From NCBI GenBank assembly GCA_029936965.1, contig JAPYRG010000008.1:1-64000 (forward strand): a stretch of 64,000 bases of DNA. Direction: 5' to 3'. Shown piece by piece: positions 1 to 64,000 of this stretch. Within the stretch, counting starts at the first letter, position 1. Every line of letters starts with the position of its first letter. A program made the position numbers and the translations under genes. Source of the DNA: Fidelibacterota bacterium (lineage in GTDB: Bacteria > Fidelibacterota > Marinisomatia > Marinisomatales > TCS55). A model generated the notes under the pieces. It had not been told where the DNA came from. It was given only the letters and a program-made list of their open reading frames with translations, and searched no databases.

Positions 1-1421
1 TTAGTTCCAACACTAGTTCTATAAAAGTTGATGATGGAATTACCAGCGCTGATTTATCTGCAAAAATATCTTCTAGACAATATGGGCAATCGATACAAGA
101 TCTTGAGGTGTATTTTGAAAGTACGAATGGAAGTTTAAGTGAATTAAGTAAATATACAGATTCGCTAGGTATTGCATTGGTAAATTTTAAAGATACTGGT
201 GATCCCAATGAAGCTGGCGTTTCTACTATTGTTGCACGTTACTTACATCCTGTATTTGGGACTCTTATTGATTCTGTGCAGATTACCATTTTAGATACAA
301 CATATTCAGGCACCCCAGCATATGTAGAAATTCCCTCTTCATATCCAGGTGAAATTATGGTAGTTGGTGGAGGTGGATTAGAGTCTACACAGATTTGCGC
401 AAGAGTGTTTGATGAAAATGGTGTCTTAGTAAATGAGCCGGTAAATGTTACTTTCATTCTTGGACCAAATATTCCATCTGGCACTAATCTTAATAATGCA
501 GGTATGATTGATTCTGCATTTACTGCGAACGGTGAAGCCTGTGTTTCTATTAATAGTGGTACAGGTCCAGGACCAGTGAGAGTTACTGCCTCTGTAGTTA
601 CTGATTCTGGTGAAGTTATTAGCGCAACTTCTACTCCTGTGATTATTGCCACTGGACCACCGTATTTTATTGAACCAGATTATAATCCTCAGGAAAGCGA
701 GCCAATAGGCGGAGGTTTTTATCAGACAGAAGCAGCAGCTATAGTCTTTGATCGTTGGTATAATCCAGTTTCTGATAGCACATATGTTTACTGGACTATG
801 GAACCACAATTCCCTGATACATTGATTGATGCTTTTGTAGAAGGCGTTAGTTTCACAGGTAACGAAAATATAAATGGAGATAGTTTTTCTGGTGTAGCAT
901 ATACAACTATTACTTATTCTACAGATGCAATAGGTAGTTTAGGTCAAGTTTCAGCACTTACTTTTGGAACTAATGGAGATACAATTACGGCACGAATTAA
1001 TGAGGACGAAGGTGAAGCAATCATGTTCTTTGTACCTGGGCAATTAACTCTTGGTTCTCCAACGCAATATTGGGATTTTTCCACGATGGGAGCGACTGCT
1101 CAATTAGAGGTAACAGGGACTTTGATTGATTATTATGGAAATGCAGTTGCTGAAGCACCTATAATGATTACAGCAACTGGTGCGGCAAGTATTTATTGGC
1201 CATTAGCTCCAATATTAGCAAACCAAGGAGAAACAAACACTGATGGGCAAGTAACATTTCTTATAGAATATGATCAGGGCATTTGCGCTCCAATAGCAAA
1301 TTCAGACCCACAAGTATATGAGGATTTTACGTCAACTATTACGGCGTTTTTACTGATCCCAACACAAATTACAAGTGATCCATTAGAAGTATTATTTGTT
1401 CGAACATATCAAGGACCCTAA
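1..1421 (+). CDS. Secreted Ig-like repeat protein, 5'-truncated by window edge
   Basis: The reading frame is open from base 3, so the gene begins before the window; the ATG at 108 is probably internal. The visible 472 codons are Thr/Ser/Gly/Asp-rich beta-strand sequence arranged as at least three bacterial Ig-like (Big/invasin-type) units. Each has a pattern such as V-x-D-x-x-G-x-x-V-x-x-x-P-V followed by a G-x-A/V-x-V-x-I strand (for example around ARVFDENGVLVNEPVNVTF and TLIDYYGNAVAEAPIMITA). Such repeats normally form extracellular stalks or adhesins. There is no C-terminal sorting domain; the protein ends in EVLFVRTYQGP. Three bases separate it from pilB, so it is probably cotranscribed with the pilus genes and could be a surface protein linked to them. 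The exact function is unknown and the N-terminus is not visible. Confidence 0.7.
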   Translation, partial: SSNTSSIKVDDGITSADLSAKISSRQYGQSIQDLEVYFESTNGSLSELSKYTDSLGIALVNFKDTGDPNEAGVSTIVARYLHPVFGTLIDSVQITILDTTYSGTPAYVEIPSSYPGEIMVVGGGGLESTQICARVFDENGVLVNEPVNVTFILGPNIPSGTNLNNAGMIDSAFTANGEACVSINSGTGPGPVRVTASVVTDSGEVISATSTPVIIATGPPYFIEPDYNPQESEPIGGGFYQTEAAAIVFDRWYNPVSDSTYVYWTMEPQFPDTLIDAFVEGVSFTGNENINGDSFSGVAYTTITYSTDAIGSLGQVSALTFGTNGDTITARINEDEGEAIMFFVPGQLTLGSPTQYWDFSTMGATAQLEVTGTLIDYYGNAVAEAPIMITATGAASIYWPLAPILANQGETNTDGQVTFLIEYDQGICAPIANSDPQVYEDFTSTITAFLLIPTQITSDPLEVLFVRTYQGP

Positions 1422-1424
1422 ACC

Positions 1425-3149
1425 ATGGCACAAGAATTCAATCCACAATTTCAAAAGATCGGTGATATTTTAGTCCACGAAGATAAAATAAGTGAAAGTC
1501 AGTTAAATGATGCACTTGCTGAACAAAAGATTCGTAAAGAAAAGTTAGGAAAAGTTTTACTTGATCAAGGAATAATTACAGAAGATGACCTTGTAAAAGT
1601 GTATTCTATGCAATTAGGGTATGATCAAGCTTCTGATGAAGAATTATTTTCTGCTGATCCTGATGTGGTAGAATCTATACCAGAAGATTTTGCAAGGCAG
1701 AATATGATACTGGCTTTACGAAAATCTACAAGTTCTATAGTCGTAGCAATGGAAGACCCAGAAGACTTGGTTGCTATTGATTCTTTAAAACGTTTGACCA
1801 ATTTAAACCCTGAAGTGCTTGTAGCGGGTCCATCTGCGTTAAATCGTGCTTTAGATCAGATCTATGGGAAAATACGTCAGGCAGGTGAAGTAGAAGAAGC
1901 AGTTGAAAATATAAAGGTAATATCTGGCGATGACGATAATCAGGAAGAAGTGGATCTGTCACCAGATAAGGTATCTACGGAAGACGCTCCCATTGTTAAG
2001 CTTGTGAACCTAATTTTACAGGAAGCTATTAAAGAAAGAGCAACTGATATTCATCTAGAGCCACAACAGAATAAAGTAATAGTTCGTATTAGAATTGATG
2101 GGGTTTTGCAGATAATTATGACACCACCTAGTTCATCATTAAGTGGTTTAGTAACAAGAATAAAGATTTTGTCGAATTTAAATATTGCTGAAAGAAGACT
2201 CCCTCAGGATGGTAGGTTTACTATAAAAGCTTCTAATAGAGAGATTGATGTTCGTGTTTCCATTCTTCCGACTGTATATGGTGAGAAAACTGTTCTTAGA
2301 TTGCTTGATAAATCCGGATTTGGTTATAATTTAAAAAGTTTAGGTTTTGAGGATAAAATGCATTCTATTTTCCGCAGAGCAATTTCTCAGCCTTATGGCA
2401 TGGTTGTTGTTTCAGGACCAACCGGATCCGGAAAATCAACTTCTTTATATGCTTCATTAAAAGAAATAAAAAATGAATCAACAAATATCACTACCGTAGA
2501 AGACCCTGTTGAATACCAGCTTGAGGGGATTAATCAAGTACAGGTTCATGATAGTATTGGTTTATCATTTGGCTCTTCACTTAGATCTATATTAAGACAA
2601 GACCCAGATATTTTGTTAATTGGTGAGATCAGGGATGAAGAAACTGCAGATATTGCTGTAAAATTTTCATTAACTGGTCATCTTGTTTTCTCCACAGTTC
2701 ATGCCAATGATGCAGCTTCTACTATAACAAGGTTATTAGATATAGGTATAAAGCCATTTCTAGTTGGATCTTGTTTGAATTTGGTAATGGCTCAAAGATT
2801 AGTAAGAACTATTTGTGATAATTGTAAAGAAGAGTATACTCCTACTAAAGAGGAATTAAATAGGATAAATCTTGAGGAATCTAGAGTTAAGGGTAAGAAA
2901 TTATTCCAAGGGAAAGGATGTAGTCATTGCCGCAATACGGGGTATCATGGTCGAACAGGTATATTCGAACTTATCCTTATGTCTAGGGAAATTAGGGGGT
3001 TGGTTTTTGATAATTCTAATGAAGATATAATACGTCAAAAAGCTTTAGAAGAAGGCATGGTTACGCTTCGGGAGAGCGGAATTGATAAAGTGTTAAATGG
3101 GTCAACAACAATAGCTGAAATAATGCGCTCAACGGTTGAGGATTTTTAA
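1425..3149 (+). CDS. pilB: Type IV pilus / type II secretion assembly ATPase (PilB/GspE family)
   Basis: This is the cytoplasmic hexameric ATPase that powers pilin or pseudopilin assembly. An N-terminal MshEN/GspE-N region (about residues 8-150) precedes the ATPase core. The core has Walker A GPTGSGKST at residues 331-339, Walker B DILLIGEIRD at 395-404, and the His-box region around FSTVHAND. A zinc-binding tetracysteine is present (C464, C467, C499, C502), which is typical of PilB/GspE and absent from PilT retraction ATPases. At 574 aa it has the usual length. Its stop overlaps the pilC start by one base (TAATG), and pilC and pilD follow directly. No pilin or secretin gene is visible, so whether it drives a pilus or a type II secretion system cannot be decided here. 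Confidence 0.95.
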   Translation: MAQEFNPQFQKIGDILVHEDKISESQLNDALAEQKIRKEKLGKVLLDQGIITEDDLVKVYSMQLGYDQASDEELFSADPDVVESIPEDFARQNMILALRKSTSSIVVAMEDPEDLVAIDSLKRLTNLNPEVLVAGPSALNRALDQIYGKIRQAGEVEEAVENIKVISGDDDNQEEVDLSPDKVSTEDAPIVKLVNLILQEAIKERATDIHLEPQQNKVIVRIRIDGVLQIIMTPPSSSLSGLVTRIKILSNLNIAERRLPQDGRFTIKASNREIDVRVSILPTVYGEKTVLRLLDKSGFGYNLKSLGFEDKMHSIFRRAISQPYGMVVVSGPTGSGKSTSLYASLKEIKNESTNITTVEDPVEYQLEGINQVQVHDSIGLSFGSSLRSILRQDPDILLIGEIRDEETADIAVKFSLTGHLVFSTVHANDAASTITRLLDIGIKPFLVGSCLNLVMAQRLVRTICDNCKEEYTPTKEELNRINLEESRVKGKKLFQGKGCSHCRNTGYHGRTGIFELILMSREIRGLVFDNSNEDIIRQKALEEGMVTLRESGIDKVLNGSTTIAEIMRSTVEDF

Positions 3150-4396
3150 TGCCAGCCTACACCTATTTAATTAAAGACGAATCTGGCGGCAGAAGTGAAG
3201 GACAGATTAAAGCTGACAACCTAGATATTGCAATGCAGAAGTTGTCTGCTGATAATCAAATTATTGTCAAATTGGAAGAGGTGGATACTACATGGGATTT
3301 CATAGGTCCATTTATTGATGAAATTAATCTATCTATCGAGCGTTTTAAAAATAGAATTCCACTAAGTAATTTAGTTTTTTTTACTAGGCAGTTGGCCACT
3401 ATGTACTCTGCAGGTTTGACTTTGGAACGAGCTATTCAAGGGCTAGCTAGCGAGGAACGTCATCCTAAACTAAAGAAAGTTTTAACAAATGTTGGAGAAA
3501 ATATTCGAAAAGGGTTGTCATTATCTGAAGCATTGCAAAGACATCCAGGAGTGTTTTCAACTCTATTTGTATCTTTAACTAAAGCTGGTGAGGTTAGTGG
3601 AAATTTGGATGAAATTTTAGATGAATTAGCAACATATCTGGAAAACTTAGACGATGTAAGAAGAAAAGTGAGATCAGCGATGACTTATCCTATATTTATG
3701 GTTATCTTTCTTTTAGCAATGATGAGTGCAATGTTTATGTGGATTATTCCAATGTTCTCTGATGTGTATGTGCAATTAGGTGCCAATTTGCCTGCAGCCA
3801 CAAGGAAACTGGTATCATTAAGTGAATGGATAAGCATCAATTTTAATTCAATAGTTTTTTCATTATTTGGATTTATTGGTGGACTATGGCTTATTTCAAA
3901 AACACAAAGGGGTGGATATGTTCTTGATTCGATTAAGTTAAAGGTTCCTGTCTTTGGGTCATTACTTAATCAATCAATACTTAATAAATTTGCAAAAACT
4001 GCTGGCATTTTGTTAAATGCTGGTGTCCCTGTCATTGAATCTATGAATTTGATAGGGAAAATAGTAAGTAATCGCGTCTATGAAGTTGCTATTGGAGAGG
4101 CATCAGAATATATAAGAGACGGGTTCAATATTACTTCTGCTTTACGTAGGACTGAGGTGTTTCCTCCAATATTGTTGCAATTAACTGCTACAGGTGAAGA
4201 AACAGGTGAACTAGATTCTCTTTTGGATAGAACTGCAGATTATTATTATAAGCAAGTAAATGCATTAGTAGAGAGGATGACAACTTTAATTGAGCCAATA
4301 TTAATTCTTATGGTAGGAATTATTATTGCTGTAATGGTTGTTATAACATATTTACCTGTATTTTACTTAGGCGCTGCTTTACAATCAGGTTTATAA
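3149..4396 (+). CDS. pilC: Type IV pilus / type II secretion inner-membrane platform protein (PilC/GspF family)
   Basis: This polytopic inner-membrane protein forms the assembly platform on which the PilB ATPase acts. The sequence shows two copies of the T2SSF domain, starting near residue 70 (FFTRQLATMYSAGLTLERAI) and near residue 285 (FAKTAGILLNAGVPVIESM). Hydrophobic segments lie near residues 175-200, 225-245 and 380-405. At 415 aa it matches the family length. The start codon overlaps the pilB stop and its own stop overlaps the start of pilD (TAATG), which implies translational coupling of the three genes. Confidence 0.95.
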   Translation: MPAYTYLIKDESGGRSEGQIKADNLDIAMQKLSADNQIIVKLEEVDTTWDFIGPFIDEINLSIERFKNRIPLSNLVFFTRQLATMYSAGLTLERAIQGLASEERHPKLKKVLTNVGENIRKGLSLSEALQRHPGVFSTLFVSLTKAGEVSGNLDEILDELATYLENLDDVRRKVRSAMTYPIFMVIFLLAMMSAMFMWIIPMFSDVYVQLGANLPAATRKLVSLSEWISINFNSIVFSLFGFIGGLWLISKTQRGGYVLDSIKLKVPVFGSLLNQSILNKFAKTAGILLNAGVPVIESMNLIGKIVSNRVYEVAIGEASEYIRDGFNITSALRRTEVFPPILLQLTATGEETGELDSLLDRTADYYYKQVNALVERMTTLIEPILILMVGIIIAVMVVITYLPVFYLGAALQSGL

Positions 4397-5154
4397 TGGA
4401 ATTCTCTATTTTCTTTATAATTGGTACTTTTGTTGGAAGTTTTTTTAATGTAGTTATTTATCGTCTTCCACGAGATGAATCAGTGATCAGGCCAAGATCG
4501 CATTGTCCAAATTGTAAAAATTCTATTCCATTTTACAGAAATATTCCCATCATTTCATTTATTATTCAACTTGGTAAATGCGCACATTGCAAAAAACGTA
4601 TTTCTATTCAATATCCAGCTGTTGAATTAATAAATGGACTATTGTGGGGCTGGGCCTTTTCAAGTTTACCATTTTCAGAGGCTATAACTGTATCATTGTT
4701 TTGCTCTATACTTGTTTCAATTTCTTGGATAGATTCTAGAATCTATATGATTCCGCTTGACTTAATAATTGTTGGAGCAATCATTATTATTTTATCTATA
4801 ATTTTTGGAGTGTTATCTTTAGATCAGGCTTTATTAGGTATTGTAGCTGGAGTTTTTTTTCCTGGACTAATGATGGGCTTAACTTGGCTTGTGACTAGAA
4901 GGCAGGGTATGGGATTTGGAGATTTACAATTAGGATTAATTCTCGGTGCGTGGTTAGGGCCTATATTGATGATCCTAACTTTGTTTCTTGCTTCATTATT
5001 AGGCTTAATAGCATGGATATTAATTTCTATTTTTAAAGGTATTGATAGAAATAGACCATTGCCATTTGCCCCTTATCTTACATTTAGCGCAATTAGTATT
5101 TTTATTGTTAGTAATTATTCCACTACATTAATTGATCATTTAATTATGGTCTAA
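4396..5154 (+). CDS. pilD: Prepilin peptidase / N-methyltransferase (PilD/GspO, family A24)
   Basis: This membrane aspartyl protease cleaves and N-methylates type IV (pseudo)prepilins. An N-terminal methylase-type region has the zinc-binding pairs C37/C40 and C62/C65. The two catalytic aspartates of the A24 family are seen as D113 (in WIDSR) and D176 (in GFGDLQLG). The rest is about seven to eight hydrophobic segments, as expected. The 252-aa length is normal for the bifunctional form. Because a processing enzyme is encoded, pilins must exist elsewhere in the genome; none is recognisable in this window. Confidence 0.93.
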   Translation: MEFSIFFIIGTFVGSFFNVVIYRLPRDESVIRPRSHCPNCKNSIPFYRNIPIISFIIQLGKCAHCKKRISIQYPAVELINGLLWGWAFSSLPFSEAITVSLFCSILVSISWIDSRIYMIPLDLIIVGAIIIILSIIFGVLSLDQALLGIVAGVFFPGLMMGLTWLVTRRQGMGFGDLQLGLILGAWLGPILMILTLFLASLLGLIAWILISIFKGIDRNRPLPFAPYLTFSAISIFIVSNYSTTLIDHLIMV

Positions 5155-5172
5155 AGTGATTATAAGGTTAAA

Positions 5173-8100
5173 ATGAAAAAAATCTATAAAATTCTATTAA
5201 TAGTAATTTTGGTTTCAGCTGTATCATATGGCCAAGATGAGATAAGGAAATTATCAAATGGTTTTTCTTCTATTCCAGGAGATAATAGGATGCATTTTTC
5301 ATTAGCGAGTTATGAAATAAAGGATGTAACTATTGATGGACAAACCTTTAAAAAGCCTGTTGTCCCATTTGGTGGATTAAAATCAGAAGAAGGTGAGCCA
5401 ACTTTACCAACTATTACGACATTTTATCAAGTGTCTCCTAATAAATCTTATACTATTCATGTAAATGTTACTTCTTCTGAATGGATTGACAATATAGATA
5501 TTTTACCTCATCAAACATGGGATAGTGAATCGGATGAGGCTAATGTACTTTTTAAAAGAAATATAGAATTATACACTTCAGACATGAAGTACCCTGACAA
5601 TCAAGGAGAGGTCTCGAATACATTTGTGTTTAGGGATTTGCCAGTAGTTAAGGCTTCAATTACTCCGTTTAGATACTATCCCTTATCTAGGAAACTTGAG
5701 GTTATAACATCGGCCGATATTGAATTGATAGAAGTAGGAGACGTTGACCCCGTACAAATTCCTAATCGAATTTCTCGGGTTTTTGAACCATTATATGAAG
5801 CTTTAGTTGTTAATTATAACCGATCTACTAATGATGATGATTATCAGAAACCATCAATACTGTATATTTTGCCAAGCAACTCATCAAATCTAATGGCAAA
5901 TCTTGAAATTTTATTTGATTGGCGTCATCGATGTGGATATGTGGTTAATTATGTTTCGACAAGTACTACTGGAAATAGTTCCAGTTCGATTAAAAATTAT
6001 ATTAGTAATGCTTATAGTACCTGGGATGATCCTCCAGAATATGTTGCGTTAGTTGGGGATGCAAATGGAAGCTATTCCATACCAACATATTTTGAAAGTT
6101 TTAGTAGTTATAATGGAGAAGGAGATCATCCATATTCGCAATTAGTAGGCAATGATTTACTGCCTGAAGTGATTATTGGCAGATTATCTTTTAGCTCAAC
6201 AACAGAGCTTGCTACGATCGTAAATAAAACTGTTCAATATGAAAGCAATCCCTATCTCAGTCAGAATTGGTTTCATAGCGCATCGGTTGTAGGAGATGCC
6301 TCAACATCAGGGATATCTACAGTTATAACTAGTGAAAATATTAAAGAGTTAATGGAATATCATGGATATGATGATGTTCGTACTATCTATAACTCTCCAT
6401 TTCCATCGCAGATGGTTGCAGATTTAAATGCGGGTTTAACTTTTTTTAATTATCGCGGATATTATGGAGTGAGTGGCTTTAACTCCGGTAATATAAATAG
6501 TCTGTCTAATGGTTTTAAATTGTCAATTGCTACTGTTATTACTTGTGGTACGGGTTCCTTTTCATCTGGTACAGCTTTATCAGAAACATTTGTAAGGGCG
6601 GGGACGCCAACTCAGCCTAAAGGTGCTGTAGCTTCTGTTGGTACTGCAACAATTGGTACACATACAATGTTTAATAATGCTGTTGATATGGGCTTTTATT
6701 ATGGTGTTTTTGTTGATAAAATGGAAACAGCTGGAGCTGCTTTAGCTAGAGGCAAATTAAATCTATATCTCAATTATCCAAATAATCCAAACAATTATGT
6801 CAATATATTTACTCATTGGAATAATCTTATAGGAGATCCAGCTTTGCAAATGTGGACAGATGTCCCACAATCTTTTACGGTGAGCCATGAGAGCACAATT
6901 TCATCTGGAACTAATTATTATGATGTGGAAGTGTTGGATTATTTTAATGAACCAGTTGAAAGTGCCTATGTTACGATCTTAAAAGGAAATGATATTATAT
7001 TTGAATCTGGCTATACTGATATTAATGGTCGCATTATATTGTCTGTAGGTTCTGCTTCATTAGGTAGTGTCGATTTGACAGTAATAAAAAGAAATTTTGT
7101 TCCCTATCAAGGACAGTTTCAGATCAATGGCCAGAGTGTAAATGTAAATTCTGTTGAAGGTGCATTTACTATTGATGATGATATGAATGGTTTATCTATA
7201 GGAAATGCTAATGGAGTGATTGATGGAGGAGAGACTATTGAGTTAACTATACCTATATATAATTATGGGACAGATAATGCAGAGGGTGTTTACTGTAAAC
7301 TGATTGGCGGTGATGGATTTATCAATTATAGTATTGATAGTTTATATATTGGAACTTTAACTAGTGGAATGACAGGAAATGAAGGACAGTCATTTGTTTT
7401 TGAAGTAGAATCTGGAATATTAGAAAATGAAAATTTCCCATTAAGATTATTAATTAAAGATATAAATGACTCTAACTGGTTGAGTCAAATTCAACTTTCT
7501 ATTTCAGGCACGAGGTTACTTGCAGATAAAGTATATGTGCATGATGACCCAGTATTTGGTAATGATCACCTTGATCCAGGTGAAACTGCTGAAATCGAAA
7601 TAGAGATTTCAAATATTGGTTCAATGATGGCGAACAATGTAAGTGGTCGTTTATATTCAAATTATCCTGGTTTAGAAATTATAGATGACCAAGGATTTTG
7701 GCCATTAATTGTACAAAACAATTTTTCAATTAATACTACTGATAAGTTTGAAGTTATTGCTGCTGAAGATATAATTCCAGGCACAGTAGTTGAATTATTT
7801 ATAGATCTGGAATCTCCTGATGGCGCAGCTCAGAGTGCAAATATTCCATTGCAGATTGGTGTTAAAGAGGTAGATGATCCACTTGGCCCAGATTTATATG
7901 GATATTATGCGTATGATAGTGGTGATATATTATATTCAAACACACCATATTTTAATTGGATTGAAATAGATCCATTATATAATGGATCTGGTACCCAGTT
8001 GCCATTAAGTGACTACGGGGATAATCAAGATGATGTAACCACAGTTAATCTGCCATTTACATTTAAGTTTTATGGTGTTGATTATGATCAGATTAGTGTT

Positions 8101-8772
8101 TCTAGCAATGGATGGGTATCTATGGGATCTACATCCATGAAATCATTCAGGAATTATCATATACCTGGCCCTGGTGGTCCTTCTCCAATGATAGCTGTAT
8201 TTTGGGATGATCTTAATACAACTACTAGCGGGGGACGTGTTTATAAATGGTATGATGAATTAAACCATCAGTTTGTTATTCAATGGTCACACTTGAGAAC
8301 TTATGATAATAATAGTTTAGAAAATTTTCAGCTAATCCTTAAGGATTCTCAACATTATTTCACACCTACAGGCGATGGAGAAATATTAATGCAATATGCA
8401 GATTTTAATAATACATCAACTGGCAACTATAGTTGGGGTCAAGTGCATGGGAATTACTGCACTATAGGCTTAGAAGATCAAAGTGAAACTATTGGCCTTG
8501 AATATACCTTTAATAATACTTATGCTATTTCAGCCATGCCGCTTGAAGATTCTACTGCAATATTATTCACCACGAGAGGAGCAAGCATTCTCCAACGTGG
8601 AGATATTAATCAGGATGGATTATTAAATATAATAGATGTACTTACTCTTGTTGATTTTGTCCAATCAAGTAATACAGGAGAATTGAATCCTTATCTCGCA
8701 GATGTAAATGCAGACGAAATCATTAATTTTCTGGACATGATAAGTATTGTTCGGGAAATAATGGGCTATTAA
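5173..8772 (+). CDS. Secreted C25 (gingipain-like) peptidase-family protein with C-terminal dockerin repeats
   Basis: Residues 1-20 form a signal peptide ending near SYGQ. A gingipain-type propeptide region follows, then a C25 catalytic-like domain (about 225-560) with VALVGDANG, the nucleophile-like Cys C458 (ITCGTG) and LIGDPAL. The segment that normally carries the catalytic His reads NYRGYYG at 426-432, so the His seems replaced by Tyr. Ig-like regions follow. A module of about 230 residues (GYYAYD...FWDDL...IGLEDQ) is shared with the protein at 19794. The last 58 residues are a dockerin type I domain with two calcium loops, the first DINQDG at 1144-1149. There is no YPNPFNP sorting domain. 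The start has a weak AAGG four bases ahead. PorU (type IX sortase) was considered and judged less likely because of the dockerin. Confidence 0.85.
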   Translation: MKKIYKILLIVILVSAVSYGQDEIRKLSNGFSSIPGDNRMHFSLASYEIKDVTIDGQTFKKPVVPFGGLKSEEGEPTLPTITTFYQVSPNKSYTIHVNVTSSEWIDNIDILPHQTWDSESDEANVLFKRNIELYTSDMKYPDNQGEVSNTFVFRDLPVVKASITPFRYYPLSRKLEVITSADIELIEVGDVDPVQIPNRISRVFEPLYEALVVNYNRSTNDDDYQKPSILYILPSNSSNLMANLEILFDWRHRCGYVVNYVSTSTTGNSSSSIKNYISNAYSTWDDPPEYVALVGDANGSYSIPTYFESFSSYNGEGDHPYSQLVGNDLLPEVIIGRLSFSSTTELATIVNKTVQYESNPYLSQNWFHSASVVGDASTSGISTVITSENIKELMEYHGYDDVRTIYNSPFPSQMVADLNAGLTFFNYRGYYGVSGFNSGNINSLSNGFKLSIATVITCGTGSFSSGTALSETFVRAGTPTQPKGAVASVGTATIGTHTMFNNAVDMGFYYGVFVDKMETAGAALARGKLNLYLNYPNNPNNYVNIFTHWNNLIGDPALQMWTDVPQSFTVSHESTISSGTNYYDVEVLDYFNEPVESAYVTILKGNDIIFESGYTDINGRIILSVGSASLGSVDLTVIKRNFVPYQGQFQINGQSVNVNSVEGAFTIDDDMNGLSIGNANGVIDGGETIELTIPIYNYGTDNAEGVYCKLIGGDGFINYSIDSLYIGTLTSGMTGNEGQSFVFEVESGILENENFPLRLLIKDINDSNWLSQIQLSISGTRLLADKVYVHDDPVFGNDHLDPGETAEIEIEISNIGSMMANNVSGRLYSNYPGLEIIDDQGFWPLIVQNNFSINTTDKFEVIAAEDIIPGTVVELFIDLESPDGAAQSANIPLQIGVKEVDDPLGPDLYGYYAYDSGDILYSNTPYFNWIEIDPLYNGSGTQLPLSDYGDNQDDVTTVNLPFTFKFYGVDYDQISVSSNGWVSMGSTSMKSFRNYHIPGPGGPSPMIAVFWDDLNTTTSGGRVYKWYDELNHQFVIQWSHLRTYDNNSLENFQLILKDSQHYFTPTGDGEILMQYADFNNTSTGNYSWGQVHGNYCTIGLEDQSETIGLEYTFNNTYAISAMPLEDSTAILFTTRGASILQRGDINQDGLLNIIDVLTLVDFVQSSNTGELNPYLADVNADEIINFLDMISIVREIMGY

Positions 8773-8781
8773 GGAAGTTTC

Positions 8782-9963
8782 ATGATCATATCACCCCTCT
8801 TTTTTCTTGGAATTATTGTTCTAATATTAATTCTAATAGGATATTTAGAAAGAGTAAATCATCAGTATGTAATATCTAATATTCCATTGAGGATACATGT
8901 GAATGGGACTCGAGGTAAATCAAGCGTAACACGTCTTATTGCTGCTGGATTGCGTGCAGGTGGGATGCGAACTTTTGCGAAGACGACAGGAACAGCTCCA
9001 AGAATTATTGATTCTGAAGGGAAAGATAGGATTATTCATAGGTTGCGCTCAGCGTCAATTGGAGAGCAAATTAAATTAATGCGATTATTTTCCAAGGAAA
9101 AACCTGATGCTATAGTAATGGAATGCATGGCAGTACAACCAGAATATCAATGGATATCAGAACATCAAATGATACAATCGCATGTTGGAGTGATCACGAA
9201 TGCTAGACCAGATCATCTAGAAGAAATGGGACCAACTATAGATGATGTTAAGAAATCATTAGGAAATACTATTCCACAAAATGGCAAGGTGGTGTTTGGA
9301 GAAAAAAATATAGTTGATTCAGTTTCAGATATAGCAGAGTTTAGAAATACCAAGTATTTTGTAGCAGATGAAGATGCTATTACAGATACTCAACTAGCAG
9401 GATTTCCATATATAGAACATCCTCAAAATATCGCAGTAGCACTCAAGGTATGTAATGAATTAGGGGTTAAAGAAGATATTGCTCTTAACGGCATGCAGAA
9501 TTCCCAGCCTGATCCTGGTGCTTTAGTTATTAATAATATTGATTTTGGAAAAGGTAATATTCATTTTATTAATTCAATGGCAGCTAATGATCCTGTTTCT
9601 ACTTTACAGATTTGGAATATTATAAAAAGTAAATATAACTCCAATAATTATTATTCTATTTATTTGAACTGTAGAGAAGATCGACGAAGTAGAACACATC
9701 AATTATTAGAACTTATTTATAACGAAATAAATCCTCAAAAAGCAATAATTAGAGGAAAAAAAATAGAAGCTCTTGTAAATAGAATGGATAGTTTTTCTCC
9801 TAATACAATTACGCAGATAGTTCAAGAAGATGAACCAATACAATCATCAATAGATCAATTTAAAGAACTTCCATCTGAATCTATTTTATTTGCGATAGGC
9901 AATCAAGCTGGGTTTGGTCAAGATTTAATTAATGCACTAACGGAGTTTAAGTCTCATGACTGA
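8782..9963 (+). CDS. pgsB: Poly-gamma-glutamate synthase ligase subunit PgsB/CapB
   Basis: This is the ATP-dependent amide ligase that polymerises glutamate through gamma-linkages at the membrane, related to the Mur ligases. There is one N-terminal transmembrane segment (about residues 4-22). A Mur-type P-loop NGTRGKSS lies at 41-48, followed by the conserved stretch with TGTAPR. The signature VMECMAVQPEYQW and the later VITNARPDHLEEMGP are typical of PgsB. The 393-aa length is the same as I remember for Bacillus subtilis PgsB. An AAGGAAG ribosome binding site precedes the ATG. The end overlaps pgsC by 8 bases. The product could be a surface polymer, a released polymer or an osmolyte store; the sequence alone does not say. 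Confidence 0.93.
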   Translation: MIISPLFFLGIIVLILILIGYLERVNHQYVISNIPLRIHVNGTRGKSSVTRLIAAGLRAGGMRTFAKTTGTAPRIIDSEGKDRIIHRLRSASIGEQIKLMRLFSKEKPDAIVMECMAVQPEYQWISEHQMIQSHVGVITNARPDHLEEMGPTIDDVKKSLGNTIPQNGKVVFGEKNIVDSVSDIAEFRNTKYFVADEDAITDTQLAGFPYIEHPQNIAVALKVCNELGVKEDIALNGMQNSQPDPGALVINNIDFGKGNIHFINSMAANDPVSTLQIWNIIKSKYNSNNYYSIYLNCREDRRSRTHQLLELIYNEINPQKAIIRGKKIEALVNRMDSFSPNTITQIVQEDEPIQSSIDQFKELPSESILFAIGNQAGFGQDLINALTEFKSHD

Positions 9964-10399
9964 GGTTACTGTTGGTTTAGGTATTGCATTGAGTTTAATC
10001 CTCTCTGAGACTCTTGGAGTGACTGCTGGAGGGGTAATTGTACCTGGTTATATTGCTATGCATTTACATAACCCAGATCAAATAATTATGACATTTATAG
10101 CTTCGATGATCGTGATTCTTTTAATTAGAATACTAGGAAAGTTTATATTTTTATATGGTAAAAGAAGATTAGTGCTGACTCTATTGCTTGGTTTTATAAT
10201 TGGATATATTTCACGAAATCACTTTTTTTCTCCAATAGACACCTTCTCATACGAAGTTATTGGAAATATTATTCCTGGATTAATTGCTAGTTGGATGGAT
10301 AGACAAGGTATAATAAGAACAATATCTGCGATTATCATTACTTCAGTTTTAGTTAAATTAACCATTATGGTATTATCAGAAGGTACAATATATGCCTGA
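9956..10399 (+). CDS. pgsC: Poly-gamma-glutamate synthase membrane subunit PgsC/CapC
   Basis: This small integral membrane partner of PgsB is required for poly-gamma-glutamate synthesis. It is 147 aa, and the family is close to 149 aa. It consists almost wholly of four to five hydrophobic helices. The N-terminal segment GLGIALSLILSETLGVTAGG followed by VPGYIA is the CapC hallmark, as is the later IGNIIPGLIASWMDRQG. It overlaps pgsB at its start and the pgsW-like gene at its end by 8 bases each, so the three products are probably made in fixed ratio. Confidence 0.93.
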   Translation: MTEVTVGLGIALSLILSETLGVTAGGVIVPGYIAMHLHNPDQIIMTFIASMIVILLIRILGKFIFLYGKRRLVLTLLLGFIIGYISRNHFFSPIDTFSYEVIGNIIPGLIASWMDRQGIIRTISAIIITSVLVKLTIMVLSEGTIYA

Positions 10400-11522
10400 T
10401 AGACCTTTTAAACCTATAATACAAGAAACACGAACACTTGTGCTTCTTGCTTTTATTTCTATTGCTGCATATTCAATTGCTTATTTTTCAAGAAAGGAAT
10501 TTGTTTCTACTACCTATGAGATAAAAATAAAGGCAGCAAAGAAGATGCAAGAATCAATGAATATGCTAAAGAATCTTCGGATGGAAAAAGGTGTTTTTAT
10601 AGATCAAGAAAATGATCCAAATGAAACGGGGCTAGTTGGTTCTCAATTTAGTTTAATTACTACAGATGAAGGTGATTTAGATGCAAAATTAACTACTTTG
10701 GATCCAAATTTCGCTGCAGCGATGGTAGAATTATTAAATCGGGCAGATCTTGTTAGAGAAGATTCAATTGCAGTAATGTTAACTGGTTCTATGCCAGGCG
10801 CTAATATGGCCATGTTAATTGCATGTAAGGCTATAGGTATTTATCCCATTATTATATCCTCGATAGGAGCATCGCAGTGGGGTGCGAATGACCCAGAGAT
10901 GACTTGGTTAGATATGGAAAGTATTTTGTTTAACAATGGTTATATTTCATCTCGTTCTATTGCTGCGTCTATAGGTGGAAGAAATGATCAGGGTCGATTA
11001 TTAAGTCCTAGAGGTAGAGAATTGATTCGCAATAATATTGATAAGAGTAGATTGCATTTAATATCGGGCAAAGGATTAGAAGACAATATTGATCAGAGAA
11101 TGCAATATTTTGGTAATAATAATTATAAAGCAGTGGTAAATATTGGAGGTGGTGTTGCCAGTTTAGGCACTAGCTTTAACTTAAGATTATTACAGCCTGG
11201 AATTGTATATAGGAAAGATATAGAAAAAATTTCTCGAGGTGATGGAATAGATGGTGCTGTTGTTAGGTTTTCTAAACAAAATATTCCTCTTATTCATATT
11301 CTAAATATCCAAAAATTAACAGATGAGCTTGGTATGGAATATGCACCCATACCGTTACCGGAAATAGGCGAAGGTCGTCTGTACGCTATTGAAAAATATG
11401 ATCTAAATATGACTATCTTGAGCTTACTCATTGTATCATTATCTGTAGTAATCACTGGATGGAAAAGCAAACAACAAATTAAAGAAATAATGACAAATCA
11501 TGATCCAGAAAGCATTATTTAA
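10392..11522 (+). CDS. pgsW: Poly-gamma-glutamate system protein (PgsW-like)
   Basis: It resembles the family named poly-gamma-glutamate system protein, found beside pgsB/pgsC in species that lack classical pgsA. There is an N-terminal transmembrane helix (about residues 14-32), a soluble domain of about 300 residues, and a second helix near the C-terminus (about 338-360). The soluble part has Gly-rich loops such as LTGSMPGANMAML, SSIGASQWGANDP and NIGGGVASLG, which look like a nucleotide- or phosphate-type binding fold. No catalytic residue is known to me. Its position directly after pgsC with overlapping frames says it works with the synthase. PgsA/CapA (a calcineurin-like protein) is not found in this window. 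The gene symbol is a family-level assignment. Confidence 0.8.
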   Translation: MPDRPFKPIIQETRTLVLLAFISIAAYSIAYFSRKEFVSTTYEIKIKAAKKMQESMNMLKNLRMEKGVFIDQENDPNETGLVGSQFSLITTDEGDLDAKLTTLDPNFAAAMVELLNRADLVREDSIAVMLTGSMPGANMAMLIACKAIGIYPIIISSIGASQWGANDPEMTWLDMESILFNNGYISSRSIAASIGGRNDQGRLLSPRGRELIRNNIDKSRLHLISGKGLEDNIDQRMQYFGNNNYKAVVNIGGGVASLGTSFNLRLLQPGIVYRKDIEKISRGDGIDGAVVRFSKQNIPLIHILNIQKLTDELGMEYAPIPLPEIGEGRLYAIEKYDLNMTILSLLIVSLSVVITGWKSKQQIKEIMTNHDPESII

Positions 11523-12372
11523 AATTTTATTCTTTATCCTCTTTTATTCAGTAGTGAATGCTGAACTTTTAAAACCGAGTATTGGAGGAGAGGAAAAAGA
11601 AATACTAAAAATTTCTGATAAAAGAAGAATCTATACAATATTAAGAGAAGATTCATTGGTGTATGAAATACATGGACCTACTCGCATTGAATTAATTTCC
11701 CGGTATCCTTCAAATAAGAAAACGAAAAAAAGCCAGAAATTTTCATATATGCTAATGATTGATAAGGAAAAACCAATTATCATTAATCATAGATATAAAA
11801 TTCAAGAATCCATTCGTTCCGTTCAGCATCCGAATCATTATTATACATATTCAGGTAATTACTTTTTCAATATTGCTGACGGGAATCATCGAGTAGTATT
11901 GAAATCTATAGACAAAGAAGGATACCCAGTCTTACTGCGTATGTTGAAAAAAGATTTTGAGAAACCTAGTTATAATAGAAATGAAATAATTCCTATGGTA
12001 TATCAATCAAATCGTGAAGTTATGATAGATGGGAAAGCTATTTCATACTATGCGTTAACAAATAATCGCCCGCTTCAGCTTGAATTAAAAGGACCTAAGA
12101 AATTACGCATTCTTTCTCGTCTAATTTTTGATGAATATATGGGAACAAGTGATATATATCGTCTTCGAATAAAAAGTGGTAAGAAAGTAATAGGGACGTA
12201 TCTTATTTCTTCTGAAAGATCATCTGAATCTTATATCCTAAATATGGAAAATAAAGTGCCTGGAAAATGGAGGACTTGTGAAATAGATATATCTGAAGGC
12301 AATAAAGTAATTACGATAGAAGTTGTTGAAAAGGATAAACAAGTATTAACTCGATTTCAAGAGTATAAATGA
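11500..12372 (+). CDS. Exported protein with two tandem copies of an unknown ~95-aa domain
   Basis: I do not recognise the family. Residues 1-21 look like a signal peptide (cleavage near VNA-E). The mature part seems to be a tandem duplication. Copy A (about 44-138) contains YTILREDSLVYEIHGPTRIE at 45-64, continues LISR, and ends near GNHRVVLKSID. Copy B (about 182-277) contains LQLELKGPKKLRILSRL at 192-208 and ends near GNKVITIEVVE. The aligned features are a Gly-Pro followed by basic residues and I/L-L/I-S-R, then a C-terminal strand after G-N-H/K. The pattern looks like a beta-sandwich. The start overlaps the pgsW-like gene by 23 bases and the end overlaps the next gene by 4 (ATGA), so a role with the poly-gamma-glutamate synthase is inferred, for example periplasmic polymer handling. 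Confidence 0.8.
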   Translation: MIQKALFKILFFILFYSVVNAELLKPSIGGEEKEILKISDKRRIYTILREDSLVYEIHGPTRIELISRYPSNKKTKKSQKFSYMLMIDKEKPIIINHRYKIQESIRSVQHPNHYYTYSGNYFFNIADGNHRVVLKSIDKEGYPVLLRMLKKDFEKPSYNRNEIIPMVYQSNREVMIDGKAISYYALTNNRPLQLELKGPKKLRILSRLIFDEYMGTSDIYRLRIKSGKKVIGTYLISSERSSESYILNMENKVPGKWRTCEIDISEGNKVITIEVVEKDKQVLTRFQEYK

Positions 12373-13409
12373 AAATTATTGTAATACTATTTATTTCATT
12401 ATTGAATGGTCAAAACTTATTAGACTATCTAAGTGGACCCATTACATTGAAGATAGGGTTAATAAATGGCTATGATGATAATGTATTGCATTTCTCTGAT
12501 ATAGAAAAGAGCCAAGCATCCACAAATAAATATATTATGGGAGGGGTAAACACTTTTGACTCTCATTTCACTAGATATTTTGTCACTGCTGAGAAAAGGA
12601 TACATTTAGCTGACCGTAGCAAATATATTCATTTCTATACTAGAACGAATATTTCTAATTATTCACATAATGACAATCGTCATCATTGGAGTGGGAATCT
12701 TAAAACAACATATCGATGGGGGCCTTATAGAAAAATAGCATATTCTTTGAGGCATCTAAATAGTTATTATACTCGTCACTATATTGATCGAGATATATCT
12801 AATTATATTTTGCAACCATGTAATTTTACTGATAGAGAACAATATATAGAATTTTCCTATCCAATCAAAAGAGATCAATGGATGAGCATCCTTTTAAGTT
12901 ATAATCAACGGTATTATGATATTCCTTTTGTTGAATTTGATTTAGATATTTTGTCCTCTTCATTGAAAATTAATAGAAGATTAAGAAATGTAGGGAGCAT
13001 TGCAATTGTACTTAATTTTGGAACTGCAAATAATTTAACTTTTGGTAAAACTGCAAAAGCAGGTTTGTTAGACCGTTCATATAAGAATTTTGAATGGTAT
13101 GTTCCATTCACCTATAGTAGAGGTATTGGTGTCTTAGATAAGGTTGGCTTTTCTATGAGACAAGATTTTCGATACTATAAAGCAGAGGAAGAAGGAGACC
13201 AACTGCATAGTGGACGTAATCATATAGATAACAAAATGAATATTTGGGTCGAAAAAAAGATTAATGAGAAATTGTTAGTAAAAACATCATTACGCTACCG
13301 TTATCGACTGACGGAATCTCAATTTGATTGGGTTTCTACGCTAAGGACATTTCATCAATGGCAAGCTTGGATATCCATTGAGTGGAAAATGGTCTATGAT
13401 CGTTATTAA
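12369..13409 (+). CDS. Predicted outer-membrane beta-barrel protein of the pgs operon
   Basis: Signal peptide MKIIVILFISLLNGQ is followed by about 330 residues of alternating aromatic/hydrophobic and polar residues typical of transmembrane beta-strands. Examples are KYIHFYTRTNISNY, KIAYSLRHLNSYY, WMSILLSYNQRYYD and LLVKTSLRYRYRL. It is rich in Tyr, Arg and Ser and ends in an aromatic strand (WISIEWKMVYDRY), as many outer-membrane proteins do. I do not recognise a named family. The ATGA overlap with the tandem-domain gene puts it in the same translational unit as pgsBC. A plausible inferred role is an outer-membrane channel or assembly factor for the polymer; a structural role unrelated to the polymer is also possible. 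Confidence 0.75.
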   Translation: MKIIVILFISLLNGQNLLDYLSGPITLKIGLINGYDDNVLHFSDIEKSQASTNKYIMGGVNTFDSHFTRYFVTAEKRIHLADRSKYIHFYTRTNISNYSHNDNRHHWSGNLKTTYRWGPYRKIAYSLRHLNSYYTRHYIDRDISNYILQPCNFTDREQYIEFSYPIKRDQWMSILLSYNQRYYDIPFVEFDLDILSSSLKINRRLRNVGSIAIVLNFGTANNLTFGKTAKAGLLDRSYKNFEWYVPFTYSRGIGVLDKVGFSMRQDFRYYKAEEEGDQLHSGRNHIDNKMNIWVEKKINEKLLVKTSLRYRYRLTESQFDWVSTLRTFHQWQAWISIEWKMVYDRY

Positions 13410-13410
13410 T

Positions 13411-14412
13411 ATGACAATGAAATACTTTTTATTTATACTAATCTTTTTTTCAGCATTTAGCTGTATGGAACCAAATAATGAAAATTTGTGGAATTTAAAT
13501 AAGATTACATTGATTGAGACGGAAGGTTATTGTCGTGATGTATATGTCTCAGGTGATTCAGTTTTTGTGGCTGCAGGTCAAGCTGGAATTCAACTTTGGG
13601 ATATTTCTACTATTACCTCTCCAAGATTAGTATGGAAAAGATCATTATTGGATCTAGGCATTAATAAAGAAATATCGCAGGTAGAATATAAGTCGTCAAT
13701 TAGACAGCTATTTGTACTTGAGAGCAATGAACGCCCTATTCATATTGATTTATCAATTCCTGATTCGGTTAATGTATTGGGCCAATTTTCAAGTGAAAAA
13801 ACTAAAGAATTTCGCGTTACAACAAATAATACCAACTCATTTACAGTTTATGCAGCAGATAATGATGATGGGCTAAAATCTAGTACATTTGAATATGATT
13901 CTTTTTATAAACTTTGGTTCAATACTTCTGGAAATGAAATTTCAAGCATAGGAAATCCGAATGGAATTGACATTATTTCTGATCTAATAGTTTTAACTTT
14001 AGATCAACTTGGTATACAAGCTTTTCAATATGAAAATAGCATAATTAATAGTTTATATCATATAGACCTACCAGGGAATGCAAGAGCAATTACTATTTCA
14101 GATATCGATGCATATTATGTAGCCTGCGAAGATGAAGGAGCGTTTAAAATAGTAAGCAATTATCCTGATGGCCCTCCAGTTAAAATGCAATTTGGTGAAG
14201 ATCTATATGTCACCCATGTGGCTATATCTTCTAATCAAATAGCATTATCCTGTGCTGCTAATGGTATATCCTTGTACGATAGAATAAGTAATGACAATAT
14301 TGAATCTAGAGGAATCCATAATATAGGGTATGTATATCACACTGAGTTTTATAATAATTATCTATTTGCAGCTAGTAGGGAAGGATTGCAGATCTTTCAA
14401 ATTGATCAATAA
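13411..14412 (+). CDS. Putative lipoprotein with LVIVD-type beta-propeller repeats
   Basis: I place the start at the ATG at 13411, one base after the previous stop, rather than at the upstream in-frame ATG at 13378 that would overlap the barrel gene. It gives a clean signal sequence MTMKYFLFILIFFSAFSC whose Cys could be lipidated, although the lipobox (A-F-S-C) is relaxed. The mature 310 residues contain repeats of the form V-x-V-x-x-G-L/I-x-L-x-D-I (for example VFVAAGQAGIQLWDIS, LSCAANGISLYDR, FAASREGLQIFQI), which form blades of LVIVD propellers. The function is unknown. It is probably an envelope protein at the end of the pgs-linked gene string. Confidence 0.75.
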   Translation: MTMKYFLFILIFFSAFSCMEPNNENLWNLNKITLIETEGYCRDVYVSGDSVFVAAGQAGIQLWDISTITSPRLVWKRSLLDLGINKEISQVEYKSSIRQLFVLESNERPIHIDLSIPDSVNVLGQFSSEKTKEFRVTTNNTNSFTVYAADNDDGLKSSTFEYDSFYKLWFNTSGNEISSIGNPNGIDIISDLIVLTLDQLGIQAFQYENSIINSLYHIDLPGNARAITISDIDAYYVACEDEGAFKIVSNYPDGPPVKMQFGEDLYVTHVAISSNQIALSCAANGISLYDRISNDNIESRGIHNIGYVYHTEFYNNYLFAASREGLQIFQIDQ

Positions 14413-14421
14413 AGGACGAAT

Positions 14422-17400
14422 ATGAGATTCTTTTATATAATTTTTAATATTCTATCTTTAATTGTTGGTCAGGAAATGATATGGCAAGAAAATGGTATTC
14501 CAATACGCCAAGGAGTCCATATTGAATGGCAACGTACATTATGCCCTGGAGAGCCAGGGAATTTGATATTTGTTTGGTCCGATACTCGTTATGGGAGTAG
14601 AAATGTTTTTGCACAAAAGGTAGACTCTGCTGGAGCATTGCTATGGGGCACTGGAGGAAGTGCAGTTACAAATTTACCTGGCAGACAAGAAGATCCTGTT
14701 GCTATAACGGATGGTGATGGAGGTGCCTTCATTGCTTGGGTTGATTATCGTTTTGACGAAGAAGGAGATATTTTTATTCAACATATTGATAATCAAGGGA
14801 ATAGAATGATGGATGATAATGGAGCGGCCCTAGCTAGAATAGATGGAAGGCATCTTACAATTAATATGTGTACAGATAGTCTAGGCGGTGTATTTGTTGT
14901 TTGGCAAGATAAGAGGAATTTCCTTGATGATGATATTTATGGAACACACGTATCATCAAATTATGAAATTATTGCTCCTTCAAATGGAGTTTCAATAATC
15001 CAGATGAATGGAAACCAAGGAGCAAAGAGCTTAGAATATGCTGGGAATAATGAAGCAACTATAATATGGTCCGATACTAGAAGCGGAAGTGGAAATGATA
15101 TATATTGTCAAAAAATAAATATGAATATGGAAAAAATATTTGCTGAAGGAGCATTAGAGGTTTCTACAACCTCTGATCTTGAGACGACACCAAGGACTAC
15201 ATACATGAATAATGATACATCGTTTATAATCTGGCAATCTGGAACTGAAAACACAGATATTTATTATAATCTTCTAACAAGTAATGGATTAGTATATACA
15301 GATCCTGTGCAGTTATGTAGTTATAATTCTTCAAAAGCTTACCCTAGAGTAAAAAGAAATCAATTAGGAGAAGTATTCGTTCAATGGATCGATTACAGAA
15401 ATGATCCAACTGAAGGTAGTCACTTTTACCAAAGAATTTCTGTTGGAGGAAATATTTCCTGGGATCAAGATGGAATTCAATTAGATATGGGAGGGAATGA
15501 TCATCATGCGAGATTTTCTGCTGGAGGAAATGGAGAGTTATTTGTTTATTGGGAGCGGGGTACGTTTCCTAATGTAGATATTATGTATCAGGCAATTCAA
15601 TCTGATGGATCATTACTTTTAAATAATGCGCAATTTGTATCTAATATGAGTGGATATCAATCAATGCCAAATACAATATCCGATAATAATAATGGTTCAT
15701 TTGTTGTTTTTGCTGATCAGTCTAATGGAAGTATCGATTTAAGAGTTCAACGAATGGATTTAGATTTAATATCTTTTGAATTAAATGGCCTTATTGCGAT
15801 GAATGGACTTGACGGTGATATTGAGTATCCGATAGCAAACTATATGAATGACTATGTTGTAATAAATTGGGTTGATGCTCGAAACGATAAAAAAGTTTTT
15901 GGCTCGATTCTTGAAGATGAGGGTGTCGTTACATCGTTAGTAAATGGTCAAGAACTAACTCAATTTGATAGTTATACTTTTCAGCTAGAGAATGAACCTA
16001 CATCCCTTTTAGCGCATGATTATCTTTTTACAGCTGTATTTGATGCACAGAGCGGAGCAAAGTTAATTCGGATCAATAAGTTTAATCTAGAGTTTCAAAT
16101 GCAATGGCCTAATGAGGGTTATGTAGTTCATCAAAGTACTGCTGATCAAAGAAAAGTTAAATTGTTTGAAACGCATGATGGAATAGGTGTTGTTTGGTCT
16201 GAAATAAGGGATGAAGTGGATTTTGATTTATTTTATCAAAGATTTGATTTGGAAGGTCAAATACAATTTGACACTTCTGGCGTAACTCTTCTGGATGGAG
16301 TTGGGATAGATAATTATGTTGAAGGTATCTATTTTACTCCAGATAGTAATTTTATATTGGTTTGGGTTGATGATGTTTGGGGCGCTGGATCACTAAAGTA
16401 TCAGAAATATGATTTAAATGGAGAGATTGTAGCTGGATGGCCAAATGAAGGTTATACATTATCATCAATTGGTGATCCCGAAAAATTAAAAGGTCAAGTT
16501 ATTAATTCAGATGATGGGATTTTAGTAGCATGGGAGGAATCATATAATTTTAATAAAAATATAAAAGCAAATATTGTCCATTGGGATGGGACATTAGAGT
16601 GGACAAATGGATTATTGTTAACATCTGCAGAAAATGATCAGATCAATTTAGAATTAGCAATTGATGAATCGAGTCAAACCAGTCTAGTGATTTGGGAAGA
16701 TTTTCAAAATGGAAATGATTTAAATATTGTTGGCCAATTTATTGATTTATCAAATAATACTCTTTTAAATGAAAATGTTATTATTTGTAATAATGAAGTA
16801 TATCAGCAATCGCCTGTAGTAAAGACAGTAAATGATGGGCACTATCTAGTTGTCTGGGAGGATGAGAGAGGTTTTTTAAATAATGACCCTGTGCTTTCAG
16901 GAGGATTAGATATTTATGCACAAGTTATTCATTATGAAAATGGTATCGTCTATTCCGAAAATGGGATTGTATTATGTCAAGAATATCATGACCAGAAAGA
17001 ACCGCAGGTTTCGTTAATGAAAGAAAATCAAGATAATTTGCAAAGCTTGTGGTTCGTTCACTGGACCGATATGCGTAGCTCAGGAAAGGCTGATCTTGCA
17101 AATCTATACGGTCAAGTGATACGTCTTTCTGAGCCAATGAATATAGAAATTTCTAATCTACATCCAACTTCATTTATGATTGGTGATGTTTTTCCTAATC
17201 CTTTTAATAATTCTATTGGAATTGAAATTAACGTTAGAGATCTTGAACCAATTGACTTTCTAGTAGTTAATGTTATGGGCAAAGTGATCTATAATGAGAA
17301 GATCATGCCATTAAGAAATGGCATTCATTCATTTGCATGGAAGGCTAAGAACAATCATGCTCAAGATTTACCAAGTGGTATCTATTTTCTTCAATTCAAT

Positions 17401-17445
17401 TCAGTAAATTATCGATCAAATAGAAAAATCACTTACCTCAAATAA
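14422..17445 (+). CDS. Large secreted repeat protein (about 16 W-x-D-x-R repeats) with type IX sorting domain
   Basis: A signal peptide (to about residue 16, ending near IVGQ) precedes about 16 copies of a 50-65-residue repeat. Its core is hydrophobic-x-W-x-D/E-x-R followed by a short acidic loop and I/L-Y/F-x-Q-x-I/V-D: FVWSDTRYGSRNVFAQ, IAWVDYRFDEEGDIFIQ, VVWQDKRNFLDDDIYG, VQWIDYRNDPTEGSHFYQ, VIWEDFQNGNDLNIVGQ, and VHWTDMRSSG near the end. This is the usual look of a beta-propeller or super-propeller. Residues about 920-1007 form a Por-type C-terminal sorting domain (VFPNPFNNSIGIEINV, then SGIYFLQF). An AAAGGACG element precedes the ATG. The ligand is unknown; it probably lies on the cell surface or is released. 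Confidence 0.85.
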   Translation: MRFFYIIFNILSLIVGQEMIWQENGIPIRQGVHIEWQRTLCPGEPGNLIFVWSDTRYGSRNVFAQKVDSAGALLWGTGGSAVTNLPGRQEDPVAITDGDGGAFIAWVDYRFDEEGDIFIQHIDNQGNRMMDDNGAALARIDGRHLTINMCTDSLGGVFVVWQDKRNFLDDDIYGTHVSSNYEIIAPSNGVSIIQMNGNQGAKSLEYAGNNEATIIWSDTRSGSGNDIYCQKINMNMEKIFAEGALEVSTTSDLETTPRTTYMNNDTSFIIWQSGTENTDIYYNLLTSNGLVYTDPVQLCSYNSSKAYPRVKRNQLGEVFVQWIDYRNDPTEGSHFYQRISVGGNISWDQDGIQLDMGGNDHHARFSAGGNGELFVYWERGTFPNVDIMYQAIQSDGSLLLNNAQFVSNMSGYQSMPNTISDNNNGSFVVFADQSNGSIDLRVQRMDLDLISFELNGLIAMNGLDGDIEYPIANYMNDYVVINWVDARNDKKVFGSILEDEGVVTSLVNGQELTQFDSYTFQLENEPTSLLAHDYLFTAVFDAQSGAKLIRINKFNLEFQMQWPNEGYVVHQSTADQRKVKLFETHDGIGVVWSEIRDEVDFDLFYQRFDLEGQIQFDTSGVTLLDGVGIDNYVEGIYFTPDSNFILVWVDDVWGAGSLKYQKYDLNGEIVAGWPNEGYTLSSIGDPEKLKGQVINSDDGILVAWEESYNFNKNIKANIVHWDGTLEWTNGLLLTSAENDQINLELAIDESSQTSLVIWEDFQNGNDLNIVGQFIDLSNNTLLNENVIICNNEVYQQSPVVKTVNDGHYLVVWEDERGFLNNDPVLSGGLDIYAQVIHYENGIVYSENGIVLCQEYHDQKEPQVSLMKENQDNLQSLWFVHWTDMRSSGKADLANLYGQVIRLSEPMNIEISNLHPTSFMIGDVFPNPFNNSIGIEINVRDLEPIDFLVVNVMGKVIYNEKIMPLRNGIHSFAWKAKNNHAQDLPSGIYFLQFNSVNYRSNRKITYLK

Positions 17446-17466
17446 GTTAATATTTGCTGATTGGTT

Positions 17467-19815
17467 ATGAGATTTCCATTGAGGAAACTAGTATTAATTA
17501 ATTCTTTAATTATTTGCATTAATGCTCAAGCCTTAGATGAGCGTTATCATTCTTTTTTAGAAATAGAAAGTTTTCTTGATTCTTTAACACAAGTGTATGA
17601 TGTTAATTCAGAATTTAGAGTTTATCATCTTGGGTACAGCGGCCAGGAAGAACTCCCAATTTATGCAGTCAAGATTTCAGATAATGTAGAATTCAAAGAA
17701 GATGAACCAAGAGTATTATTCGTTGGGCAATTGCATGCGGAAGAAGTATTAGGTGTAGAAGCAGTTTTAGAACTGATATTGCTTATGCTTGATCCACCTC
17801 CAGAGGAAATGCAACATATCAATATATTAAAACAAAATATTGAGACCTGGATTATCCCTACTCTTAATCCTGAGGGCCTCAATGTAGTGCATGATGGCCT
17901 TGATGTAAGTTATAGAAAAAACAAAACGGACTTTTCACCTCAGGGTCCATGGCCTAACAATTATTTTGATTATGATTCTGCAGTTGGAGAAGATATTGAT
18001 GGAGTTGATTTGAATAGGAATTTTGACTTTAATTGGGTGTTTGGTGATACATTTATGGAGCCTGATCCTAGTGATTACGCCGCGCACTATGATTATTATA
18101 GAGGATTGCATCCGTGGTCAGAAGCTGAGACTCGGGTATTAAAAGACTTTGCAATAGAAAATAACTTTCTTTTTTCCATTATTTGGCACAGTGCACGTTC
18201 AGGAAGATATTCTGAAAAAGTATTTAGTCCTTGGTCATGGGATGGGGATAAGAGAACCCCTGATGATGCATCAATTAAACTTATTGGCGATCAAATTGCA
18301 GAAATAATAATTAAAGAAAATAGCTCTGAAAGTTATCAATCTAGTTATAGCGGATCTAGACGTGGCAACGCGCATGACTGGTTTTATCAAGCAACAGGTA
18401 CATTTCAATATCTTATCGAATGTGGAACATCAAATCTACAGCCTGATAGTGCATTAGTTGAAGATACGATTGATCGCTTAATGCCTGGAATGTTGTTTTT
18501 ATTAGATAGAACAATAGGGTATAACACGGATGCTTCCCAAATAACTGGTATAATATCAGATGGAGAGAGCGGAAATCCTCTTGAAGATGTAGTCATTGCT
18601 ATTCAGGAACTTTATAGTGGAGTCCAACAGCCCCGTAAAAGCGATGAATTTGGTCGATATCGAAGAATTGTCGTGCCAGGCACATATAGCTTGGAATATA
18701 GAAAAAACGGTTATTTCCCCTTGAATTTTACGGTTACCGCTAATCCAAGTTCTCCAACAATTCAAAATGTTACTATGACACCGATACCTTTGCATAATAT
18801 TGAAATAAATATTTCTTCTTTTCAATATCCGGTGGTTTTAGAAGAAAACCCTTTTTTGATAATAGATAACTCAGATATGTCTGATACGATTCAAATGGAT
18901 TTTTCCCACAATCATAATCTTGAAATTCCTCAAGGGGAGTGGCGATTTACATTATATTGGGATTTTCTTATCCCCTGGCAGCAAAATATTACCGTTAACA
19001 ATGACCTTGAATTAAATATAGATATGCAGGAGCCATTGTGGGTTCAAAATATATTTGGTTTTCCCATACTAGATAATTCATCATTTAACATTATAGAAGG
19101 ACCATGGGTATTTGATAATAACATGGTTCGATCTCAAAATGAATTATTCTATGCTAATGCTGATTCTCTTGATTCCGTTTTTGTACTTGAATCTCAACTA
19201 TATTCTTTCTCTGAGCCAATGGATATGATTGTTTTAAGAATTGATCATCAGTGGGAGTTAGAATGGAATAATGATTCAATTACAATTTCACTTATGGACT
19301 CAACAGAGATTATTAATCAAATGTTTCTTGCAGATCATCAGTGGGATCAAAACGCTAGACACAGGTTAGTAGCAGTAGATACTAATGGTATTAATAATAT
19401 TAAAGTTAAACTTGAACTAAAAAGGGATAAAACAATCAACTATAGGGGTTATAATATTTATGATATTAAGTTATTTGCAGGAAATAACTTTACCTTGGGT
19501 TCCATTGTAGAACAATCTCCTATTAACCAAAATACTTCAATAATCTCTGTAAGTGAAATTTATCCTAATCCATCAAATGGTATGATAAATATTGATTTTA
19601 TTAATTCTCCTGGACCAGCTTCGATTGTTGTATATAATTTGCTTGGGCAAGAGGTATATGCTGGGGAAATTCCTCTCCAATATAACCAAAAGAAAATTTG
19701 GCGTTACAACTTTTTAGATGATTATCAACGAAATCCTGTATCTGGTGTGTATTTTATTAAAATTGTTTCTCAACGTGAAACATTCTATAGAAAATGTATA
19801 TTGTTAAAGCCATAA
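17467..19815 (+). CDS. Secreted zinc carboxypeptidase (peptidase M14) with type IX sorting domain
   Basis: Zinc ligands of family M14 are visible as H90 and E93 (HAEE) and H241 (IIWHSARSG). The substrate-carboxylate pair is N183-R184 (DLNRNFDFNW) and the general base is E318 (YLIECGTS). All key residues are kept, so the enzyme should be active. A signal peptide (first about 22 residues) precedes the domain. A carboxypeptidase-regulatory-like beta-domain follows (about 365-445), then a further beta-rich region. A C-terminal sorting domain starts near IYPNPSNGMINIDF. I chose the ATG at 17467 over the TTG at 17461. The 3' end overlaps the next gene by 22 bases. The likely role is extracellular peptide trimming for nutrition. 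Confidence 0.88.
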   Translation: MRFPLRKLVLINSLIICINAQALDERYHSFLEIESFLDSLTQVYDVNSEFRVYHLGYSGQEELPIYAVKISDNVEFKEDEPRVLFVGQLHAEEVLGVEAVLELILLMLDPPPEEMQHINILKQNIETWIIPTLNPEGLNVVHDGLDVSYRKNKTDFSPQGPWPNNYFDYDSAVGEDIDGVDLNRNFDFNWVFGDTFMEPDPSDYAAHYDYYRGLHPWSEAETRVLKDFAIENNFLFSIIWHSARSGRYSEKVFSPWSWDGDKRTPDDASIKLIGDQIAEIIIKENSSESYQSSYSGSRRGNAHDWFYQATGTFQYLIECGTSNLQPDSALVEDTIDRLMPGMLFLLDRTIGYNTDASQITGIISDGESGNPLEDVVIAIQELYSGVQQPRKSDEFGRYRRIVVPGTYSLEYRKNGYFPLNFTVTANPSSPTIQNVTMTPIPLHNIEINISSFQYPVVLEENPFLIIDNSDMSDTIQMDFSHNHNLEIPQGEWRFTLYWDFLIPWQQNITVNNDLELNIDMQEPLWVQNIFGFPILDNSSFNIIEGPWVFDNNMVRSQNELFYANADSLDSVFVLESQLYSFSEPMDMIVLRIDHQWELEWNNDSITISLMDSTEIINQMFLADHQWDQNARHRLVAVDTNGINNIKVKLELKRDKTINYRGYNIYDIKLFAGNNFTLGSIVEQSPINQNTSIISVSEIYPNPSNGMINIDFINSPGPASIVVYNLLGQEVYAGEIPLQYNQKKIWRYNFLDDYQRNPVSGVYFIKIVSQRETFYRKCILLKP

Positions 19816-22800
19816 TATTATTTGTCTCTTTTTTGTTTGCTAATGAGGGATCATTTAGAGGAAAGAGTTTAAATGCTGTTCTTAGTGGAGCAATACCAAT
19901 TTCATATTCTCATTTTATATCAGAGCAGTATAATATTCCTATTAGTCAACTAAATCCTCAACGTGGATCATATTTGATTATTAGTCCTAATAATATGATT
20001 GAGCATCTTGGTGATCTAGTATCATTTAAAAAATCACAAGGGTTTGATGTTTATATCGAAACGCTTTCCAATGTAGGGTCAACCGCAGAAGAAATTAAGC
20101 AGTTAATAGAGAACACCTTATTAGAAGACCCTATGTTAGAATATGTATTATTGATTGGAGATGTAGATGGTGTTGCTGCTATGCCTTCATTTTATTATGG
20201 TCCGGAGAATGATGTGACTGATCAAAAATTCACCCATATTCTAGGTGAAGATTTCTATCCAGATGTATTTATTGGACGTTTTTCAATTGACTCTATTTCT
20301 GAACTAATTGTTATGATTCAAAAAACAATTAATTATCATCGTCAACCTTTAGCTACAGATAGTAATTGGCTAGATAAGGCACTTGTTGTTGCAGGAAATT
20401 ATAGTAATACAGTGCCAATACCGATAACGCCCAAGTGGACATCGTATTGGGTTCGAGATCTTTTATATGATAATGGTTACACTTCTGTGGATACTGTATT
20501 TTATCCACCAGTTCAACAAGGTGCATCATTAATACAAAATTATATTAATAATGGAGTAGGTATTGTTAATTATCGAGGATGGGGTGATGCAAATGGTTGG
20601 CACTATCCTGAATTTCACGTTGGAGATGTTGTTGCGCTTAATAATGGATGGATGACTCCAGTATTTACTAGTTTTGTTTGTAATTCTAATGATTTTGCAA
20701 ATAATGTGGATCCTTGTCTTGGTGAAGCATTAGTGCGGGCTGGAACACCATCAAATCCGAAAGGTGGAATAGCTATAGTTGGTCCTTCTGATTTGCACAC
20801 AAGTACAAAATTTAATAATGTAATTAACGCATATATGTTTGATGCAATGTTTGATAATAATATAGTAGAATTAGGTCCAGCTGTGAATGCAGGTCTGATG
20901 GGATTAATTCGAGAATTCCCCAATCTGGATGGAGTTGAAGAAGCGCAAGAGTTTTATTTTCATGTTTATAATATTCTTGGAGACCCTTCTGTATCAATGT
21001 ATCTAACGAGACCCAATGAATTTTCAATAATTGCTGAAGATTGTTTCAATAATGATGGCTTTGTAGAATTATCAGTGTTTGATGTTGAGGGGAACTCCAT
21101 TCATGATGCAGTCATATCCTTAATGGTAAATGATAGTATTCTATTTAAAGGCAAATCAGATATAAATGGGAAAGTTCATGCTTCAATTAACCTGGATAAT
21201 GTATCAATTATTGATGTTTATGCTAATAAAAATGGTTTTGTTCAAGGTAAAATAGAATTAGAGGTTAGTGATGATCAATCAGATTTAGTTTTAGTTGGTT
21301 ATGAATTAGGCCAGTTAAATGATAATCTTTTGGAGATTGGAGAAATATCTCATATTTATCCAATTTTTAAGAACAAAGGGACTTCAACTATTCTATCAAT
21401 TAATGGATATGTAAATATTCCGTTAGTGCAAAATTGCCAGATTATTTCATCAGATTTTGAAATTTCCGATCTTGATCCTGGACAAAGCGCTTTAAGTGTT
21501 GCACCAATAGTGGTACGACCAAATTCAGCAAATAAAGAAAATATTCTTTTGAATATTGATATTGATACTCAAGACTGGAATTATGATCTCGCAATTCCTA
21601 TCAAACCATTGACATTGATAGCAGATTTGAATGGTGATGAATTATTTAATAATACAATTAGCGAGTTATCCTTATTAATAAAAAATTATTCAAATACAGA
21701 ATTAGATAGTGTATTTGTTGAACTAATATCTCTAGATGATTCACTATCTATTCTAATGAATAGTAGAGAATATTTTTCCATTAGTTCTTATTCTAATACA
21801 GAAATAAATAATATAAATCATGAATTTATGATAGGAAATGTTTCTCCTGGTAGCGCACTTAGCTATCAATTATCTATAAAAAAAGATACGATTATAGTTC
21901 ACTCAGAGCAGAAAGATTTTAGACCATCTTTTAATGATAATCAGCCAATTGCGCCGACTTGGTACGGTTATTGGGCATACGATAATTTGGACACGAACTT
22001 TATGCAATCTCCTTTGTTTGATTGGGTTGAGTTAGATCCAATGTATGGCGGAAGTGGGGCTTCTGAATACAAATTAGATGATGATGACCATATAATAGTG
22101 CAGTTACCATTTGAATTTAAATATTTTAATCGAACGTATAATGAATTGACGATTAATTCTAATGGATGGGCTTCATTTATATCTTGCGATATTGATTATT
22201 TCTACAATTATACTATTCCCATGGCCTTAGGGCCAAAAGCAGTTTTAGCGCCATTTTGGGATGATCTAGAAGTGATAAATGAGGACTCAATTAGAGTATA
22301 TACAAAATATGAACAAAATAATGGAAGATATATTATTGAATGGTCAAGAGCCTTGAATGGATTCGATGAAGTTACGGAGGAAACATTTGCTATTTATTTA
22401 TATAATCAAGAGTCTATCCCTACAGAAAGTGGAGATGGAGTAATAGAATTTCATTATCTAGATATTTCTGATATAGATGCAGATAAAAACTTTTCAACTA
22501 TTGGAATCGAAGATCATACAAAAAATGAAGGGATTCAATATGTATTTAATAATATTTATGCACCAGGAGCTGCTCAGCTTCAAAATCAACGTTCTATTCG
22601 TTTTACTACAGAAGCGCCAATCAATTATGTTTCTTCTTTATCATTTATAAATGAAGATAATCTTCCTGTTGGTTTTCAAATGTTTCCAGCATATCCAAAC
22701 CCCTTCAATCCATCAACGACTATTAGTTATCAGCTACCTAATGTTTCTGATGTGAAAATTTCTATTATTGATTTATTGGGTAATGAAGTGGATGTATTAT

Positions 22801-22946
22801 TAAGTGAAAGGAATTATTCTGGAAAATATAATGTCCAATGGCAAGGAATAGATAGATTTGGTAAATCAGTATCATCTGGAACATACTTTGTAGTTTTAGA
22901 AGCATTAAACTCCAGAAAAGTTCAAAAGATTTTATTCATAAAATGA
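19794..22946 (+). CDS. Secreted C25 (gingipain-like) peptidase-family protein with type IX sorting domain
   Basis: A signal peptide (about 1-16, MYIVKAIILFVSFLFA) is followed directly by a C25-like domain (about 55-400) with YVLLIGDVDG, the Cys C296 (FVCNSNDF) and ILGDPSV. In gingipain RgpB the catalytic His lies 33 residues before the Cys; here that place is W263 in NYRGWG, so the classical dyad is incomplete, although H271 in GWHYP is near. The middle has Ig-like regions. Residues about 720-945 carry the module shared with the 5173 protein (YGYWAYD, FDWVELDP, INSNGW, FWDDL). The last about 90 residues are a canonical sorting domain (AYPNPFNPSTTISYQLP). It overlaps the M14 gene by 22 bases, so the two are probably expressed together. 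Confidence 0.85.
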   Translation: MYIVKAIILFVSFLFANEGSFRGKSLNAVLSGAIPISYSHFISEQYNIPISQLNPQRGSYLIISPNNMIEHLGDLVSFKKSQGFDVYIETLSNVGSTAEEIKQLIENTLLEDPMLEYVLLIGDVDGVAAMPSFYYGPENDVTDQKFTHILGEDFYPDVFIGRFSIDSISELIVMIQKTINYHRQPLATDSNWLDKALVVAGNYSNTVPIPITPKWTSYWVRDLLYDNGYTSVDTVFYPPVQQGASLIQNYINNGVGIVNYRGWGDANGWHYPEFHVGDVVALNNGWMTPVFTSFVCNSNDFANNVDPCLGEALVRAGTPSNPKGGIAIVGPSDLHTSTKFNNVINAYMFDAMFDNNIVELGPAVNAGLMGLIREFPNLDGVEEAQEFYFHVYNILGDPSVSMYLTRPNEFSIIAEDCFNNDGFVELSVFDVEGNSIHDAVISLMVNDSILFKGKSDINGKVHASINLDNVSIIDVYANKNGFVQGKIELEVSDDQSDLVLVGYELGQLNDNLLEIGEISHIYPIFKNKGTSTILSINGYVNIPLVQNCQIISSDFEISDLDPGQSALSVAPIVVRPNSANKENILLNIDIDTQDWNYDLAIPIKPLTLIADLNGDELFNNTISELSLLIKNYSNTELDSVFVELISLDDSLSILMNSREYFSISSYSNTEINNINHEFMIGNVSPGSALSYQLSIKKDTIIVHSEQKDFRPSFNDNQPIAPTWYGYWAYDNLDTNFMQSPLFDWVELDPMYGGSGASEYKLDDDDHIIVQLPFEFKYFNRTYNELTINSNGWASFISCDIDYFYNYTIPMALGPKAVLAPFWDDLEVINEDSIRVYTKYEQNNGRYIIEWSRALNGFDEVTEETFAIYLYNQESIPTESGDGVIEFHYLDISDIDADKNFSTIGIEDHTKNEGIQYVFNNIYAPGAAQLQNQRSIRFTTEAPINYVSSLSFINEDNLPVGFQMFPAYPNPFNPSTTISYQLPNVSDVKISIIDLLGNEVDVLLSERNYSGKYNVQWQGIDRFGKSVSSGTYFVVLEALNSRKVQKILFIK

Positions 22947-23197
22947 CTATAATAATTTATTCAACAGAATGGTGTGGCCCATGTAAGAATGCAAAGCAAC
23001 TGCTAGATGATAAAAATGTTGTTTATAAAGAAATTGATATTGAACAAAATAAAATCTCAAGGGATGATCTGTATGACATTACTGGGGGACGTAGTGTACC
23101 ACAAATTATTATTAATAAAACTGTTATTGGAGGTTATAGCGAATTATTTTATTTAAATCAATCAGGGGAACTAGATAAATTATTAGAGGAAAGCTAA
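22943..23197 (+). CDS. Glutaredoxin
   Basis: This is an 84-residue single-domain glutaredoxin of the GrxC type. The redox motif is C11-G-P-C14 near the N-terminus. The cis-Pro segment RSVPQIIINKTVIGGYSEL contains the glutathione-binding TVP/SVP-type motif and the following GG. CGPC is closer to thioredoxin than the CPYC/CGFS of most glutaredoxins, but the short length and the VPQIFI-like segment support glutaredoxin. No signal peptide is present, so it acts in the cytoplasm, reducing disulfides or mixed disulfides with a low-molecular-weight thiol. It starts by ATGA overlap with the C25 gene. Confidence 0.88.
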   Translation: MTIIIYSTEWCGPCKNAKQLLDDKNVVYKEIDIEQNKISRDDLYDITGGRSVPQIIINKTVIGGYSELFYLNQSGELDKLLEES

Positions 23198-23213
23198 ATT
23201 GGTTATAAATAGA

Positions 23214-24146
23214 ATGAATTTCAATTTAAAAAAGTCCCTCTTAATGGGACTTTTGTTTATTCATATAAATTGCTCTGGTACCAACCCAGTAACAAGTTTT
23301 ATTAATAGTCTTACTTCAAAGAAAAAATCATCAAGTTTAGCACAAAAAGTAGGGAAGTTTTTACCATCTAGTTCTAAAGAATTCATAGATATATATGCAA
23401 TGGAATCTCAAGTACGGAATCACCGCGCTTGGGTTCAAGAAAGATCAAAAGAATTGAAGTCAACAAAGAAAGCTCTTCGATCCTTAATGAATGCTTCTAG
23501 ACAAAATGATTTCCAATTATATGAATTTTTAGATGCAAATCTAGCAGTAATGGCAGCAGCGCATGAAAATGTACTCTCCAATGCAAAAAAGGAAAAAAAA
23601 CTAATTATTAGAGTCCAAAAGGGTAAAAAGACAAATATAGATTCAAAAATTCCTGGAAAAAATAATTCCTATCTTCAACAATTTATTATTTTAGATGATG
23701 CCATTGATTTAAGAAAGTCTGCTTATCAAGAATCGATTTACAAGATTAAGAAGGCATTAGTAAAAAGAGATATGGATTTAGTTTTTATTAAAGAGCAGAA
23801 GAATGAATGGTTTTTTATAACCGAAGAGTTATCAGATAAAAGAAAAGAATTTCAGCCATCAATTGATAAGTTAACTGCATTATTAGTTGATGCTATAACT
23901 AATGATAAAAATCATATTGAAAAAATAAGCAAACAATTGAATAAGGTTGAAAGCATAAATAAACGTCTTGATTTTTTAGATAAGTTATTTTTGAATATTG
24001 ATAAAATTGCTGAAAAGCAAAAAGGTGGACGTGTATATTTGAAAAAAAGTTCTGAGTTTAAAGAAGAATATGAAATTCGCTTTGAGAACTCTGTTAAAGA
24101 TTATGAAAAGTATCTAGAAAATCTTAGACAACTATTTATTAATTAA
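23214..24146 (+). CDS. Hypothetical coiled-coil envelope protein, putative lipoprotein
   Basis: I do not recognise the family. I prefer the ATG at 23214 over the in-frame TTG at 23199. The N-terminus MNFNLKKSLLMGLLFIHINC is a signal sequence with a possible lipidated Cys at position 20, though HIN-C is a poor lipobox. The mature part is highly charged and mostly helical, rich in Lys and Glu, with heptad-like stretches (about 65-115 and 205-300) that suggest coiled coil. It is the last gene of the long plus-strand block and converges, with one base between stops, on the metalloprotease gene. Confidence 0.7.
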   Translation: MNFNLKKSLLMGLLFIHINCSGTNPVTSFINSLTSKKKSSSLAQKVGKFLPSSSKEFIDIYAMESQVRNHRAWVQERSKELKSTKKALRSLMNASRQNDFQLYEFLDANLAVMAAAHENVLSNAKKEKKLIIRVQKGKKTNIDSKIPGKNNSYLQQFIILDDAIDLRKSAYQESIYKIKKALVKRDMDLVFIKEQKNEWFFITEELSDKRKEFQPSIDKLTALLVDAITNDKNHIEKISKQLNKVESINKRLDFLDKLFLNIDKIAEKQKGGRVYLKKSSEFKEEYEIRFENSVKDYEKYLENLRQLFIN

Positions 24147-24147
24147 A

Positions 24148-25914
24148 TTATTTTAATAATGTTGCGTTTATCCAACGCTGAAAATTATCTCCTTTAACTA
24201 CTATAAAATATTGACCTGTGGAAGCATATTCTCCTACTTTAGTTCGCCCATCCCAATGGAATGTTACAATACCTTGAGCATATGTCTTATTTGTTATTTG
24301 TTTAATGTGTTTCCCATTTATAGATATAATGTTGATACTTAAATGTTGTTGATGAGGGATCTCTACATTAAAAGAAGTCGAAGGGTTAAAAGGGTTTGGA
24401 TAATTTTGAGAAACAGAAATAGAAGTAGGGATGGACTCATTTTCCAATGATAATTCACCATCTGTAATTTCTATTTGGTAATCCCAGTTATTCCCACTCG
24501 TATCTTGACTGACTACAGCCAGATATACTGAAGCAGCACTAGTTGGGTCAATATTTATTTGATTACCTGAATATACTGTCCATGAATTATTTTCATAAGA
24601 AATAATAGCATGCATATTTAGATCTGTATCTGGTCCGGTAGTATTTGTTAACGAAGCAATTACTGGATCACTACTGATTAAATGAGTATACTGGCTTGCA
24701 AAACGATTAAGGTTCGTGCTGGTTATTGTCTGAGGTGTGCCAGCAGTATATGTGATCTCTGTAAAAGTAGTAGGGCCATTAACGGGGTATGCTTCAGCTT
24801 CTTCATAAGCAAATAACCCAGCATTAGTATTAGAAGACATAACTCGATTTGCTACTACCATTTTATTCAATGCATCACTAAAGGAAGATCCTTCGCTGGA
24901 TAATGCTAAAGAAATTGCTCGATGACTATAATCGCCATAATAACTATCATTTAAAATACTCTTTTGCCATATCTTTCTTAATGTGAGATAACCTCCTAGA
25001 TGTTCATAAATATATTGATGGTAAATAAATGATCCATACCAATGATCGCTTTGATCATCTAAAGCTTTATGTGGTTCATTAAACCAAGATGGTAAATATT
25101 GATAACAATCATTGATTTCATCATAGATTTGTTCTTCCATTACTACAGCTGTTGCTTCCATAATCCATTGGGCCTCAAAGCCATCATACCCTGATTGAAT
25201 TGCATGATGGAATTCATGTGCAGCGGTAACTTTAATACTTTCTTGTTCTGTACCAGGAAAACCATTATAGTTATTTCGAAGAGCCATATAACTATTTAAT
25301 GCATTTAATTCTGTAGTTGAACTATTCTCGTTATCTCCAAAATTCCCAGCTTGAGCGAAATTCTCTGGCGAAACATATCCATATACATTTGATTCCAGGT
25401 TACGAATATATATGTCATAGTGATCAGATCCACCATTATCCGAGTTTGCAGGATACCAGCTATCTGAAGGGGGCTCAGTATATAAAAAGCTATCCAATTG
25501 AGTTGATGCGACGAAAGCAAAAACATTGACCATATTATCAATATAATCTGGAATACTATTATTATTTGTATCTGTATTTGCGACAGCATGCGTTCCTGTG
25601 GTAGTATAATGAAAACGGAAATAACCATTATCGAGTGTTTGATCAAGGCCTTCACCTTCAGCGCGATCTTCAAATGAACGGTTAGCGATAGCGCCACCAA
25701 ATTGAAATCCTACTTGACTTAATCTTAACTGTTGTTCAGTATTTAACTGATTACCATACAAAGAGACATTTCTTAGATGTGGTGATATACATCGTTCTTG
25801 ATTATTCCCAGAAAACGATTGTATAACAATTTCAACAGATTGATCAATATTCCCAGGAAGCTTTGCAAAGGATACTTCCAATAAAATGATTAAAAGAAAT
25901 GTAGTTTTTCTCAT
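24148..25914 (-). CDS. Secreted zinc metalloprotease (MXAN_6640-like) with type IX sorting domain
   Basis: The N-terminal signal peptide (about residues 1-17) precedes a metalloprotease domain with the zinc motif HEFHH at 233-237 (H233, E234, H237) in VTAAHEFHHAIQSGYDG. A likely third ligand region follows in WIMEATAVVMEE. The upstream segment with IPDYIDNMVNVFA and the HExxH context match the MXAN_6640-type putative metalloproteases. The last about 85 residues form a C-terminal sorting domain (NYPNPFNPSTSFNVEIP, ending ATLLK). The start overlaps the preceding lipoprotein gene by ATGA. All key zinc residues are present, so protease activity is expected outside the cell. Confidence 0.85.
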   Translation of the reverse strand: MRKTTFLLIILLEVSFAKLPGNIDQSVEIVIQSFSGNNQERCISPHLRNVSLYGNQLNTEQQLRLSQVGFQFGGAIANRSFEDRAEGEGLDQTLDNGYFRFHYTTTGTHAVANTDTNNNSIPDYIDNMVNVFAFVASTQLDSFLYTEPPSDSWYPANSDNGGSDHYDIYIRNLESNVYGYVSPENFAQAGNFGDNENSSTTELNALNSYMALRNNYNGFPGTEQESIKVTAAHEFHHAIQSGYDGFEAQWIMEATAVVMEEQIYDEINDCYQYLPSWFNEPHKALDDQSDHWYGSFIYHQYIYEHLGGYLTLRKIWQKSILNDSYYGDYSHRAISLALSSEGSSFSDALNKMVVANRVMSSNTNAGLFAYEEAEAYPVNGPTTFTEITYTAGTPQTITSTNLNRFASQYTHLISSDPVIASLTNTTGPDTDLNMHAIISYENNSWTVYSGNQINIDPTSAASVYLAVVSQDTSGNNWDYQIEITDGELSLENESIPTSISVSQNYPNPFNPSTSFNVEIPHQQHLSINIISINGKHIKQITNKTYAQGIVTFHWDGRTKVGEYASTGQYFIVVKGDNFQRWINATLLK

Positions 25915-26297
25915 GGGTTCCTCTTAGTTGGTTTTCTTGGAAGTGGACGGATCCACTGACGAATAATTTTTTGATTTTCTGGATTTAAAGTATGAAAAGC
26001 ACGTTTGACTTCCATTATTACTGGGGTTCCATCTTTAGGTCCGACAGTTCCTTGATAATTAATAGGCAAAGATTCTGGGGAAAAAATTGCAAATGTTAAA
26101 TATAAATAATATTCATCATTCGATATTTTTTTTGATCTATGATCATTGCGTAATAATTCAATACTATTTTTTGAATGTTGAGCATCCGTAGGCTTGGCAT
26201 CAACAGGTTTTGAAGAGCATGATTGAAATATAATGAAACTTATAATAATGAAATAATTTGATAAGTTATTTCTTTTTCGTAATTCGATTAATTTCAT
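25911..26297 (-). CDS. Small putative lipoprotein, unknown function
   Basis: This 128-aa protein has an N-terminal hydrophobic segment ending in IIFQSC-SS, a plausible lipoprotein signal. A Lys/Pro/Asp-containing linker and a compact domain of about 75 residues follow (from NDHRSKKISNDEYYLYLTFA to the WIRPLPRKP end). The domain is short and partly helical, and I cannot name it. Its start lies inside the end of the 42-residue ORF (32-base overlap) and its stop overlaps the metalloprotease start, so all four minus-strand genes form one unit. Confidence 0.7.
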   Translation of the reverse strand: MKLIELRKRNNLSNYFIIISFIIFQSCSSKPVDAKPTDAQHSKNSIELLRNDHRSKKISNDEYYLYLTFAIFSPESLPINYQGTVGPKDGTPVIMEVKRAFHTLNPENQKIIRQWIRPLPRKPTKRNP

Positions 26298-26394
26298 TCT
26301 GTTTCTTTTTACTCCAATACAGTCTTACAAATAAAGCCATCAATAATAGACCAAGTGCATAAAATAGTGCATAGTAAGGTAAAAGTTCACCCAT
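26266..26394 (-). CDS. 42-residue single-helix membrane protein
   Basis: This short ORF fills an otherwise empty gap. Its ATG (26394-26392) overlaps the stop of the upstream gene by one base (TAATG), and its end overlaps the start of the lipoprotein gene. The product starts MGELLPYYALFYALGLLLMA, continues as a hydrophobic helix to about residue 27, and ends in a Lys-rich tail (KKKQNEINRITKKK). It therefore probably sits in the inner membrane with its basic end in the cytoplasm. The general look is like small CcmD- or CcoQ-type accessory proteins, but there is no gene context to support either name. Confidence 0.6.
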   Translation of the reverse strand: MGELLPYYALFYALGLLLMALFVRLYWSKKKQNEINRITKKK

Positions 26395-27014
26395 TACTTA
26401 ATTAATTGAATGTAGCGGTCATACAGATAAGTAGCAATTAGTAATCCCATTCCAGTAAATAACTCCCATCTTATTGTATCCTGTCCATCACTACTCATAA
26501 CACCTGCTATGGATAATGATGCTCCAACTAAAAGTGATGCATTCCTGATTTGTTTATAATTCAATGCAGTTTGCATATTTATATTAGTTTTATGATCTAA
26601 TTTTGCTTCTGCAAAAACAGGATCCATTGATGAAAGAGGGAAACGAAGAGCAACCATTAGTTCATTGGGATTACTCGATTCAATAAAATCATGTATTTCA
26701 ATTTGAGGGACTTTTAAAGAAATTTGAACTGATTCACTAGTATTATGTAAGGCAATTTTTTTTACTATGGATGGAGTTTTAATTGATTCTACCAGATTGG
26801 TATCAATTTGAGCATTCATAATAGTAGTATAAAACCAACCGTTTTCAGAATACCATCCAGTTGCAGTTCCCTTTAAAAGAGGTCGATTCGAACGAATTGT
26901 TAAGAAAATCCCATTCTTTTTACTATTAATTTTGATATCTGTAATTTTGATATCTGCAGCAAAAGATTGAACAAGAAACTGTGCTAAAATGAGATAAAAT
27001 TTAATTGAATTCAT
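26394..27014 (-). CDS. Exported protein of unknown function with C-terminal membrane segments
   Basis: A signal peptide (about 1-19, ending SFA-AD) is followed by a beta-rich domain of about 120 residues. It starts IKITDIKINSKKNGIFLTI and includes a GWYSENGWFYTTIMNAQID segment, faintly like AMIN-type domains. The C-terminal 50 residues contain two weakly hydrophobic helices (NASLLVGASLSIAGVM and LFTGMGLLIATYLYD). I cannot assign a family. It is the first gene of the minus-strand unit and lies only 53 bases from the divergent gene at 27068, so both promoters must fit in that space. Confidence 0.7.
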   Translation of the reverse strand: MNSIKFYLILAQFLVQSFAADIKITDIKINSKKNGIFLTIRSNRPLLKGTATGWYSENGWFYTTIMNAQIDTNLVESIKTPSIVKKIALHNTSESVQISLKVPQIEIHDFIESSNPNELMVALRFPLSSMDPVFAEAKLDHKTNINMQTALNYKQIRNASLLVGASLSIAGVMSSDGQDTIRWELFTGMGLLIATYLYDRYIQLIK

Positions 27015-27067
27015 TTTTACTATAGGAAATGTATGTAATTTAATAACTTTAGACTCAAGATAATATA

Positions 27068-29539
27068 ATGTACAATAAATACATACTGAATTTAATGATT
27101 TTTGTTTCTTTATCTGCGCAACAAGTAGATATTGATAATATTAGGCCGATTGCGAACATTGATCTAGGAACATGCAATGATGTATGGGGCTATACCGATC
27201 CAAATGGTCATGATTTTGCATTGGTAGGGCACCGTTCAGGTACATATATTTATGATGTATCAACTAATCCTCATAACCCTATTGAAGTAGGCTTTATCGC
27301 AGGAGAAACATCTACCTGGCGAGACTTAAAAACTCATGGATATTATTGTTATGTTACGAATGAGACCGGTGGTGGAATAGATATTATTTCCCTTGAAGAT
27401 CCTTTTAATCCTTACAAAGTTGGCTCTCATACATCTTCTACAAATACAGCTCATAATTTATTTATTGCTGATGGATATGCATATCTAGTTGGCAGTGGTG
27501 GTGGTAATGCGGGAACAAGTCCTTGGCAAGGTGCTATCATTTTAGATTTATATGACCCAGAAAATCCTTTAGAAGTAGGTAGATGGGAAGAAACATATCT
27601 TCATGATATATATGTAAAAAATGATACGGCCTATGGTTGTGATATATATAATGGTAGTTTATTTATCATTGATGTTTCTGATAAAAGTAACCCTACAACG
27701 ATGGTAGAGCATAATTATAGTAATTATGGTTGTCATGCAGTATGGTTAACAGATGATTCAAAATATGCTGTAACTGCGGATGAAGAATCAGGTGGATATG
27801 TATATATTTTTGATATTCAGGATTTTGATAATATTAATCTACTTGCAACTTGGTACCCAGACACACCAGAAGTGCAGAATAAAAGTGTACACAATGTTTT
27901 TATTAAAGATAGTTTATTATACGTATCCTATTATGTGTATGGTACCCGTATTGTGGATATATCAGATCCTTATAATCCAACCGAAGTAGGATATTATGAT
28001 TGGTATCCTGGTCAAAATGGACTCTATAATGGAAATTGGGGAACTTATCCATTCACAAACAATGGCCTGATTTATTCTTCTGATTATACAGGTAATGGAT
28101 TTTTTATCATGAGTTATCCATTTATGGGTGAAATCGAATTTGAAGAGATAAATGATACGGAAAATAATATCGATCCTATAAGTTTTAATGTAAGTATTGA
28201 TGAAAGCCCCGATTATAGTGTTGACTATTCAAGTTTGAAGCTTTATTGGGGAGTTGATGGAATTATAACAGATTCAACTTTGCTGACGGAGTCTGGGAAT
28301 AGTTATGTAGGGAGTCTTATTCCTTTGGGAGAAAATGGAATAATGCACTATTATGTTGCATTCAACACCCAAAATGGTGAACGCGTTACCAAACCATATG
28401 GAGCTCCATATTCATCATATAAATTCAATATAGGAATCGATGATGTCCTACCTGATGTTGAATTAATCACAGATATAGAAGACCAGTTTTATCCATCGGG
28501 TTCTTTTAATATTTATATTAATGCATTTGATAATATTGGAATAAGTATGGTAGAGATATTTTGGCAAGCAGGAAACAGTGAAATACAATCTACAGTTTGT
28601 TCAGAAATATACAGCCCAAATCTTGGACTGGTTTATGCAGGATTAATTTCATACAACGATATAAATCCAGGAATAGAAATACGGTATTGGGCAGTTGCAA
28701 CAGATGCGTCTTCACAATCAAATCAGTCTGTATCTAATGAAAAACAATTTCACATTTCTGATCACTATGCTTTAGGTAATTTTGAGGATGAGGCAATGAT
28801 AGATCGCTGGGATCTAGGGGATTGGGGACGGCAATATGTTAATCATACAATAAAATGGGCCATAAATGATAGCCCATATGGATTATACTCTCCAAATGCA
28901 TATAACGCATGTTACCTAATAGAACCATTTGATTTAACTTATTTTAATAAAGCTTATATAAAATTTAATTCAGGAGAATTATTAAGACCTGGAGATTATG
29001 GATATGTTCAAGTTAAAAGAGGAAATAATCCTAACTGGACAAATATTTTAACTGTTAGCTCATGGAATAACCAAGAAATATTTGAAAGATATATAAACTT
29101 GAACTCCTATATGAATGAAGATGAATTATATCTTAGACTATTAATGACTTCAGATTTAGAAGATGAAAGTCAAGGTTGGTATGTTGATGATATTATCTTG
29201 GTTTTAAACCAAGACATGCCGCCAAATGTAAATACAGATTCTTATATAAATAGTATTCCAAATCAACTGGCGCTAAAACCAAGTTACCCTAACCCATTTA
29301 ACCCTAAAACAAAAATTTCATTTAGTCTTCCTAATTTGTCTAATGTAACTATACAAATAGTTGATATTAATGGACGGGGAATATCCAATCTTTTGAATAA
29401 TACTTTCGATCCTGGTAATCATACTATTAGTTGGAATGGAACAAATGATAGTGGTGTTAATATGAGCTCAGGGATATATTTTATTATTCTTAATGTTGAC
29501 GGGACTATCTTAAGTCAGAAACTATCTTTGATTAGATAA
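27068..29539 (+). CDS. Secreted choice-of-anchor-B / LVIVD propeller protein with type IX sorting domain
   Basis: A signal peptide (about 1-18) is followed by a choice-of-anchor-B propeller (about 22-355). Its repeated units include YDVSTNPHNPIEVGFI, ISLEDPFNPYKVG, LDLYDPENPLEVGRW and VDISDPYNPTEVGYY, each with the D-x-x-N/D-P-x-x-V-G signature. Beta-sandwich regions follow, and then a C-terminal sorting domain (SYPNPFNPKTKISFSLP ... GIYFII). No enzyme motif is visible. The 3' end overlaps the minus-strand gene at 29522 by 18 bases. Confidence 0.85.
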   Translation: MYNKYILNLMIFVSLSAQQVDIDNIRPIANIDLGTCNDVWGYTDPNGHDFALVGHRSGTYIYDVSTNPHNPIEVGFIAGETSTWRDLKTHGYYCYVTNETGGGIDIISLEDPFNPYKVGSHTSSTNTAHNLFIADGYAYLVGSGGGNAGTSPWQGAIILDLYDPENPLEVGRWEETYLHDIYVKNDTAYGCDIYNGSLFIIDVSDKSNPTTMVEHNYSNYGCHAVWLTDDSKYAVTADEESGGYVYIFDIQDFDNINLLATWYPDTPEVQNKSVHNVFIKDSLLYVSYYVYGTRIVDISDPYNPTEVGYYDWYPGQNGLYNGNWGTYPFTNNGLIYSSDYTGNGFFIMSYPFMGEIEFEEINDTENNIDPISFNVSIDESPDYSVDYSSLKLYWGVDGIITDSTLLTESGNSYVGSLIPLGENGIMHYYVAFNTQNGERVTKPYGAPYSSYKFNIGIDDVLPDVELITDIEDQFYPSGSFNIYINAFDNIGISMVEIFWQAGNSEIQSTVCSEIYSPNLGLVYAGLISYNDINPGIEIRYWAVATDASSQSNQSVSNEKQFHISDHYALGNFEDEAMIDRWDLGDWGRQYVNHTIKWAINDSPYGLYSPNAYNACYLIEPFDLTYFNKAYIKFNSGELLRPGDYGYVQVKRGNNPNWTNILTVSSWNNQEIFERYINLNSYMNEDELYLRLLMTSDLEDESQGWYVDDIILVLNQDMPPNVNTDSYINSIPNQLALKPSYPNPFNPKTKISFSLPNLSNVTIQIVDINGRGISNLLNNTFDPGNHTISWNGTNDSGVNMSSGIYFIILNVDGTILSQKLSLIR

Positions 29540-29833
29540 TTGAGCATCAATTTGTCCTTTGATTCCTTTCTCAATGGAATCAAGTAAGGTGTTCATAACT
29601 GTATCGCTTTCAATTTTGTTGATTATAGTTAGAACAAAAATAGGAAACTCTTCACGTTGTAATAACGGTTCAATTATTTCAAATGGATCTTCTTCATCCA
29701 ATATATCATCAATTGTTATACCTGAATCTAATTTTTGATGTATATATTGCTGTAAAGAAAGAATATAGTCCTTAATCTCTCTACGAGAGAGAGTTAGAAT
29801 ATCCTCAAAGTCATATTTCCTAATATTATTCAT
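29522..29833 (-). CDS. Hypothetical 103-aa acidic helical protein
   Basis: I do not recognise this protein. It has no signal peptide or membrane segment. It is rich in Ile, Leu, Asp and Glu and predicted helical, with LSLQQYIHQKLDSGITIDDI followed by an acidic patch and a C-terminal helical region. It is the only open frame in 29540-29833 and its composition resembles its neighbours, so it is probably real. Its last 18 bases overlap the end of the convergent propeller gene. No neighbour on the same strand helps with function. Confidence 0.55.
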   Translation of the reverse strand: MNNIRKYDFEDILTLSRREIKDYILSLQQYIHQKLDSGITIDDILDEEDPFEIIEPLLQREEFPIFVLTIINKIESDTVMNTLLDSIEKGIKGQIDAQLSNQR

Positions 29834-29901
29834 ATTGAAACTTACTTAATTAATCATTGAATAGGGAATAGGCAAACGGTAATTTTGTTAAAGGATTATT
29901 A

Positions 29902-31503
29902 ATGATAATTTTCCGTTCCACTACCATTTTAACTTGTATATTAACTTTATGCTTATGCAATGCTCAGGATGAGCGCTCAATGCAAGGTGCTTTTGGGGCA
30001 GTAACTATAGATGGTAAAGTTTGGAATCAGATAGCTCTTAGGCCAATTGTTCCATTAGGTAAATTTGCAGTTGCGCTTGATCTTGTATTTTATTTTGACC
30101 AAAATGGTAATGTTCATCAAGATGAATGGGACTTCTCGAGCCCAAAAAACACAAAAAATACGATCATTGATAAAATTTATTATATACGGTATGGGCTAAA
30201 GAATGATCCTTTGTATTTTAAAATTGGTTCCTTAGATCGTGTTGATTTAGGGTATGGGATTTTAGTTAATTCGTATTCAAATGCTATTCAATATCCCCAA
30301 GTACGAAAAGTTGGATTAGATTATAAGGTTAGAACGAAATTGGGCACAATAGAAGGATTTGTTAATGATTTTAAGGAAAATATTGGACTAACTGGATTAA
30401 GAGTAAAATCTCCTCTTATTAGCTCATTGCCCTTTGCAATTTCAATTGTAATTGATCGGAATCAGTATTTAGGCTTACGTGATGGTGATAGCGATGGTGT
30501 GCCAGATATTGTTGATGCGTTTCCTGCTAATTCAGATTTTTCAATGGACTCTGATAATGACGGTTTAGCTGACTTAGACCCAAATGAATTGGATAGGGAT
30601 GGTGATGGGTATTTAGACGCTGGCAATTTAGAAGATATTCATGCATGGTGGGATAATTTAGGTAATACAGTTGGTGTAGACTTTAGTAATGAATCGTACT
30701 ATGATTCGTTACCAGATGGCAGTATAGAATTAAACTCAGATCCTTTAAATATAAATAAAAACCCAGATCCAGTTGGCGCGATTGCAGTAGATTTTGGATA
30801 TCCCTTAATCACTCAAGAAAAATTATCTGTTAATATATATTCTCAAGCTGCAAAGATGTTTGGTAAAACTAAACTTAGGCAAGAAGAATTACCACTAGGC
30901 ACTGGTTTAGTTCCTATTGGGGTATCAACTGTTTTTGGTCCTGCTAAACTAAATATTGAATATAGAATGATACCCAAAGGTCAATTTGAGTTTGGTTATT
31001 GGAATAGGTCCTATCAAATTGAAAGAGCATCTTTTTCTACAGTTGATAGTTTAGGAATGCAAGTTATAACGAAGGAAAGCCGTTTAGGTCGTTATGGAAG
31101 ACAAAATGGTTATTATGCAAGCCTAAACCTAAGATTAGGGAGCTTGCTTCAAGCAGGAGCAGCATACCAAGATCTTACAGGAGAGATCTGGAACAATACA
31201 ATTGATGATTTTGAAGAAAATAAGAATAAGAATTTTGTTGCTTCTCTTAGTTTAACAAAGTCCATAAGTAAAATCAAATATGCGCGCTGGTTTTATCAAC
31301 AACAAAATGTTCCAAACCCTTTTAAGTTTGAACCGTCAGAAAGTACACTTATGGGCTATCGTATTGGAGTAGATCTTGGATCGGGAATGATATTAAATTA
31401 TTCATTTCAAAGAACATATAGAGATTTAAATGGAGATGGAAAAGTTGATGGGCCAGATGAGATGATAAATATTACTACAATAGAAACCAGTTTTAATTTA
31501 TAA
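29902..31503 (+). CDS. Predicted outer-membrane beta-barrel with a calcium-binding (thrombospondin-3-like) insert
   Basis: A signal peptide (about 1-21, CLCNAQ) is followed by barrel-like strands: KIYYIRYGLKNDPLYFKIGS, SLPFAISIVID, later GYYASLNLRLGSLLQAGAAY and MILNYSFQRTYRD. Between strands, residues about 192-245 hold three Asp-rich calcium loops (DGDSDGVPD starting at 194, DSDNDGLADLD, DRDGDGYLDAG) like thrombospondin type 3 repeats. The C-terminal strand ends TTIETSFNL with a final hydrophobic residue, as in outer-membrane proteins. The substrate is unknown. It sits five bases upstream of alaS, but a functional link is not implied. Confidence 0.75.
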   Translation: MIIFRSTTILTCILTLCLCNAQDERSMQGAFGAVTIDGKVWNQIALRPIVPLGKFAVALDLVFYFDQNGNVHQDEWDFSSPKNTKNTIIDKIYYIRYGLKNDPLYFKIGSLDRVDLGYGILVNSYSNAIQYPQVRKVGLDYKVRTKLGTIEGFVNDFKENIGLTGLRVKSPLISSLPFAISIVIDRNQYLGLRDGDSDGVPDIVDAFPANSDFSMDSDNDGLADLDPNELDRDGDGYLDAGNLEDIHAWWDNLGNTVGVDFSNESYYDSLPDGSIELNSDPLNINKNPDPVGAIAVDFGYPLITQEKLSVNIYSQAAKMFGKTKLRQEELPLGTGLVPIGVSTVFGPAKLNIEYRMIPKGQFEFGYWNRSYQIERASFSTVDSLGMQVITKESRLGRYGRQNGYYASLNLRLGSLLQAGAAYQDLTGEIWNNTIDDFEENKNKNFVASLSLTKSISKIKYARWFYQQQNVPNPFKFEPSESTLMGYRIGVDLGSGMILNYSFQRTYRDLNGDGKVDGPDEMINITTIETSFNL

Positions 31504-31508
31504 AGATT

Positions 31509-34103
31509 ATGAATGCAAAAAAAATAAGAAATGACTTTATAAAATTCTTTCAAGATAGAGATCATCGTTTTATAAGAAGTTCCTCTGTAGTTCCATTTGA
31601 TGATCGGACTCTGTTATTCACAAATGCAGGTATGAATCAATTTAAGCCTATCTTTCTTGGGACAAATAAAGCGGATTATCAACGAGCAGTTAATACTCAA
31701 AAATGTATTCGAGTTAGCGGTAAACATAATGATCTTGAAGAGGTTGGCATCGATGTATTTCACCATACCTTTTTTGAAATGCTTGGTAACTGGTCTTTTG
31801 GTGATTACTATAAGAAAGATGCTATTAAATGGTCATGGGAGCTATTTACAGAGCTTTGGGGTTTTGATAAATCAAGACTATGGGTAACAGTTCACAAGGA
31901 CGATGATGAAGCGCATAATCTTTGGTTGGAACAAACAGATATTAAAAAAGATAGAGTAATACGTTTTGGAGATAAAGAAAATTTTTGGGAAATGGGAGAC
32001 ACTGGTCCTTGCGGTCCTTGCTCAGAGGTTCATTACTATGTTGGAGAAGAAGTAGAGGATCAGGATCCAAATGGTGTAAATAATACAGATGAATATTGGG
32101 AATTATGGAACCTTGTGTTCATTCAATATGATCGTCAAGGCGATGGTACATTAATTGATTTACCAGAAAAACATATTGATACTGGGGCTGGGCTTGAAAG
32201 GATTGTTACAGTATTGCAAGATAAAAGATCAAATTATGAAACAGATTTATTTCAGCCAATTATTAAAGGTATTGAAGCTATTACTGGATCAAAATATAGT
32301 AAGGATAAAGTCCCTCACCACGTTATTGCTGACCATATTCGCATGTTGAGTTTTGCAATTGCTGATGGAGCTATGCCTTCAAATGAAGGAAGGGGATACG
32401 TAATAAGACGTATACTTCGTCGTGCTGCTAGGTTTGGTAGGATGCTAGGTAAAAAAGATCCTTTTTTATATAAACTTGTTGATCATGTTATAGAAGTTAT
32501 GGGTGAGAGTTTTCCAGAATTAGTAGATAAAAAAATACATATTGAAAAGGTGATCGAATCAGAAGAAAACGCATTTAATAGCACGTTAGAGCGAGGTTTA
32601 ATTCATTTTGAAAAATATATAAGCAAACATAATGGAGATATTATTCCTGGAGAAGAAGCTTTTAAATTATATGATACCTATGGATTTCCATTAGACCTAA
32701 CGCAGCTTATGGCTCGAGATAAAGGATTAGAAGTAGATGAAATAGGGTTCCATAAAAATATGAAAAAACAGAGAGAACGAGCTAAAGCTTCTGGAAATTT
32801 TAAACAAGTTCCTGCGGATTTATCTTGGGTGGTTATTTCAGATAGAGAAGATTCGACGTTTCTTGGCTATGAACAAATTGAATCACAATCTTCTATATGT
32901 AAATATGCTAAAACAGATGATTACACTATTCTAGTCCTAGATCAAACCCCCTTTTATGCAGAATCTGGTGGCCAGATTGGTGATACAGGTATAATTAAAG
33001 TAGGTGATGATAATATGATCGTTTTAGACTGTCAAAAAAATGGGCAAGAAATTCATCATATATGCTCAGGTAACTTTAATAATGATATTTTATCAGACCC
33101 AGTTTCTTGTAAGATAGATTATGATCGCAGACAAAGAATTAGAAAAAATCATACTGCAACACACCTCCTACATGCAGCATTGAAAAAAACATTAGGAGAG
33201 CATGTTCATCAAGCTGGCTCATTAGTGCATCCTAAATATCTGCGTTTTGATTTAACTCATTCAGAAAAAATATCTATTGATGAAGTATTAGAAATTGAAA
33301 GCCTAGTGAATTATGAAATACAGAAAAATATTGCATTAGATATTTCAATCAAAGATTTTGATGTTGCAAAATCAGAAGGTGCAGAAGCATTATTTGGAGA
33401 GAAATATGGAGATGAAGTTCGTGTTATATCCATTGGTAAATTTTCAATGGAATTATGTGCAGGAACTCATGTAAGTAGAACTGGCGATATTGGTTTGCTT
33501 AAAGTGATTGAAGAATCGAGCCTTGCTGCAGGGGTGAGAAGAATTGTAGCGCTTACTGGTCCCGAAGCAATAAGCTATATACAGAAAAATGCAAATATTA
33601 TTCATGAATTACAGGGTATTTTAGGTACAAAGGCAGATGAAATTAGCTCTAGAGTGATCAATTTGATTGATGAAAGAAAAGAGTTAGAGAAGAAATTAAA
33701 ACACAAGAAAAATAACTCTACTTTTAGCGCAAATACATTGATGGAAATGGTTGTAAAAATTAATGATTTTAATATTTTGGTTTCTGAGGTTGAATCTGAA
33801 TCATTGGATGAATTAAAAGGTTTCGGAGATAAAATATTAAATGTATTAGGAAGTGGTGTGGGTATTCTTGGTAGCGATAATGGCGATAAGCATTCTGTAG
33901 TAATTGTCGTAACAGATGATATAATAAAAAGAGGGATTAATGCGGGAGATTTAGCCAAAATTATAGGAAAAGAAATGGGCGGCGGCGGCGGCGGAAAACC
34001 TAGTTTAGCCACTGCAGGTGGAAAAGACTCCAAGTCTTATGCGATGGCAATGAAAAAAAGTATTGATTTAATTAAATCTGAATTAAAAAAAGTTGAGGAT
34101 TAG
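31509..34103 (+). CDS. alaS: Alanyl-tRNA synthetase
   Basis: It charges tRNA-Ala and edits mischarged Ser/Gly. The class II catalytic core is at the N-terminus (RDHRFIRSSSVVPFDDRTLL, FTNAGMNQFKPIFLG). The tRNA-recognition region includes GRGYVIRRILRRAARFGR. The editing domain has zinc-type ligands H548, H552, C650 and H654 (HTATHLLHA and CAGTHV). The C-terminal DHHA1 region carries the Gly-rich GGGGGGKPSLATAGG loop. At 864 aa it is near the usual bacterial length, with all expected domains. It is followed one base later by a PPC-domain gene. Confidence 0.97.
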   Translation: MNAKKIRNDFIKFFQDRDHRFIRSSSVVPFDDRTLLFTNAGMNQFKPIFLGTNKADYQRAVNTQKCIRVSGKHNDLEEVGIDVFHHTFFEMLGNWSFGDYYKKDAIKWSWELFTELWGFDKSRLWVTVHKDDDEAHNLWLEQTDIKKDRVIRFGDKENFWEMGDTGPCGPCSEVHYYVGEEVEDQDPNGVNNTDEYWELWNLVFIQYDRQGDGTLIDLPEKHIDTGAGLERIVTVLQDKRSNYETDLFQPIIKGIEAITGSKYSKDKVPHHVIADHIRMLSFAIADGAMPSNEGRGYVIRRILRRAARFGRMLGKKDPFLYKLVDHVIEVMGESFPELVDKKIHIEKVIESEENAFNSTLERGLIHFEKYISKHNGDIIPGEEAFKLYDTYGFPLDLTQLMARDKGLEVDEIGFHKNMKKQRERAKASGNFKQVPADLSWVVISDREDSTFLGYEQIESQSSICKYAKTDDYTILVLDQTPFYAESGGQIGDTGIIKVGDDNMIVLDCQKNGQEIHHICSGNFNNDILSDPVSCKIDYDRRQRIRKNHTATHLLHAALKKTLGEHVHQAGSLVHPKYLRFDLTHSEKISIDEVLEIESLVNYEIQKNIALDISIKDFDVAKSEGAEALFGEKYGDEVRVISIGKFSMELCAGTHVSRTGDIGLLKVIEESSLAAGVRRIVALTGPEAISYIQKNANIIHELQGILGTKADEISSRVINLIDERKELEKKLKHKKNNSTFSANTLMEMVVKINDFNILVSEVESESLDELKGFGDKILNVLGSGVGILGSDNGDKHSVVIVVTDDIIKRGINAGDLAKIIGKEMGGGGGGKPSLATAGGKDSKSYAMAMKKSIDLIKSELKKVED

Positions 34104-34104
34104 T

Positions 34105-34530
34105 GTGCAGTTTGAACGAGATAATGATACGTATATTATTTATTTAGAAAAAGATGATCGCATTATGCATAGCTTAACTCAATTCTGTAAGGATCGTAAA
34201 ATTAATAATGGAAAAATTTCTGGTATTGGAGCGATTAAAGAAATTGAGTTAGGAGCTTATGATTTAAATCATAAGAAATATATTTCTCATTATTTTGAAG
34301 ATATTTGGGAGCTGACTTCATTTCAAGGTAATGTTCAGTTAAAAGATGGTGATCCTTTTATTCATGCCCATATAAATATTAGCAATCATGATTTAGACCC
34401 TAAGGGAGGGCACTTATTTGAAGCAACAGTAGCAGTAGTTGGTGAGTTTGTTTTGAATAAAATTAATACAATGGGAAAAAGGGTTCTAAATCCAGATATT
34501 GGTTTAGCCTGTATGGTATTAGATAAATAG
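34105..34530 (+). CDS. PPC-domain (DUF296) DNA-binding-type protein
   Basis: The 141-residue protein is a single PPC/DUF296 domain. Hallmarks are GKISGIGAIKEIELGAYD near the N-terminus and the conserved F-I-H-A-H-I-N segment followed by GGHLFEATVAVVGE. In plants the domain accompanies AT-hooks; bacterial stand-alone forms are trimers with a metal-like His cluster and an unclear role. I chose the GTG at 34105, just after the alaS stop, since the alternative TTG at 34093 would add four residues inside alaS. It is likely cotranscribed with alaS and ridA. Confidence 0.82.
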   Translation: MQFERDNDTYIIYLEKDDRIMHSLTQFCKDRKINNGKISGIGAIKEIELGAYDLNHKKYISHYFEDIWELTSFQGNVQLKDGDPFIHAHINISNHDLDPKGGHLFEATVAVVGEFVLNKINTMGKRVLNPDIGLACMVLDK

Positions 34531-34538
34531 GGAAATAT

Positions 34539-34919
34539 ATGAAAAATCAAATCATTAACACTTCCAAGGCACCTCAGCCGATCGGTGCATACAACCAGGC
34601 AATTATAAGTAATGGTTTTGTGTTTACTGCTGGTCAGGTACCAATCGACCCAGATACTGGAAATTTGATCGAAGGAAATTTTAAAGAACGTGTAAGAAGA
34701 GTTCTGATGAACTTAAAATCAATATTGGAAGAAGCGGGGACCGATCTATCTAATGTAGCAAAGTTTACGGTCTTTCTTACTGATATATCAAACTATACTG
34801 AAGTTAATGAAGTCTTTAATGAATTTATTAGAGATGAGGCGCCTGCCCGTTCTTTAATCGAAGTTTCTTCATTGCCTGCAGGCGCAGATATAGAGATTGA
34901 TTGTATAGCAGCATTTTGA
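34539..34919 (+). CDS. ridA: RidA family reactive enamine/imine deaminase
   Basis: The 126-aa trimeric enzyme hydrolyses reactive enamine/imine intermediates released by PLP enzymes. Family features are SKAPQPIGAYNQAI near the N-terminus, FTAGQVPIDPDTG, and the C-terminal PARSLIEVSSLP with the conserved substrate-carboxylate Arg. Its ending DIEIDCIAAF is typical. All key residues are kept. Its place ahead of an amino-acid transporter and within range of hutH suggests an amino-acid-metabolism setting, but RidA is a general housekeeping protein. Confidence 0.93.
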   Translation: MKNQIINTSKAPQPIGAYNQAIISNGFVFTAGQVPIDPDTGNLIEGNFKERVRRVLMNLKSILEEAGTDLSNVAKFTVFLTDISNYTEVNEVFNEFIRDEAPARSLIEVSSLPAGADIEIDCIAAF

Positions 34920-35365
34920 TAGTTTTATTTTTTAGATCGCTATTTATAATTAGTTGTTTTTTATCATTATTGTTCAGTCAGACTCAACGTGATAGTTTAT
35001 CAATCTATAAATCACCAAAAAAGGCAGCATTATCTGCTTTAGCGTTTCCTGGAGGAGGCCAGTTATATAACGGAAAAAAATTGAAGGCAAGTCTAATTAT
35101 GTCTATGGAGTTATATTCAATATTAAACTGGCATACTAATTCAGATCTTTACCATAATTATGATGAACAAAATAATTCAAAATACCCTTTTCCTAAACAT
35201 CGATATTTAGAAAAACGAAACAAATATGTTTGGTGGATAGGTTTTATATATATTTATGGGTTGATAGATGCGGTAGTAGATGCACATTTATATCCATTTG
35301 AAAATATTATGGGTGAAGATATATATTTAGATAAATCATCCATAAAAAAGAAAGAAAATAAATGA
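34916..35365 (+). CDS. DUF5683-type membrane protein
   Basis: The short protein has an N-terminal signal-anchor and the motif KAALSALAFPGGGQLYNGK (positions depend on the start), the hallmark of DUF5683-type envelope proteins common in the Bacteroidetes-related lineages. An aromatic-rich hydrophobic segment (WWIGFIYIYGLIDAVVDAHL) follows, then a Lys-rich tail. There is no ATG start. I use the TTG at 34916, whose TTGA overlaps the ridA stop; the TTG at 34901 is an alternative that overlaps ridA by 19 bases. It ends with an ATGA overlap onto the transporter gene. The function is unknown. Confidence 0.72.
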   Translation: MIVLFFRSLFIISCFLSLLFSQTQRDSLSIYKSPKKAALSALAFPGGGQLYNGKKLKASLIMSMELYSILNWHTNSDLYHNYDEQNNSKYPFPKHRYLEKRNKYVWWIGFIYIYGLIDAVVDAHLYPFENIMGEDIYLDKSSIKKKENK

Positions 35366-36738
35366 ACACTCCTAGAGAAAAGTGGGGATCAAAATTAGGG
35401 TTTATTTTAGCTGCTTCTGGATCAGCGGTTGGCATAGGTAATATATGGAAATATCCACATATGGCTGGACAAAATGGAGGTGCAGCATTTACGTTAATAT
35501 ATCTTATATGCATCTTTGTTGTTGGCCTCGCCATCGTTATCGGGGAATTTGCTTTAGGCAGGAAAACACAGTTAAGTCCCGTTGGTGCTTATTTGACTGT
35601 GGCGCCCAAATCTTTATGGAAATGGGTTGGCTTCCTAGGAGTTGCATCAGCGTATGTAATATTATCTTTTTATGGAGTTGTGGGCGGTTGGATAATGAAT
35701 TATGCCTATCTTTCTATGAAAGGTGATTTCTATTTGCTTTCAGGTAACCCAGAAGCTTCTAGTCAGTTATTTAATTCCTTCATTACAAGTACATGGTCAC
35801 CTCTTTTTTGGCAACTATTATTTATGTTTATTTGTATATATGTAATTGTTAATGGAGTAAAGGGGGGTATTGAAAAATGGTCAAAGATCATGATGCCTAC
35901 TATCATCATCATCCTTGTAGTCTTAGCAATAAGAGGTTTATCTCTTCCAAATGGATTAACTGGATTAACTTTTTTGTTTAAACCCAAATTTGAAGATCTT
36001 TCTGCAACGGCAATCGTTTTAGCTCTTGGGCATTCTTTTTTCACCCTTAGTCTCGGTATGGGTACTATGATAACATATGGCAGTTATTTGAAAAAGAATG
36101 AAAACCTTCTAAGCTCTGCATTATGGGTAATTGGATTAGATACTGTAATAGCTCTAATTGCTGGTGTTGCAATTTTCTCAACTGTTTTTGCTTTAGGCGC
36201 TGATCCGGCTGAAGGCGCAGGGCTTATTTTTGTTGTTCTGCCTTCAGTATTTCCTGAAATGCCAGGGGGACAGATTTGGGGTACATTATTTTTCTTAATT
36301 TTATTTATGGCTGCATTAACATCAGCAATTTCAATTTTGGAAGTTGTTACAGCTTATTTTATTGATCAAAAAGGGTGGAGTCGTTCCCGAGCAACCATAA
36401 TTTTTGGTGGAACTATTACTCTTGTTGGTGTTTTTTGTTCTTTATCATTAGGAGATAATCTGAATATTACTTGGTTTCTAGGTATGTCATTCTTTGATTT
36501 TATGGATTATTTATCTTCAAAGTACATGTTACCTATTGGAGGGATGTTAATGGCAATATTTATATTAAAAACTTGGACTGTTGATGAATTTTTACGTGAA
36601 GTCCATGTAGGTATGAACTCTGAAAAGATATCTTCTCAATTGGTTACTATCCTTTTAAGTATTGGTGCTTTAGTAATAGCATTTATTATTTTAAATGAGG
36701 TTGTTGAAAAACTCTTTGGGTTACCGATTATAGGTTAA
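35362..36738 (+). CDS. Neurotransmitter:sodium symporter (NSS/SNF) family transporter
   Basis: This sodium-coupled transporter, LeuT/MhsT-like, typically carries amino acids. The N-terminus has the signature KWGSKLGFILAASGSAVGIG followed by NIWKYPHMAGQNGGAAF, which contains the unwound TM1 substrate/sodium site (G-S-A-V-G-I-G-N-I-W). About 11-12 hydrophobic helices follow, including LGHSFFTLSLGMGTMITYGS (TM6-type region). At 458 aa it is normal for bacterial 11-12-TM members. The substrate cannot be read from sequence; a hydrophobic amino acid is the usual case. It may be cotranscribed with ridA upstream. Confidence 0.93.
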   Translation: MNTPREKWGSKLGFILAASGSAVGIGNIWKYPHMAGQNGGAAFTLIYLICIFVVGLAIVIGEFALGRKTQLSPVGAYLTVAPKSLWKWVGFLGVASAYVILSFYGVVGGWIMNYAYLSMKGDFYLLSGNPEASSQLFNSFITSTWSPLFWQLLFMFICIYVIVNGVKGGIEKWSKIMMPTIIIILVVLAIRGLSLPNGLTGLTFLFKPKFEDLSATAIVLALGHSFFTLSLGMGTMITYGSYLKKNENLLSSALWVIGLDTVIALIAGVAIFSTVFALGADPAEGAGLIFVVLPSVFPEMPGGQIWGTLFFLILFMAALTSAISILEVVTAYFIDQKGWSRSRATIIFGGTITLVGVFCSLSLGDNLNITWFLGMSFFDFMDYLSSKYMLPIGGMLMAIFILKTWTVDEFLREVHVGMNSEKISSQLVTILLSIGALVIAFIILNEVVEKLFGLPIIG

Positions 36739-36746
36739 AATCGTCT

Positions 36747-37535
36747 ATGCTAATTAACAGAATAATTAAACCTGATAGCAATCTATATAGAGATCTATCA
36801 AATAAATCTAAGCAATATGATTATTTCATGAATTGGGATCCCTTACGTTGGTTTGGAGTATGGTGTATGGCTCTAAGTGGTTTTAATATTGTGAAAGGAA
36901 GTGAAAACAGGTATATCTTTTGGGATTGGGACTCTGGTACTGTTTTTTTCTATTTAGTTTTAATTATTGTAACAATATGGACAGTTATGTCTTCTAATAA
37001 TCCCAACATACCAAAAAGAATTAATGGTCCAAAATCAGTGTTATATTTTTTTGTTCTTGGTTTAAGTTGTCTAATTCTTGGCTCCTTAAGTCAAAGTGCG
37101 CATATTTATGTTTTTAATTATGTCCCCTATATATTGTATTATTTTGGGGTATTGTTTGTTTTCTCTATCCATATGAAATCAAATGATGATCATTCATCAT
37201 CTATTGTAAATGGAAAAAATAGACTATTAAATTTATTTTTTGCTAGCATTTTAACACTCATTAGTTCTCTGTTAGGATATCATCTAGACGATCCTATTAT
37301 AAGCACCATTTCTACTGTGTATATACCTTTCCTTATTGTTTCAATTATTATGCCTATCCATGTTAGACATTTACAACGTGCTAGGATGTATGGTTTATTT
37401 ATCCCTGCAGTTTTTCTATCTATACGGTATCCATGGTTTTTAATTCCATTATGGTCTCTTTTCCTCATTTTAAGAATTTATCATTATTTTCGTTTTAACA
37501 TTGTATTTCCAACATTCGCCGTTGATATCGATTAA
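36747..37535 (+). CDS. Hypothetical polytopic membrane protein
   Basis: The 262-aa protein has a soluble N-terminal part (about 1-35, containing DYFMNWDPLRWFGVWCMAL) and about six to seven hydrophobic helices. The C-terminal region is rich in Arg, Trp and Tyr (HVRHLQRARMYGLFIPAVF, IRYPWFLIPLWSLFLILRIY). I do not recognise a family. It follows the sodium symporter by eight bases and may be cotranscribed. No catalytic motif is apparent. Confidence 0.65.
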   Translation: MLINRIIKPDSNLYRDLSNKSKQYDYFMNWDPLRWFGVWCMALSGFNIVKGSENRYIFWDWDSGTVFFYLVLIIVTIWTVMSSNNPNIPKRINGPKSVLYFFVLGLSCLILGSLSQSAHIYVFNYVPYILYYFGVLFVFSIHMKSNDDHSSSIVNGKNRLLNLFFASILTLISSLLGYHLDDPIISTISTVYIPFLIVSIIMPIHVRHLQRARMYGLFIPAVFLSIRYPWFLIPLWSLFLILRIYHYFRFNIVFPTFAVDID

Positions 37536-37585
37536 GTACCAATTCTTTTCTTATCTTTTAAATCAAATTTTTGATATTTATTTAT

Positions 37586-38815
37586 ATGTCGTTTAATAAT
37601 AGATATGATTTAGCAATTGTTGGCGGAGGTCCTGCTGGAGCAACTGCTGCCCTTTATGCAAACCGATTAGGTTTAAAAGCAATTCTTGTTGATAAATCAA
37701 TTTGGCCAAGGGATAAGATTTGTGGAGATGCTCTCTCTGGTAAAGCTGTTGATATGTTGAAGGATCTAGATATTTTAAGTGAAATTAAATTATTAGATGG
37801 ATCAACAATAAATCGAATAGTGTTTGGTAGTCCAAAAAATAAAATATTTGAAATAGACCTCTCAAAATCTTTGAATGATAGACATATAAGAGAAGGATAT
37901 GTGATACCTAGAAATACTTTTGATCATTTCCTATTTAATAAAGCTAAGGAAGTTGTAGACGTCTTAGAAGGATTTAACGTTCAAGATGTGCTTGTAAATA
38001 ATCAATCAGTGGTAGGTGTAAAAGGACTTAATCAAAAAGGGGAGATGGAAGAGATATTATCCTCCGTTGTACTTGGTTGTGATGGATTTAATTCGATTGT
38101 TGCAAAAAAATTAAATTTATATAAAATGGATATGAAACATACTGCCTTAGGGATACGCTGTTATTTTGAAGGTGTAAAAGGATTGACCGATCAGATTGAA
38201 TTGCATTTTATTAAGGAGATTAATCCAGGATATTTTTGGATATTCCCGGCAGGAGATGGCATAGCAAATGTTGGTTTAGGTTTGTCAAAAAGAGATATAA
38301 AAAACAATAAAAAAGATCTTGTAAAATTACTTGATGTAGTGACCCAGTTAAATTATTTCAGAGACAGATTTAGTAATGCGAAACCATTAGAGAAACCTAA
38401 AGGTTGGAATTTACCTATGGGAAGCATTCATAGAAAGAACCATGGGGATGGTTTTATGTTGTTAGGTGATGCGGCTGGGTTAATTGATCCATTTACGGGC
38501 GAAGGGATTGGCAATGCGATGTTATCAGCAAAATATGCAATAAAAGTACTAAAAGAAGCGATTAATTCAAAAGATACGGGGGAGAAGAGCTTATCAGCAT
38601 ATGATAAAATGCTATGGGATGAAATTGGTCCAGAATTGGGAATCAGTACGAATCTTCAAAAACTTGCTAGATCAAAATTTCTATTGAATTTTGTTATAAA
38701 TAGGGCTTCAAGAAATGAAAATCTAAAAGATGTTATTGGTGGTATGCTTGCAAATGAAGTTGCGAGGGGGGACTTAACAAATCCATTATTTTACTATAAG
38801 ATTCTATTTTCTTAA
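37586..38815 (+). CDS. Geranylgeranyl-reductase-family FAD-dependent oxidoreductase
   Basis: This is a Rossmann-type flavoprotein. The N-terminus has the dinucleotide motif VGGGPAGATAALYANRLG and then the conserved PRDKICGDALSG. The second FAD motif GDAAGLIDPFTGEGIGNAM is near residue 290. Both are characteristic of the geranylgeranyl reductase/ChlP group, which saturates double bonds of isoprenoid chains. Menaquinone side chains, lipids or polyprenols are possible substrates. I start at the ATG at 37586 (409 aa) and not at the TTG at 37571. The genome region also encodes IspG and a polyprenyl synthase, but those are 10-20 kb away. Confidence 0.82.
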   Translation: MSFNNRYDLAIVGGGPAGATAALYANRLGLKAILVDKSIWPRDKICGDALSGKAVDMLKDLDILSEIKLLDGSTINRIVFGSPKNKIFEIDLSKSLNDRHIREGYVIPRNTFDHFLFNKAKEVVDVLEGFNVQDVLVNNQSVVGVKGLNQKGEMEEILSSVVLGCDGFNSIVAKKLNLYKMDMKHTALGIRCYFEGVKGLTDQIELHFIKEINPGYFWIFPAGDGIANVGLGLSKRDIKNNKKDLVKLLDVVTQLNYFRDRFSNAKPLEKPKGWNLPMGSIHRKNHGDGFMLLGDAAGLIDPFTGEGIGNAMLSAKYAIKVLKEAINSKDTGEKSLSAYDKMLWDEIGPELGISTNLQKLARSKFLLNFVINRASRNENLKDVIGGMLANEVARGDLTNPLFYYKILFS

Positions 38816-38821
38816 ATATTT

Positions 38822-41620
38822 ATGGAATTAAAAAAGCTACTTAATCAATTAAGGCTTTCAGAGTATATTGCATTTGATTTTGAGACTACTGGACTGAGTT
38901 CGGATGATGATAGAATTATAGAAATAGCGGCCATTAAGTTTATTGATGGGAATCCAGTTGATCGATTTGTTACCTTAGTGAATCCACAAAGGCCTATTGA
39001 TCCATTTATTACAGATATAACAGGTATATCGGATAAAATGGTAAAAGAAGAACCGATAGAATTAGATATCCTAGATGATTTTCTTGAATTTTTATCTGAT
39101 TCACCTTTAGTTGCTCATAATATTTCTTTTGATAAGAGTTTTTTAGACGCAATCTGTAAGAGGTATGAAAAGACAAAAAAAAATAATCTATTATTTGATA
39201 CCTTGCAGTTGTCGAGAACATTGCTTTTTTTTCACCCGGTTCATAATCTAGGTAGCATATCAGAATATTTTGGATTGTCATCAGATGGTTCTCATCGCGC
39301 AGAGAAAGACACAGAGAATTGTGGAATGATATTTCAGGAATTAGTATATGAAGCAGCTAGTCACCCATTAGAAACAATATCAAAAATTTTAGATATAACT
39401 TCATCGATAAATGCACCAAATAATGATTTATACTTAAATCTTGCTGAAGAATTGCAACTTATAGGCAATATTGATTCAGGGATAACTAAATCAAAAATAG
39501 AAAAAACTATTTATAATAATATTTTTAATAATAAAGGGACAAATGATGTTAGAACCATAAGTGTAAGTGATGTTTTTAACGATGAAGGTTTACTATCGAA
39601 TTTAATAGAAAATTATGAATATAGACCTAGCCAAGAAAAATATAGCACTGAAATACAAAAGATAATAAATGGCCAAAAGAATATTGGTGTATTAGAAGCT
39701 GGAACAGGTTTGGGTAAAACTCTTGGTTATTTATTTCCTGCAATTAAGCAATCCAAAGAAAGAGGGAAATGTGTTTTAATTTCTTGTCATACTAAAAATT
39801 TGCAAGATCAATTATTTTATAAAGATTTGCCTATTTTATCTAATGCATTGGGAGTGAGTTTAAATGCTGCTTTATTAAAAGGTAGAAGTAATTATATCTG
39901 TAAAACTCGATTAAGCTGGTTAATGAATGAAAAAAATAAGATCCTATCTTCAAAAGATATTGAAAGTATTCTTCCATTAATTGTTTGGTTATCATATACT
40001 AACACTGGAGATTTATCTGAATGCTCTGGATTTTGGAACTCAAGACCTGTAAAAATTCCTTCCTTAATTAAATCAGAAAAAGGTTATTGTACTACAGCAA
40101 TATGCGGACAAAATGATGGATGCTATTTTGGGAAAATAAGACGAGCAGCTCAAAACACCGAATTACTTGTAATCAACCATGCTTTATTATTTGCTGAAAT
40201 TGAATCAGAAGGGATTTTACCTGAGCATGATACAATAATAATTGATGAAGCTCATAATCTAGTTGATACAGCTTATAATCAATTACAGAAGTCCATTAAT
40301 GCAATACCAATAATATCTGCTATTGAAAGAATAGATCCAGAAAATAAATCAGCTACTTACTGGAAAAAGCAATTGGATTACGTTTCAAGCAAGAAAAAGT
40401 CATTATCCAATTTAATTATTGATTTACATGAATTAATTGAACGCTGCAAACTAAAAGCAAATACTTTATTTGATGAAATTATTTTCAATGTTAAGAGTAG
40501 GTTTAATCCCTCATCAAAATATGCAGAAAAATATATTATTTATGATTTAAAAGAAGAATATGGAATATTTAATAATGAGTTTCAATTATTAAAAGCTGAT
40601 ATTGGATCTATACTAGAGATATTAAGCAGTTTTAATGTGCAAATTAAGAGCATAGATGAAATTAATAGTGAATTTTCTGAAATATTAACTCAAATTGAAA
40701 GTCATGTAGATAGTTTAAATATTATTCTAAAATTAATTGATGATTTATCTCAAGATCAAAATCTGGATTGGGTATATTGGCAAGAAGGGATTTATCGCAA
40801 AGGGAAAGATTTAGAATTAGTTCTCTATGGATCTCCAATAGATATATCTAAAAATTTGGTTAAAGAGTTTTTTAACAAGGTTGACTATTGCATTTTGACA
40901 TCTGCCACGCTACGTGTAGATAATTCATTTGAATATTATTTTACTAGGACAGGATTAAATCTTTTGGATATTGAAGATGTTACATCAGGGGTGTTTCACA
41001 GTCCATTTTACTATGAAGATCAAGTTACTTATTTTCAATATGCTGGTAGGAATGGACAAGACCCTGTTTTACAAGCAAATCTAATTTATGAACTACATAA
41101 AAGATATAATAAAAGAATTCTAGCTTTATTTACATCAAAATTTGCATTGACTAATGCATATCAAGAACTTCGTAAGAAACCAGATAGTAGGAATATGCCT
41201 ATTTTTGCACAAATAAGAGGAAGTTCTAGACATTCTATCATTAAAGGAATGCATGCAACAAAAAATGGAATTATCCTTGGTACAAATACCTTTTGGGAAG
41301 GAATAGATTTGCCAGGAGAATTATTAGAAATTTTAATTCTAGGCAAGCTGCCTTTTGGTGTCCCTACTGAACCAACTACTAAAGCATTTAGCAATTTACT
41401 TGAAAGTCAAAATAGAAATCCATTTCTTGAGTTTAATGTTCCAGAAAGTGTCATCAAGTTTCGTCAGGGTTTTGGAAGACTAATCCGAACCACTCATGAT
41501 AATGGGGTATTCATTGTAATGGACGAAAGAGTAGTAAAAAAACGATATGGAAAATCATTTAGTGACGCAATTCCTTCTGAAATGCTTCCCTTTTCAAATA
41601 TTAATGAGATTCATATATAA
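38822..41620 (+). CDS. dinG: DnaQ-like exonuclease fused to DinG-family (XPD-like) helicase
   Basis: This is a two-part protein as in Gram-positive DinG. The N-terminal DEDD exonuclease (about 1-175) has D19/E21 in FDFETTGL, AHNISFDKSFLD and HRAEKDTENC. The helicase has Walker A GTGLGKT at 294-300 and the DEAH box D475-E-A-H478. Cysteines between Walker A and DEAH (C360 in YICKTR, and others in LSECSGF and GYCTTAICGQNDGC) suggest a 4Fe-4S cluster. The C-terminal motif FRQGFGRLIRT completes the helicase. At 932 aa it is the expected size. The role is probably in DNA repair or unwinding of structured DNA. The gene follows the reductase gene by six bases. Confidence 0.92.
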   Translation: MELKKLLNQLRLSEYIAFDFETTGLSSDDDRIIEIAAIKFIDGNPVDRFVTLVNPQRPIDPFITDITGISDKMVKEEPIELDILDDFLEFLSDSPLVAHNISFDKSFLDAICKRYEKTKKNNLLFDTLQLSRTLLFFHPVHNLGSISEYFGLSSDGSHRAEKDTENCGMIFQELVYEAASHPLETISKILDITSSINAPNNDLYLNLAEELQLIGNIDSGITKSKIEKTIYNNIFNNKGTNDVRTISVSDVFNDEGLLSNLIENYEYRPSQEKYSTEIQKIINGQKNIGVLEAGTGLGKTLGYLFPAIKQSKERGKCVLISCHTKNLQDQLFYKDLPILSNALGVSLNAALLKGRSNYICKTRLSWLMNEKNKILSSKDIESILPLIVWLSYTNTGDLSECSGFWNSRPVKIPSLIKSEKGYCTTAICGQNDGCYFGKIRRAAQNTELLVINHALLFAEIESEGILPEHDTIIIDEAHNLVDTAYNQLQKSINAIPIISAIERIDPENKSATYWKKQLDYVSSKKKSLSNLIIDLHELIERCKLKANTLFDEIIFNVKSRFNPSSKYAEKYIIYDLKEEYGIFNNEFQLLKADIGSILEILSSFNVQIKSIDEINSEFSEILTQIESHVDSLNIILKLIDDLSQDQNLDWVYWQEGIYRKGKDLELVLYGSPIDISKNLVKEFFNKVDYCILTSATLRVDNSFEYYFTRTGLNLLDIEDVTSGVFHSPFYYEDQVTYFQYAGRNGQDPVLQANLIYELHKRYNKRILALFTSKFALTNAYQELRKKPDSRNMPIFAQIRGSSRHSIIKGMHATKNGIILGTNTFWEGIDLPGELLEILILGKLPFGVPTEPTTKAFSNLLESQNRNPFLEFNVPESVIKFRQGFGRLIRTTHDNGVFIVMDERVVKKRYGKSFSDAIPSEMLPFSNINEIHI

Positions 41621-41668
41621 TCATGCCTTAGTATTGATTGGCATAGGTTTGCAAAGTTAAATTAATCT

Positions 41669-43192
41669 ATGTCAGCCCTATCTATTACTAGGAAAACCTG
41701 TCCATTAGATTATTTTTTATCTTGCCTAAATGGGCCAATAAAAGTTCGATTAGATTCTGATTCTAGAAAATCAATTCAACAATCTCATAAAATATTTTTA
41801 GAATTATTAAATAACGGTGAAAAAATATATGGTGTTACAACTGGCTTTGGAGATTTAAGCTCTATTTCTATTGATGACAATGATCAGAAGAAATTACAGT
41901 TAAATCTTTTAAGATCTCACGCAACTGGGGTAGGTAAAGCATTTGATTCCGGCGTGACGAGAACAATAATGTTATTAAAATTATTAAACTGGTCTAAAGG
42001 CGTTAGTGGTGTGAGAACAAAATTAGTCCAGTTACTTAAAGAACTCTTAAACCATGATATTTTACCTGTCATCCCAAGGCAGGGATCTGTAGGTGCAAGT
42101 GGAGATCTTGCTCCGCTTGCTCATATGGCATTGCCTTTAATTGGTGAGGGCTTGGTTAACTTTCAAGAACGTATTATGCCCGCTATGTTAGCTATGAAGG
42201 AAGTTGGGCTTGAGCCAGTTATTCTAGAACCTAAGGAAGGTTTAAGCTTAATAAATGGTACGCAAGTTTCAACTGCTATTGCTATAAAAGCTTGTCTCGA
42301 GGCTGAAAATATTTTGAAAGTTGCTGATTTGTCAGGAGCTATATCAGTTGAAGCATCATTGTCTTCACGAAGTGTATTTAGAGCAGAGATCCATAGACTA
42401 AAAGATCATCCTGGTCAAAGAATTGTTGCTTCAAATATTTGGAATCTACTTGATAAGAGTGAAATAGTATTATCACATAAAAATTGTGATAGGATGCAAG
42501 ATCCCTATAGTTTCCGTTGTATTCCTCATGTACATGGTATAAGTAGGGAAAATTATAAATGTGTTAAAAAGATTGTGGAGAATGAAGCTAATAGTGTTAG
42601 TGATAATCCACTAATTATGCCAAATGGAAAGATAATGAATTCTGGACACTTTCATGCTGAATCTATTGCGCAAGCAATGGATAATTTAGCGATAGCTATA
42701 GCTGAGATTGGATCTATTGCTGAAAGGAGGATTCATTATTTTATGAAAGGTATTGGTGATAGTGTTCCTCCATTTATTGCTTCAAACCCTGGCTTAGAGT
42801 CAGGTTTTATGACAGCGCATGTAACTGCTGCAAGTCTCGTATCTGAAAATAAAGTATTGACACACCCAGCAAGTGTTGATAGTATATCCACTTCAGGCGG
42901 TCAAGAAGATTTTGTAAGTATGGCTCCATGGGCAGGTAGAAAGTGTCTACGTGTAATTGATAATGTGAGGAATATTTTATCCATTGAATTACTTGCTTCC
43001 ACGACAATTAATGAGTTATTTCATTCTCCATTAAAAATGGCTAATGCTTTTTTACCCGTATTTAAATTAATGAAAAAACATGTGCATTATTCAAAAACTG
43101 ATAGGCCACTACACTCTGATATTAAAGTAATAAATGATCTTATTAAGTCTAAACAGATTTTGAAATGTGTTAAAAATTATGATATTGATTAA
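41669..43192 (+). CDS. hutH: Histidine ammonia-lyase
   Basis: It deaminates histidine to urocanate using an autocatalytic MIO cofactor formed from A143-S144-G145 (SVGASGDLAPLAH). The substrate-region motif LLRSHATGVG is of the histidine type, and YGVTTGFGDL with its catalytic Tyr is present. The 507-aa length fits. All catalytic hallmarks are kept. Other hut genes (hutU, hutI, hutG/F) are not in this window, so histidine use or urocanate production as an end product remains open. Tyrosine or phenylalanine ammonia-lyase is less likely from the SH motif. Three bases before guaB. Confidence 0.92.
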   Translation: MSALSITRKTCPLDYFLSCLNGPIKVRLDSDSRKSIQQSHKIFLELLNNGEKIYGVTTGFGDLSSISIDDNDQKKLQLNLLRSHATGVGKAFDSGVTRTIMLLKLLNWSKGVSGVRTKLVQLLKELLNHDILPVIPRQGSVGASGDLAPLAHMALPLIGEGLVNFQERIMPAMLAMKEVGLEPVILEPKEGLSLINGTQVSTAIAIKACLEAENILKVADLSGAISVEASLSSRSVFRAEIHRLKDHPGQRIVASNIWNLLDKSEIVLSHKNCDRMQDPYSFRCIPHVHGISRENYKCVKKIVENEANSVSDNPLIMPNGKIMNSGHFHAESIAQAMDNLAIAIAEIGSIAERRIHYFMKGIGDSVPPFIASNPGLESGFMTAHVTAASLVSENKVLTHPASVDSISTSGGQEDFVSMAPWAGRKCLRVIDNVRNILSIELLASTTINELFHSPLKMANAFLPVFKLMKKHVHYSKTDRPLHSDIKVINDLIKSKQILKCVKNYDID

Positions 43193-43194
43193 TT

Positions 43195-44664
43195 ATGCCA
43201 AATAAACCCCCATTTATTTATAAATATACTTTTGATGATGTTTTGCTTGTTCCTCAATATTCGCAGGTTTTGCCTAGAGATGTAGATCTCTCTTCTAAGA
43301 TCACTAATAATCTAAAAATAAATATTCCGTTATTAAGCGCTGCAATGGATACTGTAACAGAAAGTGAAATGGCTGTTGCATTAGCAAGGGAAGGTGGCAT
43401 GGGAGTTATTCATAAAAATCTTTCAATATCTGATCAAGTTGCTATGGTTGATAAAGTAAAAAGATCAGAAAGTGGAATGATATTGAATCCTCTAATTATG
43501 GATCCAAGTAAGACAATACGCAAAGCAAAAGAAATGATGGATTACTACCATATTAGTGGGTTACCTGTTGTTAAAGATGGGAAATTAATCGGTATTATTA
43601 CTAATAGAGATATTCGTTTTGAAAGGAATTTAGATCTTTTAGTAAGTGATCGTATGACTACAAATAATTTAGTAACAGTACCTGTAGGAACCACTTTAGA
43701 TAAAGCAAAAGAAATACTGCAAGAACACCGTATAGAGAAACTATTAGTTGTTGATGGCGATGGTTCTCTTGCAGGTCTAATAACTGTAAAAGACATTCAG
43801 AAAAAAGAACAATATCCTCATGCGTGTAAGGATGAAAATGGGCGTTTAAGAGTTGCTGCAGCTATAGGAGTTAATGATGAAGCTATTGAACGCGCACAGG
43901 CATTGCAGGATTCGGGATTAGATGCATTAGTAGTTGACACTGCTCATGGTCATTCCTCTGGCGTATTAAAGTTAATTGAAAAATTAAAGGTAAATACAGG
44001 TTCAATGTCTCTCATTGCTGGAAATGTAGCAACTAAAGAAGGGGTAAAATCTTTAATAGGTGCAGGAGTTGATTGTCCCAAAATAGGGATAGGTGCAGGT
44101 GCCAGTTGCACAACTAGAGTGGTTGCTGGCGTTGGTGTCCCACAACTATCTGCAATTATGGATTGTGCAGAAGAAGCTGAAAAAAATAATGCCCCCATTA
44201 TAGCAGATGGAGGAATACGATATAGTGGTGATATATCAAAATCTATAGCCGCTGGAGCCAGTTCTGTAATGTTAGGAAGCCTACTTGCTGGCATGGATGA
44301 AAGTCCGGGAGAAAGTATATTATTCGAAGGTAGACAATATAAATCTTATCGTGGCATGGGCTCTCTTGGAGCTATGAAAGAAGGAAGCGGGGATAGATAT
44401 TTCCAAGAAGGTGCCGAATCAACAAAATTGGTTCCTGAAGGCATAGAGGGCATGGTGCCTTATAGGGGACCTGTTAGAAATACGATTCACCAATTAACGG
44501 GAGGCTTAAGGGCTTCAATGGGTTATTGTGGAGCAAACACAATCGCAAATTTTAGTAAAAATAGTAATTTTATTCAAATTACAAGTGCAGGGATAAAAGA
44601 AGGACATCCGCATGAAGTTAAAGTCATTAAAGAATCTCCTAATTACCAAATTTCTGATGAATAA
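43195..44664 (+). CDS. guaB: Inosine-5'-monophosphate dehydrogenase
   Basis: It converts IMP to XMP, the committed step to GMP. The barrel begins FTFDDVLLVPQYSQVLPRDV. Two CBS domains lie at about 95-205. The catalytic Cys is C305 in GASCTTRVV, the same number as in E. coli. The phosphate-binding ADGGIRYSGDISKSIAAGA and the flap region (GSGDRYFQ) are present. The active-site loop reads GAGASCTT where most IMPDHs have GPGSICTT. At 489 aa it is full length. The stop codon lies within a perfect inverted repeat that probably ends transcription. Confidence 0.96.
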   Translation: MPNKPPFIYKYTFDDVLLVPQYSQVLPRDVDLSSKITNNLKINIPLLSAAMDTVTESEMAVALAREGGMGVIHKNLSISDQVAMVDKVKRSESGMILNPLIMDPSKTIRKAKEMMDYYHISGLPVVKDGKLIGIITNRDIRFERNLDLLVSDRMTTNNLVTVPVGTTLDKAKEILQEHRIEKLLVVDGDGSLAGLITVKDIQKKEQYPHACKDENGRLRVAAAIGVNDEAIERAQALQDSGLDALVVDTAHGHSSGVLKLIEKLKVNTGSMSLIAGNVATKEGVKSLIGAGVDCPKIGIGAGASCTTRVVAGVGVPQLSAIMDCAEEAEKNNAPIIADGGIRYSGDISKSIAAGASSVMLGSLLAGMDESPGESILFEGRQYKSYRGMGSLGAMKEGSGDRYFQEGAESTKLVPEGIEGMVPYRGPVRNTIHQLTGGLRASMGYCGANTIANFSKNSNFIQITSAGIKEGHPHEVKVIKESPNYQISDE

Positions 44665-44682
44665 TATCTGTGATTCATCAGA
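44653..44682. terminator. Perfect 10-bp inverted repeat at the guaB 3' end, probable bidirectional terminator
   Basis: TCTGATGAAT at 44653-44662 pairs perfectly with ATTCATCAGA at 44673-44682 across a 10-base loop. The left arm contains the last two guaB sense codons and the first base of its stop. It lies between convergent guaB and rpsT. A strict U-tract is missing on the plus side (TCATATTGTTATTT), so efficiency is uncertain. Confidence 0.55.
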
Positions 44683-44705
44683 TCATATTGTTATTTAAAA
44701 TCAGT

Positions 44706-44963
44706 TTATTTTGATATTGAATTTAAATGACGAGTAATACGAGATTTTCGTCTGGACGCGGTATTCTTTTTAATTAGACCTTTACTAGCAGCTTTGTCAA
44801 TCTGCTTTACAGTATTTCTATATAAAGTTTCTGCTTCTTTTTGATCACTCATAGAAAGGATTTTTTTTATAGAAGTTTTTAGCTTTGACATACGAGCAAC
44901 ATTATTCAAGCGACGTTTTTTATCTTGACGCTCACGTTTTATCTGTTGTGGGTGTCTATCCAT
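44706..44963 (-). CDS. rpsT: 30S ribosomal protein S20
   Basis: This 85-aa basic helical protein binds 16S rRNA. Typical features are the Lys/Arg-rich N-terminus (HPQQIKRERQDKKRRLNNVA), the central SKLKTSIKK, and the C-terminal conserved KGLIKKNTASRRKSRITRHL. Length and composition match the family. It is a single gene facing guaB and divergent from the Crp-family gene, with a 145-base upstream region holding a plausible promoter. Confidence 0.96.
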   Translation of the reverse strand: MDRHPQQIKRERQDKKRRLNNVARMSKLKTSIKKILSMSDQKEAETLYRNTVKQIDKAASKGLIKKNTASRRKSRITRHLNSISK

Positions 44964-45015
44964 AATTGTTTATTCTTACCTATAATTTTTGTTTAATTAT
45001 TAAAACTTGATCGGG

Positions 45016-45044
45016 AACTTATTTTGAAACAAGATAGGAGTCAA
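45016..45044 (-). promoter_or_regulatory. Candidate sigma-70-type promoter of rpsT
   Basis: Read on the minus strand, TTGACT (45044-45039) is followed after 17 bases by TAAGTT (45021-45016). The -35 box matches TTGACA at five of six positions and the -10 box is weak. Transcription would start about 45 bases before the rpsT ATG. For the divergent Crp-family gene only a poor TTGAAT-16-TATCTT pair (45076-45103) is seen, very near its ATG. Confidence 0.4.
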
Positions 45045-45108
45045 TTTTTTTAAATAAGTTTTTCAATCCAAAATTTTGAATTAACGCGTAGAAAACGTAT
45101 CTTTCTAT

Positions 45109-45789
45109 ATGGATAAAATATCCTTGTTAGAGTCAGTGCCGATCTTCTCAGATTTATCTAAGTCAGATTTGACCAAAATATCTGATAGAATGACTCATAG
45201 AGCATTTACTAAAAATCAGATGATTTTATTAGAAGATGATTTGGGGCAAACATTTTTTGTTATTGCAACAGGAAGCGTGAAGATTACTCGGCTTAGTGAT
45301 GATGGCCGAGAAGTAATCCTCGCAATGTTGGGTGAGGCTGACTTTTTTGGAGAAATGTCTTTATTAGATGGTGATGGAAGATCTGCTAATGTAGTAGCAT
45401 TAGAGGCCTCTGAAGTTTTAACATTGGCAAGGAATGAATTCTTAGATATCCTTGAGCAGTATCCAAAAATATCAATATGTTTATTAGAAGAACTTACAAA
45501 TCGTTTACGGAAAAGTGATCAGCAAATAGAAAGCTTATCTCTTAGCGATGTTGAACAACGTATTGGAATTACATTAATTCGATTAGCTGAAGAATTGGGT
45601 ACAATAAAGCAAGGAAGTGTGAAAATAAAAAATTTACCTTTCCAACAAGATATAGCAAATATGGCTGGGACTTCCAGGGAGACAGTATCGCGCACTTTTA
45701 AACTTCTTGAAGAGAAAGGACTTTTATCTCGCCAAGGTCGTCAGCTAGTTATCTATAATTTCAGTCAGTTTTTTAAAACTTTTTCATAA
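45109..45789 (+). CDS. Crp/Fnr family transcriptional regulator
   Basis: An N-terminal cyclic-nucleotide-binding domain (about 1-125) has FFGEMSLLDGDGRSANVVA, with E82, R91 and S92 in the places that bind cAMP phosphate/ribose in E. coli CRP. This suggests a real nucleotide ligand. A long dimer helix follows. The C-terminal winged helix (about 150-220) has the recognition segment DIANMAGTSRETVSRTFKLL. No Fnr-type N-terminal cysteine cluster is present. It stands alone with its own upstream region; target genes cannot be read from this window. Confidence 0.92.
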   Translation: MDKISLLESVPIFSDLSKSDLTKISDRMTHRAFTKNQMILLEDDLGQTFFVIATGSVKITRLSDDGREVILAMLGEADFFGEMSLLDGDGRSANVVALEASEVLTLARNEFLDILEQYPKISICLLEELTNRLRKSDQQIESLSLSDVEQRIGITLIRLAEELGTIKQGSVKIKNLPFQQDIANMAGTSRETVSRTFKLLEEKGLLSRQGRQLVIYNFSQFFKTFS

Positions 45790-45822
45790 AATAATTATTA
45801 AATTAAAAGCTTTTAATATGTA

Positions 45823-46755
45823 ATGGATAAAGTTGTAATCCAAAATTTAGAAGCTAATAATCAACGTGATTTATCCCGTTTAATAACAAAAGTAGAAAAC
45901 GATGGTAAAATCAATAATATCACGTTAGATAAGTTATTCAAAAAAACTAACCAAGCAATTCGTATTGGTGTAACGGGTCCCCCGGGTGCAGGAAAAAGTT
46001 CAATAACTAATGAGCTTATCAAATATTTTATAGATAACGATCAAAAGGTTGGTGTAATAGCTATCGATCCAACGAGTCCATTTTCAGGAGGATCTTTGTT
46101 GGGAGATAGAGTTAGAATGAATCAATATCATAATGATGAAAATGTTTTTATTCGAAGTATGAGCACCCATGGACATCTTGGAGGTTTATCAAGAAAGGCA
46201 CAATATATAGGAGACATTTTAGCAATTACTGGAAAAGATGTAATTATTTTTGAAACCGTAGGTGTTGGACAGGGAGAATATGAGATAGTTAATGTAGCTG
46301 ATTTGACAATAATAGTATTAGTCCCTGAAGCAGGAGATGAAGTTCAATTAATGAAAGCTGGATTAATAGAAATTGGAGATTTATTTGTAGTTAATAAATC
46401 TGACAGAAAAGGTTCAGAACAATTAACAGAAAAACTAAAATCTACAATTAATATAAATAAAGAAATAACTAGACCTGTTTTTAATACAATAGCGAAAGAA
46501 GGTAAAGGAATAGAAGAATTGTTTAATGGAATAATGAAAAAGTTTAAAGAATTAGAAGATTCAGGATATCTTTTGCAAAGAAGAATAGATCGTTATAAGG
46601 TGCGTGTTAAAAATATTATTCAAGAGAATCTATTAAGTAAATTTTGGACTAGTAATAAGAAAGAGAAATTGAATCAAGCAACTAATTCGTTACAAAATTT
46701 GAAAAAATCTCCGATGGCTGCAGCGGAAGAGATTATGGAGAGCATTGATTTATGA
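45823..46755 (+). CDS. meaB: MeaB/ArgK-type G3E-like GTPase (methylmalonyl-CoA mutase chaperone)
   Basis: This P-loop GTPase protects and loads cobalamin onto acyl-CoA mutases. Walker A GPPGAGKSS is at 52-60. It also has AIDPTSPFSGGSLLGDRVRM, the SMSTHGHLGGLSRKA switch-type segment, ETVGVGQGEYEIV and VVNKSDRKG (NKxD). These are diagnostic of MeaB. Length is 310 aa. The older label arginine kinase ArgK is not supported by this family. No mutase gene lies in the window. It overlaps tatC by ATGA. Confidence 0.92.
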   Translation: MDKVVIQNLEANNQRDLSRLITKVENDGKINNITLDKLFKKTNQAIRIGVTGPPGAGKSSITNELIKYFIDNDQKVGVIAIDPTSPFSGGSLLGDRVRMNQYHNDENVFIRSMSTHGHLGGLSRKAQYIGDILAITGKDVIIFETVGVGQGEYEIVNVADLTIIVLVPEAGDEVQLMKAGLIEIGDLFVVNKSDRKGSEQLTEKLKSTININKEITRPVFNTIAKEGKGIEELFNGIMKKFKELEDSGYLLQRRIDRYKVRVKNIIQENLLSKFWTSNKKEKLNQATNSLQNLKKSPMAAAEEIMESIDL

Positions 46756-47477
46756 ATACATATGAATCAAGCCAGATGTCATTTCTTGAGCATCTTGAAG
46801 AACTACGTTGGAGATTAATAAAGAGTATTGTAACCGTACTGTTGGGAGGGGCGATATCTTTTTTATTTATTGATGAAATTCTACAGTTTCTAATCTCACC
46901 CATAAAAGATTTATCAACCCCCCCTGACTTACAAGTATTGAAAGTCCAAGGTATGTTTATGATTAAGTGGGGCGTTGCATTATTAGGAGGGGTAGTCTTA
47001 GCGATACCAGTTTTAACATATCAGTTAACAAAATTTATAGGTCCTGGACTTCATAACAATGAAAAAAAGATCATGTTTCCTTTGGTGTTTTTTAGTTATT
47101 TAGCTTTCTTAATTGGAGTTGTATTTGCTTTTGTAGTCTTAATACCATATTCATTGAATTTTTTTACTTCAATGGGTATGGTAGAAGTAAATAATAATTT
47201 TTCAATAAATTATTATTTTAGTTTTATTACAATGTTGTTATTAGGTAGTGGAGTAATTTTCGAATTACCAATTATTGTATTCATATTGAGTAGTATGGGA
47301 ATTTTAACACCTGCCTTTATGCGTCATTACCGTCGACATGCAATAGTATTCATTTTAATTCTTTCTGCGTTTATAACCCCCCCAGATCCCATTAGCTTAA
47401 TTTTTATGTCAATTCCACTTGCTATATTATATGAAATAAGTATTGGTGTATCTTGGATGGTTAAAAAAGATAAGTAA
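46752..47477 (+). CDS. tatC: Twin-arginine translocase subunit TatC
   Basis: This polytopic receptor of the Tat pathway binds twin-arginine signal peptides and exports folded proteins. The N-terminal cytoplasmic motif MSFLEHLEELRWRL with its conserved Glu/Arg is diagnostic. Six hydrophobic helices follow, with conserved ITPPDPISL near TM6. The 241-aa length is normal. TatA/B are not seen here. It is coupled to meaB by a four-base overlap. Confidence 0.95.
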   Translation: MNTYESSQMSFLEHLEELRWRLIKSIVTVLLGGAISFLFIDEILQFLISPIKDLSTPPDLQVLKVQGMFMIKWGVALLGGVVLAIPVLTYQLTKFIGPGLHNNEKKIMFPLVFFSYLAFLIGVVFAFVVLIPYSLNFFTSMGMVEVNNNFSINYYFSFITMLLLGSGVIFELPIIVFILSSMGILTPAFMRHYRRHAIVFILILSAFITPPDPISLIFMSIPLAILYEISIGVSWMVKKDK

Positions 47478-47498
47478 AATAGAAATAATGAAATAAAT

Positions 47499-48488
47499 AT
47501 GTCTAACGATTTAAAAACATTAAAAGAGATCATTTATCCAATTATTGAGGATATTAAACTTTTTGATGTTGAGTTTCGTGATGCTCTTAAATCTGAGGTG
47601 CGGCTAGTAAATACAGTTGGCAAATATATTTTAAGACATAAAGGAAAACATATTAGGCCTATTTTAACTATTCTATCAGCAAGAGTCTGTGGAGAGCCAT
47701 GTTTAAATAGTTATAAATCTGCAGCAATGATTGAATTGTTGCATATTGCTACATTAATACATGATGACGTTGTTGATGACGCTACAACTAGAAGAGGATT
47801 TCCATCAATTAATAGAATTTGGAAGAATAAGGTAGCTGTTTTAATGGGAGATTTCATTTTAAGTAAAGCACTTATTAATTTAGTAGGTATAAAAGATTTT
47901 GAGGCACTTGATTTAATTTCCCAAACAGCAGAAAAATTAAGTTCAGGAGAAATATTACAGATAGAAAAGAGTTTAACTAGATCTATGACGGAAAAAGTTT
48001 ATTATGATATGATTAATAAAAAGACGGCTAGTCTTATTTCGACCTCATGTGAACTAGGTGCAATCACATCATCTAAGAAAAGTAATGACCGAAATAAAAT
48101 GCGTCTTTTTGGTGAAAAACTTGGAATGGCCTTTCAAATTAAAGATGATTTATTTGATATGTTGGGTATAGAATCAAAAACTGGAAAGAATATTGGTGCT
48201 GACGTAAAAAAGAATATGATAACTTTGCCCTTAATTTATTCCTATTCTAATCTGAAAAAGCCAGAATCAAGATTAGTAAAAAAGATATTAAATATTAAAA
48301 ATAAATCAAAAAATGATATTAGTAAGCTAACTCAATTAATTCATTCTTCAGGTGGTTTTGAATATGCAAAACAAAAAATAGATGAATTTAGTAATCATGC
48401 TATAGAATCTATAAATGACTATCCTGAATCAGTTTATAAGCAATCATTAATTGATCTGGTAGCATTTAATTCCAAAAGAAACTATTAG
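47499..48488 (+). CDS. ispB: Trans-polyprenyl diphosphate synthase
   Basis: It makes the polyprenyl chain of quinones by adding isopentenyl units. The two aspartate-rich motifs are present: D89-D90-x-x-D93 in HDDVVDDATTRRG, and D216-D217-x-x-D220 in KDDLFDMLG. GKHIRPILTILSAR, the IPP-binding segment, is near residue 50. At 329 aa it fits octaprenyl/heptaprenyl-type synthases; chain length cannot be read with certainty. The symbol denotes the family. Confidence 0.9.
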   Translation: MSNDLKTLKEIIYPIIEDIKLFDVEFRDALKSEVRLVNTVGKYILRHKGKHIRPILTILSARVCGEPCLNSYKSAAMIELLHIATLIHDDVVDDATTRRGFPSINRIWKNKVAVLMGDFILSKALINLVGIKDFEALDLISQTAEKLSSGEILQIEKSLTRSMTEKVYYDMINKKTASLISTSCELGAITSSKKSNDRNKMRLFGEKLGMAFQIKDDLFDMLGIESKTGKNIGADVKKNMITLPLIYSYSNLKKPESRLVKKILNIKNKSKNDISKLTQLIHSSGGFEYAKQKIDEFSNHAIESINDYPESVYKQSLIDLVAFNSKRNY

Positions 48489-48489
48489 C

Positions 48490-49512
48490 ATGGAAAAACT
48501 ACGGACCATTTTGGTGTTCCGGTTTAGTTCTATAGGTGATATCGTACAATTAACCTCACCACTACAGACTCTAAGAGATCAGTTTCCAAATGCTAGAATA
48601 GATATTATCACTTTAGATGAATATGCAGAAATTTTGATTGGACATTCATTTGTAAATCGAATTATACAAATTTCTAGAAATTTTAGATATAGTCAGTTAA
48701 AAAATATAGGAAAGAAGATTGCTCTACGTAAATATGATTTGATAATTGATCTACATAATGTAATTCGATCTAAAATTATTCTAAAGCATATTAAAGGTAG
48801 TAAGAAAATTGTTTATAAAAAGCCAAGGTGGAAGAGGTTTAAGCTGGTTGAATTTAAAAGAAATGATTTTGAAGATAATTTTTCCCAGAGATGGCTTTAT
48901 CATCAGTGTTTAGATAAAATATTGAATAATCAATATGAAATACCTTATAACAAATTAGAAATTAAAGGTAGTGAACAAAGTGAAGCCAGATTATTGCTTG
49001 ATCAATATGGTGTGGATAACTCTTTCGTAACTATAATACCTGGAGCCGCATGGAAACAAAAAATCTGGTTATCAAAAAGGTATAGTGAAGTAATAGATTA
49101 TATCATTAATGATCTAAGATATAGAGTTGTTATGTTGGGTGGGGATAATGATGATATTTGCAACTCAATCAGTAAAACCAATAGCAATGTAATTGATCTT
49201 CATGGAAAATTAACTTTGAGAGAATCTATAGCACTGATTTCCTGCTCAAATTTGACTATTGGTGGTGATACAGGATTGATGCACGCATCTGAAGCAGTTG
49301 GTGTGCCTGTAGTAATGATTATGGGTCCAACTAGTGTTCAAATGGGAGGTGGTGTAATGCTTGAAAAGTCATCAACCATAGAAAAAGATATCTGGTGTCG
49401 ACCTTGCAGTCAAAATGGGCAAAGTCCTTGTTTTAGATCACAGCAATACTGTATGAACAAAATTTCTAGTTCTAATGTAATTGATATTGTAAGAGGCATC
49501 TTAAAGAGATGA
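48490..49512 (+). CDS. Glycosyltransferase family 9 (heptosyltransferase-like)
   Basis: This GT-B enzyme belongs to the ADP-heptose:LPS heptosyltransferase group. The N-terminus TILVFRFSSIGDIVQLTSPL is the usual GT9 start. The C-terminal donor site has TIGGDTGLMHASEAVGVPVV followed by GPT. Both domains and the 340-aa length fit. The Cys-rich tail (WCRPCSQNGQSPCFRSQQYC) is seen in some heptosyltransferases. It overlaps waaA by four bases, so both work on the lipid A-core region. Which heptose position it adds is unknown. Confidence 0.9.
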   Translation: MEKLRTILVFRFSSIGDIVQLTSPLQTLRDQFPNARIDIITLDEYAEILIGHSFVNRIIQISRNFRYSQLKNIGKKIALRKYDLIIDLHNVIRSKIILKHIKGSKKIVYKKPRWKRFKLVEFKRNDFEDNFSQRWLYHQCLDKILNNQYEIPYNKLEIKGSEQSEARLLLDQYGVDNSFVTIIPGAAWKQKIWLSKRYSEVIDYIINDLRYRVVMLGGDNDDICNSISKTNSNVIDLHGKLTLRESIALISCSNLTIGGDTGLMHASEAVGVPVVMIMGPTSVQMGGGVMLEKSSTIEKDIWCRPCSQNGQSPCFRSQQYCMNKISSSNVIDIVRGILKR

Positions 49513-50795
49513 GATACATATGGTATATCATCTATAATCTTTTCTTATTACCTATCATGGTGTTTATTGGAATCATAGGTGTTATTTTCAATAAGAAAAT
49601 AAGAGAAGGTTTTTTTGGTCGATTCAATAATGATGGAGCATTGGATGATTTTATCAGCACACTAGATAGAAATAATCAAACTATATATTGGTTTCATGTC
49701 TCTTCTCATGGAGAATTTCTTCAGACTAAACCAGTATTAGCAGGATTAAAAGAAATAGAACCACACATAAAAATAATTGTTAGTTTTTTTTCGCCCTCTG
49801 GATATAATAATATTGATGATAATATAATTGACTGTAAAATTTATTTACCCTTTGATTTTCCTTGGTTAGTTAGGAAAGCTCTCAAAACTATCAAGCCCAA
49901 AAAGCTAATTTTTGCAGCATATGATATTTGGCCAAATTTGATTTGGACCGCTAAAGCAATGAATATCCCTACTGTATTATTTGCAGCTAAGTTTAAACGA
50001 AAAACAAAGAAATCAATGCCTTTAGTTAGAAGTTTTTATAAGCATATATATAATAATTTTTATTCAATTTATACAATAACAAAAAAAGACAATGAAAAAC
50101 TCCGATTAATTTTAGATAAATCTAAAAATATTATTATTCGTGTTTTAGGTAATCCTAGATATGATCAAGTAAATAAGGTTTCAGATCAATACTCTATTGA
50201 ACACGCAAAAGATATATTAAACCGAAAGAAAAGTATCATCTTAGGTAGCATGCATAATGAAGATAAAAAAAATATAATAGATGGTTTAATGGACTTATTA
50301 AATGATAATAATGATATATATATTATCTGGGTTCCTCATGATCCAATATCTAAAAATATTAATTCAGTTTATGAATATTTTTTAGATAAAGGATATTCAG
50401 TTGAACTCTATAGTGAGCAAAATAAACTTGGTACAGATCATCCAAGAATCATTATTGTTGATGTTGTTGGTGTATTATCTAAAATATATTGGAATGGTAT
50501 AATTGCCTATATTGGTGGAGGATTTTCTACTGGAATCCATAATGTTATGGAACCTGCAATTGCAAGATTGCCAGTAATTTTTGGTCCTCGTTACGATAAT
50601 TTCCAGGAGGCAATAAAATTAATAGATTTAGGAGGAGGTTGGTCGATTAACAACAATAAGGAATTTTATAATATTGCAAATAAATTAATAAATAATGAAA
50701 AGCTTTTATTAAATGCCAGTGAAGCTGCCACAGAAGTTATACATAATAATATTGGGGCGGCAACAAGAGTAGTAAGAGGAATTATTCGTGACTGA
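49509..50795 (+). CDS. waaA: 3-deoxy-D-manno-octulosonic acid (Kdo) transferase
   Basis: It transfers Kdo to lipid IVA at the inner membrane. An N-terminal membrane anchor (about 1-27) leads to FNKKIREGFFGRF, then VSSHGEFLQTKPVL with the conserved SxGE motif containing the catalytic Glu. GSMHNEDK and YIGGGFSTGIHNVMEPAI are donor-site features, followed by PVIFGPRYDNFQEA. The 428-aa length is normal. Together with the GT9 gene it shows that this organism makes lipopolysaccharide. Confidence 0.93.
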   Translation: MRYIWYIIYNLFLLPIMVFIGIIGVIFNKKIREGFFGRFNNDGALDDFISTLDRNNQTIYWFHVSSHGEFLQTKPVLAGLKEIEPHIKIIVSFFSPSGYNNIDDNIIDCKIYLPFDFPWLVRKALKTIKPKKLIFAAYDIWPNLIWTAKAMNIPTVLFAAKFKRKTKKSMPLVRSFYKHIYNNFYSIYTITKKDNEKLRLILDKSKNIIIRVLGNPRYDQVNKVSDQYSIEHAKDILNRKKSIILGSMHNEDKKNIIDGLMDLLNDNNDIYIIWVPHDPISKNINSVYEYFLDKGYSVELYSEQNKLGTDHPRIIIVDVVGVLSKIYWNGIIAYIGGGFSTGIHNVMEPAIARLPVIFGPRYDNFQEAIKLIDLGGGWSINNNKEFYNIANKLINNEKLLLNASEAATEVIHNNIGAATRVVRGIIRD

Positions 50796-50842
50796 ATTTT
50801 TGACTTTTATTAAGGAATATAAAAATAATTATATTTTATTCT

Positions 50843-51418
50843 ATGAATGAAAAAAGATTAAAAACTAAGATCACAGATCCATCAAGGATACTAACTTTAG
50901 CTAATTTTATTAGTCTATTACGGGCAATATTAGCGATTCCAATAATATATACGCTTCAAGATGATCAGTATCTGAACTTTACTTTTTGGTTGATAGTAAT
51001 CGCAATATTATCCGATGTTTTAGATGGATGGGTAGCAAGAAAATCCCACAATGTAACTCATTTTGGTCAGTGGTTAGATCCAATATCTGATTTTATTGTT
51101 ATACTTGCCGTTACTGCTTTTATGGTTTATGAGGGAAGATTTCCTACTTGGTTCTTTATTTTTTACATTTTTAGATACGTTTCTATAGCGTTACCAGCTA
51201 TATATCTATTAAACCATACTCATTTTGTTCTTCATTCAAATTGGTGGGGTAAATGGGGTGCAGGTATTACTACTATGGGAATATTTTTTCATATATTTAA
51301 GATTGAGACGATTCCTTATTTGCCGTTCTTATGTCTAGTTATTGCATCTTATTTATTAATTATAAGTTGGATAAAGTATTATAGAACGTTTATTGAAGAA
51401 TATAAAAGACTTCAATAA
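50843..51418 (+). CDS. pgsA: CDP-alcohol phosphatidyltransferase family protein (phosphatidylglycerophosphate synthase-like)
   Basis: This polytopic membrane enzyme has the CDP-alcohol motif D-G-x-x-A-R-x8-G-x3-D-x3-D, seen as DGWVARKSHNVTHFGQWLDP followed by ISD. The N-terminal NFISLLRAILAIPIIY region is typical of PgsA. It probably joins CDP-diacylglycerol to glycerol-3-phosphate in phospholipid synthesis; another alcohol acceptor is possible. This pgsA is unrelated to the poly-gamma-glutamate gene of the same name. Confidence 0.82.
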   Translation: MNEKRLKTKITDPSRILTLANFISLLRAILAIPIIYTLQDDQYLNFTFWLIVIAILSDVLDGWVARKSHNVTHFGQWLDPISDFIVILAVTAFMVYEGRFPTWFFIFYIFRYVSIALPAIYLLNHTHFVLHSNWWGKWGAGITTMGIFFHIFKIETIPYLPFLCLVIASYLLIISWIKYYRTFIEEYKRLQ

Positions 51419-51422
51419 TATT

Positions 51423-52295
51423 ATGATTAGTAAGTTATTTAATGCATTAGCAAAAACGCGAAAAAGCATATCAGACTCATTTAATATTTTACAAAAGAAC
51501 AAAGTCTCAACTGAAACCTTAGATATCTTGGAGAGCACCCTGATATCTGCAGATATTGGTGTCGATACGACTTCAGAAATAATTAATTTAATAAAAACTA
51601 GTTCAGGGGATAATTATATCCAGTATGTGAAAGACTATATGTTATCAATATTAAATTCAAATAAATTGGATACTCAATCTCTTCCTTTTGTTAAATTAAT
51701 TGTTGGTGTTAATGGAACAGGAAAAACAACCACAGCAGCAAAGCTTGCGCATTACTATAAATTAAAGGGAAATGATGTTGTATTAGTTGCTGCAGATACT
51801 TATCGGGCAGCTGCATTAGATCAATTAGAAATTTGGTCCAATAGAATTGATGTTCGATTAATAAGTAACCAATCAGCAAAGGACCCGTCTTCAGTTATTT
51901 ATGATGGAATGAATGCGTCCAATAGTCAAGATTCAAAAATTGTAATTATTGATACAGCAGGAAGGCTCCATACAAATAAAAACCTTATGTTTGAACTAGA
52001 AAAAATGAAGCGTATAATTTTAGAGAACTTTAGTAATTATTCTTTGGGAACCATGGTTGCAATTGATTCTACTTTAGGTCAAAACTCATTATACCAAGCA
52101 AAAGAATTTCTTAACTATATAGAAATTAATTCAGCTACGCTTACTAAAATGGATGGTACAGCAAAAGGTGGGATCGTTTTTGGATTAAGTAAAGAATTAA
52201 ATATTCCTATAGAGTTTCTAGGAATTGGTGAAAATATTGAAGATTTGGAAAAATTTGACTGCAACCATTATATAAATTCTTTATTAGATATTTAA
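51423..52295 (+). CDS. ftsY: Signal recognition particle receptor FtsY
   Basis: This SRP GTPase docks ribosome-nascent chain complexes at the membrane. NG domain only: N region helices, then the G1 motif GVNGTGKTT at 95-103, AADTYRAAALDQLEIW, DTAGRLHTNKNLM, TKMDGTAKGG and FLGIGENIEDLEKFD. The long acidic A domain of E. coli is absent, as in many bacteria. I start at the ATG at 51423 (290 aa), four bases after the previous stop; an upstream in-frame start at 51393 would overlap that gene. One base separates it from rimO. Confidence 0.95.
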   Translation: MISKLFNALAKTRKSISDSFNILQKNKVSTETLDILESTLISADIGVDTTSEIINLIKTSSGDNYIQYVKDYMLSILNSNKLDTQSLPFVKLIVGVNGTGKTTTAAKLAHYYKLKGNDVVLVAADTYRAAALDQLEIWSNRIDVRLISNQSAKDPSSVIYDGMNASNSQDSKIVIIDTAGRLHTNKNLMFELEKMKRIILENFSNYSLGTMVAIDSTLGQNSLYQAKEFLNYIEINSATLTKMDGTAKGGIVFGLSKELNIPIEFLGIGENIEDLEKFDCNHYINSLLDI

Positions 52296-52296
52296 A

Positions 52297-53595
52297 ATGG
52301 ATAGTGATAGAAAAAAATTACACCTCATAAGTCTTGGATGTGCGAAGAATCTTGTAGATTCTGAGATACTTCTTGGTGGCTTAAGAAACACCCAATATGA
52401 TGTAACAGAAAACCCAGATAATGCAGATACAATTATCGTAAATACATGTGGATTTTTAGATATAGCAAGAGAGGAATCAATTGACACCATTCTTCAAGCT
52501 GCAGAGCTCAGAAAGAAAGGTTCAATTGATCAATTGGTTGTTATGGGTTGTTTATCAGAAAGATATCATAATGACTTAAAAAAAGAAATTCCTGAAGTGG
52601 ATCGGTTTTTTGGCACCAATGATCACAGACAAATTGCTTCTTTTATAACAGGAAAAGATTATGGAAAAGATGACCCTTTATTTTTCAGATCTATTCTTAC
52701 TCCTTCTCATTATGCATATCTCAAAATTGCTGAAGGCTGCGATAATGGATGTTCATTTTGCAGTATCCCTATTATGAGAGGTCTGCAAAAAAGTCGAACT
52801 ATTCCAGAATTGATTTCTGAAACTAGTCGATTAGTTGATAATGGAATAAAAGAAATAATGATCATTGCTCAGGATACGACATCCTATGGTTGGGATCTAG
52901 ATAAAAAAGTTTATTTAAGCGATCTAATATCCCAAATGGATCAAATTGATAATGGCCCTGAATGGATACGAATACACTATGCACATCCGGCTCACCTAAG
53001 TCAAAGGATTATTGAATCTATGGCAAAATCAGATAGAGTGTGTGACTATATAGATATGCCAGTACAGCACGCTTCTGACCTCATATTGAATTCTATGCGA
53101 AGAGGACTAAACCAAGAGGGGATTCGTAATAAAATTGATAGTTTACGAAATGCTATTCCTGATATTAGTATTCGAACTACCATAATAGTTGGATACCCAG
53201 GTGAAGAAGAAGAGGACTTTTTAGCATTAACAGATTTTATTTCAGAAATTAAATTTGATCATTTAGGTGTTTTTACTTATTCTGAAGAGGAAGGTACAAT
53301 TGCTGCTAAACTAAAAGATAATATCCCAAGAGAATTGAAGGATGAAAGAAAAGCGATAATTATGGATCTTCAGAGTAATATAGATTTTGAAAGAAATAGT
53401 TCAATGGTAGACCATTCTTATGAAGTTATTATTGATGAAGTTGGTGATAATATTGCGGTAGGTAGAACTCAGTATGACGCTCCAGAGATAGATAAAATAG
53501 TAAGAATTAATGATTATGTAAAAAAGGGTGATATTTATCAGGTCAATATTGACGATTTTAATGAATACGAGTTAATTGGCTCACTAAAAAAATAA
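52297..53595 (+). CDS. rimO: Ribosomal protein S12 methylthiotransferase RimO
   Basis: This radical-SAM enzyme adds a methylthio group to an Asp of S12. The N-terminal UPF0004 domain has SLGCAKNLVDSEILLGGL, NTCGFLD and VVMGCLSERY with its three cluster cysteines. The radical-SAM motif is C148-x3-C152-x2-C155 in CDNGCSFC. A C-terminal TRAM domain is present (about 365-432). The wording of the first motif (LGCAKNLVDSE) separates RimO from MiaB. Length is 432 aa. Confidence 0.95.
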   Translation: MDSDRKKLHLISLGCAKNLVDSEILLGGLRNTQYDVTENPDNADTIIVNTCGFLDIAREESIDTILQAAELRKKGSIDQLVVMGCLSERYHNDLKKEIPEVDRFFGTNDHRQIASFITGKDYGKDDPLFFRSILTPSHYAYLKIAEGCDNGCSFCSIPIMRGLQKSRTIPELISETSRLVDNGIKEIMIIAQDTTSYGWDLDKKVYLSDLISQMDQIDNGPEWIRIHYAHPAHLSQRIIESMAKSDRVCDYIDMPVQHASDLILNSMRRGLNQEGIRNKIDSLRNAIPDISIRTTIIVGYPGEEEEDFLALTDFISEIKFDHLGVFTYSEEEGTIAAKLKDNIPRELKDERKAIIMDLQSNIDFERNSSMVDHSYEVIIDEVGDNIAVGRTQYDAPEIDKIVRINDYVKKGDIYQVNIDDFNEYELIGSLKK

Positions 53596-53657
53596 TATAT
53601 ATTATAATTATTTCGCTGACACACTGATTGCATTTTTGTAAATTAAGTATAGTCCAC

Positions 53658-55385
53658 ATGCATTATTCACATACCAGATGGATTGTTAAAATAGTAATAC
53701 TATTATTATTTACTACAATTCTTCCACTTCAATCATCAGAATTATATGCACAGAGATCAAGTAGCTCTAAATCAACTACTAAAAAGAAAAATAAGTCCAA
53801 GAAATCCAGTCGTACAAAGAAAAAAGCTTCTTCAATAAAGAAAAGTAAGTCCAAGAAAAAATCCAAAGGAAAGAAAAAGAAATCTTCAAAGTCCAGCCAG
53901 CAAGCGAAAAAGTATCTTGATAGGGCGAAAAATAGATATAAAGCAAAAAATTATAAGGCAGCATTGGGTGATTTTAAAAAAGCACATAAGTTAAGACCTT
54001 CAAAAACTACTAGTTCTTATATTTCAAAAATTAATGGAATATTAAAAAAAGGATCTAGTATTAAAGCTTCCAGTGTTAAATCTAAGAAACCAACTTTAAG
54101 TGCAATGCAATTAGCTGGTGAACTTTATGATTTAAATAATGATCTCTCTGATTCAAGAAGAAAGATGGGTAGAGCTATGAAATACATAGCGCCTCGTAAG
54201 GAAAGACAACTTACAAGGTTAGAGTCTAAACCTGCTTATAGTACAGTTGATTTTGAACAAGCAGCAGATAGTGCCCCTGATGATTTGCGTATTCAAAGAC
54301 AGCTTGGTTTACATTACGAAGTTAATGGTAGTTGGTCAAAAGCAAAGGATGTGTATCTTCGGCAAGTTGCTAGACATTATAATAATCCTGATTCTCATTT
54401 TTATCTTGGATCTCTATATGAAAAATTGGGCGATTATCAAAAAGCAAGACAATCATATGAGGAAGCATTAGATCTAGATCCTAATCATAAGGGAACATTG
54501 GATGCTATGGCTATAAAAGAGGAAGGTTCTCCTGCTTTAAAGATGAGTAGGCAGGTCCTAGTTCGCACTGCTTCAAAAGCACCTGAAGGACCAGCTAAAA
54601 AGCTCATATTAATACACGAGAAGATTAATGAAAGTAAATTTGATGAAGCTATTTCTTTGGTAAAACAAGCAATAGAAAGTTATCCTGATCAAAATGGTTT
54701 TATTTATTTGCAAGCAATTGCATATATTGAATTAGGTGAAATTGATTTAGCAAAAGCTTCTTTTCAAAAATCAATAAAAATGGATCCTAAGCATACGCAG
54801 TCTTATTTAGGTTTAGCAAATCTATACTACAATATGGGTAAATACATATATGCTGCTTTAAGTTTTGGGGATGTAGTTTACCTTGATTCTCAACATCGTG
54901 ATGCGAGATATATGCAAGGTTTAAGCTATTTTAACGCACAGGAATGGGGTCTTGCTGCATCAGTATGGGAAGATTTGTTGCACTATCAGAGTCAACACCC
55001 TCTTGTTAGGAATCTGTTGCCACAAGCATATTATATATTAGCTCTTGAGTATAATCGATTAGGTGAGCCAGGATTAGGCAGAACTTCTTTTGAAAAAGCA
55101 CTTAGCGTAAACTCTAATTCATATGCTTGGTTGCCAGGCGCTTTTAGGACATTAGGAAGATTCTATCAAGATAAAGCTATGTATAAAGAATCGCTCTCTG
55201 CTTTTCAAGAAGTTTTGGAATTACGTCCAAATGACTCATATGCTTATACAGGTATGGGAGTAACATACTGGAAAATGAATGAGTATCAACTTGCAAAAGC
55301 TGCATGGAATAGAAGTTTACAAATTAATCCAGAAGATAATGATGCAAAGGGTTGGCTGATTTTATCAAAGCGTCTAGGCTCTTAG
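53658..55385 (+). CDS. Secreted or periplasmic TPR protein with a Lys/Ser-rich N-terminal tract
   Basis: From the ATG at 53658 the 575-aa product has a signal peptide (about 1-32, ending LYAQ). Residues 33-80 follow, in which 39 of 48 are Lys or Ser. Two TPR-like units come next (KNRYKAKNYKAALGDFKKAH near 86), and later at least six TPRs, for example YLGSLYEKLGDYQKARQSYE and YTGMGVTYWKMNEYQLAKAA. An upstream TTG at 53628 is possible but gives a poorer signal sequence. TPRs act as binding scaffolds. The basic tract could bind nucleic acid, an acidic polymer or peptidoglycan; no partner is evident. Confidence 0.8.
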   Translation: MHYSHTRWIVKIVILLLFTTILPLQSSELYAQRSSSSKSTTKKKNKSKKSSRTKKKASSIKKSKSKKKSKGKKKKSSKSSQQAKKYLDRAKNRYKAKNYKAALGDFKKAHKLRPSKTTSSYISKINGILKKGSSIKASSVKSKKPTLSAMQLAGELYDLNNDLSDSRRKMGRAMKYIAPRKERQLTRLESKPAYSTVDFEQAADSAPDDLRIQRQLGLHYEVNGSWSKAKDVYLRQVARHYNNPDSHFYLGSLYEKLGDYQKARQSYEEALDLDPNHKGTLDAMAIKEEGSPALKMSRQVLVRTASKAPEGPAKKLILIHEKINESKFDEAISLVKQAIESYPDQNGFIYLQAIAYIELGEIDLAKASFQKSIKMDPKHTQSYLGLANLYYNMGKYIYAALSFGDVVYLDSQHRDARYMQGLSYFNAQEWGLAASVWEDLLHYQSQHPLVRNLLPQAYYILALEYNRLGEPGLGRTSFEKALSVNSNSYAWLPGAFRTLGRFYQDKAMYKESLSAFQEVLELRPNDSYAYTGMGVTYWKMNEYQLAKAAWNRSLQINPEDNDAKGWLILSKRLGS

Positions 55386-55440
55386 TCTGGATAATAATCT
55401 AGTCTATTACGCTTCTGTAGATCTTTATTATTTTTCATAG

Positions 55441-56556
55441 ATGAAATTTTCTTATTTTAGTCTTTTATATCTTGTTTGTCTTTTAAATGCGCAATATTCT
55501 GGTGATGAAGTTATTTGGAAAGCTGTTAGATCATTTTATAACTACGATACTGGAAAAGCTATAACGATATTAAATAATGCGAGGATAGATTACCCTGAAA
55601 ATCCTACAGTGCATTTGACTTGGGTAGCAGCAAGATGGCTTCATAGTCAAGCTCATGATCCACTGGATGTTACATGGCATACGTTAAATAAAGATATTGA
55701 TTTAGTTATACCAATTTATAATGAATTGATAGATAAATTTCCGGATGACCCTAATTATAAATTATATCTTGGTTCAACAATCGGGTTAAAGGCTAGAGTC
55801 TCTTTAGGGAGAAAGGAGTGGCTGAATACATTATTATGGAGTTACAGGGGATTTAAGATAATTTTAAAAGTTGCTGAAAATAATCCGGAGATTATAGATG
55901 CACAATTACCCTTAGGAATTGTTGAATATTATTCTGGTATGTCTAATGCTCTTGTGCGTTGGGCTGCATCAAGAATGTTTGGTCTAAATCCATCAACAAT
56001 AGCTGGTGAGAAAAAGATTTTAAAAGCAGCAGAGAAGGGTCGATGGTCATGGATTGAAGCTAAAGGTGCTCTCGTATTTATGCATCTTTGGATAAATCCT
56101 AAACCAAAATTTGCTCTTCTTTTTAGTCATGATCTTGTTTCAACCTTTCCTAAGCGTTATTATTATAGAGTACTTTATACTGAAAGTCTTCTAAACAATT
56201 CGTTAATGTCAGATGCCTATCAATCATTACAAATGCTTGATTCTATGTTCTCTGATCTAACTGATATTCATAAAGATTGGTATTTAGCATACAGAAAATA
56301 CGACTGGGCTTTATATCATTATTTAAATAATGACTATCCTTTGGCCTTATCTTCTTTAGACGTTGCCATAAATAATTATGGTGCAGAATTAGATATTATC
56401 TTAGGCAATGCATTGCTTTTAAAAGGTAAAATTCATGATCTTCTTGGAGAAAGAAATACTGCAGTTGAATATTACCGTAATTGTATTCAATTGGATAATT
56501 ATTCTTATGCAATTAAAGAAGCAGAACAATATATTAATAAACCTTTCATAAAATAG
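55441..56556 (+). CDS. Exported helical-repeat (TPR-like) protein, unknown function
   Basis: A short signal peptide (about 1-18, CLLNAQ) is followed by helical-hairpin sequence with TPR features such as YNYDTGKAITILNNARIDYP, YKLYLGSTIGLKARVSLG and KGKIHDLLGERNTAVEYYRN. I cannot name the family. It lies 55 bases after the other TPR gene and 11 bases before ispG, so it is likely cotranscribed with both. It is probably periplasmic. Confidence 0.75.
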   Translation: MKFSYFSLLYLVCLLNAQYSGDEVIWKAVRSFYNYDTGKAITILNNARIDYPENPTVHLTWVAARWLHSQAHDPLDVTWHTLNKDIDLVIPIYNELIDKFPDDPNYKLYLGSTIGLKARVSLGRKEWLNTLLWSYRGFKIILKVAENNPEIIDAQLPLGIVEYYSGMSNALVRWAASRMFGLNPSTIAGEKKILKAAEKGRWSWIEAKGALVFMHLWINPKPKFALLFSHDLVSTFPKRYYYRVLYTESLLNNSLMSDAYQSLQMLDSMFSDLTDIHKDWYLAYRKYDWALYHYLNNDYPLALSSLDVAINNYGAELDIILGNALLLKGKIHDLLGERNTAVEYYRNCIQLDNYSYAIKEAEQYINKPFIK

Positions 56557-56567
56557 GTTTATAGATC

Positions 56568-58490
56568 ATGACAATTACTCCAGATGATTATTGTAATAGC
56601 CTAACTGACTATTCGCGTTTTAAAACAAGAGAAGTAATAGTAGGAACAATAGGGATTGGAGGTAATAACCCTGTTCGAATACAATCAATGACAACAACAG
56701 ATACAATGGATACTAAAGAAACTGTTGAGCAGTCAATAAGGATGATAAAAGCAGGATCAGAATTAGTTCGAATTACCGCACCAAGTAAACGTGAGGCTGA
56801 AAATCTAATAAATATTAAAAAAGAAATTCGTAATCGTGGATATAGTACACCATTGGTAGCAGATATACATTTTACGCCTAATGCTGCTCTCATTGCAGCT
56901 GAAATTGTTGAAAAAGTTAGAATTAATCCTGGTAATTATATGGACAAAAAAAACTTTAATCTCATCGAATATAATGATGAATCTTATGCGCTTGAATTAG
57001 ATAGGATTAAAGATGGATTTATTCCATTAGTTAAAGTATGCAAAGAAAATGATACTGCTATGCGCATAGGAACAAATCATGGTTCTCTATCAGATAGAAT
57101 CTTAAGCAGGTATGGAGACACTCCGTTGGGAATGGTGGAATCCGCTCTAGAATTTGTACGAATATGTCAAGAATTTGATTATTATAATTTGATAATATCA
57201 ATGAAAGCAAGCAATACTCAGGTAATGGTTCAAGCGTATCGATTAGCCGTGGCGATGATGAAAAAAGAAGGCATGAATTATCCGTTACACTTAGGCGTTA
57301 CAGAAGCTGGCGATGGGGAGGACGGTCGTATAAAATCTGCTGTTGGAATAGGATCTTTATTAGAAGATGGTATTGGAGATACTATTAGAGTTTCGTTAAC
57401 TGAAGAACCTGAATTAGAATTACCTGTAGCAAAACAATTAATTGATCGTTATAAAAGCCGTGGTAAACATGCAAATATACCTCCAATTGTTGAACCCCCG
57501 TTCCAACCGTATAATTATTCAAAAAGAAAATCTTTATTAATAAATAATATTGGAATGAAACAGGTTCCACGTGTGATCCTTGATATTTCAAAAAGAGATG
57601 AATTATTATATAAAGATTTACAAAATGTTGGATATAAATATTCTAAAAATTTAGATAAATGGGTAATTGCAGATCAAGCTGTAGATTATATCTATATAGG
57701 TAATAAAAAATTAGATATTAGTTTACCTGGTTCTCTTTATGCTATTCAAAATATACAATACTGGGAAAGGGATAAGCAAACATTGCCATTATTTTCATTA
57801 GAAGAATATTTGGATTATGTAGGTGATAGAGGATTAATAAACTTTATTGATATCTCAACTAGCGAATTTTTATCTAGCGATATCTTAAAATTAAAAAATG
57901 ATGATTCTATTGTTTTATTAATTAATACTCAGAATGATCATGTGGCGGCAGATATTAGGAGGATATTTTTTGAGCTTATAAAAATTGAATGGAAAGTTCC
58001 TGTAATCATTAAGAAAGAATATTATAATATAACTAAAGATGAGTTTCAACTATATAGCTCTACAGATATTGGTTCGTTATTATTAGATGGTTTTGGTGAT
58101 GGTATTTGGTTGTCTTCAGATTTTTCTAATAATACAAATATAAAACTGAGCTTTGGTATTTTACAAGCAACACGGACACGTATTTCAAAGACAGAATATA
58201 TATCCTGTCCCTCTTGCGGTAGAACTCTATTTAATCTTCAAAAGGTCACAAGTGAAATTAGATCACGAACAAATCATCTTAAAGGGGTTAAGATTGGAAT
58301 TATGGGCTGTATAGTAAATGGTCCAGGAGAAATGGCAGATGCAGATTATGGTTATGTTGGTGCAGGGGTTGGGCAAATATCTCTATATAAGGGGTATGAA
58401 TTAGTAAAAAGGAATATTTCTGCGGATATAGCAGTTGACGCTCTTATAGATTTAATAAAAGCGAACGGCGATTGGGTTGAATCAAATTAA
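56568..58490 (+). CDS. ispG: 4-hydroxy-3-methylbut-2-en-1-yl diphosphate synthase, long (three-domain) form
   Basis: This 4Fe-4S enzyme of the MEP isoprenoid pathway has an N-terminal TIM barrel with IQSMTTTDTMDTKETVEQ and RINPGNY. An inserted domain of about 260 residues (about 300-540) follows, poorly conserved and Asp/Lys/Ile-rich. The C-terminal cluster domain has C547, C550 (CPSCGRTLFNLQ) and C581 with E588 (GCIVNGPGEMADADYG). At 640 aa it is the long form known from plants, Chlamydiae and Bacteroidetes rather than the 370-aa E. coli form. All ligands are kept. Confidence 0.95.
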   Translation: MTITPDDYCNSLTDYSRFKTREVIVGTIGIGGNNPVRIQSMTTTDTMDTKETVEQSIRMIKAGSELVRITAPSKREAENLINIKKEIRNRGYSTPLVADIHFTPNAALIAAEIVEKVRINPGNYMDKKNFNLIEYNDESYALELDRIKDGFIPLVKVCKENDTAMRIGTNHGSLSDRILSRYGDTPLGMVESALEFVRICQEFDYYNLIISMKASNTQVMVQAYRLAVAMMKKEGMNYPLHLGVTEAGDGEDGRIKSAVGIGSLLEDGIGDTIRVSLTEEPELELPVAKQLIDRYKSRGKHANIPPIVEPPFQPYNYSKRKSLLINNIGMKQVPRVILDISKRDELLYKDLQNVGYKYSKNLDKWVIADQAVDYIYIGNKKLDISLPGSLYAIQNIQYWERDKQTLPLFSLEEYLDYVGDRGLINFIDISTSEFLSSDILKLKNDDSIVLLINTQNDHVAADIRRIFFELIKIEWKVPVIIKKEYYNITKDEFQLYSSTDIGSLLLDGFGDGIWLSSDFSNNTNIKLSFGILQATRTRISKTEYISCPSCGRTLFNLQKVTSEIRSRTNHLKGVKIGIMGCIVNGPGEMADADYGYVGAGVGQISLYKGYELVKRNISADIAVDALIDLIKANGDWVESN

Positions 58491-58497
58491 TTATTTC

Positions 58498-58520
58498 TCA
58501 AATCTTAATTTTAGATTTGA
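58498..58520 (+). terminator. Possible terminator hairpin after ispG
   Basis: TCAAATCT (58498-58505) pairs with AGATTTGA (58513-58520) around a 7-base loop, eight base pairs in all and AT-rich. It is followed by CTTCTTTTAAT, a broken T-tract. It lies in the 73-base gap between ispG and the next gene. Stability is low. Confidence 0.35.
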
Positions 58521-58563
58521 CTTCTTTTAATAAGTTTTATTTGTAAAATTCAAACAACCAGTT

Positions 58564-59037
58564 ATGAAAAAATATAATATTTTATTTTATACATTTCTAT
58601 TTGCCTTATTTCTATCTATCAATACAATAGTTGATGCACAGGATAACAATTTAGATTTTGAAGAGAGAAATGTTATATCTATTTATTGGACAACTTTAAA
58701 CCAAGAAGAAAAAAAGATATATTTATTTTCTTATATGACTCAAGTGTATGAAACTTATGATGCATTAAAAAAAGAAGTTGGTTATGAAAAAATAACACAA
58801 TGGTACTATGCTAATAAAGCAGAGACAGTTTTTGGAATTTTTGATCAACTAGAAGAAGTAAATCTTGTAGAGTATATTGGATGGATTGATGAATATTATA
58901 GCCATAAAGAATTTCAGAATAATTCATTTATGGATGCTCTAGTTTTTGCTTTTCGTTTTCAACAGGCTTCTGGAGAAACTATTTGGGAGAAATACGAGAA
59001 TATGAAATTTGATAAAATTAAACTTAAGAATGAATGA
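58564..59037 (+). CDS. Hypothetical exported protein
   Basis: A signal peptide (about 1-25, ending VDA-Q) is followed by about 130 residues of acidic helical sequence (YWTTLNQEEKKIYLFSYMTQ, EKITQWYYANKAETVFGIF). No family is recognised. It is coupled by ATGA overlap to the 63-residue membrane protein that follows, which may be its partner. Confidence 0.65.
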   Translation: MKKYNILFYTFLFALFLSINTIVDAQDNNLDFEERNVISIYWTTLNQEEKKIYLFSYMTQVYETYDALKKEVGYEKITQWYYANKAETVFGIFDQLEEVNLVEYIGWIDEYYSHKEFQNNSFMDALVFAFRFQQASGETIWEKYENMKFDKIKLKNE

Positions 59038-59225
59038 AAATATTAATTCCAAATATTATTCGTGAATGGAATAATATTAGGAAAGAAGGTGGACTAATTC
59101 ATCTTTTTAAGCAAAAGGGTCCAGTTGTCCTTTTAGTTTTTTTTCTATTCTATCTTATTCGTGATTCAATTTTATACATTTTGATACCATTACTGATTGT
59201 TAAGGAAACTATTACTTGCATTTGA
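59034..59225 (+). CDS. Small single-pass or hairpin membrane protein (63 aa)
   Basis: The start overlaps the preceding gene by four bases and the stop abuts the next ATG directly. After a basic N-terminal part (EWNNIRKEGGLIHLFKQKGP) there is a strongly hydrophobic stretch (about 30-58) long enough for one helix or a tight hairpin. The tight coupling on both sides is the main reason to call it a gene. The function is unknown. Confidence 0.6.
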   Translation: MKILIPNIIREWNNIRKEGGLIHLFKQKGPVVLLVFFLFYLIRDSILYILIPLLIVKETITCI

Positions 59226-60842
59226 ATGTTGACAAAAATTGTTAACATTGTAATTATTCTTTATAGCTTATCTTTATTCAGTTGCGCTCCAAAAACTCAA
59301 ATTTTAGATAGATATGATAATGGTCGAATGAAACTAAGCCGTGAATACAAAGTAATGAAGGATGGAGTAAGTTTAGATTCAGCGACTATTAAATTGGTCA
59401 ATTATTATCGCAATGGTATGAAATTTTATGTTCAAGATATAAAAGAAGGACAGCCAAATGGAAAATATCGTTCTTGGTATCAATCTGGGAGAAAATTTGC
59501 TAAAGGAAATTATGTTGACGGTGAATTATCTGGGAAATGGATTTGGTATGGTGATGATGGTGGACTTGATTCTGTGAGAACTTTTCATGAAGGAATGCTT
59601 AATGGTGAGTATATTGATTATTTTATTAATGGAAAACCTCAATTAATCATTGATTATGTTGATAACAAAAAACATGGTAATTATAAAGAGTTTGATATAC
59701 TTGGCAATAAGATTTCTATCGGAGAGTATCTTGAAGATATTCCTCATGATCAGTGGGTTTGGTGGAATAATAAAGTTAAAACAAGAGAACTATCTTATAA
59801 TAATGGATTGAAAAATGGCCCGATTCAAGTATTTAATAATCTAGGAAAGATAAAAATAAGAGGCGCTTATTATAATGACCAAAAGGATGGCCGTTGGAAA
59901 TGGTATAGTGAAGAAAAAGGATTAGATTCATTAATATCCTATATGGTTAATAATTATAATGGTGAATATAAAGTTTGGTATAACAATGGCGAGTTATCTG
60001 TATCTGGTAATTATTTGCTTGGGAAAAGGATTGGAGAATGGGAATGGTTTAATAGAAAAGGGAAAAAAGATTCAACTAAAGTCTATTATGATGGACAATT
60101 GTATGGGTTAAGCACTGTTTATTATGATGGAAAACAACTATATAAATTAATGAATTATATTAATGATAAGTTGCATGGGGAAATGAAAGTATTTTATAAT
60201 GATGGACAGATACAGTCTGTTCTTACTTTTGTAAAGGGTAAGCGTACAGGTGATTATAGATATTGGGATGAGAATGGAGTAAAGGAAGAAGAAGGAACTT
60301 TCCTTGAGGATAAACTTCACGGCTTAATTACTAGATGGTATGGTGAAGAACAAATCTCAAGTATTACCATGTTTGCAGATGGAAATTTACAAGGACTAAT
60401 GCGTGTTTTTAGCCCATCCGGTTCGACAATGAAAGAAGGATATTATTATAATGGAAGCCCTGTTGCCCTATTTGAATATTATGAAAATGGAAGATTCAAA
60501 CGTATTCAAGTCTTTAGAGGAGATGAAATCATTGAAGAGAAGCTATGGACGGAATCCGGTGTAAACATTACGAGCCCTACTCTTGGGTTGAGAACGAAAT
60601 CAAATGTTCATTCTAACGGTAATCCAAAATATGAGTGCACATTTATGAATAAGAATAAACATGGAATTGAGTGGTATTGGGGTGAATATTTTGATTTGCA
60701 ATCATTAAATATTTATGATCAGGGCAAATTAGTATTATCAAGAACCTGGACATTAATTGGTAAGCCAAATATTGACATACTTTTCCCAGGAGATAATAAA
60801 GAAGTGTTTATTGGTCCATATTCAAGTGCAGGTTTAGATTAA
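59226..60842 (+). CDS. Lipoprotein with about 15 MORN-type repeats
   Basis: The signal sequence ends in SLFSC-AP, an acceptable lipobox. The rest is a run of MORN_2-type repeats of about 23 residues, of the form Y-x-x-G-x-x-x-x-x-G-x-Y-x-x-G-K/x-x-x-G-x-W-x-x-Y. Examples are YYRNGMKFYVQDIKEGQPNG, VWYNNGELSVSGNYLLGKRI and YWDENGVKEEEGTFLEDKL. Such proteins are often labelled YwqK-family antitoxin by homology search, but nothing here suggests a toxin. It is probably a surface or periplasmic structural or binding protein. Confidence 0.8.
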   Translation: MLTKIVNIVIILYSLSLFSCAPKTQILDRYDNGRMKLSREYKVMKDGVSLDSATIKLVNYYRNGMKFYVQDIKEGQPNGKYRSWYQSGRKFAKGNYVDGELSGKWIWYGDDGGLDSVRTFHEGMLNGEYIDYFINGKPQLIIDYVDNKKHGNYKEFDILGNKISIGEYLEDIPHDQWVWWNNKVKTRELSYNNGLKNGPIQVFNNLGKIKIRGAYYNDQKDGRWKWYSEEKGLDSLISYMVNNYNGEYKVWYNNGELSVSGNYLLGKRIGEWEWFNRKGKKDSTKVYYDGQLYGLSTVYYDGKQLYKLMNYINDKLHGEMKVFYNDGQIQSVLTFVKGKRTGDYRYWDENGVKEEEGTFLEDKLHGLITRWYGEEQISSITMFADGNLQGLMRVFSPSGSTMKEGYYYNGSPVALFEYYENGRFKRIQVFRGDEIIEEKLWTESGVNITSPTLGLRTKSNVHSNGNPKYECTFMNKNKHGIEWYWGEYFDLQSLNIYDQGKLVLSRTWTLIGKPNIDILFPGDNKEVFIGPYSSAGLD

Positions 60843-60863
60843 TGATTGTAATTTAAATTATTC

Positions 60864-61916
60864 ATGGTAGATAAAATAATTGATCAGTTAGTTATTTGGG
60901 TCAATCCAATCTTAGTTATTTTTATTGGAATTGTAATAGGTTGGATAATGAAAAAATATGTCCATAAACGATTATCTATATTAGCCGATAAAACAAAATG
61001 GCGTGGTGATGATATAATTTTAAATTCACTTGAGCCACATATTATTCTATGGTTCTTTCTTGCATCTTTTTCGATTGCTGCGGATAGTGTCATTTTATCT
61101 GAACCATTTGATCCTTATAAACAATCTTTATCTACTATTATTCTTACTATCTTGATTTTATCCATAACCCTATCTATAAGTAAAATGTTAGTTGGCCTTT
61201 TTAATCTATGGGCTGAGAAACAAGGCCAAGGTTTTCCATCAACAACTATGTTTACAAATTTTGTATATATAATTGTATGGGGTATTGGATTAATGATTAT
61301 TCTAGATTCTTTAAATATTGCTATTACTCCAATCTTAACAGCTCTTGGTGTTGGTGGATTAGCTATTTCATTAGCTTTGAAAGAGACACTCAGTGATATT
61401 TTTAGTGGGTTACATATATTGCTAAGTGGAAAAGTGAAGCCTGGGGATTTTGCTGAGCTTGATTCTGGTGAGAGAGGTTATATAACTAATATTACTTGGC
61501 GAAATACAACAATGTTAGAACGCACTAATAACGTGATAAATATACCAAATTCAAGATTATCCAGCGCTATAATCAAAAATTATGATACAGGAGAATCATC
61601 TTTCTCTGTAAGAATACCTGTTGGTGTTTCGTATGATTGTGATCTAGAAAAAGTTGCTGAAATAACGAAGGAGGTAGCAGATAATGTAGCTAAAAATTTA
61701 GATGGTTTTATTAAGGATAAAGAGCCGATAGTGCGTTTTTTTGAATTTGGAGATTCAAGTGTTAATCTTAAAGTATATTTTAAAGCTGAAAAGTATGGAG
61801 ATCAGCATAATATTATAGATGTATTTATCAGGAAGTTACACAAGCGTTATAATGAAGAAGGAATTGATATTCCATATCCTATACGTACTTTAATTCATCA
61901 AAATTTACCAAAATGA
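60864..61916 (+). CDS. MscS-family small-conductance mechanosensitive channel
   Basis: This is a membrane channel that releases solutes on osmotic downshift. Four to five hydrophobic helices lie in the first 190 residues. The pore-helix region ALGVGGLAISLALKETLSDI has the Gly/Ala packing pattern of TM3. The beta domain follows (KVKPGDFAELDSGERGYITN; then ITWRNTTMLER and NIPNSRLSSAIIKNY), then the alpha/beta C-terminus. At 350 aa it is somewhat longer than E. coli MscS (286). It overlaps the DUF423 gene by ATGA. Confidence 0.92.
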   Translation: MVDKIIDQLVIWVNPILVIFIGIVIGWIMKKYVHKRLSILADKTKWRGDDIILNSLEPHIILWFFLASFSIAADSVILSEPFDPYKQSLSTIILTILILSITLSISKMLVGLFNLWAEKQGQGFPSTTMFTNFVYIIVWGIGLMIILDSLNIAITPILTALGVGGLAISLALKETLSDIFSGLHILLSGKVKPGDFAELDSGERGYITNITWRNTTMLERTNNVINIPNSRLSSAIIKNYDTGESSFSVRIPVGVSYDCDLEKVAEITKEVADNVAKNLDGFIKDKEPIVRFFEFGDSSVNLKVYFKAEKYGDQHNIIDVFIRKLHKRYNEEGIDIPYPIRTLIHQNLPK

Positions 61917-62278
61917 AAATATTTATAGTTACTGGATCTTTATTTATGGCTCTAACAGTTTTAATAGGAGCTTTTGGAGCACATAACTTAAAAGATAAAT
62001 TATCCACGGAAAATATGAAAATATTTGAAAAAGGTGTTCAATACCAAGCATTTCATTCTATGGGGTTAGTAATAATTGGATTATTAGGTTTTAATTTTTC
62101 GCATCATTTATTATGGTTACCAGCACTATTATTTATTTTTGGCATTATACTTTTTTCTGGTTCTTTATACATTTTAGTGGTGAGCAATATTAAATGGTTG
62201 GGTATGGTAACTCCATTAGGAGGAATATCATTTGTTCTGGGATGGATATTTCTAGGTTGGGCTGTTTTTCGCAATTGA
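61913..62278 (+). CDS. DUF423 family membrane protein
   Basis: The 121-aa protein has four hydrophobic helices. Family features are the N-terminal LIGAFGAHNLKDKLS, the following GVQYQAFHSMGLVIIG, and TPLGGISFVLGWIFLGWAVF at the end. The function of the family (YgdD/YwdK) is not established. It is translationally coupled to the mechanosensitive channel gene. Confidence 0.9.
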   Translation: MKIFIVTGSLFMALTVLIGAFGAHNLKDKLSTENMKIFEKGVQYQAFHSMGLVIIGLLGFNFSHHLLWLPALLFIFGIILFSGSLYILVVSNIKWLGMVTPLGGISFVLGWIFLGWAVFRN

Positions 62279-62282
62279 TTTT

Positions 62283-62720
62283 ATGCATTTAAAAATAATA
62301 ACCTTATCAGAAAGTGCCCAAGATTTATATAAGCATCATGGACATTTTCACCAAGGCGATGCTGGGCTTGATTTATTCATAATTGATGCGTTAATTATAG
62401 CTCCAGGTGAAACTGCCGTAATTAAATCTCATATTGCTTGCGAAAACACAGATGGAATGCCTTATTTATTGATGCCTCGATCCAGCATATCTAAAACCCC
62501 ATTGAGACAATGTAATTCTGTTGGTTTAATTGATGCTGGATATAGAGGAGAAATTATGGCTGCAGTAGATAATATAAAGGAAATTCCATTTACTGTTGAG
62601 CCAGGGCAAAGATTATTTCAATTAGTATCTATGGATGGTGGTCCAATAAGTTTTGAGATAGTATCTGAATTATCTAAAACCGATCGAGGACAGGGCGGAT
62701 TTGGAAGCACTGGAAAATAG
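62283..62720 (+). CDS. dut: dUTP diphosphatase (dUTPase)
   Basis: This trimeric enzyme splits dUTP to dUMP and pyrophosphate, keeping uracil out of DNA. All five motifs are present: DAGLDLF (1), MPRSSISKTP (2), NSVGLIDAGYRGEIMAAVDN (3, with the catalytic Asp and Tyr), GQRLFQLV (4) and RGQGGFGSTGK (5). The 145-aa length is typical. It is the last gene before the groESL control region. Confidence 0.92.
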   Translation: MHLKIITLSESAQDLYKHHGHFHQGDAGLDLFIIDALIIAPGETAVIKSHIACENTDGMPYLLMPRSSISKTPLRQCNSVGLIDAGYRGEIMAAVDNIKEIPFTVEPGQRLFQLVSMDGGPISFEIVSELSKTDRGQGGFGSTGK

Positions 62721-62731
62721 AAATTGTTTTA

Positions 62732-62758
62732 TTAGCACTCTTTTTAAAAGAGTGCTAA
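62732..62758. promoter_or_regulatory. CIRCE operator (HrcA binding site) of groESL
   Basis: The inverted repeat TTAGCACTC (62732-62740), nine bases, GAGTGCTAA (62750-62758) matches the CIRCE consensus at every arm position. CIRCE is bound by the heat-shock repressor HrcA, so groESL is predicted to be induced by heat when HrcA loses activity. It lies 127 bases before groES and 11 bases after the dut stop. A possible promoter downstream is TTGTTT-16-GATAAA (62765-62792), weak. hrcA is not in the window. Confidence 0.95.
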
Positions 62759-62806
62759 TAATATTTGTTTTTTTATCATTTACAATGATAAATTCCGCGC
62801 TGCTAT

Positions 62807-62846
62807 AAATGCAGATTTTATAAAATAAATGTAGATTTTATAAAAT
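62807..62846 (+). repeat. Tandem pair of 20-bp repeats in the groES leader
   Basis: AAATGCAGATTTTATAAAAT (62807-62826) is followed immediately by a copy with one change, AAATGTAGATTTTATAAAAT (62827-62846). Both contain TTTTATAAAA palindromes. It is either a recent slippage duplication or a pair of binding or promoter elements (each copy contains TATAAA). Confidence 0.8.
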
Positions 62847-62870
62847 ATTAATATAACTAATAAATAAAAT

Positions 62871-62876
62871 AGGAGA
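62871..62876 (+). promoter_or_regulatory. Strong Shine-Dalgarno of groES
   Basis: AGGAGA lies nine bases before the groES ATG at 62886. It stands out because most genes in this window lack a clear Shine-Dalgarno sequence. Confidence 0.75.
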
Positions 62877-62885
62877 GATAAGAAA

Positions 62886-64000
<1,115 letters not shown>

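What the first reader, a model, noticed from the sequence alone, without database searches (positions are those of the whole stretch)
8782..13409. Poly-gamma-glutamate synthase locus built for a Gram-negative envelope: pgsB-pgsC-pgsW-like plus exported tandem-domain protein and outer-membrane barrel, no pgsA
Seen: five genes overlap one another in series (8, 8, 23 and 4 bases), so they are probably translated together. PgsB and PgsC are clear. No CapA/PgsA calcineurin-like gene and no CapD/PgsE hydrolase follow. In their place are a PgsW-like protein, a signal-peptide protein with a duplicated unknown domain, and a predicted outer-membrane barrel. Known: PgsBCA suffices in Gram-positive cells, where no outer membrane must be crossed. 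Inferred: the last two proteins could be the periplasmic and outer-membrane parts of a polymer export route that I do not know to be described.
Basis: partly seen in the sequence, partly recalled or inferred. Interest (0 to 1): 0.75.

Follow-up and report, generated by a model that had tools for sequence, protein, structure and literature searches.

The report
Polyglutamate machine with outer-membrane exit
A five-gene set that pairs the enzymes for the sticky acidic polymer poly-gamma-glutamate with a basic periplasmic protein and an outer-membrane pore is kept together across about a dozen phyla of two-membrane bacteria, so it is probably the unrecognised route by which this polymer leaves such cells.

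Summary
Window 8782-13409 carries five overlapping genes: pgsB, pgsC, a TIGR04332 "poly-gamma-glutamate system" gene (g4), an exported tandem-domain protein (g5) and an outer-membrane barrel (g6). g5 and g6 match no Pfam or NCBIfam family. No CapA/PgsA is found in the 97%-complete genome. g6 and g4 co-occur in 91 of 245 Neomarinimicrobiota (2 with g6 only, 9 with g4 only), 102 of 125 Cloacimonadota and 9 of 247 Bacteroidales, nearly always on the same contig within about 3 kb. The block recurs across the FCB group. g6 is predicted with high confidence as a 14-stranded barrel, closest in fold to the porins CymA and OmpG, with an excess of basic residues in its lumen. g5 is two jelly-roll domains from a duplication and is strongly basic, among very acidic exported neighbours. 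Best reading: a dedicated trans-envelope poly-gamma-glutamate synthesis and export system for diderm bacteria, a new variant of PgsBCA. The genetic linkage is shown. The polymer's identity and the direction of transport are inferred. "No pgsA" needs a qualifier: a large exported CapA-domain protein, unlike PgsA, co-occurs in about 42% of system-bearing Neomarinimicrobiota, but not in this family.

The parts
8782..9963 (+). pgsB: amide ligase of poly-gamma-glutamate synthase (P-loop GTRGKS present)
   Evidence: TIGR04012 426 bits, Mur_ligase_M
9956..10399 (+). pgsC: integral membrane subunit of the synthase
   Evidence: TIGR04011 126 bits; PF14102 107 bits; about 5 hydrophobic segments in relatives
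10392..11522 (+). g4: TIGR04332 poly-gamma-glutamate system protein, membrane-anchored by N- and C-terminal segments; inferred to take the place of PgsA in the inner-membrane complex
   Evidence: 305 bits; alignment A1; hydrophobic ends
11500..12372 (+). g5: exported basic protein, two jelly-roll domains from a duplication; inferred periplasmic guide for the polyanion
   Evidence: no family; AlphaFold2 pLDDT 94.4; halves homologous 99.7%; CBM22-like fold hits; net +15 median
12369..13409 (+). g6: 14-stranded outer-membrane beta-barrel with basic lumen; inferred exit pore
   Evidence: AlphaFold2 pLDDT 93.5, pTM 0.87; Foldseek best hits CymA and OmpG; inward K/R 20.5 vs D/E 12.7
13411..14412 (+). 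LVIVD-repeat (propeller-type) lipoprotein, conserved next gene
   Evidence: lipobox FSAFSC in sequence; weak PF08309 in window, 84 bits in the Bacteroidota homologue; found in 43 of 80 loci
5173..8772 (+). C25 (gingipain-type) peptidase-like protein with propeptide and dockerin-like C-terminus; recurrent neighbour just upstream of pgsB
   Evidence: PF01364 171 bits; a C25 gene ends within 400 bp upstream of pgsB in 34 of 55 testable loci
14422..17445 (+). large acidic surface protein with T9SS type A sorting tail, conserved with the block in Neomarinimicrobiota
   Evidence: TIGR04183 27 bits

Best explanation
The locus encodes a trans-envelope poly-gamma-glutamate system of diderm bacteria. 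PgsB (cytoplasmic face) and PgsC polymerise glutamate at the inner membrane, with g4 in the place of PgsA (by homology to characterised families; g4's role is inferred). g5, a secreted strongly basic pair of jelly-roll domains, binds and guides the emerging polyanion across the periplasm (inferred). g6, a 14-stranded outer-membrane barrel with a basic lumen, is the exit pore (fold predicted, transport inferred). The lipoprotein and T9SS-exported neighbours probably hold, trim or organise the polymer at the cell surface (inferred). This is a diderm answer to the step that PgsBCA does not need in Gram-positive cells.
For: Curated-family matches for PgsB, PgsC and g4. g4-g6 linkage: 91 shared of 100 and 93 genomes in Neomarinimicrobiota (Fisher p about 1e-53), 102 shared of 105 and 106 in Cloacimonadota (p about 7e-14), 9 shared of 13 and 10 in Bacteroidales (p about 1e-12). 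g5 in 75 and g6 in 68 of 80 loci from many FCB phyla; several that lack g6 are cut at contig ends. In a Gemmatimonadota locus the order is rearranged (g6 and LVIVD gene upstream of pgsB), yet the set is still together. Barrel. g5 fold and duplication. Charge: g5 +5.9 and g6 +3.8 net charges per 100 aa, while the other exported proteins of the neighbourhood are -6.0 to -7.4. An independent paper reports a DAPI-stained matrix, read as poly-gamma-glutamate, around Cloacimonadota cells, a phylum in which 105 of 125 genomes carry g4 and 106 carry g6 (PMC13082233). CapsuleFinder's PGA model contains no outer-membrane component, although its authors note that diderms need one more protein (PMC5542703).
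Against: No biochemistry: the polymer has not been assayed in this lineage, and transport by g6 is untested. Other pgsB-pgsC-g4 loci in the same phylum lack g5 and g6 (L063, L079, L083, L085), so some diderms manage without them. A few loci lack g5 between g4 and g6 (L128, L229, L235), so g5 is not always needed. The most conserved polar residues of g6 (Y35, N38, S43, E189, D191, D277, H280, R283, K/R326) lie in or next to loops that the topology places outside, which could also mean an enzyme or receptor rather than a plain pore. The lumen charge was inferred from strand alternation, without other barrels as a control.
Confidence: 0.66

Rival explanations
1. g6 (with g5) is not the exit pore but an outer-membrane anchor or enzyme that attaches, trims or modifies the polymer at the surface, a CapD-like role; the polymer crosses by another route.
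For: Conserved polar cluster (N38, S43, E189, D191, D277, H280, R283) in loops placed at the outer face; no CapD/GGT in the block, whereas the pgs loci without g5/g6 carry gamma-glutamyltransferase and racemase-like genes.
Against: The best fold matches are porins (CymA, OmpG, OprD-type); the barrel enzymes OmpT, PagL, LpxR and OMPLA are not among the 50 best matches shown.
Confidence: 0.17
2. The ligase pair makes a different product (a short gamma-glutamyl modification or another amide-linked polyanion), and g5/g6 export or attach that product.
For: The pgsB/pgsC of this kind coexist with separate classical-looking pgsBC-g4 loci in G113 and G232, so the two may make different products; no glutamate racemase or GGT neighbour in the window.
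Against: PgsB and PgsC score well above curated equivalog cut-offs; Cloacimonadota, which mostly carry the set, show a DAPI-stained matrix read as poly-gamma-glutamate (PMC13082233).
Confidence: 0.13
3. g5 and g6 are an uptake or sensing pair for polyglutamate or other anions that merely shares the operon.
For: Closest folds are uptake porins (CymA, OmpG); g5 resembles carbohydrate-binding modules.
Against: g6 hardly ever occurs without the synthase partner g4, unlike nutrient porins; no transporter or hydrolase for import in the block.
Confidence: 0.04

Closest known systems
PgsBCA / CapBCA poly-gamma-glutamate synthase of Bacillus and relatives
   Same: PgsB and PgsC by curated equivalog models
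   Different: No PgsA/CapA in block or genome; TIGR04332 protein, tandem jelly-roll protein and outer-membrane barrel added; no CapD/PgdS-type gene in the block
PGA loci of other Gram-negatives (Fusobacterium nucleatum, Francisella capBCA)
   Same: Same synthase core in a two-membrane cell (Fusobacterium: PMC3815933; Francisella from general knowledge)
   Different: F. nucleatum genes are described as homologous to the B. subtilis set; no outer-membrane component was found described in the papers searched
Cloacimonadota PGA operon (PMC13082233, ISME J 2026)
   Same: Same kind of locus in a phylum where most genomes carry g4 and g6; matrix seen by DAPI stain
   Different: The paper describes only CapB, CapC and CapA(PgsF) and calls it the typical Gram-positive organisation; no outer-membrane component is mentioned in its main text
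Synthase-dependent polysaccharide exporters with an outer-membrane barrel (AlgE, PgaA, BcsC, PelB)
   Same: Inner-membrane synthase plus dedicated barrel; AlgE also has a basic lumen (general knowledge)
   Different: 14 strands rather than 16-18; no TPR scaffold, the periplasmic partner is a tandem jelly roll; polymer is a polyamide
14-stranded porins CymA and OmpG
   Same: Strand number and overall fold (TM-score to OmpG 2iwv 0.55 by query length, 0.65 by target length)
   Different: About 10% identity, no sequence-profile match in the PDB, conserved outer loops, linked to a polymer synthase

Membership tests
Poly-gamma-glutamate synthase (PgsBCA/CapBCA) | PgsB/CapB ligase | tested here: met
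   TIGR04012 426 bits over cut-off 223
Poly-gamma-glutamate synthase (PgsBCA/CapBCA) | PgsC/CapC membrane subunit | tested here: met
   TIGR04011 126 over 96; PF14102
Poly-gamma-glutamate synthase (PgsBCA/CapBCA) | PgsA/CapA calcineurin-like protein | tested here: not met
   No PF09587 in the own genome nor a homologue of the large CapA protein beyond PKD/dockerin-like parts
Poly-gamma-glutamate synthase (PgsBCA/CapBCA) | Makes poly-gamma-glutamate | not testable with these tools
   Needs chemistry; indirect DAPI evidence in Cloacimonadota only
CapsuleFinder PGA capsule model (CapB and CapC mandatory) | CapB and CapC together; CapA, CapE accessory | tested here: met
TIGR04332 gamma_Glu_sys | Score over curated cut-off and linkage to pgsBC | tested here: met
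   305 bits, cut-off 100; linkage
Outer-membrane beta-barrel | Signal peptide, even number of amphipathic strands closing a barrel | tested here: met
   14 strands, every strand alternates polar/apolar; pLDDT 93.5; fold matches; signal-like segment in 97 of 103 members
Polymer-export barrel of the AlgE/PgaA/BcsC kind | 16-18 strands and TPR scaffold | tested here: not met
   14 strands; partner g5 is a tandem jelly roll
Polymer-export barrel (works like) | Conducts the polymer outward | not testable with these tools
   Needs deletion and channel assays
Type IX secretion | C-terminal sorting domain on neighbours | tested here: met
   TIGR04183 on 14422-17445, 17461-19815, 19794-22946; g5 and g6 themselves carry no such tail

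The most novel reading that the evidence does not exclude
The exported polyglutamate is built into the surface layer together with T9SS-delivered proteins: the linked C25-type (sortase/gingipain-like) protein, the large T9SS-tail protein and, where present, the large CapA-domain protein attach to or are attached by the polymer, giving an FCB-wide proteinaceous capsule made by a synthase, a pore and a secretion system working together.
Probability: 0.15. Interest if true: 0.9.

Novelty: new variant of a known kind. Interest (0 to 1): 0.72.

Why it matters
Polyglutamate is known from at least one Gram-negative, but the tools and papers I could search name no protein that carries it through the outer membrane. 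Here are two defined, widespread, unannotated families (g5, g6) tied to the synthase across about a dozen phyla, many of them abundant in oceans, sediments and anaerobic digesters. That makes the question directly testable, gives a marker to tell diderm polyglutamate loci from others in metagenomes, and suggests that polyglutamate surfaces are common in Neomarinimicrobiota and Cloacimonadota.

Tried and rejected
Close-relative search of viral contigs with g6: nothing. A g4 alignment that included the divergent loci was too variable for the contig scan; a narrower one worked. PDB sequence-profile searches with g4, g5 and g6, and a single-sequence search with PgsB: no relative. Considered and rejected: that the C25 gene is PorU itself (the window copy has no PorU-model match; the Bacteroidota copy scores 85 bits against a cut-off of 420). 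That the large CapA protein is simply missing from this assembly: in all 40 family members searched only PKD/dockerin-like parts matched. That conservation reflects a recently shared genomic island: members are as low as 13-20% identical in g6. Promoter-like sites are at chance level. A count of loci with the large CapA protein from a simple similarity search was dropped because shared tails confound it. Gene-tree comparison by pairwise identity showed correlated divergence of all five genes (Spearman 0.52-0.80) but cannot separate this from shared ancestry.
Full report
WHAT IS THERE. PgsB, PgsC and the third gene (g4) pass curated cut-offs for poly-gamma-glutamate families: TIGR04012, TIGR04011, TIGR04332. 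The fourth (g5) and fifth (g6) match no Pfam or NCBIfam family. The own genome (2.14 Mb, 96.65% complete) has no PF09587 CapA/PgsA protein.

CONSERVATION INSIDE THE PHYLUM. In 245 genomes of the phylum, named Neomarinimicrobiota by the matching public contigs, g4 is in 100 and g6 in 93, shared by 91 (Fisher p about 1e-53). Of the two with g6 only, G233 is cut at a contig end after g5, and G145 rests on a 40-residue match. Of the nine with g4 only, G001 and G205 do have g6 by a better profile, and G117 and G223 have g4 close to a contig end. G019 and G235 belong to another kind of pgs locus without g5/g6. G136, G164 and G166 were not inspected. That other kind (L063, L079, L083, L085) carries, between its members, gamma-glutamyltransferase, a racemase-like lipoprotein and amidohydrolase-like genes, recognised here by sequence features only. 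G113 and G232 hold both kinds.

CONSERVATION BEYOND IT. A scan of GTDB contigs with g4 returned 277 relatives; the best 80 come from Neomarinimicrobiota, Bacteroidota, Ignavibacteria, Cloacimonadota, Zixibacteria, KSB1, Electryonea, Calditrichota, TA06, Fermentibacteria, Gemmatimonadota and Eisenbacteria (names are from record titles). Among these 80 loci pgsB is in 74, pgsC in 77, g5 in 75, g6 in 68 and the LVIVD-repeat gene in 43. Same-strand adjacency holds in 673 of 676 pairs, with median gaps of -8, -8, -23 and -1 bases. In a Gemmatimonadota locus (L158) the order differs, with g6 and the LVIVD gene upstream of pgsB, yet the set stays together. Unbiased counts: Bacteroidales, g4 in 13 and g6 in 10 of 247, 9 shared; Cloacimonadota, 105 and 106 of 125, 102 shared. 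In one Cloacimonadota genome on a single 2,246,820-base contig (L228; from its size I believe it is Ca. Cloacimonas acidaminovorans, my own knowledge), the order is pgsB-pgsC-g4-g5-g6, with a large CapA-domain protein about 2.5 kb downstream.

THE BARREL. With 63 diverse sequences AlphaFold2 gives g6 a mean pLDDT of 93.5 and 14 long strands. Foldseek's best solved matches are the 14-stranded porins CymA and OmpG (E about 1e-9 to 1e-8; TM-score to OmpG 2iwv 0.55 by query length and 0.65 by target length). Each of the 14 strands alternates polar and apolar residues. Averaged over the family, the inward side carries 20.5 K/R against 12.7 D/E. The best conserved polar residues (N38, S43, E189, D191, D277, H280, R283) fall in loops that, with both ends in the periplasm, face outward; this suggests a gate, binding site or active site, and is the main opening for the rival readings.

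THE PERIPLASMIC PROTEIN. g5 has an N-terminal signal-like segment in 108 of 109 members, folds as two beta-sandwich (jelly-roll) domains (pLDDT 94.4) resembling tandem CBM22 modules (low global TM), and its halves are homologous (99.7%). It is basic: median net +15, pI 9.6. In the window g5 and g6 have +5.9 and +3.8 net charges per 100 residues, against -6.0 to -7.4 for the five other exported proteins checked nearby. That contrast fits proteins that handle a polyanion.

PGSA. The statement "no pgsA" is right for the block and this genome. But in 47 of 245 Neomarinimicrobiota a large (about 700-1900 aa) CapA-domain protein occurs, 42 of them carrying g4 (p about 2e-14). The members read have signal peptides, PKD-type parts and dockerin-like or T9SS tails. 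It also occurs in other phyla: directly upstream of pgsB in Melioribacter (L123), upstream in Eisenbacteria (L172) and downstream in L228. It is absent from the window's family. It may be a surface partner that is not essential.

WHAT IT MOST LIKELY DOES. Shown: the synthase core, the linkage, the fold predictions, the charge pattern. Inferred: polymer identity, passage through g6, guidance by g5, surface roles of the lipoprotein and T9SS-tailed proteins. Literature: Fusobacterium is listed as a Gram-negative producer (PMC3815933). The CapsuleFinder PGA model has no outer-membrane part, though its authors say diderms need one more protein (PMC5542703). A 2026 study of Cloacimonadota sees a DAPI-stained matrix read as poly-gamma-glutamate and describes only CapB, CapC and CapA(PgsF), calling the organisation typical of Gram-positives (PMC13082233). 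I found no paper naming g5 or g6, but only open-access papers were searched.

VERDICT. A real, widely conserved, previously unassigned extension of the poly-gamma-glutamate synthase in FCB-group diderms; new variant of a known kind. Linkage is near certain; export function is likely but untested.

Noticed in passing
window 5173-8772 and 19794-22946: Both C25-type proteins, and the pgs-linked C25 proteins of other phyla, read NYRG[WYEF] where gingipains have NYxGHG (my own knowledge), so the catalytic His appears absent while the Cys stretch remains: a widespread, possibly non-proteolytic C25 branch.
   Followed up: partly
L183, L184, L187-L193, L123:3208-6219, L172:1125-4340, L228:11333-13999: A large exported CapA-domain protein (about 700-1900 aa, with PKD-type parts and dockerin-like or T9SS tails in those read) that co-occurs with the system in several phyla.
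   Followed up: partly
L063, L079, L083, L085: A second kind of pgsB-pgsC-g4 locus without g5/g6, with gamma-glutamyltransferase, racemase-like lipoprotein or amidohydrolase-like neighbours, sometimes in the same genome as the first kind.
   Followed up: partly
window 1425-5154: pilB/gspE-, pilC/gspF- and prepilin-peptidase-like genes directly upstream of the C25 gene.
   Followed up: no
Cloacimonadota genomes such as G539-G551: Many g6 matches are listed with one TAG or other stop inside the matched stretch; it may just be the terminal stop, or a real recoding or assembly issue.
   Followed up: no
L128, L229, L235: Loci in which g6 follows g4 directly with no g5 between them.
   Followed up: partly
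window 17461-25914: A run of peptidase genes with T9SS sorting tails: an M14 carboxypeptidase, a second C25 protein and an MXAN_6640-type metalloprotease.
   Followed up: no
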